Below, piece after piece: positions 1-64,000 of a DNA stretch of 64,000 bases; the stretch's first letter is position 1, and the number at the start of each line of letters is the position of its first letter. A model generated the notes under the pieces. It was not told where the DNA came from and searched no databases. It was given only the letters and a program-made list of their open reading frames with translations. Source of the stretch: Liolophura sinensis (taxonomy: Eukaryota > Mollusca > Polyplacophora > Chitonida > Chitonidae); NCBI RefSeq assembly GCF_032854445.1, contig NC_088301.1, positions 33,590,402 to 33,654,401 on the forward strand. The letters run 5' to 3'. The position numbers and the translations under genes are program-made.

Positions 1-1952
1 ATGGAAGGACATGTAGGAAGTTTTACTCAACTCCTTACTATTAAAGATGTGGAAATAACAAAAAGGGTGAAATTTATCTAATTTTATAGTGTATAAATGT
101 ATACATATACAGCAGTCACATATCAATATTTAGTTTATAAATGAGGGACAAAAGAAATATTGCTCTTTGTACAATTGTATATCAGCTAAACCTGATTATT
201 TTGCAGACCATATAATTTTTGGTCTGCACAATGCACTATGTCAGGAATTCAGTAATTTATAATATTTAATATGTACACACTGAATCAACAACGGATTATC
301 CCCCTCATATTATTGAACTCTACATATGTGCAAACCCTGATCTCAATACTGGCAGTACTTTTTAATATACCTCCCTTAACATTTTGTTTAACATTGCTTT
401 CTTTGTTATTGAACGACCCTTGGGTACGGCAAGCTAAAAAGGCTTGTCACATTATCTAGAAGACAATAACAATTAACCAGTTAATCTAACTTAATTACCA
501 GAAATCAATCTTAACTCCACACATTTAGGATAACAATTTGCTTTGCCATGTTAAAATTTTTTTTATTTCATACAGTTGTTGTCTAAGAGGTATGAAACCA
601 TATATAGAAACAGACAGAAGCAATAAAATAGCTTTTGGGCGATGATGATCACCTATTCACTTTGGAGGGAGACATAGCATTGTTCTAGGAGTGGTTTAGA
701 CAACACAGAAGATTTTGAAACAGGACTCATTTCCCTCATTTTAAATTGCCAGCGACATGTATGAACCTTACACATCCAAAACAATTGTTAACGGCAGAAA
801 TGCTGAATTACTGAACTTATCTAGATCAATATCTAAAAACTAAATTGCATACCAAAAGGCCAGAAGTTTTGGAGCCCACAGTGCCTATGGCTTGGCGACT
901 AGTAGGACCCTTATGCGGAGAAAATAGTTCACCCTGTAGACTCTGCGAAGAAGTGATTGTGACACATTTAGCACCATTGGCAGCATTAGTATGATGTACT
1001 AAGTGCAGCAGAAATACCTGTACAGCGGGGCTACAAATTTGCTATTACTACACAATGTGCAGTGTTATAATACTACATGAAGGATTATCCAAATTTTACT
1101 CAACTTCTTTTTTCCATAAGTAAATATTTGATTGATCAAAGATAAACTTGAAACAACCATGTCTTCAACAGAGTTCTTATTCAGCATAGGTACTGACTAA
1201 CTACCAATTTAAAGCATCTGAAACAGTTTTAAATTTTGCTCATGTCTCTAGATACTCTGCTGTCAGTGATCCCATTTTCAGCAGGGATATTGTTTAGCAA
1301 AAGGTTAGCATGTATATCAAATTAGAAAAAACTATCCGAAGCAGTTTGGCTTCCACACACAGATAATGCTGTCTCTGTCATATATGTAGCTGCCATGATC
1401 TTACATATATGTGATTAAAAGACATCGTTAACCTTTATTAACCTTTCATAACATTATTTATGGTATTTAGGCTTCACTGTGCAATATTCTACTTATAATT
1501 CATATTTTGACTATCTTGGTTAAGTTAAGCATTGTTTTTAGCTGTAGGCCATCACAGTCTTGTAAATATAGTTTGTTGTCATACATGATGACTTGTATAA
1601 TCTGTATAAAATTCTGAGGCCAGTTGCTTAAAAGTGTACAAAACGTTAAGCTAGGCTTAAATCTTAATACTGGTCTTGTTCTAATACAAAACCAATTGGA
1701 CTAGTCTGCACTAAAGTTAATACTTAAGCTTAACTTGTATTACATTTTTGAACAGCTGCACCCTGATCCATATAAAGTTTACTTTACTTGTACTATAAAG
1801 TATGCTGAGTTCTGATTGAACATCATAAAACAAAATATTTCTTTTCAAAGTTATGGCACATTAAAATGTAATAACAAAATGATATCTATAATGTGAAGTA
1901 ACACTTCATCAGCAAAGGATATCCTGACGTATAAATAATAAAGCTTACTAAC
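1..1952. other. RAVER 3' region or intron; no exon recognised
   Basis: AT-rich, no long open frame. I searched the minus strand for another LLPxP module and for a basic YLKRKR-like terminus as in vertebrates and found none. The RAVER terminal exon is therefore either very short and missed here, or lies before position 1. Confidence 0.5.
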
Positions 1953-2012
1953 ATGTGGGACAGGGTCTGGAAGTAATGCTTGCTGCTTCATGGAGTTCTC
2001 CATCTTGCTGGA
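1953..2012 (-). CDS. RAVER1/2: RAVER exon 16: LLPDP module, last exon found
   Basis: 60 bp, 20 codons, TTTTCAG acceptor. Reads KMENSMKQQALLPDPVPH. Two donors are possible: GTTAGT after 1953, which keeps phase 0 like the others, and a stronger GTAAGC after 1949, which would leave phase 1. The open frame also runs on to 1851 before a stop, so use as a terminal exon cannot be excluded. Confidence 0.68.
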
Positions 2013-5000
2013 CTGAAAAATAATGAAGCATTCTGAATTAGCTAAAAATATGATTGCTACCAAAATAAGATTTCAATAAGTATCATGTGTTCAATAACTG
2101 AATTTAAAAGCTACCTCACCTCCAAAGCCTTTGTGTTGAAAGAGAAGCGGTTAAATGATAAGGATTGTGACAGTCCTTAATTGGTTCCCTCAATCTACTG
2201 TGTCATGGGAATGTTGAAAATGTTAGGCAACCATTTTGCCATTACTTTACTTTACTACTTTATCTGTCTCTCCCTTTTCGAGAGACAGAAATGACATCTC
2301 TGTCCCTTAGGAACTTCCAAAGTTCACAACATTCAGATTCTCTATCTTCTTTATCACTCATCTGCTCTCAATTACTTCTTATGACACTTTTTTTCAGAGG
2401 CCCATGTTATAGTGAATGTGCCTAGCATTTTTGACAGGTCACATGATACAGTTGGACTTTTCCTACATTCAAATATATAAAAGAATAAATTTGAGACTCT
2501 AATATTACAGCATGATTTGCAAGTTTTGGGTATAACCCCCAGTCGACATTTAGCTTCATATAACACTATACTCTCAAATGTTTTTAGTGTCATTTCACCA
2601 CAAGCAAATTATACTGAAACTATCTATATACACAGTGTAAACCTATACTTTTATACGTTTGAATGGCGAGCAACCTAAAATTTCACCCATTTAGCCAGAA
2701 TCTTTCCAGAATCTAAGAGTTCTGTTTATCTTAGGAAGGTGTTTTGAGGTTAGCTTGGCAGGTAAACTGATATTCAACTGAGAAAATGTAAATTTCAGAA
2801 CCAAAAGTATTATTTGTACTGCATTTCCCAATACAAAATGCTGTTTTTTGAGAAAAATTTTGGGTGATTTAACATAATTGTTGAAACTTGCTCTTTAAAA
2901 ATGCAACAAATTAAAGAGGAATAACGTAAACTCTGGCTACTTTACCTGAAAACTATGAGAACCTATGCCCAGTGAGGAGCTGTTGTAGGAATTCGAATGG
3001 GACATTGGGTTTGGGAGCAATGGCTGTGGTTTGGTGACGTTATCAACTACATTTGTCTAAAAATCAATATAACCACAACAGTTTAGGTTTTACAGGCACA
3101 AAGTTCAAATTAGAAGTACATTGAATGGCAATAGAAGATTGTTCAAATTTGCATTAAAAAAGACAATGTTTTATTTCAAACTGTTTCTTTAATATTGCTA
3201 CTGATATTAGGACACACTTCTGGACATACACATACATGTAGTGTTTTGCATTAATTTCTTTCTCAAAATATTTCAAAATCTTTAATCAAGATAAAAGAAA
3301 TGTTTAGATTTACATAAAAAAATACATTTAGATACAGTAGACATCATACTATCTACACTTGACATTAAGCATGCATCTTCATGTATCTTTATAAATATTT
3401 ACCTTGTTACCATGGTGACCCAGTTGTTCAAAGAGATTACTGTATGGATCAGGTAACAAGGGCTGTTGTTTTGAGAAGTTATTGGAGTTCGTCTGTAACA
3501 AGATAAATACACACATTTATGCACTATATAGTAATGTTTAAAGTGGAAGACAATACCTGAATAATGTTTATGTCAACTTAAAGACTACTATTCAAGGTAT
3601 CTTAAACTGGCATTAAATATTTTTTTAGATTTTTTTTTCAACCCTGTAAAAGTCTAGTGAAACTTCGTCTTGATACAGTTTCAGCACGTCTCCCTTACTG
3701 ACAGCCAGGTGACGTCACCTTTACTCTAGCTCTCTAGCGCCTAGGATATTTTCCGTATTATAGTCAAAGCCGCAGCTTATAGCAAATAAAAGTTGTGGAC
3801 TTGGGCGATGAAGGTCCAAGTGATAAATAGCTTTCTCAGAAAAAGGACATACTGGCAAGATATTTCTTCTACTGCTTGAACTGTTGATACAGTAAGCCTG
3901 CTATATGATTTACACTTAATTTTAAGTAGCCTGCACATGCACGGCCTCAGGGTATTCCTGGTTCAAGTTGTAGCCTCCGGAGTGGTTGTGCTGGTGAGTT
4001 TGACCCCTATTAAATATTTACAAAATTACAATAGGATTGTTGTACAACTAGACTCATGCTCAATTTTGAAACAAATATAAATAAATCTAAGCGCCACTGA
4101 GGCTGATCTAGGCATTCAACTGTCACTGAGTTTTATGCTTCAGTTGTGTGAGAGTGGCTTCTAAGATGAAAGCGGTGCTGACCTAGATATCGCGGACATC
4201 AGAGAAAGCACTCTGGTTTGAACACAGCGTTTCGATAATTTTACTGTATTTTATATCAGAAACAGAAAAAAATCATCCCATCTATGCAAGAAAGACAGGC
4301 GAAAAATTTCAATTCCTCAATTCTCATATACTCAAGAAATGATATCATAAAATTTAATTAATTTTACGCATTGTCTGGTGAGATGCTGTCTTCTAATTCC
4401 CTTCAACCTTCAGCATCCCTAATGAATTTTTCAGTGACCTTGACATTTGTTATTTAGAAACTGATGAATAAACGGTAAAATGACCAACAAAAAATGTATT
4501 TGTATAATTTGAACATCGTGTCTTAGTAGGTCTAGTGTCTACTGAGGAAAAGAATGCGGTTTGGGCCAAGACAGTATGCTGCTGTCTGACATAATTTGTG
4601 ATACTGTCGTTGAACATTACACGGCTTGTAAATCAACTAATTTGATGTCTGTGGTGGACCATGAATGATACATAAATGATGCCACAACACTGTGTGAATT
4701 CGCCCCTCCGCTTTACCTAACTAAATCATTGCAAACGATCTCAAAATGATGTCTTATGCAGTAGTCCTGTGTTATCTTATATCACTTCATGGAGTGAATG
4801 CTACGTCACAGCTTAGGATGTGCAATCTTCTTGACATCATAAAGGGAACTTCATGCAGTAAATCTTTTGCTGTGCTTTTCATCAAATAAAGGGAGCGGTA
4901 TAGTATGATACTAGTACTTACTGTGTTACTGACTAAACTGCTGACATTTTGTGAACCAGATCCTTGAAAGATTGTGGGTAACAATGGAGGACGCTTTTGG

Positions 5001-8000
5001 ATACAGGTGACCAGTGCCTATATATAAAGTAAACAAAGTAAAGCCATACTTAACTTTAGGTAGGCCCAGCTAAGAACACAATCATGTACATCACTCAAAC
5101 ATTTTGTTTATTTAAAAATCCTACAACTTTACAAGCAAACAAGATTTCTGAACATCAAAATGCACTGGTCAGGATACAGTTTCAACAGGCATGTAAGCCT
5201 AGGTATAACAGCACCTCAAGTTTAAAATCTCTATGTGAAGCCGTTCTGTATATAGGGTGTTGGAACCATGAAAAACCCATACACTAGGATAACAAAAAGG
5301 AAAGTAGAATCCATTTTCAGTTCTGCTTGAAGCTTCTTGGCCACTAAAAGATAAATAACCTTGAAAGCCTTAAGTGAAGCTGATCTGTAGATATAATGTT
5401 AATGCCAAAACAGTAATGCACAGGCAGACAATGCCAACTACAACTTTTTCATTAAGGTAGTCTGAGAGGTAACTATTTCCTAAGATTATTTCATTATGCA
5501 ACCATATGCTTACATTTTTATTGACTTGTTCGCAGTTTTGTGACCTTAACATCTGGAATGGTGAAGGCAATAATGGAGGTGGTTTCTGGACAGTGCTGCT
5601 GGATGTCTATGAAAATAAGAAAACAACATGACATAAAATCTGATTATCTTGGCAACCTTTAAATAAAACCTTTTGTTAATGAATCAAATGCAAGTATGAT
5701 TCCATTTACTTATTTATTTATTTGATTGCTGTTTTACACAGCAAAGCATTTCACTTATATGACGGCAGCAAGCATTATGGTGGGAGGAAAGTGTACAGAA
5801 CCTGGCGAAACCCACAACCTTCCACAGGTTGCTGGCTAGACTTGCACTCACAGCATCCACATCTGTATAACACTTTATTTACCCAAAACTTGCTGACTGC
5901 TCTTTGTCTGCTGTGACGCTATACACAATTCACATGTCTGTCCACCACACATGAACTATTCTATATAAATCTTTTCAATGCATTCATATACATGTACACC
6001 ATGTCAAACTAACTGTGATGATATAAAGCTGCCCATTGCCACTGTAATACTTTATGTACCCATCGCATGTATCACATACTGGTAATACTCCAGCCAATGG
6101 ACATTATTTACGTGAAAGAACTGTTAATTTTACATTCTTGAACTGTGCTAAGCAGACAAATTTTGAGCCACAGAAAACACATTTACATTGTTAGTGACAA
6201 GACTGTGGATGTTTTGTGAGCCTGACATCTGGAATGGTGCTGGTAGCAATGGAGGTGGTTTCTGTACAGTACTGCTGGGTGTCTACAAAAGTGAAAAGAA
6301 GAAACTATGCAGATATTAACAGAACACCTCATGACAAATTCTGCACAAATCTTGATGCAACCCTTCTCAACTCAGCTGCATGCACATGGTCGTCACTCAA
6401 TCACAAAGAATCTAACCCAATATTAACACAAGAGGTTACTTTTCATACTCTGTCCACCATTACTATGAAATCCACCTGTTTGGTAGAATCCTAGACATGA
6501 GGTTATAGTACTTGAGTCTGCAGGGGGCTAAACACACTCTTTCTCTGATGCATGCAGGAAAAATTGTTTTGTGTTGTTATCACAAAAAACAAAAAACATT
6601 TGCTAGGTGGCGCTGTTATTCACAGTCCTCTTCGAAGGAGTTAAAAATGCAAATAAGAAAAGTTGTGGGTGGTGCACAGCTCTGGTTAAAGAGCACCGCC
6701 ATAGAAAACTTGGTTGTTCATGCAATTGCCTTTGTTCTGAGCCCAATTTTTTTTTCAGGGCATTATACACAAAAAAACATATCCCGGGATTTTGGCACTC
6801 ATGTACATGTTTTGTGAGTAGTTAATTGATGTTATGCAAACTGGATACCTGGAAGGGTGCTGGTAACAAGGGATGGGCTTTGTGGACTTTGCCACTTGCT
6901 GTCTGAAAACAAATAGAAGAAGAACACTTAACTTTCCACCCAAAGTATTCATATAATGGACATTTTGACACTTATGGTGAATGGAGGCTGGTCATACACG
7001 TATTGCAGTTCTAAATTCAGAAGTCTACTAATCCACTGATTCAACTTGTAAGATTTAAGATTGCATTTCCTCATTATACAAAATATCATATTAAATGTGG
7101 CTATAGTGAAATAAACTTAAGCGTTCAGCACATCTCAATAAGCAGACTGATCAAAGTTGATGCCCTGGGTACCTCATTTTCAACCCCCTTGAACTATGCA
7201 TAATTACACCATCACATGTTGTATCACAACTGAAAACTTCATAACAATTTATATAAACTATTTCAAAAAGTCTTACCTGTTGAGTGTAGTTGTTGATTTG
7301 ACAGGTCTTATATACAGGAGGATTACTAAGTCCTGGTTCAGGTAACAAGGCTGACTTTTGATGATGAAAGTTGTGGACGCCATTCCCCTGTTCACTGCCA
7401 ATCAAGTCTACACACTGATCATTCTGAGTGAAAGCAGGAACGTTATTATTCTGACAATGATCCACATTTGTGTTGTTGTTATTCTGTCCAATATGAAATG
7501 GTGGTGTGGAATTGCTGTAATTTCCAAGTAAACTGTTTCCGTTGGACACAGTACTGTTATTAGCATATGCCATGCTGTTGTTAGCATTGGTCGCTGGCAT
7601 AAAACCCTTACTTCCAGAATACTGCGAAGCCAGTGTTTGTAAATTACGCAGGAAGTTCTCTTTACAGTCTTCTGTTGTGTTAGTTCTTTCACCGATTAAT
7701 TGTGACTTTAACACTTGATGCATCTGTTTCTCCCAAGACCTATTTCCGTTATTTGCTTCATTGCTGCCAAAATAGTTTGAAGCATCACCCAGCAGACTGT
7801 TCCTTGGTTTTACCTGACTGTAAGCACCTGGTACTGATGGTGGAGCTGAAGGGCGATTATGCTGAATTGCTGCCACAATTTGCCCCAGATTTACTAAGGA
7901 GTTCATGTTTACATTCTTCAGGCTTCCTTCAGTAAAACTGCTCTGGTGTTCCCATGATGATGACAACTGATTCTCATCACAGCTGCCACCAGCTGACCTT

Positions 8001-11000
8001 TGACTTTCTGTGTTTCCATTTAGCTGTGACATGAGGTTCTGAACAAGAATTCTAGCCTGAGCTGTGAATGGATCACCAAGCAGAGATGGCTTTGTTCCAG
8101 ACATGCCCTTCTACAGCAGAAAACAAAATACTACTCACTGCAAAAGCTCAGAAGTCAAGCACAGTTCTGGGAAAGTGACGGTATTTAATTTCTAACAACT
8201 GCAGTTCTAAATATGACGAATACCTTGTTGAATTCAAAAGCTAACAGCCCTAGACATAATAAACGTACCAAGAAACTAAGTAGTTTCGCCATTTTAATTG
8301 GGTAACATTTGTCAGCCAAATGATTAAAAGCCACTAAAAAACAAGTCCATCTTTGTTATAATTCAGAGGTCAGAAACTATATTCGGTTATATGAAATTTG
8401 CTACGCAATATGCAAAATGTGTGTACTTAAAATTCAAATACGTTTCAAGCAAGAACTTGGGTGCCACATCACAGTAATCAATATTATAATGATCTTATCA
8501 TTTAAATTTACAAAAATTTGGAGCATTAATGAGTTAAACAGTTCAGTCTTTTCGCTGCTTAATTTGACAGTACAGGATATCAAGGCTGATGCATTAACAA
8601 TGATACCCACCTGTGTCATGGAAGGCTGGAGTAGAGTCAGCAAATGTAACTGTGATAAATACAGAAATTCATATTAATACAAAGTATGGATAAATGCCTA
8701 ATAAAAAAATAATTCCTTCAAGACTGTCATATCACATACTTTTTTTAAAGGCATTTTTTAACATACCCCTGGGAACAATCTTGAAATTAAAGGCAGTATA
8801 TTTGTAGTCAAGGAGAGGAGCAGCAGCTAAATTAGCCTGTATATTTAGGCCTACTTCTAATTTAACTTGACTTTCAGATGTTTCCCATTCCAAAACCTTT
8901 CTAGTTTTTAGAACAATCAGATATAAACTGTAACACCTACACTTTACATGCAGCGAAATAACATCTGTTTGAAGTACATATTGTGTGATGATGAATTGTA
9001 AAACTATGAATGCTCTGCTCAGATACTTTTCTAGTTTATGTGCATTCAGGGGAGGTAAATCATTGTCTCCCATTGAACATCACCCTTAAAGACAGCACCA
9101 CTGAAATTAGTTTCCCTTTCAGATTTCCCAAGACTTTGCAGGAAGCAGTTCTTTTTTATCAGCCATCAAATAAGACACCTTGGACATTACGTTTAAATGT
9201 TAAGGACTTTGTCATTAAAACATGTACTTAGCCATATTTATGTTTCTGATGTACATAAAAAACCACTGGCTTAAGACAGTATAATGGTTCTAAATTCTAA
9301 AGTAGGACTAAATTAAGTTGGAAAGATTATCTTGCAAATAGTACTTACAGCATCTGAGGTACTGGGGTTTGCCTGAATGGGCAAGTCTGCTTGACTGTGT
9401 AGTTGTAGAGCTAACATAGTAGCAAGTCCCAGCTGCAGATTGGGGTTCATCAGGGGATTCATCATAGAAGGGGCAGGGCCTAATAAACCTGTACACACAC
9501 ACAAAAACCATCTGTAGTTGGGTGTGTAATACCTGCCAATACCATTAACTAGTAACTCTGTAACAGTTTGTACTGAACTTTAACACGAATGTGAAGATTT
9601 TGAAATGAGGACAATGCATATGACTGCTACAGTTTGCGAAGATAGCTTTACATTCATGGGTCTACAATGGGTGTTCTGCAGCATCATGGACAGAATCATC
9701 TTTTTTCTTTCTTGAAGAAAATAATAACAACATTGATTTTAACTTTTTAAGCATGGGCGCATTTTTCTTTTTAACTTTCACGAGCTATTACATGACTGTT
9801 TGGCTTTTTTACTTACCCTGTCTGTTTGTCCCGTGGATCTGGTGAGTGTAGCCAGTCTGAAGCTCCTTCAGAGCTCTCTGCAGCTTTGGCATCACTGAAA
9901 ACAGTAAACAAGAATTTGATTGACAAAGGCATCAGAAATAGAGTTAATCAAAATTCTGAATTGATTGTTAATTTTTAGTAAATATTAAAGTTTCACTCAA
10001 TTTAAATCTGATCTACATCTACACAAAAGGTAACAATGAAGTTCTAACAATTTCTAAATTTCATGACAATAAATCTGCTCTAATAAGAGCGACTCAATTC
10101 TACCTATCAAACACCATGTCATATTATGGGCTGCAACAAACCAGGTGATGCAACTTCTACCAAGTAAAATTCTCTTAAAAGATCTCTTAAAAGTGATTCG
10201 CAGGTACCTTAATTCCTCAACCTTTTCACATATGAAAGAGCATTTTTCAGTGCAATTTATGCACATTTTTAATTTGATTTTGGAAATAAAACTTCATTGG
10301 CTGGATTGTCCACTTTCAGGACTTCACAAAAAGTATAATTTTATCAGTCTACACAGTATAACGCCTTCAGATTATGAATAAACACCTTGCAAACAAGTGA
10401 AAAGGTTGAAGAATTACAATAGTGATAATACTCTTCCAGCTTTCACTCATGTGGGACAACAGAATATATCAGTATCAATGCAAGCCATTGTTTAAACGCT
10501 CAGTAGTTTGCATATGATCTGATTTTAAATTGCATTGCAGAGAATAAACTGGGTATTTATGGAGAAAATCCACATCTGCTAATTAAATAAAATTTGACAA
10601 CAATAGACGAAATTACTACCTTTTAGCAGACTCATATAGTATGATTCTCAGGTTTAAAAACAATACACTTTTAGCAATTTTATTGCCACTTTTGAACAAT
10701 AACAAATGCACAGACGAGGCTGATATTTTGTGCAGGGTAATTGTTCCTACTATTCTAAAGTAATAGCCCTTGATTGGAATAGATTTGTGCTGACTGATGC
10801 CAAAAGTCTCCAGTATAGTCTCTTTAATAGTCTTGTTTGAATCAAACAAGATATATACAGCGCAAAAGTTTGTAAAGGGAAATGGTACGATAACAATGAA
10901 GTTCAGATAAGAGTATAATTACAAGATAAAGTAAGATAATGCTATACAATGAAGACACATTTCCAGCCCAAATTCTCAAAAGATTTTAGTACAACGTGAA

Positions 11001-14000
11001 ATTTGCAGCACATGAAGTGCATGCACCAAGAAAATCCATCACAAATCTATCCCTTATGAACCTTTCATAAATAGATGCATTTCTGTTAAAACAGGTATAT
11101 ATGTATACAGAATATCTTTGTTATAAAAGAGCAATTCAACTTTACACTTACAACGTGGTTGTCTGAATGTGAGGGATTTCATCAACGGGGAATTAACAAG
11201 CGTCTCATTCAGAAAAACAGGGTTTGGTAGCAGACCGGACTTGTGCGTACTGCCTGTAACTCCCTTTGTTGTGGAAGCCTCCTGAATGATACAAAAATGA
11301 TTCCTCAAAGTTAATCATAAATCCTTTGCATTTTCAGCAGAGCAAGGACCATCTAAATCAATAAACTAAAATTTTACTCCAGGCATGAGGATATGTTTAA
11401 ATGCCTGAAATTCAATTAAAAATGTAGAGTATCCTAAATCTCAACCTTTTCGCATATGAATAAGCAACTTTCAGTTCAATTTATGCTCATTTTTAGCTTT
11501 ATTTTGGAGACAAAACAACATTGGTTGGATTGGCCAGTTTCAGGGCTTCACAAAAGGTAAATTTTATCAGTCAACACAGACTAATGTGTTCAGAATATGC
11601 TTGAATAAACACCTTGCAAACATGTGAAAAGGTTGAAGAAATATAGTATATATGGCTCTACCTAAATACACACACTTCAGAAGACTGGGATTGTTTTCTA
11701 TTTCCTATCTTGCAAGGAGAGAGTGAAATCAAACTGAAAATTCACATACTTCTCACCATGTCCACAGTAATTTCAAACACATTTATTTCTTTGACTGTTG
11801 TTTAGTGCCAACCTTATACTCTTCGCTTATACCATGGCAGATTACTACTGTGGAGGAATATCCGGAGAAAATCAACAGTGAACTTATCCACATGTGGCAT
11901 ATATGCATGCACACTACATTGGTGGAAGACAATTGATTGCACGAATGGCCACACTAGCATATTCAATCGCTTAGTGTCCCCAAGGGCCCACAAGTGGTGA
12001 GAGTGGCGGAATCTATAAACTTCCTGTTCAAGGCTGGTTTTCACTGCCATCTCGTGAATTTCAAGCATAGAATATAACAATATAGATGTCTCTGAAATTA
12101 GATATATTAGTGGTTCGAAAAATGTTGATGAACTGGGAAACTCATTATAATGGTTGAAAGCTGAATATTCCTAAGGCCTGCAAGATGTTGCCACTGTTGG
12201 ATGTTAATAGTGATGAGTGACAATGTTCACTATAAGCCCAATCAACATTTCAGGAGTCTCCAAATTTCATACAGATTTAGGCAAGACAAGGTGGGGGCTC
12301 TCATACTACCGGGGCTAAGAGACGTGATTTTACCGTATTTTTTCTATAATTTCGTGCGATCTCGAACATCCCCGATCCAACACCCAGGTATTTAACTTTC
12401 TGAGAACGCCGCCTATGGGAGTGGCTGATAGGTGTTTACACAAACTAAGCAGATCATAGCTCTCTAACTCAACCTATCACCTGTATAGCTGTGCTGCCCA
12501 TCACACAGTTCTCAAGTTCTCATATGAGTAGGCGCAAGGCTTTGATGTTGAGTTACGGTATGTTAGGTGCTTATGGTGTTGAGCCGACAGGTAGATAAAT
12601 TTTCAGTTTAGGAACAACCTTGAAATCACTTTTGACCTGTGTTAGTTTGTGACAGCCCACACTTTGTCTTGCTTGTATCTGCATGAGCTCGCTAGACTCC
12701 TGAAATGCTAATTGAGCTTATTGCCGTGTTATCCAACTGCAGTAGATTATAAGGGGTTTAAAGATTCATTATCAACCTTAGTTCTGCAGAAGAAACCAGT
12801 TAAATATTCCTCGTTTAACCACTCCGATAATTCTTCACTATTTTAAGACAAAAATTATTCTTAAAAAAATTATAAACACATACTAACCTTTCGAGAAATG
12901 AAGCGATTATAAATATCAATGGCAGTCTTTCCTACAAGACAATAGGATATGGAAATAGGTGATCCCTTCACTCTTGATCCATCAAGATGGTGACGAGTTT
13001 GTGAGGCCACATCGTGGTCGGTATACTCAACAATAGCTATTCCTAATGATGTTTCATTGTCTTTGACAAGAATCTGTGAAGATAAAGAATTAGACAAGTC
13101 TCTGACTAAACAGTTGAACTGTCTAAAGCAACAAGTACTATCGATGTCATTTATTTGAACCCAGGCCACTTTGTTCTGCTTCAAAGATTTGCTGGGCGGT
13201 GTGCCAAGCCATTTTCTTAGTCACTGATAAACCTAACCCTTCCCACAGTGACAAATAAACCTGGATATGGCATACAACAGAGAAAATGAAATCCTGCTGA
13301 AACATATCTTAACTGTGTACTGAAAGCCTATTACATTGTAGAGCGTCCGCTTCGGGACCGGTAGATCCAGGATCAATCCTTGGTCGAGTCACACCTAAGA
13401 CTTTAAAAGAGGAAGTTGTAACTTCCTCGCTTGGCGTTCAGCATGAAGGGGATAGTGCAACGACTGGTTGACCCGTATCAGTATAATGGCTCGGGCGGGG
13501 CAGCTTACTTGCCTTCGGTAAGTCGTCTCAGTGATGCAGCACTAAATAAAAGAGCGGTGGAAATCCGTCCTGCAACAAGGAGGCACATTACACGTGCATG
13601 CACCCTAATGATTCCTTCGTCGTCATATGACTGAAAAATTGTTGAGTACGACGTTAAACCCCAAGCACTCACTCACTCACCCTATTACATTGAGGAGGGA
13701 GATATTGACCATGACATTGTATTTTTATGCTAAGTCACTAGAAAAAGCGATGAGAACTTACTCGACAGTACGCTGGATTGGCAAACAAGCTAAAAATATC
13801 TCGCAGATGACAATCATCTCGAAAATCCTCAGGAAGATTTTCTACCAACAGGCAACGTGAATTCAGCTGATTGTAGTTTGCTTGATTTCCGCAGATAAAA
13901 TCACACTGAATTGTGGACTGGTCAACAGTTTTCCAGTCAAGTTCCTCTCTGGCAGGTATGGACTTCTCTCGATTCACACAATATTCAACAAACCCATAGC

Positions 14001-17000
14001 CTTTGCTCTCACCTACAACATTGCCATTTAGTCATTATAACCTTCTTTAAGTATATTTAAACCAACTTGGATACTGCAGATGCTTTTTTATTTGCGTGGT
14101 ACTAACATTCGCGGATATAATTTCTGCCGTTGAATATAAAACCCATGTAAGTAATTTAATAATGTAGCATGTGTCACAGTTATAAATTCATTAACAAGCA
14201 CTACAGTATAACACTTTTTCAAACACTTTAATTAGAAATACATAATTCGAATGTATTCAGGCTTTCACAAATCCAGCTTAATTGATTGTCAGTTAATCTT
14301 GATATTTTAAGGAAGCTTAGCTCTGTCTAAGTATTGCCACATTACGACGTCGTGTTTGTTGTTGATTTATTGATGCGGTTAAAGACATACAAATCGATAA
14401 TTTGTATTGGGCGTGTGTACGTGATACGATATACATATGATGAGAGAGGGTGTTTTTTATCGACCGTAATTGATTTCCAGTTGGATCACCTTTCCAATGT
14501 GTCCGATACATCGCTTTGGGGTTTCCGCACTTCAAACTTCCTTTTCATAATGACGATTTCTAAGAAATTTACTCAAATCTGTCACAGTTCACTTAAAGTT
14601 TCACTCACACTGCTGTTGCATGAGAATTAAACAGTGGGATTTATTTACATAACATCTAATCCTTTGTCGTCTCCCAGAGTAAGTGACATGAATATTTGCT
14701 CACACAGCAGGTAAGGGCTTCGTCTTATAAAGATTAAAAGCTTAGGAGGATTAACTTCCTTTGTCTGATCAAGTTACTGTAATGTATGGAATTTTTGTCA
14801 CATCTTACAGGTACAAACAAGTTTAAATGATAACATGTTACTTGAATGCTGGAGACGTTTTATTACTTGACATTTCTATCTTGAAAAGTGATTTCCGTTT
14901 ATCAGTTGTCCAAAAATTCTGTTAAGATCTGTGAAAGTTGATTCCTGCAAGTGTCTTCTTACCAAATCTGCGAAAGTTTATGACCGCAAATAAAAAGGCA
15001 TTTACAGTATTTGACTCAATTTAAATAGAATACTTAATTATTAGGAATGCTGTCCAGTTGAAAAAATTAGATTTTAGAAGAAAGAATGTTTGAAAGAATG
15101 AATTCTCTTAAGAATGTCATTTATAAGATATGAAAATAGCTGTTAATGCGCTAATCTAATTAAAAGAAGAACTGAATCCAACTTGACTAATTGGAATCTG
15201 CAATTAAATGGAACTTTCAAATTTTCTATAATTCTACTATTTTCTATTATCAATATCTGCACATCAAGTTTTAGTTAAATCTGATCAGTAGTTCTGCACA
15301 AGCATGCTGAAACATGATGGCACAGCACACGGTGGCAAAATAAGGTCTTGCATAAGTTTTTATAAAAGCTAACATCTTACATATGTCACCAACAGCTTTT
15401 GTCTAATATGAAAAATTGAGCTGAGACAGAATAAAGAAGACAGAAATAAATACAATAAATTGCAATAGTTCAAACAAAAACAATAAGCTTCCAGTTTTCA
15501 GACTGTAAATCTAACTACATGGACTAGATCACTGGCATAACAAGAAAGGTGACAGTCATATTAGTAATGTGCAAAGGAACAACAGAACTACAACTTCCAA
15601 CAAGCCAACTTCAATGAGTGCCAAGCTGGTACTGGTACCGACATTACCTATAAACTCATCTCTCATCAAGAAGGACTTTTCAACTGGGCCATATGTGGAT
15701 ACAAGAGCTTCAAATTTACTCTCCGTGAAATCACTAGGTAAGTGAGCCACACAAAGAAGTCGATCACTTGGATAGAAAGATACAGACACTTCTGTGTTGA
15801 GCAGATGCTTCTTATCCAATGCTGAGGCAATTTCTATGGCTTTTTCACCCTCTTGTAACGTGACAATGGCTGAAACAATAGACACTGATTTGTGTTCAAG
15901 GGAAAATGACTCTCGTGTCATGTGAGAAAATTATCTCTGAATGGGCCGTGGTACATGTATACATGTAAATGTTTTTAGTACAACCATACCATTCAATGCA
16001 ATTCTTGTGGTTGAAATAAATCTGAATTAAACATGTATACCATCAACTCAAAAACATAATTCTTTTAAAAATTAATGCAAAATTACATGCTATTACTTGA
16101 ACAACAACGGTCCTAAGATGTGGTATACTTACCATGCCTAGATTTCTTACTAATGGTGATGTTGCTCACTGGATGATCACCCATAAATTCCTTCACCTCC
16201 TGAATTATAAAAAAAACACATTTTATTGAAAACTGCATGAATCACTCCTGTTTTGCTGGAACTATCGATTCATAAAATCGGTTAAAAATCTTCTGTCTTC
16301 ACTAGTTATTTGGACATGCACAGAACAGCCAGTTGAGAGCAGCTTTGCACATGTTCTGTTTCATCTTTGAAATGTTATGAGCGTATCCAGGGAAGATGGC
16401 AGAAATGATCTGGGAAGGTATACCTTGGAAGTCTTCATAGTAGTAATACACCTATACAAAACCAAGTCAGCCAAGAAAGGTGTTTTGAGGTTTTGCATGG
16501 AACATGGGATGATATTGTACAGGAAAATTCTTTCCTTTAGTTTCAACACCAAGAAAAATATTTTGTCACATTTATTTGCCTCAAAAAATGTACTTTTTGC
16601 GGGCGGAATTTTGGGTCACTTAGGGTAGTTGGTGTCACTTTCAGAATACACAAAACATCCTGGCTACAGATTGCAACATGAGCAATTGTTATCAGTAAAG
16701 AAACAGTAATCTATTGACCAGTCGTTCAGGCTAATTTCAAGCTATCCAGAAATACATATGTCAAGATTTGATTAAAACATTCTCTTGGTTTGGGAACCAT
16801 TCCTTAATGCAAAAAATATACCTGAAAGTAAATTAAATTGTAGCATGTCATATATTTCTGGACAACCTGAAATATGCATTATTCTACGCTCCTTTTGGAT
16901 CTGTATGTTTTGTGGATTGACATAGGGTAGTTTTTGTGTAATAGCAGAAGTCCATTACCTTAAGGTATGCAACTTCCCTCTAGCTAGTCTATAACATATT

Positions 17001-18002
17001 ATGTGATGCTTCTGCGCATAAATGTATTATTTGTCTCCCTACTGCGCAGCAAATGTTTGAGAAACGGCTGATGCATGGTGGGAAAAAAAGTAGATTACTG
17101 CTTAATTCTATTATGCCTTGGACTTTCCTACCATATGTATATCGAACTAAGACAACAGCAATAATGTCTTGTGACGTGATGTTACAGGATGTGTACAGAA
17201 TAAAAAAAAAATGACTTCCCTTCAGCATGCCCTAGCAATTAAGTTTGTTTTTGTATGTTTCACAGTTTAAAATTTATGTTACACTTTAAGGGGGAAAGTC
17301 TTCTTGGAAAACAACTCCAAAGTGTGCTCAAATGTGGATATTTAGCACTATTTCTGACTGTTGATTGCGCAGGTTATTGGCTTATCAGCCAAAAGATTTG
17401 CATTCAGAAAAGCATGTCACCGGTTATATGTCTACCGACCGAATGAATATCAAAAATATAGAATATGAAGAGAGTACATTTATTGAGTTAAATTACCTCA
17501 CTCCACAACTAGTGAGAATCAGTGGTTATTCTGACATTCCCACAGTAGCAAAATCCATAACATACACTCTCACTGACACTGAATGAAAGTCCATAGTTTG
17601 CCTTTGCTTTGATAAAAGGTGATTGCTTTCTTAGTTAAGGTGATTTCTTGTAGCGCAAGCTGCATAAAGTCGAACAAAAAGCATAGCGAAGAGAATCTGA
17701 TGATCTTTCAATCACCATGTGAGCTGATTCTGACACCCCACTCGATTGACAGTAGTTACCTCATAAGAACAAGGAGGGACATTTCTCACAACGATTTTCC
17801 TGTCTTTGTAAAATTCTTTCCGTGAACGCTGTAGCAGTGTTGTTAGTTCAGAGGTGGCGCTCTCAGGAGATAAAATCGTCTTTTCATTTAGATGATGTTG
17901 TCTATCGTGGTCGTTTTTACTTGCCACTGACACAAAACTTTGTGAATTCTGTGTTTTTCCGCTGTCCATCTGTTGTTGCCCAATGTCCATGGTGGCTGCC
18001 AT
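1953..18002 (-). CDS. RAVER1/2: RAVER1/2 orthologue (PTB-binding RRM protein), whole gene, 3' end missing
   Basis: Split gene, coding exons in transcript order: 18002-17760, 16199-16133, 15869-15648, 14012-13762, 13073-12888, 11281-11152, 9894-9817, 9488-9349, 8110-7277, 6902-6849, 6282-6187, 5606-5514, 5017-4922, 3492-3403, 3056-2946, 2012-1953. All joins keep frame across GT/AG sites and give about 917 residues without a stop. Domains: RRM1 about 68-140, RRM2 about 142-230 (RNP1 KGYGFVEY), RRM3 about 235-310, then a disordered region with a GLLGPAP motif, three SLLG motifs and nine LLP-type modules. Vertebrate RAVER proteins share the three RRMs, the GLLPEP sequence after RRM3 and [SG][IL]LGxxP docking motifs. 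They are PTB corepressors of splicing that also bind vinculin and alpha-actinin and shuttle between nucleus and cytoplasm. The start is ATG at 18002, or 17990, which sits in a perfect GCCACCATGG context. The terminal exon was not found, so the C-terminus is unknown. Identity is firm; one-to-one orthology to RAVER1 or RAVER2 is not decided. Confidence 0.92.
2946..3056 (-). CDS. RAVER1/2: RAVER exon 15: LLPNP module
   Basis: 111 bp, 37 codons, phase 0 to 0, TTTTAG acceptor, GTAAAG donor. Reads TNVVDNVTKPQPLLPNPM, then a Ser/Gly-rich tail with SYNSSSLGIGSHS. The tail faintly recalls the LLPSPEP-Ser/Gly/Tyr tail at the C-terminus of vertebrate RAVER. Confidence 0.82.
3403..3492 (-). CDS. RAVER1/2: RAVER exon 14: LLPDP module
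   Basis: 90 bp, 30 codons, phase 0 to 0, TTACAG acceptor, GTAAAT donor. Reads TNSNNFSKQQPLLPDPYS, followed by NLFEQLGHHGNK. More diverged than exons 10-13, so probably an older copy. Confidence 0.82.
4922..5017 (-). CDS. RAVER1/2: RAVER exon 13: LLPTI module
   Basis: 96 bp, 32 codons, phase 0 to 0, TATAG acceptor, GTAAGT donor. Reads ALVTCIQKRPPLLPTIFQ, then GSGSQNVSSLVSNT. Same plan as exons 11 and 12, but the second proline of LLPxP is replaced by isoleucine. Confidence 0.82.
5514..5606 (-). CDS. RAVER1/2: RAVER exon 12: LLPSP module
   Basis: 93 bp, 31 codons, phase 0 to 0, TTCATAG acceptor, GTAAGC donor. Reads TSSSTVQKPPPLLPSPFQ, then a tail with RSQN and NKN. Close sister of exon 11. 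Confidence 0.85.
5706..5863 (-). mobile_element. SINE family A, 5'-truncated copy
   Basis: Starts on the plus strand with a TTATTTATTTGATTG-type tail complement and runs back to the Box B neighbourhood (CACTCACAGC). It matches the middle and tail of the full copy at 36508, with clear divergence. It lies in the RAVER intron between exons 11 and 12, so it landed after, or independently of, the exon duplication. Confidence 0.75.
6187..6282 (-). CDS. RAVER1/2: RAVER exon 11: LLPAP module
   Basis: 96 bp, 32 codons, phase 0 to 0, TTTGTAG acceptor, GTAAAT donor. Reads TPSSTVQKPPPLLPAPFQ and then a Ser/Asn-rich tail with SGSQN. It is strikingly similar in DNA to exon 12, with most differences in single bases, which shows a fairly recent tandem duplication. 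Confidence 0.85.
6849..6902 (-). CDS. RAVER1/2: RAVER exon 10: shortened LLPAP module
   Basis: 54 bp, 18 codons, phase 0, TTTTCAG acceptor, GTATCC donor right after the PLLPAPFQ codons. The sister exons continue with SGSQN and about ten more codons. Here the continuation runs QVSSLHNIN and meets TAA about nine codons later, and a CTCACAAAACAT remnant of the missing half can be seen at about 6806-6817. Either the exon is spliced short, or it acts as an alternative end. Confidence 0.72.
7277..8110 (-). CDS. RAVER1/2: RAVER exon 9: long disordered exon with SLLG motifs and an LLPEP module
   Basis: 834 bp, 278 codons, phase 0 to phase 0, CTGTAG acceptor and GTAAGA donor. Rich in Asn, Ser and Gln, with no folded domain visible. 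Contains PSLLGDPF, NSLLGDAS and NSLLGNYS, each close to the PTB-docking motif but lacking its last proline. One basic helical patch (SWEKQMHQVLKSQLIGE) is present. The exon ends with KSALLPEPGLSNPP and a polar tail, the same layout as the small exons that follow, so its 3' part may be the seed from which they were copied. Confidence 0.9.
8111..9348. other. RAVER intron 8
   Basis: About 1.2 kb, AT-rich, no exon or repeat recognised. The other RAVER introns likewise hold only the repeats listed separately. The largest, intron 1 (16200-17759) and intron 3 (14013-15647), showed no further recognisable feature. Confidence 0.5.
9349..9488 (-). CDS. RAVER1/2: RAVER exon 8: GLLGPAP PTB-docking-type motif
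   Basis: 140 bp, phase 1 in, phase 0 out. Opens with GLLGPAP, an exact match to the [SG][IL]LGxxP motif known to dock RAVER1 on PTB RRM2. It continues with a Met/Pro/Leu-rich block (NPLMNPNLQLGLATMLALQL) that resembles the Leu-rich segment of vertebrate RAVER (LSTALLQLALQ). Confidence 0.88.
9817..9894 (-). CDS. RAVER1/2: RAVER exon 7: linker
   Basis: A 78-bp exon, phase 1 to phase 1, TTTTCAG acceptor and GTAAGT donor. Encodes LMPKLQRALKELQTGYTHQ then IHGTNRQG. It joins exon 6 to the GLLGPAP exon in frame. Predicted helix followed by a polar loop. Confidence 0.85.
10213..10413. mobile_element. MITE-like element, copy 1
   Basis: 201 bp with inverted ends: TTCCTCAACCTTTTCAC at the left, and the complement of TTCTTCAACCTTTTCAC at the right (16 of 17 match). 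No coding capacity. It lies in the RAVER intron between exons 6 and 7. A second copy is at 11440. No clear target-site duplication seen. Confidence 0.75.
11152..11281 (-). CDS. RAVER1/2: RAVER exon 6: first LLPxP motif after RRM3
   Basis: 130 bp, phase 0 in, phase 1 out (GTAAGT donor). Encodes a linker with SGLLPNPVFLNETLVNSP. It lines up with the GKGLLPEPNILQLLNN segment of vertebrate RAVER. This is the founding-type copy of the LLPxP motif that later exons repeat. Confidence 0.88.
11440..11640. mobile_element. MITE-like element, copy 2
   Basis: 201 bp, same orientation and same length as the copy at 10213, recognisably similar over its whole length, with CTCAACCTTTTCGCATATG at the left and CATGTGAAAAGGTTGAAGAA at the right. 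It lies in the RAVER intron between exons 5 and 6. Probably a non-autonomous DNA transposon; superfamily not determined. Confidence 0.75.
12888..13073 (-). CDS. RAVER1/2: RAVER exon 5: end of RRM3
   Basis: 186 bp, phase 0 to phase 0, CTTCACAG acceptor and GTTAGT donor. Encodes ILVKDNETSLGIAIVEYTD (RRM3 RNP1-like, GIAIVEY in place of GFAVLEY) and ends with a basic YNRFISRK tail just after the third RRM. Confidence 0.9.
13339..13680 (+). mobile_element. SINE family B with target-site duplication
   Basis: Flanked by a perfect 12-bp direct repeat CCTATTACATTG (13327-13338 and 13681-13692). The body opens inside a tRNA-like head (TAGAGCGTCCGCTTCGGG, Box-B-like GGATCAATCC) and ends with CGACGTTAAACCCCAAGCAC and a (CACT)n tail. 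Slightly truncated at the 5' end, since Box A is missing. Lies in the RAVER intron between exons 4 and 5. Confidence 0.88.
13762..14012 (-). CDS. RAVER1/2: RAVER exon 4: end of RRM2 and start of RRM3
   Basis: 251 bp, enters at phase 1 and leaves at phase 0 (GTAAGT donor). Encodes ESKGYGFVEYC, a canonical RNP1, then the RRM2 end containing a DWKTVD stretch, then RCLLVENLPEDFRDD, the first strand and helix of RRM3, up to NPAYCR. The order and spacing match vertebrate RAVER. Confidence 0.92.
15648..15869 (-). CDS. RAVER1/2: RAVER exon 3: end of RRM1 and start of RRM2
   Basis: 222 bp, phase 1 to phase 1, TTTCAG acceptor and GTAATG donor. Encodes AIVTLQEGEKAIE (RRM1 RNP1 side), then VSVSFYPSDRLLCVAHLP and a Phe-Glu-Ala-Leu helix leading to YGPVEKSFLM. 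The block SVxFxPxDxLLCVAxLP is closely shared with vertebrate RAVER (SVQLQPTDALLCVANLP). This is the clearest family signature in the gene. Confidence 0.92.
16133..16199 (-). CDS. RAVER1/2: RAVER exon 2: middle of RRM1
   Basis: A 67-bp exon between TTCAG and a GTAAGT donor. It enters at phase 0 (EVKEFMGDHPV...) and leaves at phase 1. It fills the RRM1 helix 1 and beta 2 gap between exons 1 and 3 at the place expected from vertebrate RAVER, although the residues are diverged. Found from splice signals and frame rather than from strong similarity. Confidence 0.78.
17760..18002 (-). CDS. RAVER1/2: RAVER exon 1: N-terminus and start of RRM1
   Basis: Encodes 81 residues from MAATMDIGQQQ to VVRNVPPCSYE and ends phase 0 at a GTAACT donor. 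The first RRM beta strand (RNP2-like KIVVRNVP) lies at the end, as in vertebrate RAVER (RKILIRGLP-type). The open frame continues upstream to 18068 but only through a TTG codon, so the true start is ATG 18002 or ATG 17990. The latter has the optimal Kozak context. The N-terminus is polar and Ser/Gln-rich, with no signal peptide. Confidence 0.88.
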
Positions 18003-18400
18003 TTTGTAGTTTGAATCAAAGCTCCCAGGATGCACTGCGATCACGACGTGGTTGGCCTTGTGGTACAATACATCATGAGAATAAAGTTAACTTTCTACGA
18101 TTAACCTCGTGGAATTAGCATGCTCTTGTCACGCTCCGGCACATCTAATATGTATTAAGCAAGCCATTCATCCATAAAATCCGAATAAACAATCTGTAAT
18201 ACTTGATTTGTTTAAAACAACTTGGCCTGGAATGACCTAATTTTCTAACTCTGGTGTCCCCATTTATACCAGTTCCTCTCCAGGATTCGGGAATGAAGAT
18301 CTCTTAGCAGCTGAAAAATGTAGATGTGCACAATTCATTGATTGTCTCCAATAGCGGAGAGTGTTTCGCGCACTTGCTGAAGAATTAGGTACCCATGATG
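18003..18400. promoter_or_regulatory. Shared 5' region of RAVER (minus) and TESK (plus)
   Basis: Lies between the divergent 5' ends. Just upstream of and overlapping the RAVER start is AAAATGGCAGCC, a YY1-like start-region element in form. No TATA box was identified for either gene. CpG dinucleotides are more frequent here and down to 18,560 than in surrounding DNA. Transcription starts cannot be placed from sequence alone. Confidence 0.4.
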
Positions 18401-18586
18401 CTGTGTGTACAAGCAGAGTAGAGAGGTAAATAGCGAGTAGGTAAGTTGTAAATGTCAGTACATAGCCGGGGCTGTGAAACCGCAGAGAAGGAAGTTAGCT
18501 CTTATTTAAACACGGAAGAAGAAAGATGCTCCAGGAAGACGTCGGCTGTGTTTAAAGCAGGCTAGAGTATCGCCAGTCATGTGCAT
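18401..18586 (+). other. Possible TESK 5' non-coding exon
   Basis: A consensus GTAAGT donor begins at 18587, and the next good acceptor in this direction is the pyrimidine tract and CAG just before 19744, which precedes the first TESK coding exon. I infer one untranslated leader exon ending at 18586 and a leader intron of about 1.15 kb. The 5' border is arbitrary. Confidence 0.4.
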
Positions 18587-19784
18587 GTAAGTAAAGCTCC
18601 ACAGAAAATGGCTGCTACTTAAGACAAAAGTGTACTTTTTAGACACAGTATTACCAGTTTTCCGCTGTTTTCGCAGGCAAGTGAAGATGTTTATACGTTA
18701 GAGCAACCCCATCGCTTTTGGTTCGGCCCGGCACTTCCTAACCTCATGCTTAACATGCTGATTGTTTAACCTCGTCCAGTAATGTTAGAGATACTTTTAA
18801 GGCTATACATATGCACATTTATCATATACACCGTGCATATTTGTTTAGCCCCAGTATGCACTCGTTAAACATGATCAGTCATTAATCACACGTACAAAGT
18901 GGTTTGTTCTGGTGAATGTAGAGTGTGACGTTTGCGATATTCAGTTGTATTGGTAACGGTAGTATAAATGTTCCAGCATCAGAATGTTAACCAATGATTC
19001 CTTATTACACTTAATAAAAGTTTTCTGAAAAATGATATTTTTTTTTAAATAGGATTAGCTAGTTCAATGAATATGTAAGGCTGAATCATGGATCACCACA
19101 AGCTAATATTCTGTTGACATTGTTATCTGGAATATGCATGCAGCTGTTTGTAGTAGGTGGTCAGGTAAATGGTCTTTGTGCTGCAGATTTGTGCGTGCAT
19201 GTAATGAGATAAAAACAAAGGAACATACATGGCATGCATAAAGTCACTTTGTGTTTACACAAAGTAAGAAAATGCAAATTGACATTCAGACAAAAGGAGA
19301 ATTAAAGACAGTGCTTCATGTTGTTTGTGTTGTATTCTCATTGAGATATAATTGTCTACAAATGTGATAAGAGTTAACAAGTGGTAGTTATAATCTGCAG
19401 TGTATAATTGTTAGTTTCATAGATATATTTAGCCTAGTGAAAGCCTTGTTCAAGTCTGACTTTATGCTCTCATTGTTTGCCAGAAGACTGTTAGCACTTT
19501 TTAAAACATATTTGTGTTAGTTTAGTTTGAAGATTATGTAGGGTACTGGACTCTGACTGGTGGTGAGATGCAGTTTGTTTTGTTTGGGCTCTGATGTGCA
19601 GTTTGTACTTGAAAACGGGTCCGGTGAAATGAACGAACCTGTGTAAATTGAAACCTTTCTTGTTTTGATAGATTGAGAGATACATTCTCTTTTCTGTATT
19701 GATGCTATAAATTTACGGTTTCACTGGCATTTTTTTTTTTCAGCAGTGCCTGCATATAGTGATTGCAGTTACCTTTATGTGAAC

Positions 19785-20330
19785 ATGACAATGCGATCTC
19801 AGCCGTGTGAAAATTGTCCTCCAAGACACCGCAAAAACCTAGGTGTCACTCGAAGCAGGAGCGACGGGCTAAGCTTACTGTCTGTTTCTAATGCTGCTGC
19901 AAGCACACCGATTCAAAAAAAAGCAAAAGCGCAGAATTTGTGTAACCACGTTAAACGTGATCAGAGACAGATGACCGCACAACCACCCAAGAGCTCGTCA
20001 AAAACACACCACATGAATGACACTAGCAAGGTTTACAAAACATCCAAGGCCCAGTCAGGAGGTGAGAGCTCCATGGACCTTACCCCAAGCCCTGTGCTGG
20101 TATTGAATCCTGGGAGGCCAAGAGCCTTCACAGCACAGCCTCAACTCAATGGGGAAACTCGTGAAGTGGAAGGACCTAAGGAAGAGGTCACAAGTAGCAA
20201 AGATGAAGGACAGATTCATGGGTCCTCAAGGTCATGCCAAGCTCTGAAATATGCAGTCTCAGCTTTAACACGATTGGACGATTTTGTGTGTGAAAGTTTG
20301 GGTGCTGGCTTTTTTTCGCAGGTGTATAAG
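19785..20330 (+). CDS. TESK1/2: TESK exon 1: N-terminal extension and Gly loop
   Basis: 546 bp. The reading frame is open from 19746, but that codon is GTG, so the first ATG is 19785 (MTMRSQPC), with a second at 19791. An acceptor (T-tract plus CAG) lies just upstream. Residues 1-150 are Ser/Lys-rich and unlike known domains. Then come [20 protein letters not shown] and [11 protein letters not shown], closely shared with TESK1. Ends phase 0 at GTAAGA. Confidence 0.92.
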
Positions 20331-23300
20331 GTAAGATATTTTTATGAGATTTTGTACATTTGATGTTGCATGTAGGTGTGGTTGTCTTTATGGCTTATTA
20401 GTGGAATATTAAATGTAACAAATGAATGAATTTTATCAGTGTACCAGTAAAGCCTGGTTCTCATATATCAGCTGGATAACCATTAGTGACTGCTGGTTGA
20501 GTCTGCCAGGATTAGCAACTAAAGCGTTCTCATGATGTTGCAGACCAGCAATGACCGGGAACACATTTCAACTTCACAGGTCAATTATTACTGATGTTCA
20601 TGGTCGTCTACAGGCAGCAGGGACTGGTAGTGGGAGACTGCCAGGACCTATGAGAGTCAGGCTTAAAGGCATCAATGCAGATAACCTGAGCATCTTGTTT
20701 TGGCCAGGTAGCACTGTGAATCATCATGGAGATCCTGTCCTTTTGCATTGTGTGAGGCAACCCTTAAAAAAATTCATTGTTGGGCATATCCCAGCACCAT
20801 CAGAAAAAATAGGGTACTGGTAGTGTAGGTCTGCCGGGAATTCCTTTTTTCATGGCGAATTCAAAAGATACATATTTAAAAGAAATTAACGTTGACCAAA
20901 AACATAAAAAAATATACTTCTATTATAATCCCAATATTAACTCTAGAGTAGGGTCTTTTTTCGGATGGTCACTGAGGTTACACCCAATAAAAATAATGTT
21001 GAAATGACATTGGAAGAAAAAAACAGCCTATAATGAAGCCTTAGTTATTTTGAAAGATGGATGGGAATGGACCTAAAAAGACATGTGTTTGTTAACTCTA
21101 TGTATCAACCTTAAATCTGGAATTCTTACTAGGCCATGTGATACTCAGTGTTAGAGAAACTGGAAACATGATATCCCGTCACCCAAACCCACAGTCATAT
21201 GGCTTGAAGGCAAAGCACTGTCTTGTGACAAGAGTGGAAGCACATGCGTTTTCGAATCGCGGAAAGTTGTGCCTGTTTGGTTAAAATTGACAGCATAGGG
21301 GTGCTTTTGATTTTGCCAATGTGCACTATTTTACTTACTTTGAACTTCAATGTCTCAGTTATGCGGTATCAAAAAATAAAAAAAAAATTAAAATAATATA
21401 CTTATTAACTTTATATGAAATTTTCATTAATGCATATATATTTTGTGGAGTTATTTTTCTTAAAAAAAACAATAATAAATAGATTAGACATGAAAGAATG
21501 TAATAATTTTTTTTTCTTTTGTCATAAGCAAAATTTTCTCTAGAGAGTTTTATCTTTTTTAGCAATCAGTAATTATTATTTATTAGTCTGGCTGATTGGC
21601 CTTATGGTTTATGCTGTTTGTCCACTAGGCTTTGACTGCTAAGGTTGCAGATTTGAATCCGGCATCTCCTGGTTTGCCAGCTAATTTAAATTAGGAGGAA
21701 CATCAAGGGTGGTGAAGGGTAGTGGTTTCCCAAGGGTGTGTTTTCCTCCAACCATTAACTTGACTGCTGTCATAGAAGTGAAATATTTATGAATATGGCA
21801 CAGAACATCAGTGAAATGTAAACTCTTAGAAACATATTGGTTTTTTTGCAAAGCTGGGAGAAAATAATTACATTGCATATAGCCTTTTGATTACCCTATC
21901 CATGAATTACCATATGCACATAACACAGTTGTCCACATCTGAATTGCATTGTGGGAAAGCTGTGAAACTTATGTGTTGGCGAAGAAAGTATACAAAACCA
22001 CTGGTGCTAGTCTATCAGCAATAAATTAGTACTATATGGATGTGCTGAGAAGATTGTATGTAGTGCTGTGTGAAGTTCTGTCATGTTGCTGCTAGTTTTA
22101 TTATCCAGTGTTGCTATGCCAGTATACCTGCATGATGTGTACAGGCGTTGATATATGTATTATGCTCTATTCAATCAGGGTGGCTGTGAATACTAATCAA
22201 ACAAATAAACGAGCCAAGTAGCCTGTGTTAAACACATTGTATTTATTATTCGTGTGATTACAGAATTGCCCTGAACTCTTGTGGTGCAATAGTTACATCA
22301 CATACATGTAGCAAATGTACAGCCACATCATTATAGATGCATATACTGTATGTGAACCTGTAACACTTCAGTTATTTATTGTACTACACCAACAAAGTAA
22401 TTGGACACAGTTGAATAGCTTTGTAGCATAATTTATTCATGTGACAGTTTATTGGTGTCAAACTTTTGGGCATTAAATGTAATAGATTCCACAACAGGGT
22501 TTAACATCATGTAAAAACCTGATGTTACCTTATATTAGTGAAAAGAGAATATTAACTTGTACCTACCTTTCCTGACAAGGTCATTCTGGGTTGCATTTCA
22601 CAGTGCTGATATGTAATAACTGTAAATGCACTAGGTTGTTGACATTCTTGCCTGTAATAAACTTACATGCAGTGAGTAAACAATTTCAGAAGAACACTTC
22701 ACACTGTAAGGTTACATTTTGATCTTGGTATAGATGTCTATAGTGAGGCACATGATAATGGCTTTGTAGAATGTACATGTACAGAGCCTAATCAGGTCTC
22801 ATAAGGGCAGGGGGTGGAATCACCAGTGAAGGGCACCTCATTGTTGAATATTTTTATTTGCACACATTTTTAAGGGCTTACGTTCTTACGGTTGATCTCC
22901 ACCCCATCTGCACACCACAGTACGTACCTAGCCCGAAAATTCAGTCTAAGATATGGCTTGTATTTACTGATACGTGGAGAACTCTGCCATCCAGGATGAC
23001 GTGCAATGAGCATCACATTGTATCATAGCTACCCCAGGCCATCATTAAAAAGTTGTCTGTTACAGGTAACAAACCCTGTTTTTTGAAGTTGGGTCGGTCG
23101 GTCGACATTTTTTTGAAAGTAAATTGAAAGTAATTCCCGGCCCGCATAATCTGAATGCCCTATTGAATTATTGCGGGTCCAATTTTCGTCTCCTGAGTCA
23201 GGGCAAAACTTTATGATTTAAATGCTCTTTAAAAACTTTGTTGTTTTCATAACCAAGAAGTCAAATATTCCTTCTTGATTCTGGAGCCAACATCAAATTT

Positions 23301-26300
23301 GAGTAAATTTACGAACTTTAAGCCTAAGAAACTGAAGTTGAAAGGCATCCATTGCTTTCGCCACTGTGGGGAAGGGATGCCAATTTGCTTTCACCACACA
23401 GAAATTGTATTCGCCAAAACTAATGTGGTGAATGGCTAGTCAAAGCTTGGGGACTAAGTAAATAATCTTATAATGAATTCAGGCTGTTTCTTTTTCTTTT
23501 TTGACGCAAAGGGCACTTTGAGGGAACGGCAGCGTCCGGTAATCGAACACTGAGAAGGGCTAGATTAGGCCCTGAGTGACATGCAGGTTCAATAACAACA
23601 TGTTTTCCGCTGTTGCCTGATGACATGTTCTTACACCAGTAGTTAAGTCCGGGAACAAACATTGAAAAATATTACGCATTTTAGATAACATGGTCATGTA
23701 ATGCAGAGAGCTTTGATCAATGAAAAATGAAGGTCACATATTTAAATTAGTGACCATAATGCATACATGTTCATCATTCATTTCTATGCGTTATACATTG
23801 AGATTTTAGAGTTGCTGAAGTCAGGAATACATAAGGTATAGATTGATATGAGACACCAGTTGACATACATGTTTACACACAGGCACCATGATCAATCAAG
23901 ATCAGTTTTTTTTTTACTACAACAGGTACTAGTAATTTTGTTTTTCTTTTCCTTAGTACAGATAATTGACCATTCTAATTTGTATAGGCACAGAAATACA
24001 TACAAGTAATATAAATGAGTCAAGTGATTGTTTACTGCATGATAACAGGTGATACAGTAATCATGATAACAGGTGATACAGTAGATATATTTTTTAATCA
24101 AAGGCATTTGCACATTTTTATGCTTAGATACTACACTTTATTATTCTAAAAACGACTGCACCTCATCGGTTGCAAACATTTAAGTAGGAAAGGAAGTCTC
24201 AAGAATTGATCAAGCAGTTGTGTGCATTGCAAAACAAATTCATGTTTGCATAATGGACATACACAGTTTACATATTTGTAGTTTCATTTGCATTTATGAC
24301 CTGGAATATATGGATGTATGTCCATGCATGAACAGGGCACACAAATAGATCAAGGCTGTTGCTGAGCTGTTCATTAAACAGATTTGTTGATGTTAAATGG
24401 TTTGAGAGTCTGAAAAACAAAGAATAGTGCCCTACTTTCTCTGCCACATTTAAATGGATCACACATGATTAATTCTGTCATGGTGAATAAAATTTGAGAA
24501 GCAAAACAGCCTGTACAGTACATGTTCAGCTTCCCTAAAAATTTTGCCAAATCACCACTTGTTCACGTGTGGATGTTGTGTGAAGAAATCACACGATCAA
24601 AAAGTCTGTTGTATAAGACATTAGTGATTTTAAAAAGTCATTAAAGTTGTATAATGATTGATAGAGAAATTTAATCAATGCAATGTCTACATTAATTTCA
24701 GAGTGTTACTGGTTAAATAATTCACAACAGAATTAAAATTTAATGCACGACGTTCATTTATCACGATTGGGGAGTAATGTCAAGTCTATTAAGATGATTT
24801 CTAAAAGCGGCCTTTTCTGTGGCACAAATTGATAAGTTCATTTCCCAGGGGAATGTCTTGTGTGATAAAGGCTTTGAAAAATTTATAGCATACAGTACAC
24901 ATTTAAACATGTGCCTGTATTCGGAGGTGTCAGACTCGCATGGATTCATGGCCATTCCAAACTACATGTACGGTTGTTAAAATGTTTGTCAGCCAGAATA
25001 CAGTAAAATGTAATGGACGTGACTTCTACACAAGACCCTGTTTGCACTGTGATAAAATACATACACCTTAGTAAATACTGATAAAGTTCAAGTAGTTCAA
25101 TAAAGTATTTCCATGTCACATGTCATATGGCTTTGACCTGATGTAAATATAAACATGTAGTATGCTATATCAGATGACTTCTTTTATTAATACTTCTGAT
25201 GTTCTAGCATTAATTATACATGTATAAGGCACAGGCAACGGTTAAGAGTCCTGTAACAGATATGGGCGTTTTTATTGTTAACCCTGGATAGTCAGACTAA
25301 AGATAATATCTGCTCGCAAAGATTTTTTGTTCTTCTGATGATATGTACAACTGCTTCACAAACATTTTATTAAGATAACAGAGGTGCAACTTCTTCTAGG
25401 CTTAATCTTTTTGTGATTTTTTTAAATTTGAGAATGTTCCAAAACAACATCTCATGAATAAAAATTTAAAACCTAAATATCATGATTATATTGTTTATTT
25501 TTAAGTCTAAAGTATATTCTATTTGCCAATACATTAGGCATTTTATTTTACCATTTAATGTGTTGAGTATTAAAAAAAAACATTCAAATTCTTGTTTGCT
25601 AACACTTAACAGTTGTTATAAAAATTCAACACTTTTATGGAGGAGTAAACAGGTTATGTAGTAAAAGTGACAGAATTAGATGGTTTTATAGTACACATGT
25701 TTGATGCCAATGTCGATCGTATATAAGGCTACATGAGTTATTGTGTAAATATTCAGTTTATTGTTTCTGGTCTAATAAAAAGAGATAATACGTGGTATAT
25801 ATGTATAGTCTTATTCACTCTGTCTGTCCTTAACTTTGCTCTTAAAGCTGTTGATTAACATGGCTGAATGGTTATCCCAGTGTCTTGTGTTCTGTAATTG
25901 AGTACAGTGATATTTCTGCTGTGTGCCTCATAAAGCAAAAGCTTATCACTAATGCACCAATCACTGCAAATGGAAATTATAATATTTGTTCTACAGTTGG
26001 CTCAGTTGGTTAGCACGATAGCGCAGCGTAATGACCGATGAGCCTCCCACCAATGCGGTCGCTGTGAGTTCAAGTCCAACTCATGCTGGCTTCCTCTCCA
26101 GCTGACTACGGGATTGTCTGTCAGCAACCCGCGGATCATCATGAGTTTATCGCAGGCTCTGCCCGGTTTCTTCCCACCATAATGTTGCCCGTTGTGGTAT
26201 AAGTGAAATATTCTTAAGTGTGGCATAAAACATCAATCAAATAAACAAATAAATTCTTAGACAAAGGTCCTCCTAAAATGATCAAATTATGGGATATCAT

Positions 26301-29300
26301 TCTCTCTGCTCACAACATTCAATGACAATCATAATGATGGATCATAATGTTGCAGCACAAACTAATATTTGTAACAAATGCCGCTATTACCACTGGCATA
26401 ATTGGTATTTTTTCCTGATTTTTTTAATTCATTAGATGATAAAAATGAAAGTTACAAAAGTCTTAATTATCTGTATATTGCCTTTGTTTTAACAAATTCT
26501 GAAGTATCTTTGTAGAAGTAGTAGTTGTATTTGTATTCTGCATGCACAGGTCAGTGGATTTTGAATTTCCATGTTTTTTTATGGGGGTGAGGGTGGTAAA
26601 TATGTTAAATGAAAACAGATTGGTTATAATACTTTAATAATTATTTGTATTGCGAGAAATTATTTCTATAAATTATTTGTATCTTACATAATGACTGATA
26701 AGATTTAATTTATTGTGGTACATTGTAGGTTTGTCTTGATGTACATGTATATGAAGTTAGAAAATACATTTATGTGTACAGTATTTGTACATTTTGTTAT
26801 GGAAAAACACAGCTTGTGGGAAATTTTGGAGTTATTGATTTATGTGTGGGGTGATTTAATTAGAACAGTATTTTGATATTAGGGAAAACTTTTTTGCTTT
26901 ATAATCTGTTAGATACTAACACAGGAATCAATTTTACCATAAATCATTTGCGTACTTTTTGTACGATTTACAATAGATTCTTTTGGAGCAAGCTGGGAAA
27001 GTGCCAAAAGTGCAGAATAAATCTACTCTTTCACTCCAATAGCCTATAAATTATAGATGCGAACTTACAACTTTAGTGAAGTAAAAGTTTAAACTGACGT
27101 ACAGTTTAAATTTTTCATTTTATTGTATGGCATCTGAACCTTGAAGTAGAATTTTTGCAGCGAGGTAACCTGATACAGAGAACTATGTATAAAAGCCATG
27201 AAAGAAGCTACCTTTTGTAGTTTGTATCACACAAGTGTGCTGTTCAAATAAATTTCTTACTGTGTAATCTTTTCTTGTGTATACATCCCTATAGTATTAT
27301 CATCCACAATAGGCTATCAAGCATAAGATCATTAAGAAGTTTACAAGTCTGTTGCTGAAATAACTCACTTCATGTTGAAAACCCTGTCAAAATTTATACA
27401 TACTTATGCTATGAATGTTTAGCCTTGACACCTCCTATAGGTTATAAAAAATATAACCAAAGGGTGGCAGGTTTAAAGTTTTTCCAAAAAAAGGTAGCTG
27501 TGCTTTAATTTCACTGTCTAAATTCAATAAAATGATTCATTAATTAAACTTCTAGAATTTCTTCTTAGCTGTTTGATTAAGCCATCTTTTAGTGCCAAAA
27601 GTTGACTTTCCCAACTTTCCCAGTCCAATATGTTGGAATTTGGCCACATTTCTTTTTGGCCTACAACTTGTTAAGAAGTATTCAACATCTTTTTTTTCTG
27701 TACATTGATTTTAACTTAGTTATAAGGAATAGAACCTCTGAGTTGTGTTGCAGTAATTGAATAGTTAGTTTTGAAATTATAAGTGATGTTTCGTCAATAA
27801 ATCCATGATTTGAGGAGAATCATAATGGTCGATCAATTTTTGTGCATCTTGGGATGAGCAGCTTTAATTACATTAAGCTATAGTGGAATAAAACCTGTCG
27901 TAATTCATGCTTGCATTGATATTTAACACAATGCCACTAGATAGCTCAGGACAGTCTGAATACAATTTTTTGTTGAAATTTGGCTGTTGAACGCAACACA
28001 ATTAACCTCTGTCTCTTGAGAAATCCTTCTATATCTTTGAGGGGGGCGGATGTTGGTGGGGGGGGGGGCTCCTACATGTAATGTTGCTGGGTCATGCAGG
28101 CAGGAAAAGGGTTTAAGGAATCAGATTAGAAGCAGGCCTTGATAGATCTGTGACAGAAGAAGTTTCGGATTGAACTGGTAACATGGGTACTTGTGCTACG
28201 TTGTGTGGCACTTTACATACCATGGAGGACAATATGAGCTGGCTGCTGCTGAGGTGTTTGGAACCATCTCAGGTAAATTTTACTCGTCAGAGGACTTGAT
28301 GGATGCAGAAGAAACCTGCTCTTGGGAGACAGTGTTAGATACCTGTGGAGACGGTTGAATTGCAGTGACATGAATGGGCATGGACTTTCTTGGTTTTCAT
28401 TGTTCTGTTTTTTTTTCTTCAGGTTACACATCGCACAACAGATCAGGTTATGGTATTAAAGATGAATACGTCCTTCAGCAACAGGCCCAACATGTTGCGA
28501 GAAGTGCAACTAATGAACAGAATGTCACACCCAAATATTCTCAAGTAAGTCGAACCTTTTTCTTTGCTTGTTTTCCTTTTACAATCGCTTACATGCATTC
28601 TAGAGTTTTCTCTGGTCATACAGCAAATGTTGACTGGGACTTCCTTTTGTGAATCCAATTAGTGGATCCTTAGCTAAAATACCCCAATCAGTAGCACAAT
28701 CAACAGTGTTATTTGCATGTTGAAAGTGTCACAATGATAGTCTATAGTGCTTGAAGTTGTAGACGTGTCTAAATTTTTATTTCAGAAATTAGATATGAGT
28801 AAAAGGTGTATCCAACTGAGAATAGAAGAGTCATTGCTGATGAATTATGACCATATTTTATTACAAAACTGTACATATAATATACTTGTACTTTGGTGTG
28901 GAGATCAGTGAAATAGTGAATGGTCAAGTGTAAAGTCCTGTGCAAAATATGCCATAGATCCACCCTACATGTACTTTATTGTCTACGGGAAAGCTTTCAA
29001 CAACATAATATGAAATTTCTACAAACATCTGGTCAGTGTTACTACCAGTTTATACATCATGCAGGGCGTTCATTATCTTCTTGGGTAGAAGACAACAGAG
29101 AATTAAATGAAGTAAATAAGAGTTTTGAACTGAAAAATTCTGAATTTGTTTTGGCAATATGCGATATCTCAAATAATACTACATGTATTACATGGTGTTG
29201 CATATACATGTATGTAAAGCACAATAGCATAAAGGGTATGTTTCTTTGTTGATGCATGTTATTGTTGATTAGTTTCATATATATGTGTCTCCTACTGACA

Positions 29301-32300
29301 GTCTCTTTTACAGCCTCGCTACCAAATCTAAGTTTACAAAAGTAGCAAGCTCCAGGTGGGCAGTAACCACCTGTTAATGACCCTCTCTATATGCATACTA
29401 CTATTTCAAATTTGAATACAAGGGTTACATTCTTTTTTCTTTGACAAGTACATGTATACATGTGTGGAAGCATCTGTACAGCTATGATTGTACCAGTTGG
29501 ACCAGTTATGTTATGCAGCTTGTACCCTGTTCATGCATCTTTGTAGACTGTTTTACGTGCACATTATTTGTGTTCAACTGTAACTCTCCCTGTACTATAC
29601 CCAGGCAATTTTGAATCTGCACTGCAGCCAAACACCCACACACATACACCTGCTAACGGTTTGTTTTCTGTAAAGGTGTCTAGCCAGGGTTGTTTACCAA
29701 AAGTACATCTGCAGGTATTTTTCCTTCGTGTTTGTGGTGCCTGATAGCCACGGGCTTGGTGCTTACCTCCAGCTTAGCAGCCTAAGTCTTTTATAAGGGC
29801 ATTGTGCATGAAATAAGGGAAATACTTCAGGTGGTGACAAATAAGAGGTACATTAAATATACATGTACACCTTTGGTCCAGTTATGTTTGAGACGTTATT
29901 TTTCTGTGACATCTGTGGCACATGTATGTCAGTGCAGACACAGAAATGCTTGTACATAGACAATTAACAAAATGACTTCAGCGGTATTGATTTCATCATT
30001 GTTTGTGCAAAACCTTTAATGAACATCATCACTAAGTAATCTAGTATGATTCTTCTGTGAAAAGGTCTTTAGTTGTGTTGACACTATCAAGTCATTGCAG
30101 ACCTAAGGCCTTGGCTAGATGAGGTAGCATGTTCAGATCTGGCTTCTGTTGGTTTTGCAACTGTTTTGTGTTATATGGTAAGCAGGTTTTTCAGGTGTTG
30201 TGGTTCCCCACTCAGTCCTACTAGTTCTGCCTACTGTTTGTCTTGCCATAATTCTGACTTAGCTTGTCAATATATAAGTACATGTCAACTATTCTGTAGT
30301 TTATAGAACAGCTGTCTTCTTGGTTAAAGAACAATTACAGGCCCGTGAATTTGCAAAGCTAGTATCTTTTACTAAAGATGTTAACCTGAAATTTGTACAG
30401 GAACATAATACAGTACATGTGTATAGATTTGCCATCATTACTTAGGGTTGGATTAATGAGTAGATAATTTAAATCATGTTAATTGAATAAAAAAGTGATT
30501 GTGACTTGATGCTACTGTAACAGTATTGCAGCTGTACCAATAAATTCTATTGAGGCCTTGTATCAAGAAGCTGACATTCCTGGTCGTGTATGTACATGTA
30601 CTCAGTTTGAGTTCTTATTAGGTGTTATTTCAATGTATAGTCTTGGTATTTATGAAATATTTTCTAGGCTTATAATGACAAGTCTTACATGAATGTAGCA
30701 CAGGTATTAATGCTTTTAGATAAAGCAGATCAAATAAACACAGGTGTTTTTAACTGCTGCATATAGGGAGAAGTGAACTTTCTTCCAAAGATATTAATCA
30801 TAGTGTGTTTTGTTTCTATGGTAACAATCAATAAACATCATATAGTAGATCTAAAAATAGATATCATCCCCTCTTTCAGAATTTAGTATTCTCTGTCATG
30901 TGATCATTGGAAGAGTTTAGGACATAACCAAAGAAGAGTGGATCGAGCAGATTGTTAATGATTGGGGCACTAAGTTCTCATTAATACTATTAAAGGTTCT
31001 GTTTTATTGACTAGTTACTAGTTCCAGGTTTCTAGAGGCTCTTATTAAATGAAAAGCATCACATTGTGTACATATATGTAATGTTCATGTGTTTTTCATA
31101 TATACATGTGTAACTCTAAACTCCTTCTTCGATTTATACTCTAACTTATATTTTCTTATTTATAACTTCTCAGATTGTCATATTCATAGATAAAACGTGC
31201 AGGTACCATTCTTCTGGTCCTTATTTTTTTTCTTTAACCAATGTCTAAAATGAGCTGTTGCCATAGAGATCGGTGACAGACTTTACTCATTAACCAGGCT
31301 TTTATGATGTGTACAGATTGGGAAGAAGTTGAACCTACTTTAATTTCATTATCCTGGTTATTTGAGCTATATTTTGTGACAGTCTTGTATAAAACGAGAT
31401 ATCTTTTGAACTGTTCAAACTGAAGCTTGTTTTGAAGCTTGTGCCACATATACATCTACAGAAATATGCTATTATATTGCATTGACATTGACCAATTTTT
31501 CAAGTCTGTGTCTCTGCCTCCATTTTCTTCTAATCAAACTCCCTTTTGCTATTGTGCTTTTGGTTGAGGGATAAACTCACATGGTATTTTGTTAATTTTC
31601 ATTTTATATGTTTTATCATTGTGTGAAGAAATTATGAATAAAGAATAGATTTGTTAACCATGGAGGTGTCAGATCCAACATATACCTCAACATAAACATA
31701 TGGTTTAGGGCTACAGTCTTATGTGCTAAGATTTTAGATTAGCAGTAATACAATTTAGTTTACACCTGTATATCTTCCATAGAATGCAACAGGTAAGGAA
31801 TATCCAGATATCTGAATGTGCAAGAATATTTGCGAATGCATTATTTCCTATTTTCAATACAACAACTTGAAGTTTAACAGCTACGATTCATGATCTGCGT
31901 TTTGAAATATATTGAGTTTGTCAAAGGCAAAGAGAGAAAATAGTCGCCATGCTCTTTCATGATTCCGTTTTGGTACCAAACTTAAGTATAATTATATTTT
32001 TGTGGGTGAAATTTTACTGAAAATGGTTTCCAACTACAAAATTTTAAACTCAATTTTACAAACTGAATATCGTTTCATAAATACATCATGTATGAATCCC
32101 TGATAAATGGGCATATAAGTAGTAATGATGGGCCTTCTACAATTCATGTACATGTCAGTGTTATAAATATCATGCAGAGTTTGATGTATTCTAACTTATC
32201 TAGTTTTTGTATTGCATCACCTTTTCACACAAGACTCCATTTGGTTGACTTTGTCTTTCTGGAAACAACAACAATAAAACATATTATAGATTAACATTGC

Positions 32301-35300
32301 CTTAACCTATTTCTTTTCTTTCTTTTTTTTTTTTCAATGTTGGGTTTAAATTCTGGATTTCTTCTGTCCAGCTTTAAGTGTGCAAACTTTCAATTAACAG
32401 TCCCTTTGTGAACCAAGTTTAGCATTTGGTGTTAATAAAAGGATATTGTTAATGCTTTAGCCTTTGTATGCCTGCCCATGTAACATGGATTATAATACTG
32501 TTATTTCAAATTTCGATGACTGGGACAAGTACATCCAGACTGACCTCTCCTGTCCTAAATCCATTCATCTATATCTGTACAATATTACCCAGCTCTTGGG
32601 GTCACTGATACCTGTGAACACAAGAATGTATTTTGTGCTCCCAGCATACACACATTGAGAATGTATCCTCAGTGGGTCAGAGTACACATTCTTTTTTTTT
32701 TGGCTTGAGTGTCAACATTGACTTTGCAGTGATAGACACAGAAAAATTTTAAGCTGATTTTATGTCAACAGTGATCCCTGAGGCATTCTGTTTTCTTGAG
32801 GACATGCTCGTGAAGGCTTGACCATACATGTATAGCTTCTTGTACAGCATCATTATAGCCTTTATAGGAGATTTCCATTGAAATATGGAACTTCAAACTG
32901 GGCAGTTTCATCCATTTTTATGTCATGCTCTGAGCAAAGTACTGCATGTATTGGAATGAATGTTAAGGTGAATTTTACCAGTTGCGTCTCAAAAAGTACT
33001 GCATGTATTGAGCTTGCATTTTGCATACATGTAAAACACAATAACATAAAGGGTATGCACCATGGTAAATTGGGGGCCTTTGTGGATGAGTGGGTAGCTC
33101 CCCAGTGTGGCAGAATGTGTGGCTCTCACCAATATGATTGCTGTGAGCTGAAGTCCAGTTCATGCTGGATTTCTCTCTGGTTATATGTTGGAAAGTGTGC
33201 TGGTAGCGTGCAGATGGTGGTGGGTTCCCTCCAGGTTCAGCTTGGTTTCTTCCCGCCCTAAGGCTTGTCGCTGGCTTATAAATGAAGTATTCTAGAGTAC
33301 AGGGTAAAATCAAATAATCAAATTAAAAGATGGAAGATGCTGTGCAAAGTTAGGAACAAATGAACATGATGTTACGTGAAAGTCAGCTGGTGGACATGTA
33401 AATCTTAAAGAATAAATCAGTTTCTATCATATAATTTTCTTCTTTTCTGACCCGGGCTCTGGCGGGTTTCCACTCGCCATAATACTGGCTGCCGTCATAT
33501 AAGTGAAATATTCTTGAGTACGGCATAAAACACCAATGAAATAAATTAATCAAAATTCATGTCTTTTGTTTGTGAGAATCAATACTAAGGTAAATGCTAA
33601 GGGTGGTATCTCATAATTGAGCTGAGATTTGGCTTACAGGTAAAGAATAGTAACATGAAGAGGATGTTTCATCATTTCAGTCTTTTATGTACATGTAATT
33701 TCTGCAAATTGCAAAATTATACCTCTCTTTTTGGTTATAAGAATCTATCTGAAGCCTGATAACTTAGGCAGGCAGGGGATAACTGTTGCTTTTGCATTAC
33801 AAGTACTTCTAGAGTGCTTGTTTTAATGGCAAACTGTTGAAACTTTACAATTGTAAAACATAATACTAGTATGTCTCTCTCTCATAAGTTACATTCATAT
33901 GTTCATATACCCTTGCAAACAGTATGTAAGCCTATATGTTGTTTTTGAATGAGTGTTCTGATCTCGCCTCACCTGGCATACAGGTATACTGGTGTTAAGT
34001 GGAGAAATGTATTTCAGGGTATTTCACAACATGTGCAAAGTAGACAAATTTACTTATCTCGGTAGTAGTAATTCACATTCAAGAGGCTATACCTTGTGCC
34101 CTGATGACCTAGGGCCACTAGGGTACCCTTTGAATTGAACAGTCTCCAAACCCTAACCTACTTGTTGGGCCTAGGTCAGATGTGTTTGCCCAGGGACTAA
34201 TGTGTACATGTTGAGATATTAAATGACAAAGGTTTGATCTGTTGGAGCAATGCAGATCCATGGCACTTCTTCCTATAGTTTTGTCAAAGATGATGGTCAT
34301 GCTGTAAATTCAAGAATTTCGTCTTTGTACGAAATCTTCTGATTTTGACTAGTATGCATGCTAAAGAGTTGAAGATATACACGATACTTTTTATTATTTA
34401 TATTTGGGCAATATAATTATCAGGACATGTTTAAGGAATGTTTTTATCTGTGTGTCTATGCAGACTGTCACTTGCAAATAACATGACTTCATGTTGCATG
34501 GCGCAGGAATGTTTACTATACATTATTATGACATCATCGTAGGAAGCTCAGATATGAAACAAGATGTTCATTTTTTTTTCTGTCATGGCGTCAGTGTAGA
34601 ATACTAAAATGTATTAGTGAGAGTGGTATCTAACTTTGTGAAAATTCATTTTTTCAGTGAAGGAAGTCCTAATATATCATCCTTATATGAATAATAAAAT
34701 ATGTTATTATCTACCAATTCCTCCTAGAAGTGAGGCACTAAAAGTTACTTCACCATTCTAGTTCCTCTGTACTCAGGCAGTGATTTGACCAGCACATTAC
34801 TATGGATTCCCTGATGATACCATTATTCCATATCTTATTCATGTATTCCTGTCTATCCTCTCACAATTATGCAATTGTAAATTATGGTCTAATTTTATCG
34901 TCTATTCTGTATAATTCCCAGATGAAAATTTCACTAGGAACCTTTTTGACTTTCTCTTCACATTTCTTGGCATGATGCCCAAGTAATTGAGTGGTATTCA
35001 TATAACCTGAGTTTTTTCTTGTTTTTTTCTGTTTGTGTCTTACGACCTTAAATTCCAAAAGCTCTGAGCCATGAAATTCAAACTTAATTAGGATGCGAAA
35101 TTTCAAATATTAGAATTCTGAATTTTGTTTTTGTACTAGTTTAAAATGTAGCATATGGTGAAGGATTGTAGGACTAATTTCAAAAGATTTTAAATTGACT
35201 TACAGTTACTTTGAAAGCATTTACTATGTGGATTGTATCTCCAAGATTATGTTGTGTGCTTGTTGACCTAGGATGTCAGTGTGTGGTCAGAAAAGGACTA

Positions 35301-38300
35301 TGTGCAGTTATTAAGGTGCTTTTTTACAGGAGTGACAAGTTCATGATAAGGGAGATATTTCATCATAGAAACCAAAGCTTGTGGTGTGATTCAGTATTGA
35401 TTATTTTGACGGATGAACACAAACTGTCAGTCTTCAGATAAAAAGGGGACTCCCAAAAATGTATTTTTGACGTTCCTGCCAAACACTGTGACCTGGCCAT
35501 TTATGTAATGAAAGGTTGTTAATCTTCCTACCACAGAGATCTGTGCCTTGTTAAGAGTGCTAATTGAACTCACCTTCACATGCAGTTGTTTCTCCTTGCT
35601 AATACCACCCAAGTTCATGCAAAGAAAAATGTTATTTTTAGCACAGGTCTGAAACACCAAGGTGTACAGTAGCTTAGAGGAAAATTTTATACATGTAATT
35701 AACTAACATAACTGATAAACACTGTTCTGTAAATTGTGCTGAAACATTTTTAAATTTTAAATTCATCAAAGATGGCTGTAGGGGATGGGAGTTAAATGTA
35801 ATGCAAACATTAAATGCAAAAGACGATATTTTCTAAATGTTTTTTTGCAGCTACAGCATCACACCAATGTACAAAAGGAAAAATGTGAAGGAATTTCTAA
35901 TATACATTGTGGCTCATTGATGACCATAACGATGCAGGTACAATAACACATAGTCTAAATGTGTCACCATAGGGGAAAGATTGTGCATAATGTTATAGCT
36001 TCTGTACATGCTAACTGTGCTAGATTTCGTACCACATTGATAGAATTAACAGCAGGGTTAGAATTTCGCAAGATTCCTGCAAAACAGAATTTGTAGAAAT
36101 CTGGGTGGATTCGCGTAAAAACTGACAAAATAAATGGTATTTCAAGCCTGAAGTCCGCTTTAATTGTGACGTTGTTGTTGTACATATGCGCTCATTCTGA
36201 GATGTCTGTGTAAACAGTTCAGCGAAGCACAGGTGAACATATTTATATTGCGAGATAGGATTGTACAGTCTCGAGCTATCAGTTGCTCGCTTTCAGAATG
36301 TGAAGATAATTAACCAATCAGAAACTTGGACAAGTTAGCGCTTCAGGATCGTATTTGTAAACTCCGAAGACAGCGCGCAAATGATCTCTGCCACAGATCA
36401 ATCACTCCTGCATATGCTTTATGTTGGCGTACCTCAATAAATCATCGGTTTAGGAACGCTATCTATATCAACACATAAAACAGATAACTGCAGCTTCTTT
36501 CGTTCTTGGGACCTCCGTGGCTCAGTCGGTTAGCGCGCTAGCGCAGCGTAGTGACCCAAAAGCCTCTCACCAATGCGGTCGCTGTGAGTTCAAGACCAGC
36601 TCATGCTGGCTTCCTCTCCGGCCGTACGTGGGAAGGTCTGCCAGCAACCTGCGGATGGTCGTGGGTTTCCGCCGGGCTCTGCCCGGTTTCCACCCACCAT
36701 AATGCTGGCCGCCGTCGTATAAGTGAAATATTCTTGAGTACGGCGTAAAACACCAATCAAAAAAAAAAAAAAAAAAAAAAATCTTTCGTTCTTTGTTCTT
36801 TTTACTCTTCTTTGTTAGTTTTACAAAAGATGAATTTTGACTGGATTCCCCCCCAAAAACTGGGCAATGGACACCTATGCGCGAAATTCTAACCCTGAAC
36901 AGAGAGATTGACCTAACCATACAGAATTTCGGGCAGTGGCTACATGCATGCACATTATCATGCAATCATGCAACACCTTTCATGTATACTAGAAACTAAT
37001 CTGAATAGTGCATCTATTTAAATATTCTGTGCATTATTCATTTGAAATATGAATAATTTCCATGTGCAGACTATGTACAAAAATCATGTTTTTATAGAGA
37101 ATCAATGTCGCTGGTAATGGTTTTTAATTTCGCTGCTATAAGCCATTTATCAAAATTCAGGCTCCTGTAAATGATAACCTGGAAGCAAAACTATGTGCTA
37201 ACCTTGAAAGCAGCTGAAGATATTGGCGCCACCTGTTGTCATGGGGAGGAAAACAGTCAGACCATGCGTGCTCACATGCATTCATCTGTGCTATGCCAAT
37301 GTTAAAAACAGAAGGATCGGAAGCCGAAGTAGGTCAAATAAGTCACGAGGGCCCATTTGGCAGACACTATAAAAGCCTACTGTTTGTAATGTTTGATTTC
37401 ATATGCCTCTTCGCTTCCAAAAATTACCTTCTTAATTCTAATCAACACAGAGGATTTTGAAGATTTCCACACACGGGAGATAACTCGGAACGCGAACAGG
37501 TTGCTTCGTGGAACTTTGCATACGTTCAAATTGAGTTTATGCAAAATTCTGAGTATTTCTTTCCAAAACCAACCTCAAATTGAATAAATATAACCAGTTC
37601 AGAGTTGTTGAGTTTTTTATTCAATCAACGGACCAAATCGGTTCGTCTAGGCAACTTCTATGAAACCCTGCTATGGATAACCTCTTCAAAAGCTTCCTGA
37701 TCTGAAAGTATGAAATGTAAGCAGTGCATTTGCTTCTTTACTTTAAATTGTTTAAAGTCTGGCAGATTTTGTTTGGCGTGGCACTTTGCCGTTGTTTACA
37801 GCATGTCTGGGGTCCTTGTTTGTGGTCTAGTTTTTTTGTTAGGATTCCTACTGTCTGTTAGGGCATACTGCAGAGAAAAATATCTTTTGTCTAATTCCTC
37901 TCTTCTACATGTACATGCAGCTCTCTTTCGCTCCTCTATGTCCACTGCCTCCCACTTCTGCCTGTTAACAGATACAACCTGAATTCGCTTCCAAGTTCAG
38001 CCAAGCACAGGTAGATTGTTCAGTGATGGTATTATTTAACACTTGACTTCTGAATCTGGTTGTACAGCATCAGGTACATGTACTGTGTATAAGTATAGAG
38101 TTCTTCTTTTATTCTCTATGTCAGCATATATTAGAGCAAGACATTTATTTCCTATACTTGCTGGTCAAAGAATTCAGTAAATTTTATACATGCACAGTTG
38201 ACCATGGACATGTGAGGAAAATGGTGGAAACCAATTTATGTTATATGATATCATTGCAGGATGCATTTTGAGTGTCATTTCAATTGTGGCACTTATCACA

Positions 38301-41300
38301 TTTGAAGTACACACATTAAGTTTTGGTAAAGAAGAGCTTAAAAGACGAAATATAATTATTAATACATACTTTCATGTACACTACATTTCATCTTAATTTT
38401 GATTTTTGTTCTGTCTAATTGTCCCTTGAGGTATGATACTAAACCTCTCCCATGGTGAATGTGATTTTTCCCATGCTGTAGGTTTGTCCCAGTAGTTTGG
38501 ACTGTTTAGAGTGAAGATTGAACAAAATAATGTACATGTATTAATTACCTGAAGTTTGTAATATGCTGATTGTCTTAATGTGAAGTTGTACAAATTTTGT
38601 TTATCTTCTATTGGATCTGTACAGTGATTAGTGAAATCAGAATTTGTACCTGTAATATAGTGCAATAGTCATGGAAAAATGAAGGAAATAGATGTTTTAA
38701 ATATATACCACATAATGCATTGATGCACAATTGTGTATGTTCAATATATGTGTATTGAACAGCTTGAAGTTATTTACTTATTATTATTACTGATACATAA
38801 AGGAATTTTTTTGTCACTTTTAAATGGGAAGATGGTACTCCATCCATCATGAACTTTTCCAGGATGAACTGGGTTTTTTTCCCCCAGCTAGAGGTTTGTC
38901 CTATCCGACTGTTTTCATTTGATCGCCTGGAAAGATTTGAGTGGGCTTAGATATTCTATTTTCAGGGTGATCTCTGCTGGCCCCTTTACTGCTTAAGCAT
39001 TCCTTGCAGACATATGCCCACACATTTATCTGGTTACGACGTGCTAGAAACACAGAATGTGCAATAACAGTTCCCAGATCTCTTCTGCAGCAGCAATCTG
39101 TTAACCTTACATAACAGTGTATAGAACAAGCCAGGAAGCTGCATTGATAACCAGTCTTTAATACATGACAAGTCTGATGGAGAAAATGGGAAACTGGCAC
39201 TATCCTCACTAATGAGTGAACACTCAATCAATTTCAGTGGCATTCTGTGGGATGTTTACATGACTGAATCTAACATAAATCCTTCGATTAGCCACTTAAA
39301 ATAAAACCAGCTGTAGGTTTTGCCTGATAGGATGAGACCAGTCATGATCTGCACCTATCAACAATCATGGCTTTAGCCACAGTTCTGAATAACACCTCTA
39401 GCTTGTCACCTTAATATGGGAGATTATTTTATTGTGAGCATTATCCAGTTTTTTTTCATGAACTAGATGTACTAGAAGCAGCCACAAGTAAGGTTATTAG
39501 ATTTTTTCAATCACTATGACCTATGAGGTAGGCCTACGGGTGGAAAATCCATCTTGAACAATGATTTTGTAAATTTCTCAAATTGAAACATAGTACATGT
39601 GCAAATCTCCCTTTGATCTAAGTTTATTTATTCTTAAAATTCTCTGGCTAGTGCTGAAAAACTTTCCACAAATGGTCATGCTGTAAATTCAAGAATGCTA
39701 AAGAGTTGTAGATATACACGATACTTTTTATTATTTATATTCGGGCAGTATAATTATTTTGTTTATCAGGACAAATTTAAGCATTGTTTTTTTATGTGTA
39801 TACTTGTACAGACTGTCACTTTTTCTGTCACAGGCTCAAGCTACACCTTGGACAGTGATTTTGTAAATTCCTCCACTCTCACTGTTTGTGAGGCCATGGT
39901 TACTTTCGTTAAGTACCACTTTTACAGATGGGAATTTCATCAATAATGAGGTTTATTGTGGGTGCTCAAGTGCCACAAGTATTAGTGAATAGTCCTGGAG
40001 TACTGGTATATGGCATTAAGTGACTATGAATTAAATAAATGTTGCCAATGATTCAACAAATCTGCATGTAAATTATAGTTTAGCATATATTTATATTTAC
40101 ATTGATATTTTATTTTCCCACATAAGAATATTTGAATCTGATTCCCCTGTTGCAGGTTTATGGGCGTGTGTGTTCATAAAGGACAACTCCATGCTCTTAC
40201 TGAGGTAAGTCACCAATTCCATTTTGCTGATTAAATTTCACTACTAATTATATGTGTACTGTAGATTTTAGATTATCATTGCATTGAAAGATTGATTCTG
40301 TGTAGTGTAGCTTTTATGCCTGGCTGTAAAACTGCATTTCTATGGATAAAAATCTGTACATTCCCTTTCTCTATATTTCAAAATAAAAATATAGTATAAA
40401 AGTATTTCTATTAGATAAAGTATTCTAGTGTTCTCGAAGAGTTGTATATAATTAATAAGGTAACTTCAAATACACATGTATGGCTTTGATGGCCTAATGG
40501 GTAGACTCTCTACCTCGAAGAAGGGAGACCAGGGATCAAACCCTCAAACCCATGTTGGATCATACCAAAGACTTGTTTGCTGCCTCACTTGGCTGGTTGG
40601 CCTGGTGTCAGTATAATGTGACTTGGTGTGGTGTCATGTCTGGTGTCTTCGCCATGATACTTCAGTGGCAGCAGCACTGAATAAATGTATGTATGGACTT
40701 CAGTTTGAATCCAGGGTGCACATGTACTTGTACATAGATATGTAAACCTGCTGATGTATTTCTCAACATCTCTGTCGCATCAGAGAAGATTTCCAATTAG
40801 GATAAATCAGATTTTCAGTATTCATGGACAATATCCTGGGGTGTGGTGCCTAGTTATCTGCATAAATCTCTGTGCTTAGGATGGGGTTAATCTGTTGGAG
40901 AAGACTAGTCACCTTGGAGCACAGTTTTCATTTGGAACAATGTCCAACATTGATTTTTCCCTTTGATTCCATCTGACTTTAATGGGAATCCTGACTGCTA
41001 GCTGTCAGATGGAGACAGGGTTAGAGGTGTAGCCCTGTCAAAATATTGTGTTCCAATGACAGTTGAATTATTTCCCATGTTGCACTGTAACCCATAAAAC
41101 TAAGGCCTATTCACAATGTTGCAAATAATTTTGATAAATCATATGAAGGTTAACCATGAAATCATTTTGTTTGAAATTCCTTTTGATAGGATCTATTCAT
41201 TTTGCCTTTTCATTGCCAAAAAGAGTTTGATCTATCATTGTATTGACATGTGTCAGATAGTTGAATGACTAATATGTTTGACAGTTCTTAAGGGAAAGTT

Positions 41301-44300
41301 TGCCTTAGTAATTGGATTGTCTGCTTTGGTTCACTCATAAACCTGACTAGTCTTCTCTTGAATGAAACAATCTTAAATAAGCATAAACTGAAGTCAAGTT
41401 AAAGCAGAGAAGTAAATCCAAAATAAATATCTAGAGGAGACCAGGGATCAAACCCAAGCGACCAAACGTGCATTTTTGTATACCTTTGCCTGGTTTTTGC
41501 AGCAAAAGTTCTGAACATAAAGTGGCTGAGATTTTGCATAAAGTGTATATTTTTTTTTATTTATTTGATTGTTGTTTAATGCCACTTTTGAGATTTTTCA
41601 CTTATAGAATGGCAGTTCGTTTTATGGGTAGTGGATATCAGGTTACCTGGTATAAGCTGTTTGAAAAGTTACTGATAAACTTGTTCATGTACAGACATGC
41701 AGACCATAATATTAGAAGACTGCGAATGGTCATGCACGTGCCATTGGCCATCGAACGTCTGGGAAATACACGGTCCAGGGCTGGGATTGAACTCCTACAT
41801 TTGTCCTTGCGAATGACAGACAAGTGCAGTTAACTGCTGGGCCAGATCCACTCCTGTGATATCTATAATGCACCGATGAAGGTTATGACACTGACCATGA
41901 TGTGATGTATATTGGAGAATGTTTCTGTACACATTGTTAGTGTTTACATTGTGCAAAAGCTTGCTAAAGAATGTTGACATGACTAAATGGTTTTAGGGAC
42001 ATGTGACCATAGCCCTGCCAATGTTTGATGCTCATTTTGATGCTGGAGTGCTGGATCAGTGATATGTACCCAATATTTTCCAGAACTACCCTACCCTCAT
42101 ATGAAATTTGTAGGGACAAGTTATTAGGTTGTCTTTTATATTGAGTTACGAGGACAGATGTGATAAATGCACTTGCCAAAATCAATAATGTTTTCTTGGT
42201 ATTTGGCAGGCTCCATTAGGGGGCCTAACATCAACAGGGACCTAGCTATCTCTTTCCAATCAGCAAAGTTGACAACAGCTGTTACACTTTGCCACCTTCA
42301 GGATTTTATTTATTTCAGTACCTTTGTGTATAAAAAAAGTAAATTCAGTATAGACACTCTAAAGGCAGCATTGGACTATTTTGTTTAATATAAAATTTGA
42401 GCATGTATAACCATCTTCACCCTCAAGCATTAAGGAGAAAAAATAATTTACCTGCAGATGCTGTTTATGTGTTCTCAAAATATTACACCGGCTCTAGCTA
42501 ACATTATCGTATATGAAATGATATCTAGATGAAATTAATCAACATCATTAGCCGGCTCAGAATGTCTGTTGTTCTGGAATTGACAGATATCATTTGCTAA
42601 TGATTCCTAACGCTACACAAGCAGCCCTTCAAAAAAAATTCATACTATTTAAATTTGATTAAAAGATCTTCGTGTCAAATGTGAGAAATTATTTTAAGAA
42701 TTCTAGTGTGGAAAGTAAATGTAGGATTGAAATGTTTTTAAAGCTGGGGTGACTTCTACATTATTTTTACCTCAATAGTATCTATGAAGTGTAAAAGCAT
42801 AAGAAATTCTGCTCAGGTTTATCCAATACCATAGGGTTAACATATGGTTATTGTTGTGCCTGTGGACAGCTCATAGTAATTTTTCTTAAGGCCTTCGTCT
42901 CATTTGCCCCACCCCAGGTCATGTTTGTTGTGGGGTTGGTATGACATGAGAGCAGAGGGGCCTGGTTTATGGGGATGACCTCAGTGTAAACAGTAAACAG
43001 CTGATCCTTATAACTGCTGGGGATGCCATCTTAGTTTGCTACAGTATTACAGCTAGGCTCTGCTAAACAGGCTCTGAGCTAGGGGACCATCTTCAAGTAA
43101 CAAAGAGCAGTTGTCATACCATTTAGTATTGATTTTCCCTGTGAATGAACACATTCTGATTTGGCCCTTCAGAAATTGGTGTCGGTTAAAAAGGAAAATT
43201 TTTCCATATACATTTAGACATGTTGTTATGAAGATGGTCACTGCTGCAGAAGAGACAAATTGTATTTGCATGCACCACGTTTCCTTAAAATCATTTCGTG
43301 AACAAATAAAGCTACGTATCACACCATATCTCCTTGCAAGAAGACTTGCAATGGTATATATATTATTTTTTATTGATTTATAAAGGCGTACAGGGTGTTG
43401 GTTGTATGAGTTTAAGTGGAACTTCAGTAATACATGTGCATGAGTGCTTTTATGGCCTGCTACTAGACAACTTGATAGAAAAATTATAATTTTAGGAACT
43501 GATTCTTAATCTAGCATTTTAATATTTACCAAAACTCCTGTATATAACAGACTTGGCAACAAGCTGTTTATTTGAGATCCCCCCTTTTCAAGCTACTGAG
43601 ATCTGCTTGGCATTTTGTCAAGTTTTCTAGTTGTTGTGCCAAAACTTCAAGGGGAGAAATAGGCTGCTTGTCTCAAACCTTGCCTGTTATACAACTAAAG
43701 GCTTAAAATATATGTAGTTGGTTGATGAAAGGTTTAACTGAAATCTAAAATCTTCAAAGTCTAACCTATCAAGACATAAAACAAGCATTTAAATATTTAT
43801 GCTTTTGGAATGGAAGACTGCTAACATGGAGTGCAATCTTCTTCTTTTCATTTATTGCTGTAAATTGTGACAATATATTCTGGAAATGCTTCCCCACATT
43901 CATATATGCTTGGCAATGAGACTATACTATGTTAAAAGTTCAGTAGTTAAATATTTATGATATTGTGCATTCACATCATGATAGTATTCACATGGAATTG
44001 ATCTAAATTCTATCTAAATAGATCATGTGTAAGCATACCCACATGTACATTTATATGCACAGCTGTGTTTATTATTTATGTCCATCAAATTTATTTGATG
44101 TCTTATGTGTTAATAACGTGTGTCTTGAATTAGGAAATGAAGCCAGTTTTTCAAAATCTATTTTAATATTTGATGTGACATACATTTTCACAGTGCAAGG
44201 AAAATTTATGACACATTTGCCTTTTTGAACCATGACCTTTCTTCACCCGGCACCTGATGTAAATTGTAGTTTCACTGATCACATAAAATAAATACATAAA

Positions 44301-47300
44301 TCAGACTGAAGGAAGGAGATTAATTCTTGACAAAGTGCAGTAACATGTACATTCACCTAGCAGGAGGGCATTCTAACCTACATGTACAGTTACATATAAA
44401 TCATATAGCTGTTTGACAACTGATGCATCCACACTGATCAAATGTAGATCTGAACAGAACACAAGGTAAGATCAAAAGACATACAGGTAGAGAGTTAGAT
44501 TGTAGGGAACTCTTCCTTGTGTAACAAATGTAACAAGGACAATTGTCACATGATATTTAAAGCACATGAATGATGTTTTTGCTAATCAATTAGAGGAAAT
44601 TATTGTTATGTTTTTGTATCTTCCTTGTTAAGGAATATAAGCTAATGTCTCCAGCAGCAGCAGCTGAAGAGTAAAAATAAAATCTTTAAAAATAATATAA
44701 TTTTTCTTTGTTTTTTTATCCATTTACATTTTGTGTTTGCAAAATTTATGGTTGGTATTTAAGTTAAGTGGATTTCGTGCCTTGTGAAGTACATTTAAAA
44801 AAAAGAGATTATTCTGCTCAGATATATTAAAAAGTGTGCCTCATAAATAAGGAATTTGCTGATAAATTAAATTTTTTGTGGAATTTCTGGCAGAATTGTT
44901 TTTGTGCAAGTGCTGCTTACTACATTTAATAAATGTTATTATTTGATATTTAAGAAGAAACTCTTGCATGTGTCCAAAATCAAATCTATGATCTCCATAT
45001 AGTAACACAGAAAAGGAAGGGAGGTTTAAACACTGTAGTGTTATTAGTATTCGGTTACCTATTGCCTGACCTTGAGATGCACTGGGCCTATTGCCAGCCT
45101 CAAGAAAGATGTTATTTTCTGAACCTACAGAGGCAAGTTGACTTTGTAACTGTACTAAGAATATGTTATGTTTCAACCCATGTTTCTGAGCTGACTCTAA
45201 CTACACAAACCTGTACAATACTCTTATGCATGTACAGTGTACTTGTATGTTTACTCTGTTCTGAAGAAGTGTAGTCATTTTGATAAAAACGTTGGCAAGA
45301 TCTGTTTATTTCTAACACTTACAGATGCATTTAACTGGAATATCCATAAGTGTCGACTTTCGTTCTCCAGCACCCACACTAAACAGATATTTGCCTACCC
45401 CTATTATATGACTTTACACCCACATATGTTTGTAGAAAGATATATGTACATGTATGTCTTTTGGATCATGGGATGGAGACTGGCTGAAACTCTTTTACAG
45501 TTCTGTATGGCATGTCAGTATGAGGACTGAAAGGAGTTCTGATGACATTGACTTCCCTGTGGATGTGATTTTGTATCTTTACGACTATTGTGCACAGCTT
45601 AATATGACCCATTTTATGTAATACTGGAAACAGTCCATAAACAAGTACAGCGGTCTCCTAAATTGTTCTCAAGTGGGCTGGATGTTACATGCGCATGGAT
45701 AAAGTGCATATAGAAATGCAACCAGCAGTGTTCTCCTGTATGAACTGCCTAAACTGTGATGTTCGTGCAAATCAGTGAGCCCTGCCAATCTGTCAAAAAT
45801 GCAAGGGCACCAAGAAACATCTCTTTATATTCACAGTTCAGAAACTGGAAAACTTTATGATTGATTGTTAAGGCTCCAGTTGTACTGATCCTCATGCTGA
45901 TTTATCTCCAAAGTTTATGTTCATGTCTGAAATTGGAAGAAGGCAATGAAATTGTCTTTGTTTATGAGATTGAATTTTAAATTTTTGTTGACTAACCTTT
46001 CAATAATTATTCATTATTTTGCGTGCAATTATAATAATAATGACCTCATTACTATTTTATCTACAGTATATGAATGGTGGGAGTCTGGAGCAGCTGTTGA
46101 TAAACAAAACTGTTGAGTTGCCATGGACAACAAGAATCCACCTGGCTCTAGGACTGGCCAAGGGTATGGAATACCTCCATTCTAAGGGTGTGTTCCACAG
46201 AGACCTTACCTCAAAGGTATATCTTATGTCTTTATTCAAGTTGATGAGCCCTAGCTCTTCTGGGCATTTAGTTGGTTAAATCTGTCTTGCAGCTACTACA
46301 TGCATACGTATACAGGATTTTATGTATATAGTATCTATAATATTTCCAATCATAATTGAATATTGAATTACAAGTATCTGCACTCTTAGGTGTGAGTGAA
46401 ATAATGGTTGGTCACATATTCTGTGTATCTTTGTTGTTGATCTTGGCAAAAGTCCTTCCTGCCAAGCCATGGAGACATGAATCTTCTGCTTTCATTGTGT
46501 CACAACTTTGTTTTTATGTTCTGATATACTTGCTGCAATAAATGTCCTTGACCCTATATTTCAGAATGTTTTAATCCGGATTAATGAAGATGAAAGCTAT
46601 ACTGCTGTAGTTGCAGACTTTGGACTGGCAGCTAAGATTCCTGATCCCTTGTAAGTCATGAACATGTGTGATATATATAATTACCTCTTGTAAAATTTTC
46701 TCGTCATACGGATCTGAATTTTTTTTATCTGCATATGGTGTATTGTTAACTGTTCAGGCATTATATTTTTCCTCTTTTTGGTGGAATTCCTCCTTTATCA
46801 AAATAATTTTCAAGAAAGATGTTCTGGATTTCTGTATAAACTTATGAGGTGTGTGAAATAGTTTCTAATTTTATTATAACTAGCTGTTACAGGACACTCC
46901 CCTTTCATTTTTTATTTTTAACTGTTTTAAATTTCTAAGTATGCAGATATGTCTTTATATGCAAACAGGACTACACACTAAAAGACCAAGCAATCTGGCA
47001 TACCCTTGTCTCTTCGCAGCCTTGTAAACAAATCAATGAATGAAACACTAATGGCTCTGGAGAACTAATGGCTCTGGAGAACTGGAAAGCTTTTTCACAT
47101 GCTATCATCATCTTCATTATGTTGACATTTTAGAGACAAGGAGAGACAATTGTCCATTGTTGGCTCGCCATACTGGATGGCCCCAGAAGTGTTAAAAGGA
47201 GAGTGGTATAATGAGAAGGTAAGGGGGATAACTCTGAATGTTGCAATGCTTGTTTTGGACTGATTGCTCAGTTTAACACTGTCATAAAATATCTTAAGCC

Positions 47301-50300
47301 ATCCACATACAGAGCTAGTTGATCAATGTAGTTAATTTCAGAATTAACATGTAGATCAAAATGTATGTCTTTTTAATTGTTTTCCAGGCTGATGTGTTTG
47401 CAAATGGAATAATTATGTGTGAGATAACAGCTAGGATAGAGGCAGACCCAGATGTGTTGCCCAGAACTGCAGTAAGTGCCTTTGTTTGGAATTCATGTAC
47501 ATGAACTTCATAAATCTACAATGATGTGCGAATTTGGGGACTTATTTCTAATGAAATTTGGGTTAATTAGTGCTGGTTGTAAAACAAATAATGCCAATGA
47601 ATTAGGTAAACACAAAATTGTTACGTTCATATTATTTGTGTGTAGTCTAGTTTGATCTGCATTACAGATATGAAGTAATAAGAAATGGTGCTACAGCATA
47701 TTTATCTCGTAGTTCTAGAGATAGTTACTGATCATAAAAATGGTTGGTGTATTAGAACAGGGTGGTGTAATAGTTAAATAATGTTATCTGGTCATTTGAT
47801 GATTTCTTTCCATGACCGAGTATTGTCATTTCAGACTTTTTAATAACTGGTTTATTGAGTGAGTGTAGACTGTGAGAAGTAAACGTAATGTTTTTGGTTA
47901 AGAGAACATTTTCTTGATGTTGACTTTTTCAGAACTTTGGGGTGGACTATGTGGCATTCAGCGAGATGGTGGGGTACTGTCCCTTAGAGTTTTTACAGAC
48001 CGCCTTCCGATGCTGTCAGGTATGATACAAATATATACATTGCCCTGAAGAACTGGCTCATTGATTAATCTCTTAGTGTGTGGCCTAAACTGTGTTATTC
48101 TTTAGCTTGTAGTTTTGTTATCAGGTTTGGTAAAAGCTGCACTGCAGGAGTAAAGGGGAGATAATTCATGAAAGTCCCTACACATACCATGTGTTAAAGA
48201 GTTCGTCTTCATAAGCAGTGTTTGTTTGTTTTTTTTTTTTTTGTACCTGTATGAAGTATGGGTGTAGCTAAAGTCATATCCCCAGTGTTAGCGTGTGTCT
48301 AGTATTGGACAAAGCAATGTGAAAGCAAATGTTATCAATGGTAGCACACATATTGAGCCCAGGGTTGTTGTGTACGAGAATCAGTGTTAAGGTAAACGTT
48401 AAGGGTAATATCCCAGAAAGTACTAGATGTATTGAGCTGAGGATTTTCAGTCATCTGTATTAGAAATAACTGTTAAGATAAATTTTATGTGTTGCTATCA
48501 CCAAAAATACTTCATGTGTCTAGGTTTGGCGTGCATGTAAAGCACAACAGGATGAAGGGGATGTTCCATTGTTGATGCTCTGCATGTGTGTTAATTGCCA
48601 TAAATTATGGCATTCATGACTTTTGCATCTCTTTCTTGCGCGTTAGTATCCATGTTATGGTAAATTCATTAAGCTATTCAAGTTCTGCATTCATGTGTCT
48701 CCTACAGACAAGCTGTTTGGTGCGCCAAGTTTAAGTTTTGCTTTGTGTCTGCTTAAATTTCAAGAATAGTACATTAATATGTTACCTTGTTTGTCATTAA
48801 CTGGTTTTACATTGGATCGGGATATGATCGAGTGGTGAAAGCACTAGTTGTTTGATTGTTACCAGAGAAATGGACTTAATCCCATTCATGGTCACAGAAT
48901 GTGGTAGATATGTCCTTCCCCCTTCGCCCAAAAGAGCAAAAATATTTCTATGCTTACAACACTTTACTGGAGAATTTGCTGGTAACTCTCCAAAGTTCAG
49001 CTGTTAATTCTGGGTATTCCACACATAGAACTGGCTTTGGTGAGAAATGTTTTGTTCACTAACTGTCTAATAGATCAATTTTAAAAGAAACTTTTCATTT
49101 TCTTTTCTCCATACAGATTGATTACAACAAGCGTCCATCATTTACAGAGATTCGAGAAAATCTGGAGACAATTGAACACAATTTGAATGAAGATGTTTCA
49201 TCTCCAGAACCAGGAGAGGCAAACAGTGAGAATGGTGAGCGAAAATAAAATGTGACTTGAAGTATGTCAGTTGCAACACTGTTCACAGTGTAGCTATGAT
49301 GAAGTTGTAGTGATCTTTTTTAACTTTGACATGTTATTATACATTTAATGTCTTATTTAAACCTTTAAAAAGAAAAAAACATAGATATAATAATTTCTTT
49401 TTACAGCTGTGTTTATATTTCATTGCCCCAGTCAAATGATCAAATAATTTAAGTTTTTGTTTGCATCTATGATCAGATAAACGTTAAGTAATTACAGATG
49501 TAAAATGATTATTGAGTTGTTAATAACTGGGTGCTTTTTTTTCATGATTTGTTTGTAATTCCTTTTTATGTTTTCCTAGTTATGTTTTAGTATGAAAACC
49601 ATGCTTGTGTCCACTATTAAGTGTACATTCACCTTCTCTGAATTGTGTATTCTGAACATCTTTCCTCCTCAGGTAAAATGCCAAAGAAGCGCTCAAGATC
49701 AGAGGACAACATCCTGCAGGCTAATGAGACTTACCTGGAACCTCCAGAGGGTGACAGTCCAGTTACACCGCTGGAGGTCGGCCATGAGATGAGCCAGACA
49801 GATCCATTCTACTCCCCAACAAAGGTGAATCCATTTGCATCCTCACACCGCTACAAGAGTGGCCGAAAGATTCTGGGCACCTCTCGTGATCCAGAGTCTA
49901 TATACTACCTGGACCTGAATATGTCACCTGATTCTCCGAGCACTCCGCCATCCACCCCCTTGGCTGATGGTAGCCATTCACCGCACAAACGAAACTGTCA
50001 CTCATTGCCTGCGTCGCCCATCTTGCTGAGGAAAGCTGCTGAAAAGCTCCACCAGGAATCGCTGCATGGCCGCAACCCTAGACCCTCTGTGTCATTCACT
50101 GGTAAGCCTGTCTACAGCCCTAGTATCCTTAAGTCTAAGAGTGACATCATTGGAGAACGACTCTGCCAGAAACTGGAATTTGGTAACTCCTTAACCGAAT
50201 CAACAGTTTTCTCCTTCCCTCCTCAAAAGCAACAGGAGGAGGATTTAGTGGAGGCAGAACCCAAGCCCTCACAACCCTCAGCAGCTAGACGCCGGGCGGC

Positions 50301-50607
50301 CTTCCAGAAGAAACAGTACACTGTGGACTGCGCGCCAATGTACAACACAGAGCCCTGTTCATACTGGGACAACAACAACGCAGACAAAGAGCAGGTGACT
50401 GTGATCACAGAGGAGTTGTCACAGATCAGCACAGTTTGTACCTCTGAGTCATCCATGGGAAATACTTCTCATAGCTCCTCTATTGAGTCTTTCATGTCAG
50501 TGGATGAACCAGCCAGTTCTTTCTCCAGCTGCAGTGATGTGGAGAATATTGAAATCTGGTATGGAGCAGAGAAGGACTTGCATGGAAGGACGGATGATAA
50601 GATTTAG
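19785..50607 (+). CDS. TESK1/2: TESK1/2 orthologue, dual-specificity protein kinase, whole gene
   Basis: Ten coding exons: 19785-20330, 28423-28544, 40156-40204, 46067-46216, 46565-46650, 47134-47218, 47388-47471, 47933-48019, 49117-49234, 49673-50607. The joined length is 2262 bp, giving 753 residues and a TAG stop; every junction has GT/AG and keeps frame. The kinase domain spans about 165-430: Gly loop GAGFFSQV, Lys195 in VMVLK, Glu209 in [17 protein letters not shown] with Asp285, DFG at 307-309, GSPYWMAPE at 328-336. Ser329 matches the activation-loop serine (Ser215) of human TESK1. HRDLTSKN is typical of the LIMK/TESK family, which phosphorylates cofilin and controls actin turnover and cell spreading. 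The C-terminal third is Ser/Pro-rich and disordered. It is longer than human TESK1 (626) and TESK2 (571), mainly through the N-terminal extension and tail. TESK1 versus TESK2 is not decided. Confidence 0.95.
21590..21811 (+). mobile_element. Diverged SINE with tRNA-like head
   Basis: Contains a Box-A-like TGGCCTTATGG near 21597, a Box-B-like GATTTGAATCC near 21650, and a tail resembling family A (GTGAAATATTTATGAATATGGC). Old copy with weak match to the 36508 element. Confidence 0.6.
24039..24085. repeat. Two-unit 24-bp tandem repeat
   Basis: The unit CATGATAACAGGTGATACAG plus four bases occurs twice in direct succession, almost without change. Confidence 0.8.
25995..26254 (+). mobile_element. 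SINE family A, nearly full length
   Basis: Box A TGGCTCAGTTGG at 25998, Box-B region GAGTTCAAGTCC, then the same body and tail as the 36508 copy, ending in an A/T-rich (AAAT)n tail. Several substitutions make it older than the 36508 copy. No clear target-site duplication. Confidence 0.85.
28041..28069 (+). repeat. G-rich tract
   Basis: A run of six G, then GGCGG-type spacing, then an uninterrupted run of eleven to twelve G. Possible G-quadruplex former in intron 1 of TESK, about 350 bp before exon 2. Confidence 0.6.
28423..28544 (+). CDS. TESK1/2: TESK exon 2: catalytic Lys and alpha-C Glu
   Basis: 122 bp, CTTCAG acceptor and GTAAGT donor, phase 0 in and phase 2 out. Encodes [20 protein letters not shown] and [17 protein letters not shown]. 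These match TESK1 VMVLKMNKLPSNR and [16 protein letters not shown]. Lys195 and Glu209 form the expected salt bridge pair. Confidence 0.95.
29150..29265 (+). repeat. Dispersed unclassified repeat, copy a
   Basis: Contains ATCTCAAATAATACTACATG and GTAAAGCACAATAGCATAAA, shared in order with copies at 32960, 33568, 48368 and 48470. No coding capacity or terminal repeats seen. Confidence 0.6.
32955..33063 (+). repeat. Dispersed unclassified repeat, copy b
   Basis: Contains TTAAGGTGAATTTTACC, TCTCAAAAAGTACTGCATG and ACATAAAGGGTATG in the same order as the other copies. Directly followed by a SINE. Confidence 0.6.
33064..33330 (+). mobile_element. SINE family A, diverged full-length copy
   Basis: A weak Box A near 33082, CACCAATATGATTGCTGTGAG and TTCATGCTGGATTTC correspond to the 36508 copy, and the tail region GAAGTATTCTAGAGTACAGG is recognisable. 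Many substitutions. Confidence 0.7.
33449..33550 (+). mobile_element. SINE family A, 3' fragment
   Basis: Only the last 100 bp of the family: CCACTCGCCATAATACTGGC, then the GTGAAATATTCTTGAGTACG tail. Confidence 0.8.
33568..33675 (+). repeat. Dispersed unclassified repeat, copy c
   Basis: Contains GAGAATCAATACTAAGGTAA and AACATGAAGAGGATGTTTCA. Most like the copy at 48368 in its first half. Confidence 0.5.
34291..34478 (+). repeat. Local duplication, copy 1
   Basis: Shares ATGGTCATGCTGTAAATTCA, GATATACACGATACTTTTTA and CAGACTGTCACTT with 39673-39822. Copy 1 has an extra segment of about 35-40 bp after the first block and lacks about 13 bp later. Confidence 0.8.
36508..36781 (+). mobile_element. 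SINE family A, intact full-length copy with target-site duplication
   Basis: Flanked by a perfect 12-bp repeat TCTTTCGTTCTT (36496-36507 and 36782-36793). Pol III Box A TGGCTCAGTCGG at 36518 and Box B GAGTTCAAGACC at 36586, a body of about 250 bp and a pure A tail of more than 20 bases. The intact promoter, tail and duplication mark it as the youngest SINE in the window. Lies in TESK intron 2. Confidence 0.93.
39673..39822 (+). repeat. Local duplication, copy 2
   Basis: Partner of 34291-34478, same strand, about 5.4 kb away, in the same intron. The two extra blocks that differ between the copies show deletion or insertion after duplication. Confidence 0.8.
40156..40204 (+). CDS. TESK1/2: TESK exon 3: 49-bp exon, hinge approach
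   Basis: TTGCAG acceptor, GTAAGT donor, phase 2 in and phase 0 out. Encodes [16 protein letters not shown], nearly identical to TESK1 ([16 protein letters not shown]). Isolated between introns of 11.6 and 5.9 kb. Confidence 0.95.
40481..40700 (+). mobile_element. SINE family B, diverged copy
   Basis: Box A TGGCCTAATGG at 40490, Box B GGGATCAAACC near 40532, then TTGGCCTGGTGTCAGTATAA, shared with the copies at 13339 and 56855. The tail is lost. Confidence 0.8.
41551..41850 (-). mobile_element. SINE with tRNA head, minus strand
   Basis: Read on the minus strand: Box A TGGCCCAGCAGTTA near 41845-41832, Box B AGTTCAATCCCAGCC near 41795-41780, and a tail complementary to TTATTTATTTGATTG at 41558. 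The tail half resembles family A, but the middle differs, so this is a separate subfamily. Confidence 0.78.
46067..46216 (+). CDS. TESK1/2: TESK exon 4: hinge to catalytic loop
   Basis: 150 bp, phase 0 to 0. Encodes [11 protein letters not shown], a Trp-containing helix, [18 protein letters not shown]. The catalytic Asp285 is present. Near identity to TESK1 around [16 protein letters not shown]. Confidence 0.96.
46565..46650 (+). CDS. TESK1/2: TESK exon 5: DFG motif
   Basis: 86 bp, phase 0 in, phase 2 out. Encodes [20 protein letters not shown] then LAAKIPDP. Asn290 and Asp307 are the metal-binding residues. Confidence 0.95.
46651..47133 (+). other. TESK intron 5 with a 17-bp tandem repeat
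   Basis: 483 bp. At about 47049-47082 the unit TAATGGCTCTGGAGAAC occurs twice in a row. The intron of similar size before exon 5 (46217-46564) shows nothing notable. Confidence 0.75.
47134..47218 (+). CDS. TESK1/2: TESK exon 6: activation segment
   Basis: 85 bp, phase 2 in, phase 0 out. Encodes [20 protein letters not shown] and LKGEWYNEK. The GSPYWMAPE sequence is invariant in this family, and Ser329 is the presumed activating phosphosite. Confidence 0.95.
47388..47471 (+). CDS. TESK1/2: TESK exon 7: alpha-F region
   Basis: 84 bp, 28 codons, phase 0 to 0. Encodes [20 protein letters not shown] and PDVLPRTA, matching TESK1 ADVFAFGIVLCELIARVPAD. The intron after it (47472-47932) shows no feature. 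Confidence 0.95.
47933..48019 (+). CDS. TESK1/2: TESK exon 8
   Basis: 87 bp, 29 codons, phase 0 to 0. Encodes [20 protein letters not shown] and LQTAFRCCQ, equivalent to TESK1 DFGLDVPAFRTLVGDDCP and the HCC segment. Confidence 0.94.
48020..49116 (+). other. TESK intron 8 with two copies of the dispersed repeat
   Basis: Contains dispersed repeat copies at 48368-48455 and 48470-48600 in tandem, same strand as the gene. Otherwise AT-rich and featureless. Confidence 0.6.
48368..48600 (+). repeat. Dispersed unclassified repeat, copies d and e
   Basis: Copy d carries GAGAATCAGTGTTAAGGTAA and AGTACTAGATGTATTGAGC. Copy e carries GTAAAGCACAACAGGATGAA and a GATGTTCCATTGTTGATGC end. Together they span the whole consensus seen at 29150 and 32955. 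Confidence 0.6.
49117..49234 (+). CDS. TESK1/2: TESK exon 9: end of kinase domain
   Basis: 118 bp, phase 0 in, phase 1 out. Encodes [20 protein letters not shown], the last conserved kinase block (Arg-Pro-x-Phe), then an acidic linker. Confidence 0.94.
49673..50607 (+). CDS. TESK1/2: TESK exon 10: Ser/Pro-rich C-terminal tail and stop
   Basis: 935 bp, phase 1 in, TAG at 50605. Encodes about 310 disordered residues. Landmarks shared with TESK1/2 are [20 protein letters not shown] and [10 protein letters not shown] (Ser about 553). The last resembles the 14-3-3 site of human TESK1 (RCRSLP), though here Arg is at minus 4 rather than minus 3. The terminal 100 residues are Ser-rich with [16 protein letters not shown]. 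Confidence 0.93.
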
Positions 50608-53600
50608 ATTTGGAATGAATGTGATTTGCATGAATGTTATTGCATGGTGTTCAGTGTTAGAGTTGATACGCATTACCTGACAAGTGCACTTCGTTAATGA
50701 GCAGCTAGGGTTTGGGTATTACAAATACCTGTGTAGTTTTCTTCATTAATCAGATGTTAAGGGCTGTTATATGCAAGATCCTTTTATAGATGGGCATTGT
50801 GCAGTGCCCTCTAGTGTGATATCAGCGTTAGAAGAGTGGTCTCCAAGGTTTGTTGACATAGTTGCAACATTATAAACTATATGTCTTTCATTGTAAAATT
50901 ATTTGTCACAAGTGCAATATGTTACACATGGTTATTACATAGGGTGTTTTTGAGTTTGAAGGAAAAATAATGCATGTTTAAAAATATAACGAGGAAAAAA
51001 AAATTATTTATGGAAAAGATAATTGTTTTGCTTTCGTTTTAATTGAAAGAATTAAGTTTACATGCCTTATGTTTATTTGTTGTGTCCATTTTATTTTATG
51101 AAAATGAAAATTACTCTGTTTGGAAGCGACCAGAAAAAAAAGAGCTGAACAATTCACAGGCACAGCTCTATGACTTGGGTTCTAGTGGATGGTATACATA
51201 AAATAGTTGTGTTAATTTGCTTCAAGAATTGTATTTGTTTTGAATTGTTGTAAGTGATGAAATCCTCTTGTTATGTCTAGCATTCCCCAAGTGGTTTAAG
51301 TGTGATTTTCCCTCTATTACATATCTTATATGTAGGACCCATATCTACCACACAGAGCAAGCCACACAGTTTTGTTCATTGTTTAAGTATAGTGTCCTTT
51401 ATTCATGTTTATTGGTGTGCAAAACTTTGTATAACAACCTAGAATGAGTCCAAAACAGTATGGTAGATATTATTTCATGATGCAAGTCCTCAGCACATGC
51501 AGTTAATACTCTTGCTACTTAATTGTTTTCCAGAATTGTTTTTCTTAATTTGATGAGTTACCTCAGTAATATATAAGAAGTGTAAGTTAAATATTACTTT
51601 AACCGTAACACTAAAATATTTGTAGTGAGTTTTCTCTGGTGAGAATTACTTCAGTAACTTTTAGCTTGTACCTATCTATCTTATTGATGTATAGGGTTAG
51701 GGACTAAAGTGATTTGTGTCCGTCAGATCGGTGTAGTCTGTATGGGCCTGTTCCCTGTTAAACTGAAAATCTGAAGATATGTGTGCCAGCTTAGTTATAA
51801 ATGGAAGTTTGTATATTTACATCAAGGGTCTTTGAGGAGGTGCAGCTCATGCTGGCTTCCTCACCGGCCGTACGTGGGAAGGTCTTCCAGCAACCTGCGG
51901 ATGGTCGTGGGTTTCCCCCGGGCTCTGCCCGGTTTCCTCCCACCATAATACTGGCAGATGTCGTATAAGTGAAATATTCTTGAGTACGGCGTAAAACACC
52001 AATCAAATAAATAAATAAATTTGAGGAGGTGCACAGTTACTTGTGTGAAACAGACAGTAATTTACCTTGGATGTATCTTAAGCAAATTTTTGTAGGGACA
52101 AGACAATGAAAAACAAAAAGTCAAGTAACAGGTATAAAAAGACGTAAAAACATGTATTTGTAGTTCCAAAACGGGTGGAAGATATGTTAGAAATGTTAAT
52201 TTAAGTGTGCAAGGCAGAAATATTTTTTACCTATTAATTGATAGCAAGTTGATATCACATCGAGCAAGTCAAGTATTAGTAAACTTTGTTGTATGCAAAT
52301 GTTTGTTAAAATGGAATGTTTTATTACTCTGCTCAAAATTTGCGTTCACTGAGTGTACATGTATATTTCAGTTGTGTGCTCAAATTGTGAAAAAATAGTT
52401 ATTACACAATTTTTGATCAAACCTATTTTGCGTAGCAAATTCAGCTACTGCTGGGTTAATACAAATGATATATTTTATAAAACTGTTCCAGTCTTTAGTT
52501 CTTTTGTGCTTTAACTAAAGAATACATCAGGATTTATTAAGTGTAAGGTAATGTGTATTGTGTAAAATCTGTGGTATGTTTCAGTGTTAATCAGAGAATG
52601 GGCACATGAAATTAAATGTCTGAATAAAATTTGGAAGGTGGGATAATGGATTATCCATAGTCAAGTTTATAAAAACTTACAATCTTGTGCCCAAAGATTT
52701 TTGGTATTTGAGAAACATGAAAACAGGAGATCCCCATTGTTTTGTTCATGTTAATTTATGCCACAAAGTGTTCACAAGTGAGAAGCAAAACGGCAAAACC
52801 TTGTTCCTTGATCAAAATTATTAATTCAGTGTTGTTTTTTGTGTGCCATATACATCTACATGTACTGGGTGTTGCATAGCATCCATATAACTGACTTTAA
52901 GTGATTTTTTGGCAGAAAAGCTTAAACTTGGCAGTAAGAACTATTTATAATGTTAGTGTTCACTGTTCTTTGGCCAAATGGTGCCAAACTCTAGTTGTAG
53001 TATTGCCAATTTGATAAAGATATGCAGAAATTGAGACATGCATTTCTTAAATACATGTATGTTGAAAGTATTGTCTTCCCTTATCTCCTTTCCGAGTGGA
53101 ATGAATATGCAAATCAAATCCATAGCACAAAAATTGTTGAGGATAAATATGTTGTATTTTGAGTCAGGCAGTGTCAAACAGGGATTCATCTGTGAATGAC
53201 ATGTAGTAAGGACATTGCCCCATAGTGATGTGTGTATGAAGAAGTGTAAGGCACACCAAAGATATCGAAGTTAATATGACACGTAGTGAATGCATTTAAG
53301 TTGGCTTCGTTGTCTGTTGCTTTAACTATATGTAAATTAGATGGATTGTTCTTAAAAGACATGTACCTATAGCATTAGACTATTTTAAGTCTGTGTGTAT
53401 AAGTTATTATTTTCATTTTGCTTTTCTAAAGTTATAGTGACGACAGCAACCTGTAAACAATTTCCATGTATGATTAAGTCTAATAATATTGTCAGTAATA
53501 TTGAGCACTAGTATTACTTAATTCGGGGTGTTCAGGCATTAATTTGGTATTATAATTCAAGCTTTCTATCCTTATAAAAGGACTCCCTGTGTTGTTAAGG

Positions 53601-54826
53601 TAATTCGAGGTTGAAAGGTAAAATGATTTTTTATCTGAATATGCTTCATTAATAACATATTCACATTTCACAATCTTCTAGATTTGTTACACCATTTTTT
53701 TAATGAACCAAGCGGTGAATGTCATGTAGCAGTAATAGTAATTAATGCCATGCTGAAAAGGGTCTGGGATGACCATTGAAATGAAACACTTCATGTTTTT
53801 GGTTCTGAGATTTTTACGGTAAAGAACATGTATCTGATCTTAGAGGAGCAGTTTACGCAGTATTTTATCATTTATTTTTTCTTTCTCGTTTTTATCAGTT
53901 AAAATTTGACTGAATGAAGGAAAACATGTATATGAACAAAATGAGTGATATACTTTGTCATGAAATATTATGAGTAACAAGCATATCTTGACTACTGTAT
54001 GTAATAGCTAAAATAAATCATCTTTTTTTGGGGGAATTAAATTATTTTTATTTTACTTGTTTAACATATATGTGCTTGATTTTAGTTTGGCAGAACAAAT
54101 TTAAACTATCGATCAGTTATAATGTTATAGTGTGAAACTGTCTTTACTGCTTCTATAGTAAACTCAACACTTTTCTGCTTGTGTTGAGCCATTACCTTTG
54201 GTAGCTTCTCTATGCAATAATGGCCTGTCCAATGTTAGATATGAAGAACATCAGTTTGTTTTTGTGGCATTATTTATTGTGAATTTTATTTTAGTCATTG
54301 TTCAGGTGAGATGTGTGTTGAAGTGTATATAATTATGTCTTATACATAGCAGATGTAAATTGGGAAATTAAAGTCACCTATATACCTACATGTATAGGTA
54401 GAAGAGCACTGTGCTTCAGAGGACCAGGCTTTTGGATAAGACAATGGCCTCGAGTGAATCACTTATTGTTAGCTTCTTTTTTTTTTTGTCAATCTACTTA
54501 ACTGCACATCCCCAAACCTCTAGAATTCCATGTTTGTAATGGAAATGTTAAATTGTGTTTTCATTTTATTCAATTCGTTTTTTATTTATCATAAGTTATT
54601 GCTATCATTACAGTTGTATTCACATTAGACTTTGTTCCTTCAACTATTGCTTGTATGATCATGGTTGATTTTGTGATATTTCCCTGTATTGAGAGTTTGA
54701 ACATCCATGTATCATTTTTTTGGTTCATCATGTGTTTATTGCAGTTGATAAGGCATTGCTTTCGTTAAATCTCCTTATTTGTTTGAATTTGAGTTTGTTT
54801 ACCTGGAAAGAAATAAGCAAAATAAA
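50608..54826 (+). other. Presumed TESK 3' UTR and downstream flank
   Basis: AT-rich, no open frame of note. AATAAA signals occur at 52623, 54012 and 54821; the actual cleavage site cannot be chosen from sequence alone. A family A SINE lies at 51845. Confidence 0.4.
51845..52019 (+). mobile_element. SINE family A, 5'-truncated copy with target-site duplication
   Basis: Flanked by a perfect 14-bp repeat TTTGAGGAGGTGCA (51831-51844 and 52020-52033). The body begins at the GCTCATGCTGGCTTCC point, just after Box B, and ends with an (AAAT)n tail. 5' truncation with a perfect duplication points to target-primed reverse transcription. It may be transcribed as part of the TESK 3' UTR. Confidence 0.92.
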
Positions 54827-56850
54827 AAAGTTGTTGCAGATTCAAGATTCTGGGTGATAATATTATATTATGATTAACGTTGAAGTGCACAGAAAGTAAA
54901 ACCGGAGCAGCAACGACAGTGTGAGAGCTGGCAAATGTTCACCCGTAACCTTGTCTTGTCAGTTTATTTCTAATTTTATTCTAACTGGTAATGTGAAATT
55001 ATGTGCTCCCTAACACCCTGGTTTAGGCAGAATTAGATAAAAAATGGCAGTGATGTTAATTGCAATTAAATTATTATGTCACTGGTCTAGAATTACTAAA
55101 AATACTGTGTTGTCATCACATTTAATATAACATTAAAACAATGTTTCACATTGGTTTTCCTCTCAAATCGCAGAAAGGTTTAAATTCCATAATCAGCTAC
55201 CATAAGTTACTTGCTTAGTTTTAAAAAATATACAACATAATATTTCGAAAACCTAAATGGGACATACTTTGGTTAAAATGACTTTACTGTAGAGCATTCT
55301 AGGAAGTCTCCGTCTCATTTTGTATATGAAAAAAAAAATCAACAGTTTTGATTCTGTTTTATATCTTTAATTCCTTTATGGTTAAAACAACAACTTTGTG
55401 TTTTGTTTTACAAGAACTGTTTAACACAATGATGTTGAAAACATAAATGCTTCCTTGATCTACATATTGTGGTTTTATTTGGACAGGGAGGTCTTGAGTT
55501 CGATTCCAGGTAGTCCATGTTCCTTATGAAATAGATGAATAATTTAAAACATATCAGATAAATTAATTGTTTTTATGACGATCCCCAATATACACATGGC
55601 AACAATGCATACGCTTTTAAACACCTGCTTCTGTGATGACACGTAATTTACGATTTGCTGATCAGTTGATGATTGACGGCTCGTGTCAGTTGGGTTAAGT
55701 CTAATACTCAATCTCATACGTGCGGTGTATTATACATTACACATATTTAATTACCAACGCAAGCAACACACATATATTTGTTACTGGGATGGGAGCGTTT
55801 ACGGACATTCAAATGATGTGGTCAGTTGAATTGAACTTTGTGGTTTGGCAAAGGTTATCGGTACTGAAGCGGTTACTATTATTTATATGAAGTGACTGTT
55901 TGAATGTCCATCTTGCGTGTGGTTTGGAGCACTGTGAGGGAGAATTTATATGTTAATGCTTTGGCTATATAAGGACACACTGGTGTGTATGGTCATTGAC
56001 AATCAGTGGCCAAACTCTTGGCGTGCACGGTCATTTTGGGGTCTTATGTTTTTTCGGGGTTTTGTGTTTTTTCGGGGGTATACGGATGTTTTCTTCTTTT
56101 CTTTTCAGCATTGGCGGATGCAAGGTTTGCTCACTGATGGCCGATACTATGGTTAAGGTCTGGAAAACCTTTGTGTCAGATTTTATTCTGAAATATTAGA
56201 TGAATTCTGCCATCCAGGCTGGAGATGTTGGGTAGCTAGGCTACGGAAACAAAGTTCCTGGGTTTCCTTTCGAGGTTTTATCTGTGGTTTTACCTTCTCG
56301 GCGCCAGATGTCTCGTGACTACCATTTTGTCGTTGTTTTACACATGTATGCGCGCCCGGAGGGACGCGTGGTGGGCCCTGGTTATTCCTAAAACTAATAA
56401 AGCGTACATTGAAATGACTAATGATTTATGTTCGTTTGAGATGAAGTTTTATTATGAATGAAAGGTCAAGGTTTAACGCCAGACAGACCGTATTTCAGGC
56501 ATTAATTAGTTGACAAGAATATATTTGTGTGTCAGTTGTAGATTCTAACCGATTCCTAACTAGTCTTTCTATTCACAGACAAAAATAAAAATACGGACAG
56601 GTGGATTACAAAATGAAAAGATATCTTCGCAAGGGCACAACAAAGCGTCATCTTCGCCATCTTCTAGAATAGTAATTCGATTGACCTCTGTGTAGTAGTC
56701 GATTTGTATATTTTGCAACAACTGGATAAATATATACACCATTCACATGGAAATTATAACAATCTGTCAATAACAATAGCACATTGTTTCCGCATCATGT
56801 GAGGATCGTATAAGCATCCACGTTTTATCCCTATAAACAACAATAGTTGC
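54827..56850. other. Intergenic, no gene seen
   Basis: AT-rich. A tRNA-like GAGTTCGATTCCAGG (Box B) fragment occurs near 55495, without a Box A. At 56038-56075 a TTTTTTCGGGG-containing unit occurs twice in succession. No coding region supported. Confidence 0.5.
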
Positions 56851-56854
56851 TTAA

Positions 56855-57081
56855 TCCGCATCGGTGGCCCAGTGGAGGGGGCGTCCGCCTTGAAGCCGGG
56901 AGATCTGGGATAAAACTCTGTCCACGCGTCATACCGAAGGCTAAAAGATGGCGTTTGTTGCTGCCGCATAAGGAAACAGGACGGGTTGGTCCAGTGTCAG
57001 TATATTGTGACTGGGTGAGGCATCACGTCTGGCGCCTGAAATATTGATAAGTAAGCCTATGCGACGTTAAACCAAGCAACA
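56855..57081 (+). mobile_element. SINE family B
   Basis: Box A TGGCCCAGTGGAGG at 56864, Box-B-like GGGATAAAACTC near 56908, middle TGGTCCAGTGTCAGTATATT, and tail GCGACGTTAAACCAAGCAAC, then a short (CATG)n microsatellite. Head is complete; no clear target-site duplication. Confidence 0.83.
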
Positions 57082-58480
57082 CTACATGCATGCATGCATA
57101 CATAACATCATCAGCTGTAAATTAGGTGTGACTGAGTGACATTTCTCACCTTATATGTGACGTGGATAGTAGCTTGGTTCGCCTTTTGCGCCGGGAATAT
57201 AGACGTGCTCACTGACATCAAGAAAAACTGGCGTTATGTTGTTTCCTGCAGGAATATGTGTCCATGTCGGAAACGGATTTTCAGCTTACTGGACGGTTAC
57301 TTTGATTAAAGGTAGCAAATTGTGTTACACATTTCAGATTTTACACTACGATTAAACGGTGTTATTAGTCTTAACATGGTAGTATGTGTTTGGACACCAA
57401 AATGAGGTAATGAGTATTCCAACAAGAGTTATCGCTTGAATTTGCGTACATAAATCGTGGTTTTTAGTCGAGAATAAACTTGATAACTTGTGATGACAAC
57501 GAAAATGCTATATTAGCATGCCATACCGCCATCATGCTATAACTATACTTGCATTCTGGTATTGACAAAATTTAGCGTGACGGACAGGACACTGTTAAGA
57601 GGAAATGTAAGGTAAGAGGAAGTGTCAGGTATAAAACCATCAGAACAAAGTTTGTATGACAACCAGGGTCTCTTTGTGGAACCGACATAATTAAGAAATT
57701 GATTGTGTCAAGGGCACTAGTAATTCTTGAGGAATAAAATACTCAAGAGCACAGAGGTAGTGTGGAGGAAGAAGTCAAAAGTTTGACGCTGTATCAGTCG
57801 CTACATGGTACGCAGTCTAGGAAACAGTACGTCTTCTAGAGTGAAGTTATGGGCGTTACACGGATGACCAGGCCGGCATCTCCTTAATTAGTATTGGTAA
57901 CATTTACCCATGCATGCGAGTATATTCAGATATGGGCAATCTCTGTTGACGTCGAACAGCTCTCTTTCATCCTGTTCAAGACCACGAGTGTATGCTTGTA
58001 TGTAAGATTGATCAGTCTATTGATGGCGTGTGGTTTTTATTATTACATTATGACATTGTATTATTACAAAAGATGGCTTTCCATGAACACAATTTTAGAA
58101 TTACTATGATAAGATATGATATACATTGAGGCATAATGCAAACTAAGAATGGAATTTATGAGTAGACAGGGCGAAGACTTGTTGAGAAGAAATACAAAGA
58201 ACTGCACTTGACTGAAATTATTTTCCTCAATAGTGGTTTCAACAAAGCCCATTACTCATTCTTCTTGTTCACATGTACTTTTGCAGGTGTAGGTTTTTTG
58301 TTCGCCTCTCAGTTGTCAGGCTGTGTATTCTGGACTTCACCTGCTATGCTCTCATTTCTGTGGGTGTGTGTCAGTTTGAGAGACAGCGCATGTTATTACT
58401 TGCTTGGGTGGTAGCTGTGTGGCAACCAGGTAGACACTTTACTGTAATCACTCTGTGATTAGGTATGGTTGTGTGTCACC
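57082..58480. other. Intergenic, no gene seen
   Basis: No conserved protein, RNA or repeat recognised. Short open frames here have no supporting features. Confidence 0.5.
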
Positions 58481-58650
58481 GTTACAACTGCCAATTGTTT
58501 TACATGTGAAGTTTTAATTGTCCTATGTATATGGATGTATAACGCTGACGATGTGTCGCGCTGCTCATTTTTCTCTTTCCACGGTTGTCATGGTAATCAG
58601 ATTCTTTGTCAGAGCTACTACTTTAATTGTTTTGCATGTACTGTATTCAT
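58481..58650 (+). repeat. Local duplication, unit 1
   Basis: Shares GACGATGTGTCG, GGTTGTCATGGTAA.CAGATT and an AATTGTTTTGCATGT-like block with 58960-59185, offset about 484 bp. Confidence 0.65.
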
Positions 58651-58757
58651 TTTTGATTGATACATAGATACCTATGAGACCACGACTCGTGACACTTCCG
58701 CGATTGTAATTGTAGCCAAATTTCAATTTCCTCAGTGTGTGCTGTATATTTACTTCT

Positions 58758-58908
58758 TTATTTATTTGATTGTTTTTTGACGCCGTACTCAAGAATATTT
58801 CATTTATACGATGGGGGCTAGCATTATGGTTGAAGGAAACCGGGCCCGGGGGAAGCCCACGACCATCCGCAGGTTGCTGAAAGACCTTCCCACTTATGGC
58901 CGTATGTG
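58758..58908 (-). mobile_element. SINE family A, 5'-truncated copy, minus strand
   Basis: Complement of the family tail at the left (TTTATTTGATTG), then the body up to the GGCCGTATG region. Sits between the two duplicated units at 58481 and 58960. Confidence 0.82.
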
Positions 58909-58959
58909 CAATATATGATTGAGGTCCAAACAGACACATAGGAAACGATTTATTGCAAG

Positions 58960-59185
58960 TCATAATTGTTAATTTTTGCGGTTGCTATGGTAACCATACA
59001 GTCAGTGTCACCTGCATCTGGATATGAATTCGACGATGTGTCGTGTTTTACATTTGTACGGTTGTCATGGTAACCAGATTGATATTTTCACCAAGGATCA
59101 CTACCGGATTTTAGAACCAATGCTACATAAACTGGTATGACCTCGTGTCCGAGCTACAACTTGAGTTGTTTTGCATGTTGAGTTT
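58960..59185 (+). repeat. Local duplication, unit 2
   Basis: Repeats the GACGATGTGTCG and GGTTGTCATGGTAACCAG blocks and the GAGCTACAACTTGAGTTGTT block of unit 1. A further GGTTGCTATGGTAACC lies at its start. Confidence 0.65.
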
Positions 59186-60489
59186 TAATTCTTGGGATTG
59201 TATTAATTACAGCCATTCATAAGCTCATACATCCATTCTTGCAATAACTTTTTCCACAAAGAGAAGCAACAGATTTAACTGCCTTGTGAATCCAGGAAAA
59301 ATTATTCCAAAGCGCAATTTGAGAGCCCTTAATATAGCTTTACAAACAGTGTTTACAAGAGCTTTAAGTCACTGTTCGTTCTTACTTTTCGGACCAAATT
59401 GCTGAATCTGGTCGGCAAAAAGAGGTTGGGTTGCACTCGATCTTGTGATTACACTATCACCTTGTTTTCCGCCCCTGTATATCTCTTGCTCCACATATTG
59501 AACACATGTGGCGGGTTTTAACCAGGAGCTTAATTCTGAAAATGACCATTAATTGTCATGTAGTGTGTCAGATCAATGGCACAGAGGTAATTGGATAGAG
59601 TGGGATAGCCCAACACCGAGGTGGTACTTGGGTAACGTCTGTATTCTAAACATGATCCAAAATCCAAATAAAATACCATGCGAACTCTTAGTCAGTGAAT
59701 AATTTCCTGGTCCAATAAAATTAAATGTATCTCAGCTGCACTTTGTTTCCCACTGTTCATAAAAGCATCATGCATATGGAATACCCATGGGTGCGTCTTC
59801 CGCTCCTAGCCTTGGGTTAAGCGGAATTATAGATATATGCAGCTATGACACATATCGACAGAGATCCTGAACGCTCTGTCCATAATTACCAACAATTAGG
59901 AGTATCTAGAATTGTAAAAACTTGAAAATTTGTGAAGTAGTATCTTTGACACTAATTTTGAATCAGTAACTCATGATGATGAAATCTTCATTATTTTTCA
60001 CCGAATTTAACACATACTAGAAAGCGTGATATGTTTATATTCCTGTCCAAATGCGGTTTATTAACAACTTCAAAGAAAAAAATATCCTCTTTGTCTTAAA
60101 GACGTCGTGAGAGATCTTGGTAAACCTTGTACAGCTAATGCAGGGCATGAATATACAGCTAAACGCGTATAGATAGGAACTCGATCCAATTAGTTGTGGA
60201 GGACTAGTAAGTTTTAGTATGGGGTTATTCATCTAGCTTGTGCTCTAACCGTGCAGTTCCGGTATTAACAATGTCTGATGTTGAACCGTGAAGGCAAGTA
60301 ATTCTGCAAGATTGCTCGTGAATATTTACTTGTCGCCCTTTGTCAACCAGCTGTCGACGCCATTTTTAGAGCATGATCAGTAGCGGCATTTGACTGTGAA
60401 GCATACGACAAAATTTTACTAGAGGAATAATATGCATCGTTTGTAGATGGTAATCATTTAATGTGATGGCAACATTTTTAGTATTTCCA
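59186..60489. other. Intergenic, no gene seen
   Basis: Nothing beyond AT-rich single-copy-looking sequence. Confidence 0.5.
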
Positions 60490-60735
60490 GACCACTGACG
60501 ACTGATAATTAGGAATTAACATCATGGCACTCTATTGTTTTATGTAATTCTGCTTAAGTGATGGTGCCAAGAGGCGTGTGAGTTGCTTCTGTCTAAGTAT
60601 TTATATGAACAGTCATAGAATGGAGGCAAACTGACATGTGGTCGGATTTTACCGCTTAGGTGTGACCACTTGTTAGCTATCACACTGTAAACGCTGCTGT
60701 GGTTTTACTCTCTATGATGTAGCCACATTTTATGA
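60490..60735 (+). repeat. Diverged duplication, copy 1
   Basis: Shares the order TTTATATGAAC, GGTGTGACCA/CGTGTGACGA, TTGTTAGCTA/TTGTTAACTA and GGTTTTACTCTC/CGTTTTACTCTC with 62420-62660, plus an AATTAACAT start. Old and degenerate. Confidence 0.55.
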
Positions 60736-61073
60736 CACCTTCCGATGTGGGCGAAACCATTATTAGAGTCATAGCTTGGTTCGTATAAGAACAGGCATGT
60801 CTAAATCCTCCAAATCGATACAGGTGCTATTAATTCCCACCCCGATCACTCGACAACTGAAGAGAGTTAATGAGCGGGAGATCTCTCCTGCATGTACATG
60901 TGTTGACTGTCTAAATACTAGATACAGACTGGTAAAAGGACTGAAGCTTGTGACAAAGAATATATAGTCAGTAATTAATTGAATGTCGTGTTTGATTACT
61001 CATTGATTGAAATGCGTTGGCCAATTTATTAATGAATTAGTTGTATCGATTATCAACTCTGTGAAAGCATGTG

Positions 61074-61300
61074 GTCACCAAATACAGAAGAATTTATTGA
61101 TTGATTTATCAATAGATTGGTTCGACCATCGTGGAGGTTGCATACCTGCGTGTTCATGCGGATTTAACAAAGGGTGCTAAACCTTATACATCACCAAATA
61201 TCTTGATTGATATCTTCTCGAACTGGTAGCAAACTTGTATGTCTATGCGGAGTTTTAACAGCGGGTTCACCTTGTATCAACAAGCAAATCACATCACACC
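61074..61300 (+). repeat. Diverged two-unit tandem repeat, about 115 bp each
   Basis: TCACCAAATA, GATTGATTTATC/GATTGATATCTT, GTTCATGCGGATTTAACA/GTCTATGCGGAGTTTTAACA and AGGGTGCTAAACCTTAT/GCGGGTTCACCTTGTAT follow in the same order in both units. Confidence 0.6.
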
Positions 61301-61466
61301 AAGCAATGCACCTCAGGACGTTTTCATTATACTTGGACACTCAACAAAGCAAGCTAACATGGCGTGCTGTGGAAAATATTAGGGACATTTACAGCTGTCT
61401 TCCAAAGCTTAACCATGGATTCTGTAATCTGTATGTGGGAAGAAATCAGTCTGAATTCTGAGAATC

Positions 61467-61823
61467 TGTCTCGGATATGAGACATTCTCTGAAACCCACC
61501 CAAAACGGGAGTTCTAAGCCGTCGCCGATATGCAGCATTCTCTCAAACCCACCCTAAACGGACCCCAAAGCCGTCGCCGATATGCGACATTCTCCCAAAT
61601 CCGCCCAAAACGGAGCCCGAAGCCGTTGCCGATATGCGACATTCTCTCAAATCCGCCCAAAACGAGCCCAAAGCCGTCGCCGATATGCGGCATTCTCTCA
61701 AATCCGCCCAAAACGGAGCCCAAAGCCGTCGCCCATGTGCGACATTCTCTCAAATCCGCCCAAAACAAGTCCAAAGCCGTCGCCGATATGCGACATTCTC
61801 TCAGATCGGTCCAAAACGACTGG
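61467..61823. repeat. Minisatellite, 52/51-bp units
   Basis: Six good units begin at 61519, 61571, 61623, 61674, 61726 and 61777, with spacings 52, 52, 51, 52 and 51. A degenerate unit precedes at 61467. Each has CCGTCGCCGATATGCGACAT, then TTCTCTCAAATCCGCCCAAA. GC-richer than its surroundings. Open frames of about 100 codons on both strands are by-products of the repeat, since 52-bp steps change frame and there is no start context. Confidence 0.95.
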
Positions 61824-61993
61824 GGTGTTCCAATATAAAACACTAACATGGACAGTAAAGTTAGTTAGCAAATAGTCACTTGTAACAGCACATAAAATAA
61901 ACCTCTCATCAGTTTACATCCGATTTTATTATAACTGTTCATGTATAAAAGCTATAAAAAGTATCAGCTTACACACCTCCTGTAATATAGCAC

Positions 61994-62047
61994 TGTCGCC
62001 GAACTGACACATTCTCTTAAACCCACCGAAAACGGGAGTTCCAAAAT
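61994..62047. repeat. Isolated minisatellite unit
   Basis: One diverged unit (CTGTCGCCGAACTGACACAT, then TTAAACCCACCGAAAACGGG) lies about 170 bp after the main array. Closest to the degenerate first unit at 61467, which also ends in CGGGAGTTC. Confidence 0.8.
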
Positions 62048-62419
62048 GAGCAGAGTCCCTCAAGAAAAGGCTGTTTGTCCATTGTGAATTTTGTACTTGG
62101 AATTAGAAACGGGGAAAGCTACGAAAATATATAATTTACGAAGTTTCGCAAAAGTGTAATGACCCTGACCCCATCCACGTGATCTCAAATGCCTTATTTT
62201 AATTTACTTAAAATAATTAAATTACCATATGGCAGGGTTAGCGAGATGGAAGAATTTGCAATGAACTTGCCATCATCCCAAAACGCGTTTATACGGCTGT
62301 ACAAATAGGATCCCGTTGCTTCCGGAACCTTGGCAGAAAATGATCAGATCAAATATTATTACTGAGATGCCGCAATAACCATTCTCAGTTATGAGCTATG
62401 TTTTGGTGTGATGTGATTT

Positions 62420-62660
62420 TCAATAATTCTAGACCAGTGGTGTCTAATAAATTGCAATTAACATTTATTTTTTTTGCTTAAGCCATACATGACATTAGTA
62501 ACTTGATACTATATATTAAGGATTTATATGAACGGGGACTAAACCTTGAATGAGGTTAGTTGACAAGAGGCCGAGTTTCAGCGGCTACGTGTGACGATTG
62601 TTAACTAACATATTGTAGTCGCTGTTCTCGTTTTACTCTCCATCATCTGTGTATTCTTTT
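62420..62660 (+). repeat. Diverged duplication, copy 2
   Basis: Partner of 60490-60735. The minisatellite and the 61074 repeat lie between the two copies. Confidence 0.55.
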
Positions 62661-63589
62661 ATATTTATTCACAACATAAAACATCTTTATCAAGTCTGCT
62701 ATTGGTTTATGCTGTAATATGACAGTGCTTCTTTGTAAATCAAAAAGCATATAGAGCCAGGTCATCTCCTAATATAGCCGTGCATAGAAATAACTTACTG
62801 GTGTCTTAATTTTTAACTGTTTAAGATATAGATATAATTCAAAATGTCCTAAGTACCGATAATATATAAAGATACACAAACTTAGACTCAAACTCTTTCT
62901 AAGTATGATGACATTTTGTCCACTCGAGAGTGCTTTAAATCCACACAAAAACGAAATAACTTTCTCCGCAGACATAAGGAAACCAACATTAACCAAGTTG
63001 AAACGTGAAGAATGCTCATAAATATATACTTAAAGTAAGTCCGTGAAGTATTGACTACCATTTATCTGTAAGGCTTTAACCTTGATTTTTAGCTTTCTGC
63101 TCAAGAATATATTGACGAAAAAGGATGTAGCAAATATTGCAGATGAACTGAAAATACTAGTGATTATCCGCTTGAGCTAATATGTGATGTCGTGGTTGTT
63201 TCCCTTTGACCATAAATCATTTCAAACTTCGTAATTTCGTTTTCGTGGTTACGTCCCTTGGACCGTCAGGCACGTAAAAGCGGTAAGTGCTAAGAGTGTA
63301 AAACTGTAGCCTACAACGCTTGCGGCAACCTTGTAGTTCTTTTACCGGTACTGAGTAAGATTGAGATTAACATGGTTTAATAATATAACAGAGATTCAGC
63401 AATGCTCTTCACTGATTTCAAGTTACTTACATTTCAGCACAAAATGAGGGATAACATATAAGCCTACCGCAGAAGATAGTAATATGGATGCCGTGGGTGG
63501 TTATCTCCCTTTGACTGACTAGCACTGTCAAGTGTAACGGAACCTACTTTTATGATAGCGCAACCTAAGGAAGCCAGTTAATGTCATAA
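62661..63589. other. Intergenic, no gene seen
   Basis: A GTGGTT(G/A)TTTCCCTTTGAC-like sequence occurs at about 63193 and 63500, suggesting another old duplication. No coding region supported. Confidence 0.4.
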
Positions 63590-63790
63590 AACATTGTGCA
63601 AAAATAATCCACGTAATTACTATATAGTTTCTCGTGATTATGAGATACATTACAAATAATTACGAGAAATTGTATCACGATTACGTTATTAACGGTACCT
63701 TATATAGTTTCGAGCAATTTGAATATAATTCGTGTAACTACAAAATACTTCCCCCATGATTATCGAAAAATGTATCGTAAATACGTTACT
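63590..63790. repeat. AT-rich partly palindromic repeat cluster
   Basis: Variants of TTACGAGAAATTGTATCACG and its complement form (TTTCTCGTGATTATGAGATAC) follow one another, with CGTAATTAC/CGATTACGTTA links. Several short inverted pairs could fold into hairpins. No coding capacity. Confidence 0.6.
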
Positions 63791-64000
63791 GATTTATGGC
63801 AATGGAAAACACATCAGCTACACGGTACTGCGTGGAGACTGTACGACAGCTGCACCTGGGGCCTACGGTATATGGCTCAATAGCACTAAGATTGTACCAC
63901 AAGATTATTGACTGACATGTGCTGCGCAGCTATTGACTCTTCGGTTCTCATACCACACAATACAACAGGTGTACACAGTATATAGGAACCGCACAGTTCT

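Follow-up and report, generated by a model that had tools for sequence, protein, structure and literature searches.

Vertebrate Raver1 and Raver2 have three N-terminal RRMs and a long tail that carries one or more PRI motifs. In vertebrate RAVER, LLPxP sequences are found after RRM3 and near the C-terminus, and we know of no LLPxP cassette exons in these proteins. The PRI motif, which occurs in Raver1 and Matrin3 and binds RRM2 of PTB, has the consensus [SG][IL]LGxxP, in which Leu-Leu is followed by a Gly at position 4 (PMC3420021). In SETD2, the SHI domain has a single core, KVLLPTP, which is located outside the folded domains with a basic residue upstream and binds RRM2 of hnRNP L/LL (PDB 7EVR, 7EVS). 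According to the SETD2 study (PMC8575775), NAGKVLLPTP is in direct contact with hnRNP L RRM2, a 13-mer ending in LLPTP binds this domain with a KD of 11.57 uM, either L2188A or L2189A abolishes hnRNP L binding, full affinity requires upstream residues, and the Lys contacting hnRNP L stands at position -2; hnRNP L seemingly prefers LLPTP, as the authors put it, and the affinity of a longer SETD2 LLPTP peptide for PTB RRM2 was undetectable.

Chiton RAVER resembles Raver1 and Raver2 in its three N-terminal RRMs (RRM1 was read at its start and end), its long tail and its PRI motif, but also carries, downstream of the PRI region and ahead of the C-terminus, seven LLPxP cassette exons that are not known from vertebrates. 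The gene is located on the minus strand of the window, the 64-kb stretch of Liolophura japonica DNA that was analysed. Its initial annotation as RAVER was borne out by a search of solved structures with the joined RRM exons, where Raver-1 chains were the top three matches (E 2e-34), followed by PABP (E 1e-15). A single match was found across the genome when one RRM exon was used as the query, while a Pfam search of the RAVER query named RRMs alone and NCBIfam returned nothing for it; the query used for the structure, genome, Pfam and contig searches starts with seven residues (KSVSIVS) that are apparently mostly intronic. The end of RRM3 together with exons 6-8 gave weak matches to unrelated proteins and nothing else in the solved-structure search. 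Both LLPxPE and GQHSQG are present in the C-terminal tail of the chiton protein, and both may have a counterpart in the tail of vertebrate RAVER; the vertebrate strings were not found in the literature searched, among the matches listed. The exons, numbered as in the initial annotation, are as follows.

17751..18002, minus strand: RAVER exon 1, start of RRM1, coding from the first ATG, followed by one or more small RRM1 exons
15648..15869, minus strand: exon holding the last part of RRM1 and the first part of RRM2, bounds from splice consensus
13762..14012, minus strand: exon holding the last part of RRM2 and the first part of RRM3, bounds from splice consensus
12888..13073, minus strand: exon with the end of RRM3
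11152..11281, minus strand: exon 6, core SGLLPNP at 11239-11219
9817..9894, minus strand: exon 7, bounds from splice consensus
9349..9488, minus strand: exon 8, GLLGPAP, a strict PTB-binding PRI motif (consensus from PMC3420021) with its first codon split with exon 7
7277..8110, minus strand: exon 9, PRI-like SLLGDPF, SLLGDAS and SLLGNYS, and core SALLPEP at 7354-7334
6849..6902, minus strand: exon 10, TASGKVHKAHPLLPAPFQ, without tail (internal donor), from sequence reading and DNA alignment
6187..6282, minus strand: exon 11, TPSSTVQKPPPLLPAPFQMSGSQNIHSLVTNN, from sequence reading and DNA alignment
5514..5606, minus strand: exon 12, TSSSTVQKPPPLLPSPFQMLRSQNCEQVNKN, from sequence reading and DNA alignment
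4922..5017, minus strand: exon 13, ALVTCIQKRPPLLPTIFQGSGSQNVSSLVSNT, from sequence reading and DNA alignment
3403..3492, minus strand: exon 14, TNSNNFSKQQPLLPDPYSNLFEQLGHHGNK, from sequence reading
2946..3056, minus strand: exon 15, TNVVDNVTKPQPLLPNPMSHSNSYNSSSLGIGSHSFQ, from sequence reading
1953..2012, minus strand: exon 16, SSKMENSMKQQALLPDPVPH, donor gttagt, from sequence reading
window -367 to -546 (just beyond the window), minus strand: terminal exon (e17), tenth core SSLLPAPE

An LLPxP core, which in exon 13 reads LLPTI, is encoded by each of seven small phase-0 exons (10-16), by exon 6 and by the end of exon 9. Eight consecutive units (the end of exon 9 and exons 10-16) and a ninth core in exon 6 had been described initially, and both descriptions were confirmed; the lengths of exons 9-16 are all multiples of 3, and each of these exons is in phase 0 with AG preceding and GT following. 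A Ser/Asn-rich tail, claimed for every unit except exons 10 and 16, was found in general, but exon 14 fits this description loosely. Among the 10 cores, LLP is invariant and the second Pro is present in nine, with Ile in its place in exon 13. All seven array exons (10-16) follow the consensus K-x-x-[P/A]-L-L-P-x-[P/I], in which LLP falls at codon 12-13, with Lys at -4 from the first Leu (7/7) and either Pro (six exons) or Ala (one) just before the Leu pair. The approximately 10 cores are mostly spaced by 31-37 residues. In the joined 537-aa protein of e9-e17, LLP.P occurs 8 times, compared to a mean of 0.03 and a maximum of 2 in 20,000 shuffles. Both strands of 74 kb were scanned for AG-to-GT intervals that are open in phase 0 and have LLPx[P/I] at codon 10-14; 11 of 11 such intervals fell inside RAVER and accounted for all 10 cores, with internal AGs used for exons 6 and 9 and exon 16 counted twice. 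The LLPEP at window position 62316 on the plus strand, in apparently non-coding sequence, was taken as a chance occurrence. No description of an LLPxP exon array in RAVER was found in the literature searched, among the matches listed.

Comparisons among the modules show that part of this array arose by duplication. Exons 10-13 are related at the DNA level (blastn E 4e-20, 6e-5 and 3e-3), and four of their six pairs scored above a control of 30 single-base shuffles per exon pair, the exceptions being pairs 10/13 and 12/13. Exon 12 is 81% identical over 94 nt to exon 11 and its acceptor. Exon 10 is 69% identical to exon 11 over 91 nt, and the alignment extends 52 nt into the intron, facing the exon 11 tail; the exon 11 module search also matched the exon 10 region, with one TAA within the match. 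The short length of exon 10 is due to its donor, which sits inside the module. Judged by their sequences, exons 10-13 are tandem exon duplicates, and to this extent the exon duplication proposed initially holds; exons 14-16 are tied to the array by motif, phase and codon position only. In six frames of 74 kb, a module HMM found solely its 8 source exons above threshold and no decayed extra modules in introns. It missed exon 6 and the last exon (E 1.4 and 1.7), whose cores may therefore have an origin separate from that of the array. All four scored candidates in a genome search with the exon 11 module were array exons 10-13; since this 32-aa query missed exons 14-16, distant genomic copies would escape it too. 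A recent minisatellite was ruled out, as a tandem repeat is absent from window positions 1-20000. Prokaryote and viral contig collections gave no confirmed relative, as expected of such collections.

When 28 pairs of 8 modules were pooled, pN/pS was 0.07 for LLP, 0.63 for the lead and 0.89 for the tail (pS 0.70-0.77); the value for LLP is partly circular because LLP itself served to find and align the modules, whereas Lys played no part in this. Synonymous sites are near saturation in most module pairs, with dS of at least 0.8 in the pairs tested, which predicts that the exon array is old and common at least to chitons.

With regard to a binding partner, the initial proposal was a multivalent ligand for PTB or for another protein. 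The PTB part of this proposal is now less supported, given that Gly follows the Leu pair in 0 of 10 LLPxP cores and Pro in 10 of 10, and that the SETD2 LLPTP peptide lacked detectable PTB RRM2 affinity, while "another protein" has gained a candidate in hnRNP L. The Liolophura genome encodes an hnRNP L (PDB 7EVR, E 1.1e-35) whose RRM2 is identical to the human domain at 47 of 61 residues from residue 209 on. Nine of 11 compared groove positions are kept (Y204, V210, I214, L251, N252, D255, I256, Y257 and L263) and positions 249 and 250 differ; with Ala instead of Ser at 250, that SETD2-type contact would be lost. Chiton SETD2, in which SRI was recognised by a model and SET and WW by eye, also has the ligand motif, as RTLLPTP in an exon between SET and SRI; no similarity of this exon to human SETD2 was detected outside the motif. 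RAVER, like SETD2, has its LLPxP core outside folded domains with a basic residue upstream, but in a different protein, with approximately 10 cores rather than one and with the basic residue placed differently: the array exons have Lys at -4, exons 6 and 9 have it at -3, and the nearest basic residue in the last exon is Arg at -5. Lys or Arg at the SETD2 position, -2, is present in 0 of 10 RAVER cores, although binding may not require it. No report of RAVER binding to hnRNP L was found in the literature searched, among the matches listed.

We put at about even odds the explanation that chiton RAVER, through its exon array, is a multivalent hnRNP L ligand. For the array we infer mRNA use, disorder, binding, avidity, bridging and control by splicing, as follows. 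Each module, with the core K-x-x-P-L-L-P-x-P, would probably be an unstructured peptide, although by a crude charge-hydropathy index the array falls marginally on the folded side (0.435 vs 0.426). Like that of SETD2 KVLLPTP, the Leu pair of the module would occupy two hydrophobic pockets of hnRNP L RRM2, on its helical (non-RNA) side, and the Pro-x-Pro would wrap around the tyrosines of the groove. Since a single LLPxP site binds weakly, approximately 10 cores would give avidity for hnRNP L. The separate PRI motifs in exons 8-9 could hold PTB simultaneously, and one RAVER could therefore gather several hnRNP L molecules together with PTB on a pre-mRNA. As each array exon begins and ends in phase 0, the loss of any one by skipping would alter the number of hnRNP L sites and leave the frame intact.

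LLPxP is short and could serve a domain other than hnRNP L RRM2. It is rather unlikely, in our estimate, that the modules serve such a partner as multivalent short linear motifs, be it a WW, SH3 or MYND domain or another RRM whose dorsal face has a Leu pocket of the RBM7 or SF3B4 type. P-x-L-x-P, which we take to be a MYND-type pattern, is also legible in exons 11-13, but it fits these exons only and fails in four of the seven array exons (10, 14, 15 and 16). Dorsal-face RRM ligands do form a wider class (PMC5146272); against this, the common core of the modules equals the hnRNP L core as given in the SETD2 study (PMC8575775).

It is less probable still that the modules are extra variant PRI motifs that bind PTB RRM2. 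PRI and LLPxP-type SETD2 peptides alike use a Leu pair to bind an RRM2 of the PTB/hnRNP L family on its dorsal face (PMC3420021; PMC8575775), and chiton PTB RRM2 retains the Tyr of GQ-IY (taken as Tyr247) and the Tyr in VYP (taken as Tyr193), both numbered by alignment. The absence of the PRI Gly from all 10 cores and the SETD2 peptide result speak against such binding, and RAVER already has PTB sites elsewhere, as GLLGPAP in exon 8 fits the PRI motif and exon 9 has three PRI-like SLLG sites, which lack Pro at position 7. We give an equally small probability to an array that is mostly spacer grown by neutral exon duplication. Ser, Pro, Asn and Gln make up 47% of the array, and its tails diverge almost freely, but the Lys and LLP are identical in 7 of 7 exons despite near-saturated synonymous sites in most pairs. 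Finally, it is very improbable that exons 10-16, wholly or in part, are a gene-model artefact and unused in mRNA. The exon 10 and exon 16 donors (top 9.4% and 8.0% of 1,268 GT) and the exon 15 acceptor (top 10.6% of 1,284 AG) are weak, as scored over approximately 20 kb of the minus strand with approximate splice-site weights, but the seven open exons share strand, phase 0 and LLP position, 5 of 7 acceptors are within the top 1.3% of scored AG sites and DNA similarity among copies stops near the splice sites.

If chiton RAVER is a multivalent hnRNP L ligand, a short linear motif multiplied by exon duplication would have given a splicing co-regulator graded handles for one hnRNP, and a role would be suggested for the LLPxP sites of human RAVER. 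A broader reading, which we regard as possible but hold tentatively, is that RAVER is a two-sided adaptor in all animals with the gene, with PRI directed to PTB and LLPxP to hnRNP L, and that in chitons or a larger mollusc group exon duplication took the hnRNP L sites from few to approximately 10, a number that may be tuned by skipping. Vertebrate RAVER1 would then join PTB and hnRNP L, which are repressors known to cooperate, and a protein binding both RRM2 domains, each via its own variant of a related motif, would physically link the two directly.

The seven exons of the RAVER array (exons 10 to 16, with exon ends taken from a reading of the sequence) are all in phase 0 and lie between an AG and a GT, with the LLP of the LLPxP core at codon 12 or 13. 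Both the string of in-phase LLPxP units with splice sites on either side and the fixed position of the core, as described in the initial annotation, were thus borne out.

Array exons of chiton RAVER; each is in phase 0, with AG 5' and GT 3', and codons are counted from the acceptor
Exon 10, minus strand, 54 nt, LLP at codon 12
Exon 11, minus strand, 96 nt, LLP at codon 12
Exon 12, minus strand, 93 nt, LLP at codon 12
Exon 13, minus strand, 96 nt, LLP at codon 12, Ile replacing the second Pro
Exon 14, minus strand, 90 nt, LLP at codon 12
Exon 15, minus strand, 111 nt, LLP at codon 13
Exon 16, minus strand, 60 nt, LLP at codon 13

Counting from the first Leu, a Lys is found at -4 in all seven exons; the residue directly preceding LLP is Pro in six and Ala in one, and the second Pro is present in all except exon 13. 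Three further cores, in exon 6, at the end of exon 9 and in the terminal exon (beyond the window edge, at -367 to -546), bring the total to ten, and the distances between successive cores, starting at exon 9 and finishing in the terminal exon, are 35, 18, 32, 31, 32, 31, 37 and 20 residues. Judged by its sequence, the gene is RAVER, as both its RRMs and its PTB-binding motif (PRI) indicate. Raver-1 chains were the first matches of the joined RRM exons among solved structures (E 2e-34). A genome search with one RRM exon gave a single match among 3 scored candidates. Exon 8 encodes a strict PRI (GLLGPAP), and exon 9 has three variants with SLLG.

With regard to chance expectation, joining exons 9-17 gives a protein of 537 residues with eight LLP.P, compared to a mean of 0.03 and a maximum of 2 in 20,000 shuffles. 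When the window was translated in six frames (open stretches of at least 20 residues, 79,695 residues together), LLP.P appeared nine times, with eight of these in RAVER exons; the ninth, an isolated PLLPEPW at window position 62316 (+) in an apparently non-coding frame, is probably due to chance. A both-strand scan of 74 kb for exon-like intervals in phase 0, carrying LLPx[P/I] between codons 10 and 14, gave 11 hits, every one in the RAVER gene; the hits for exons 6 and 9 begin at internal AGs, and exon 16 accounts for two.

The proposal that the motif was multiplied by exon duplication holds at the DNA level for exons 10-13, while exons 14-16 are tied to the array by protein motif, phase and position alone. 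Three pairs matched by blastn: 11/12 with 81% identity across 94 nt (E 4e-20), 10/11 with 69% across 91 nt (E 6e-5), and 11/13 with 70% across 73 nt (E 3e-3). A fourth pair, 10/12, emerged when the exons were aligned locally together with 250-nt flanks; pairs 10/13 and 12/13 did not exceed shuffled controls, nor did any pair with exons 14, 15 or 16 except 14/15, whose high score reflects a common short intron aligned to itself. The DNA similarity begins no more than 22 nt upstream of the exon and ends no more than 10 nt beyond the exon 11 donor. The 10-11 match continues for 52 nt into the intron 3' of exon 10 (window 6848-6797), facing the coding tail and donor of exon 11, and a separate search repeated this extension, which contains one TAA; this segment is therefore probably a former coding tail of exon 10, which would once have been longer and been cut down by an internal donor. 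An HMM built from the eight modules (the end of exon 9 and exons 10-16) recovered every one of them, with exon 6 (E 1.4) and the terminal exon (E 1.7) scoring below its threshold.

Synonymous divergence indicates that the array is not young: dS (Nei-Gojobori) was 0.81 for exons 11/12 and, in the five further pairs compared, either saturated or at least 1.4. Pooled over the 28 non-independent pairs of the eight modules, pN/pS was 0.63 for the nine codons before LLP, 0.89 for the twelve after and 0.07 for LLP itself, the last value being partly circular because the modules were aligned by LLP; the Lys, unused in the alignment, is the cleaner sign of constraint. Vertebrate RAVER presumably has LLPxP following RRM3 and close to the C-terminus, whereas chiton RAVER has ten cores including those of the array exons. 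If those vertebrate sites are real, the chiton array represents an expansion of something old. Scans of prokaryotic and viral contig collections yielded no confirmed relative, which is the expected outcome for such collections.

The initial annotation suggested PTB or another protein as the partner of the array. The PRI consensus for PTB binding is [S/G][I/L]LGxxP (PMC3420021), and the Gly after the Leu pair is found in none of the ten cores, which argues against PTB, whereas a candidate for the alternative partner is suggested by the fact that LLPxP is the core of the SHI peptide of SETD2, a ligand of hnRNP L RRM2 (PMC8575775). In the crystal structure, contact is confined to NAGKVLLPTP of SETD2, with the Leu pair filling two hydrophobic pockets and Pro-Thr-Pro wrapping Tyr257 and Tyr204 of hnRNP L (PMC8575775). 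The KD of SNPNAGKVLLPTP for hnRNP L RRM2 is 11.57 uM, while the affinity of a longer SETD2 peptide for PTB RRM2 is given as undetectable, and the discussion of that paper describes LLPTP as the seemingly preferred motif of hnRNP L (PMC8575775). The LLP core and the partner protein are both present in the chiton; however, SHI has a basic residue (Lys) at -2, which is absent from the RAVER array, where Lys is at -4 instead. On our reading, the array would act like the SHI motif, as a putative member of that class. Among the matches listed from the open-licence literature, neither the exon array nor RAVER-hnRNP L binding was described.

When the chiton genome was searched with an hnRNP-L/PTB model, nine matches of exon size were obtained, which fall into two clusters; none exceeded the whole-protein cut-off, as expected with the exons being separate. 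The cluster on contig C6 is hnRNP L (joined RRM2 exons against chain A of 7EVR, the hnRNP L RRM2-SETD2 SHI structure, E 1.1e-35), with Tyr204, Val210, Ile214, Leu251, Asn252, Asp255, Ile256, Tyr257 and Leu263 conserved and differences from 7EVR at 249 and 250. The other cluster, at 25.17-25.20 Mb of C7, the contig carrying RAVER, is PTB and retains two tyrosines, taken as Tyr193 and Tyr247. The SETD2 gene was located on contig C4 through its SRI domain; an exon starting RTLLPTPPKMSKEK lies between SET-like and WW-like stretches recognised by eye, and showed no SETD2 similarity against solved structures, human SETD2 chains included, so that its assignment as SHI rests on place and motif. At the hnRNP L locus, RRM2 is divided by an intron (minus strand, G000:C6 ~16627495-16627856) reading GTCGA/atatcctttt ... 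ccttaaccacattgcac/ATTTGAC, joined as MVEFDS; it looks to be of the U12 AT-AC type. An open stretch at the same locus (G000:C6:16623916-16624134, minus strand) contains KNQPLLADPRYPG, with a slight likeness to the RAVER core and Ala for the first Pro.

We think that each module may be a weak ligand of hnRNP L RRM2, with the array summing these contacts, and one RAVER protein would then carry PTB-binding PRI motifs alongside hnRNP L modules. Cooperation between hnRNP L and PTB is already known, with binding via the proline-rich region of hnRNP L and repression of CHRNA1 exon P3A (PMC3796306). PMC5146272 cites an affinity of about 100 uM between PTB and Raver1, so that both partners might plausibly require multivalency. 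Of the array residues, 47% are Ser, Pro, Asn or Gln, but a charge-hydropathy index places the array near the boundary and just on the folded side (0.435 vs 0.426), so that its disorder is an assumption. Skipping of array exons may be possible, given their phase symmetry and the weak splice scores (from approximate weights) of the exon 10 and exon 16 donors and of the exon 15 acceptor. A dispersed repeat (window ~2195-2483) also sits in the intron that separates exon 15 from exon 16, with at least 39 further places at 73-80% identity among the 40 candidates scored out of 1,750.
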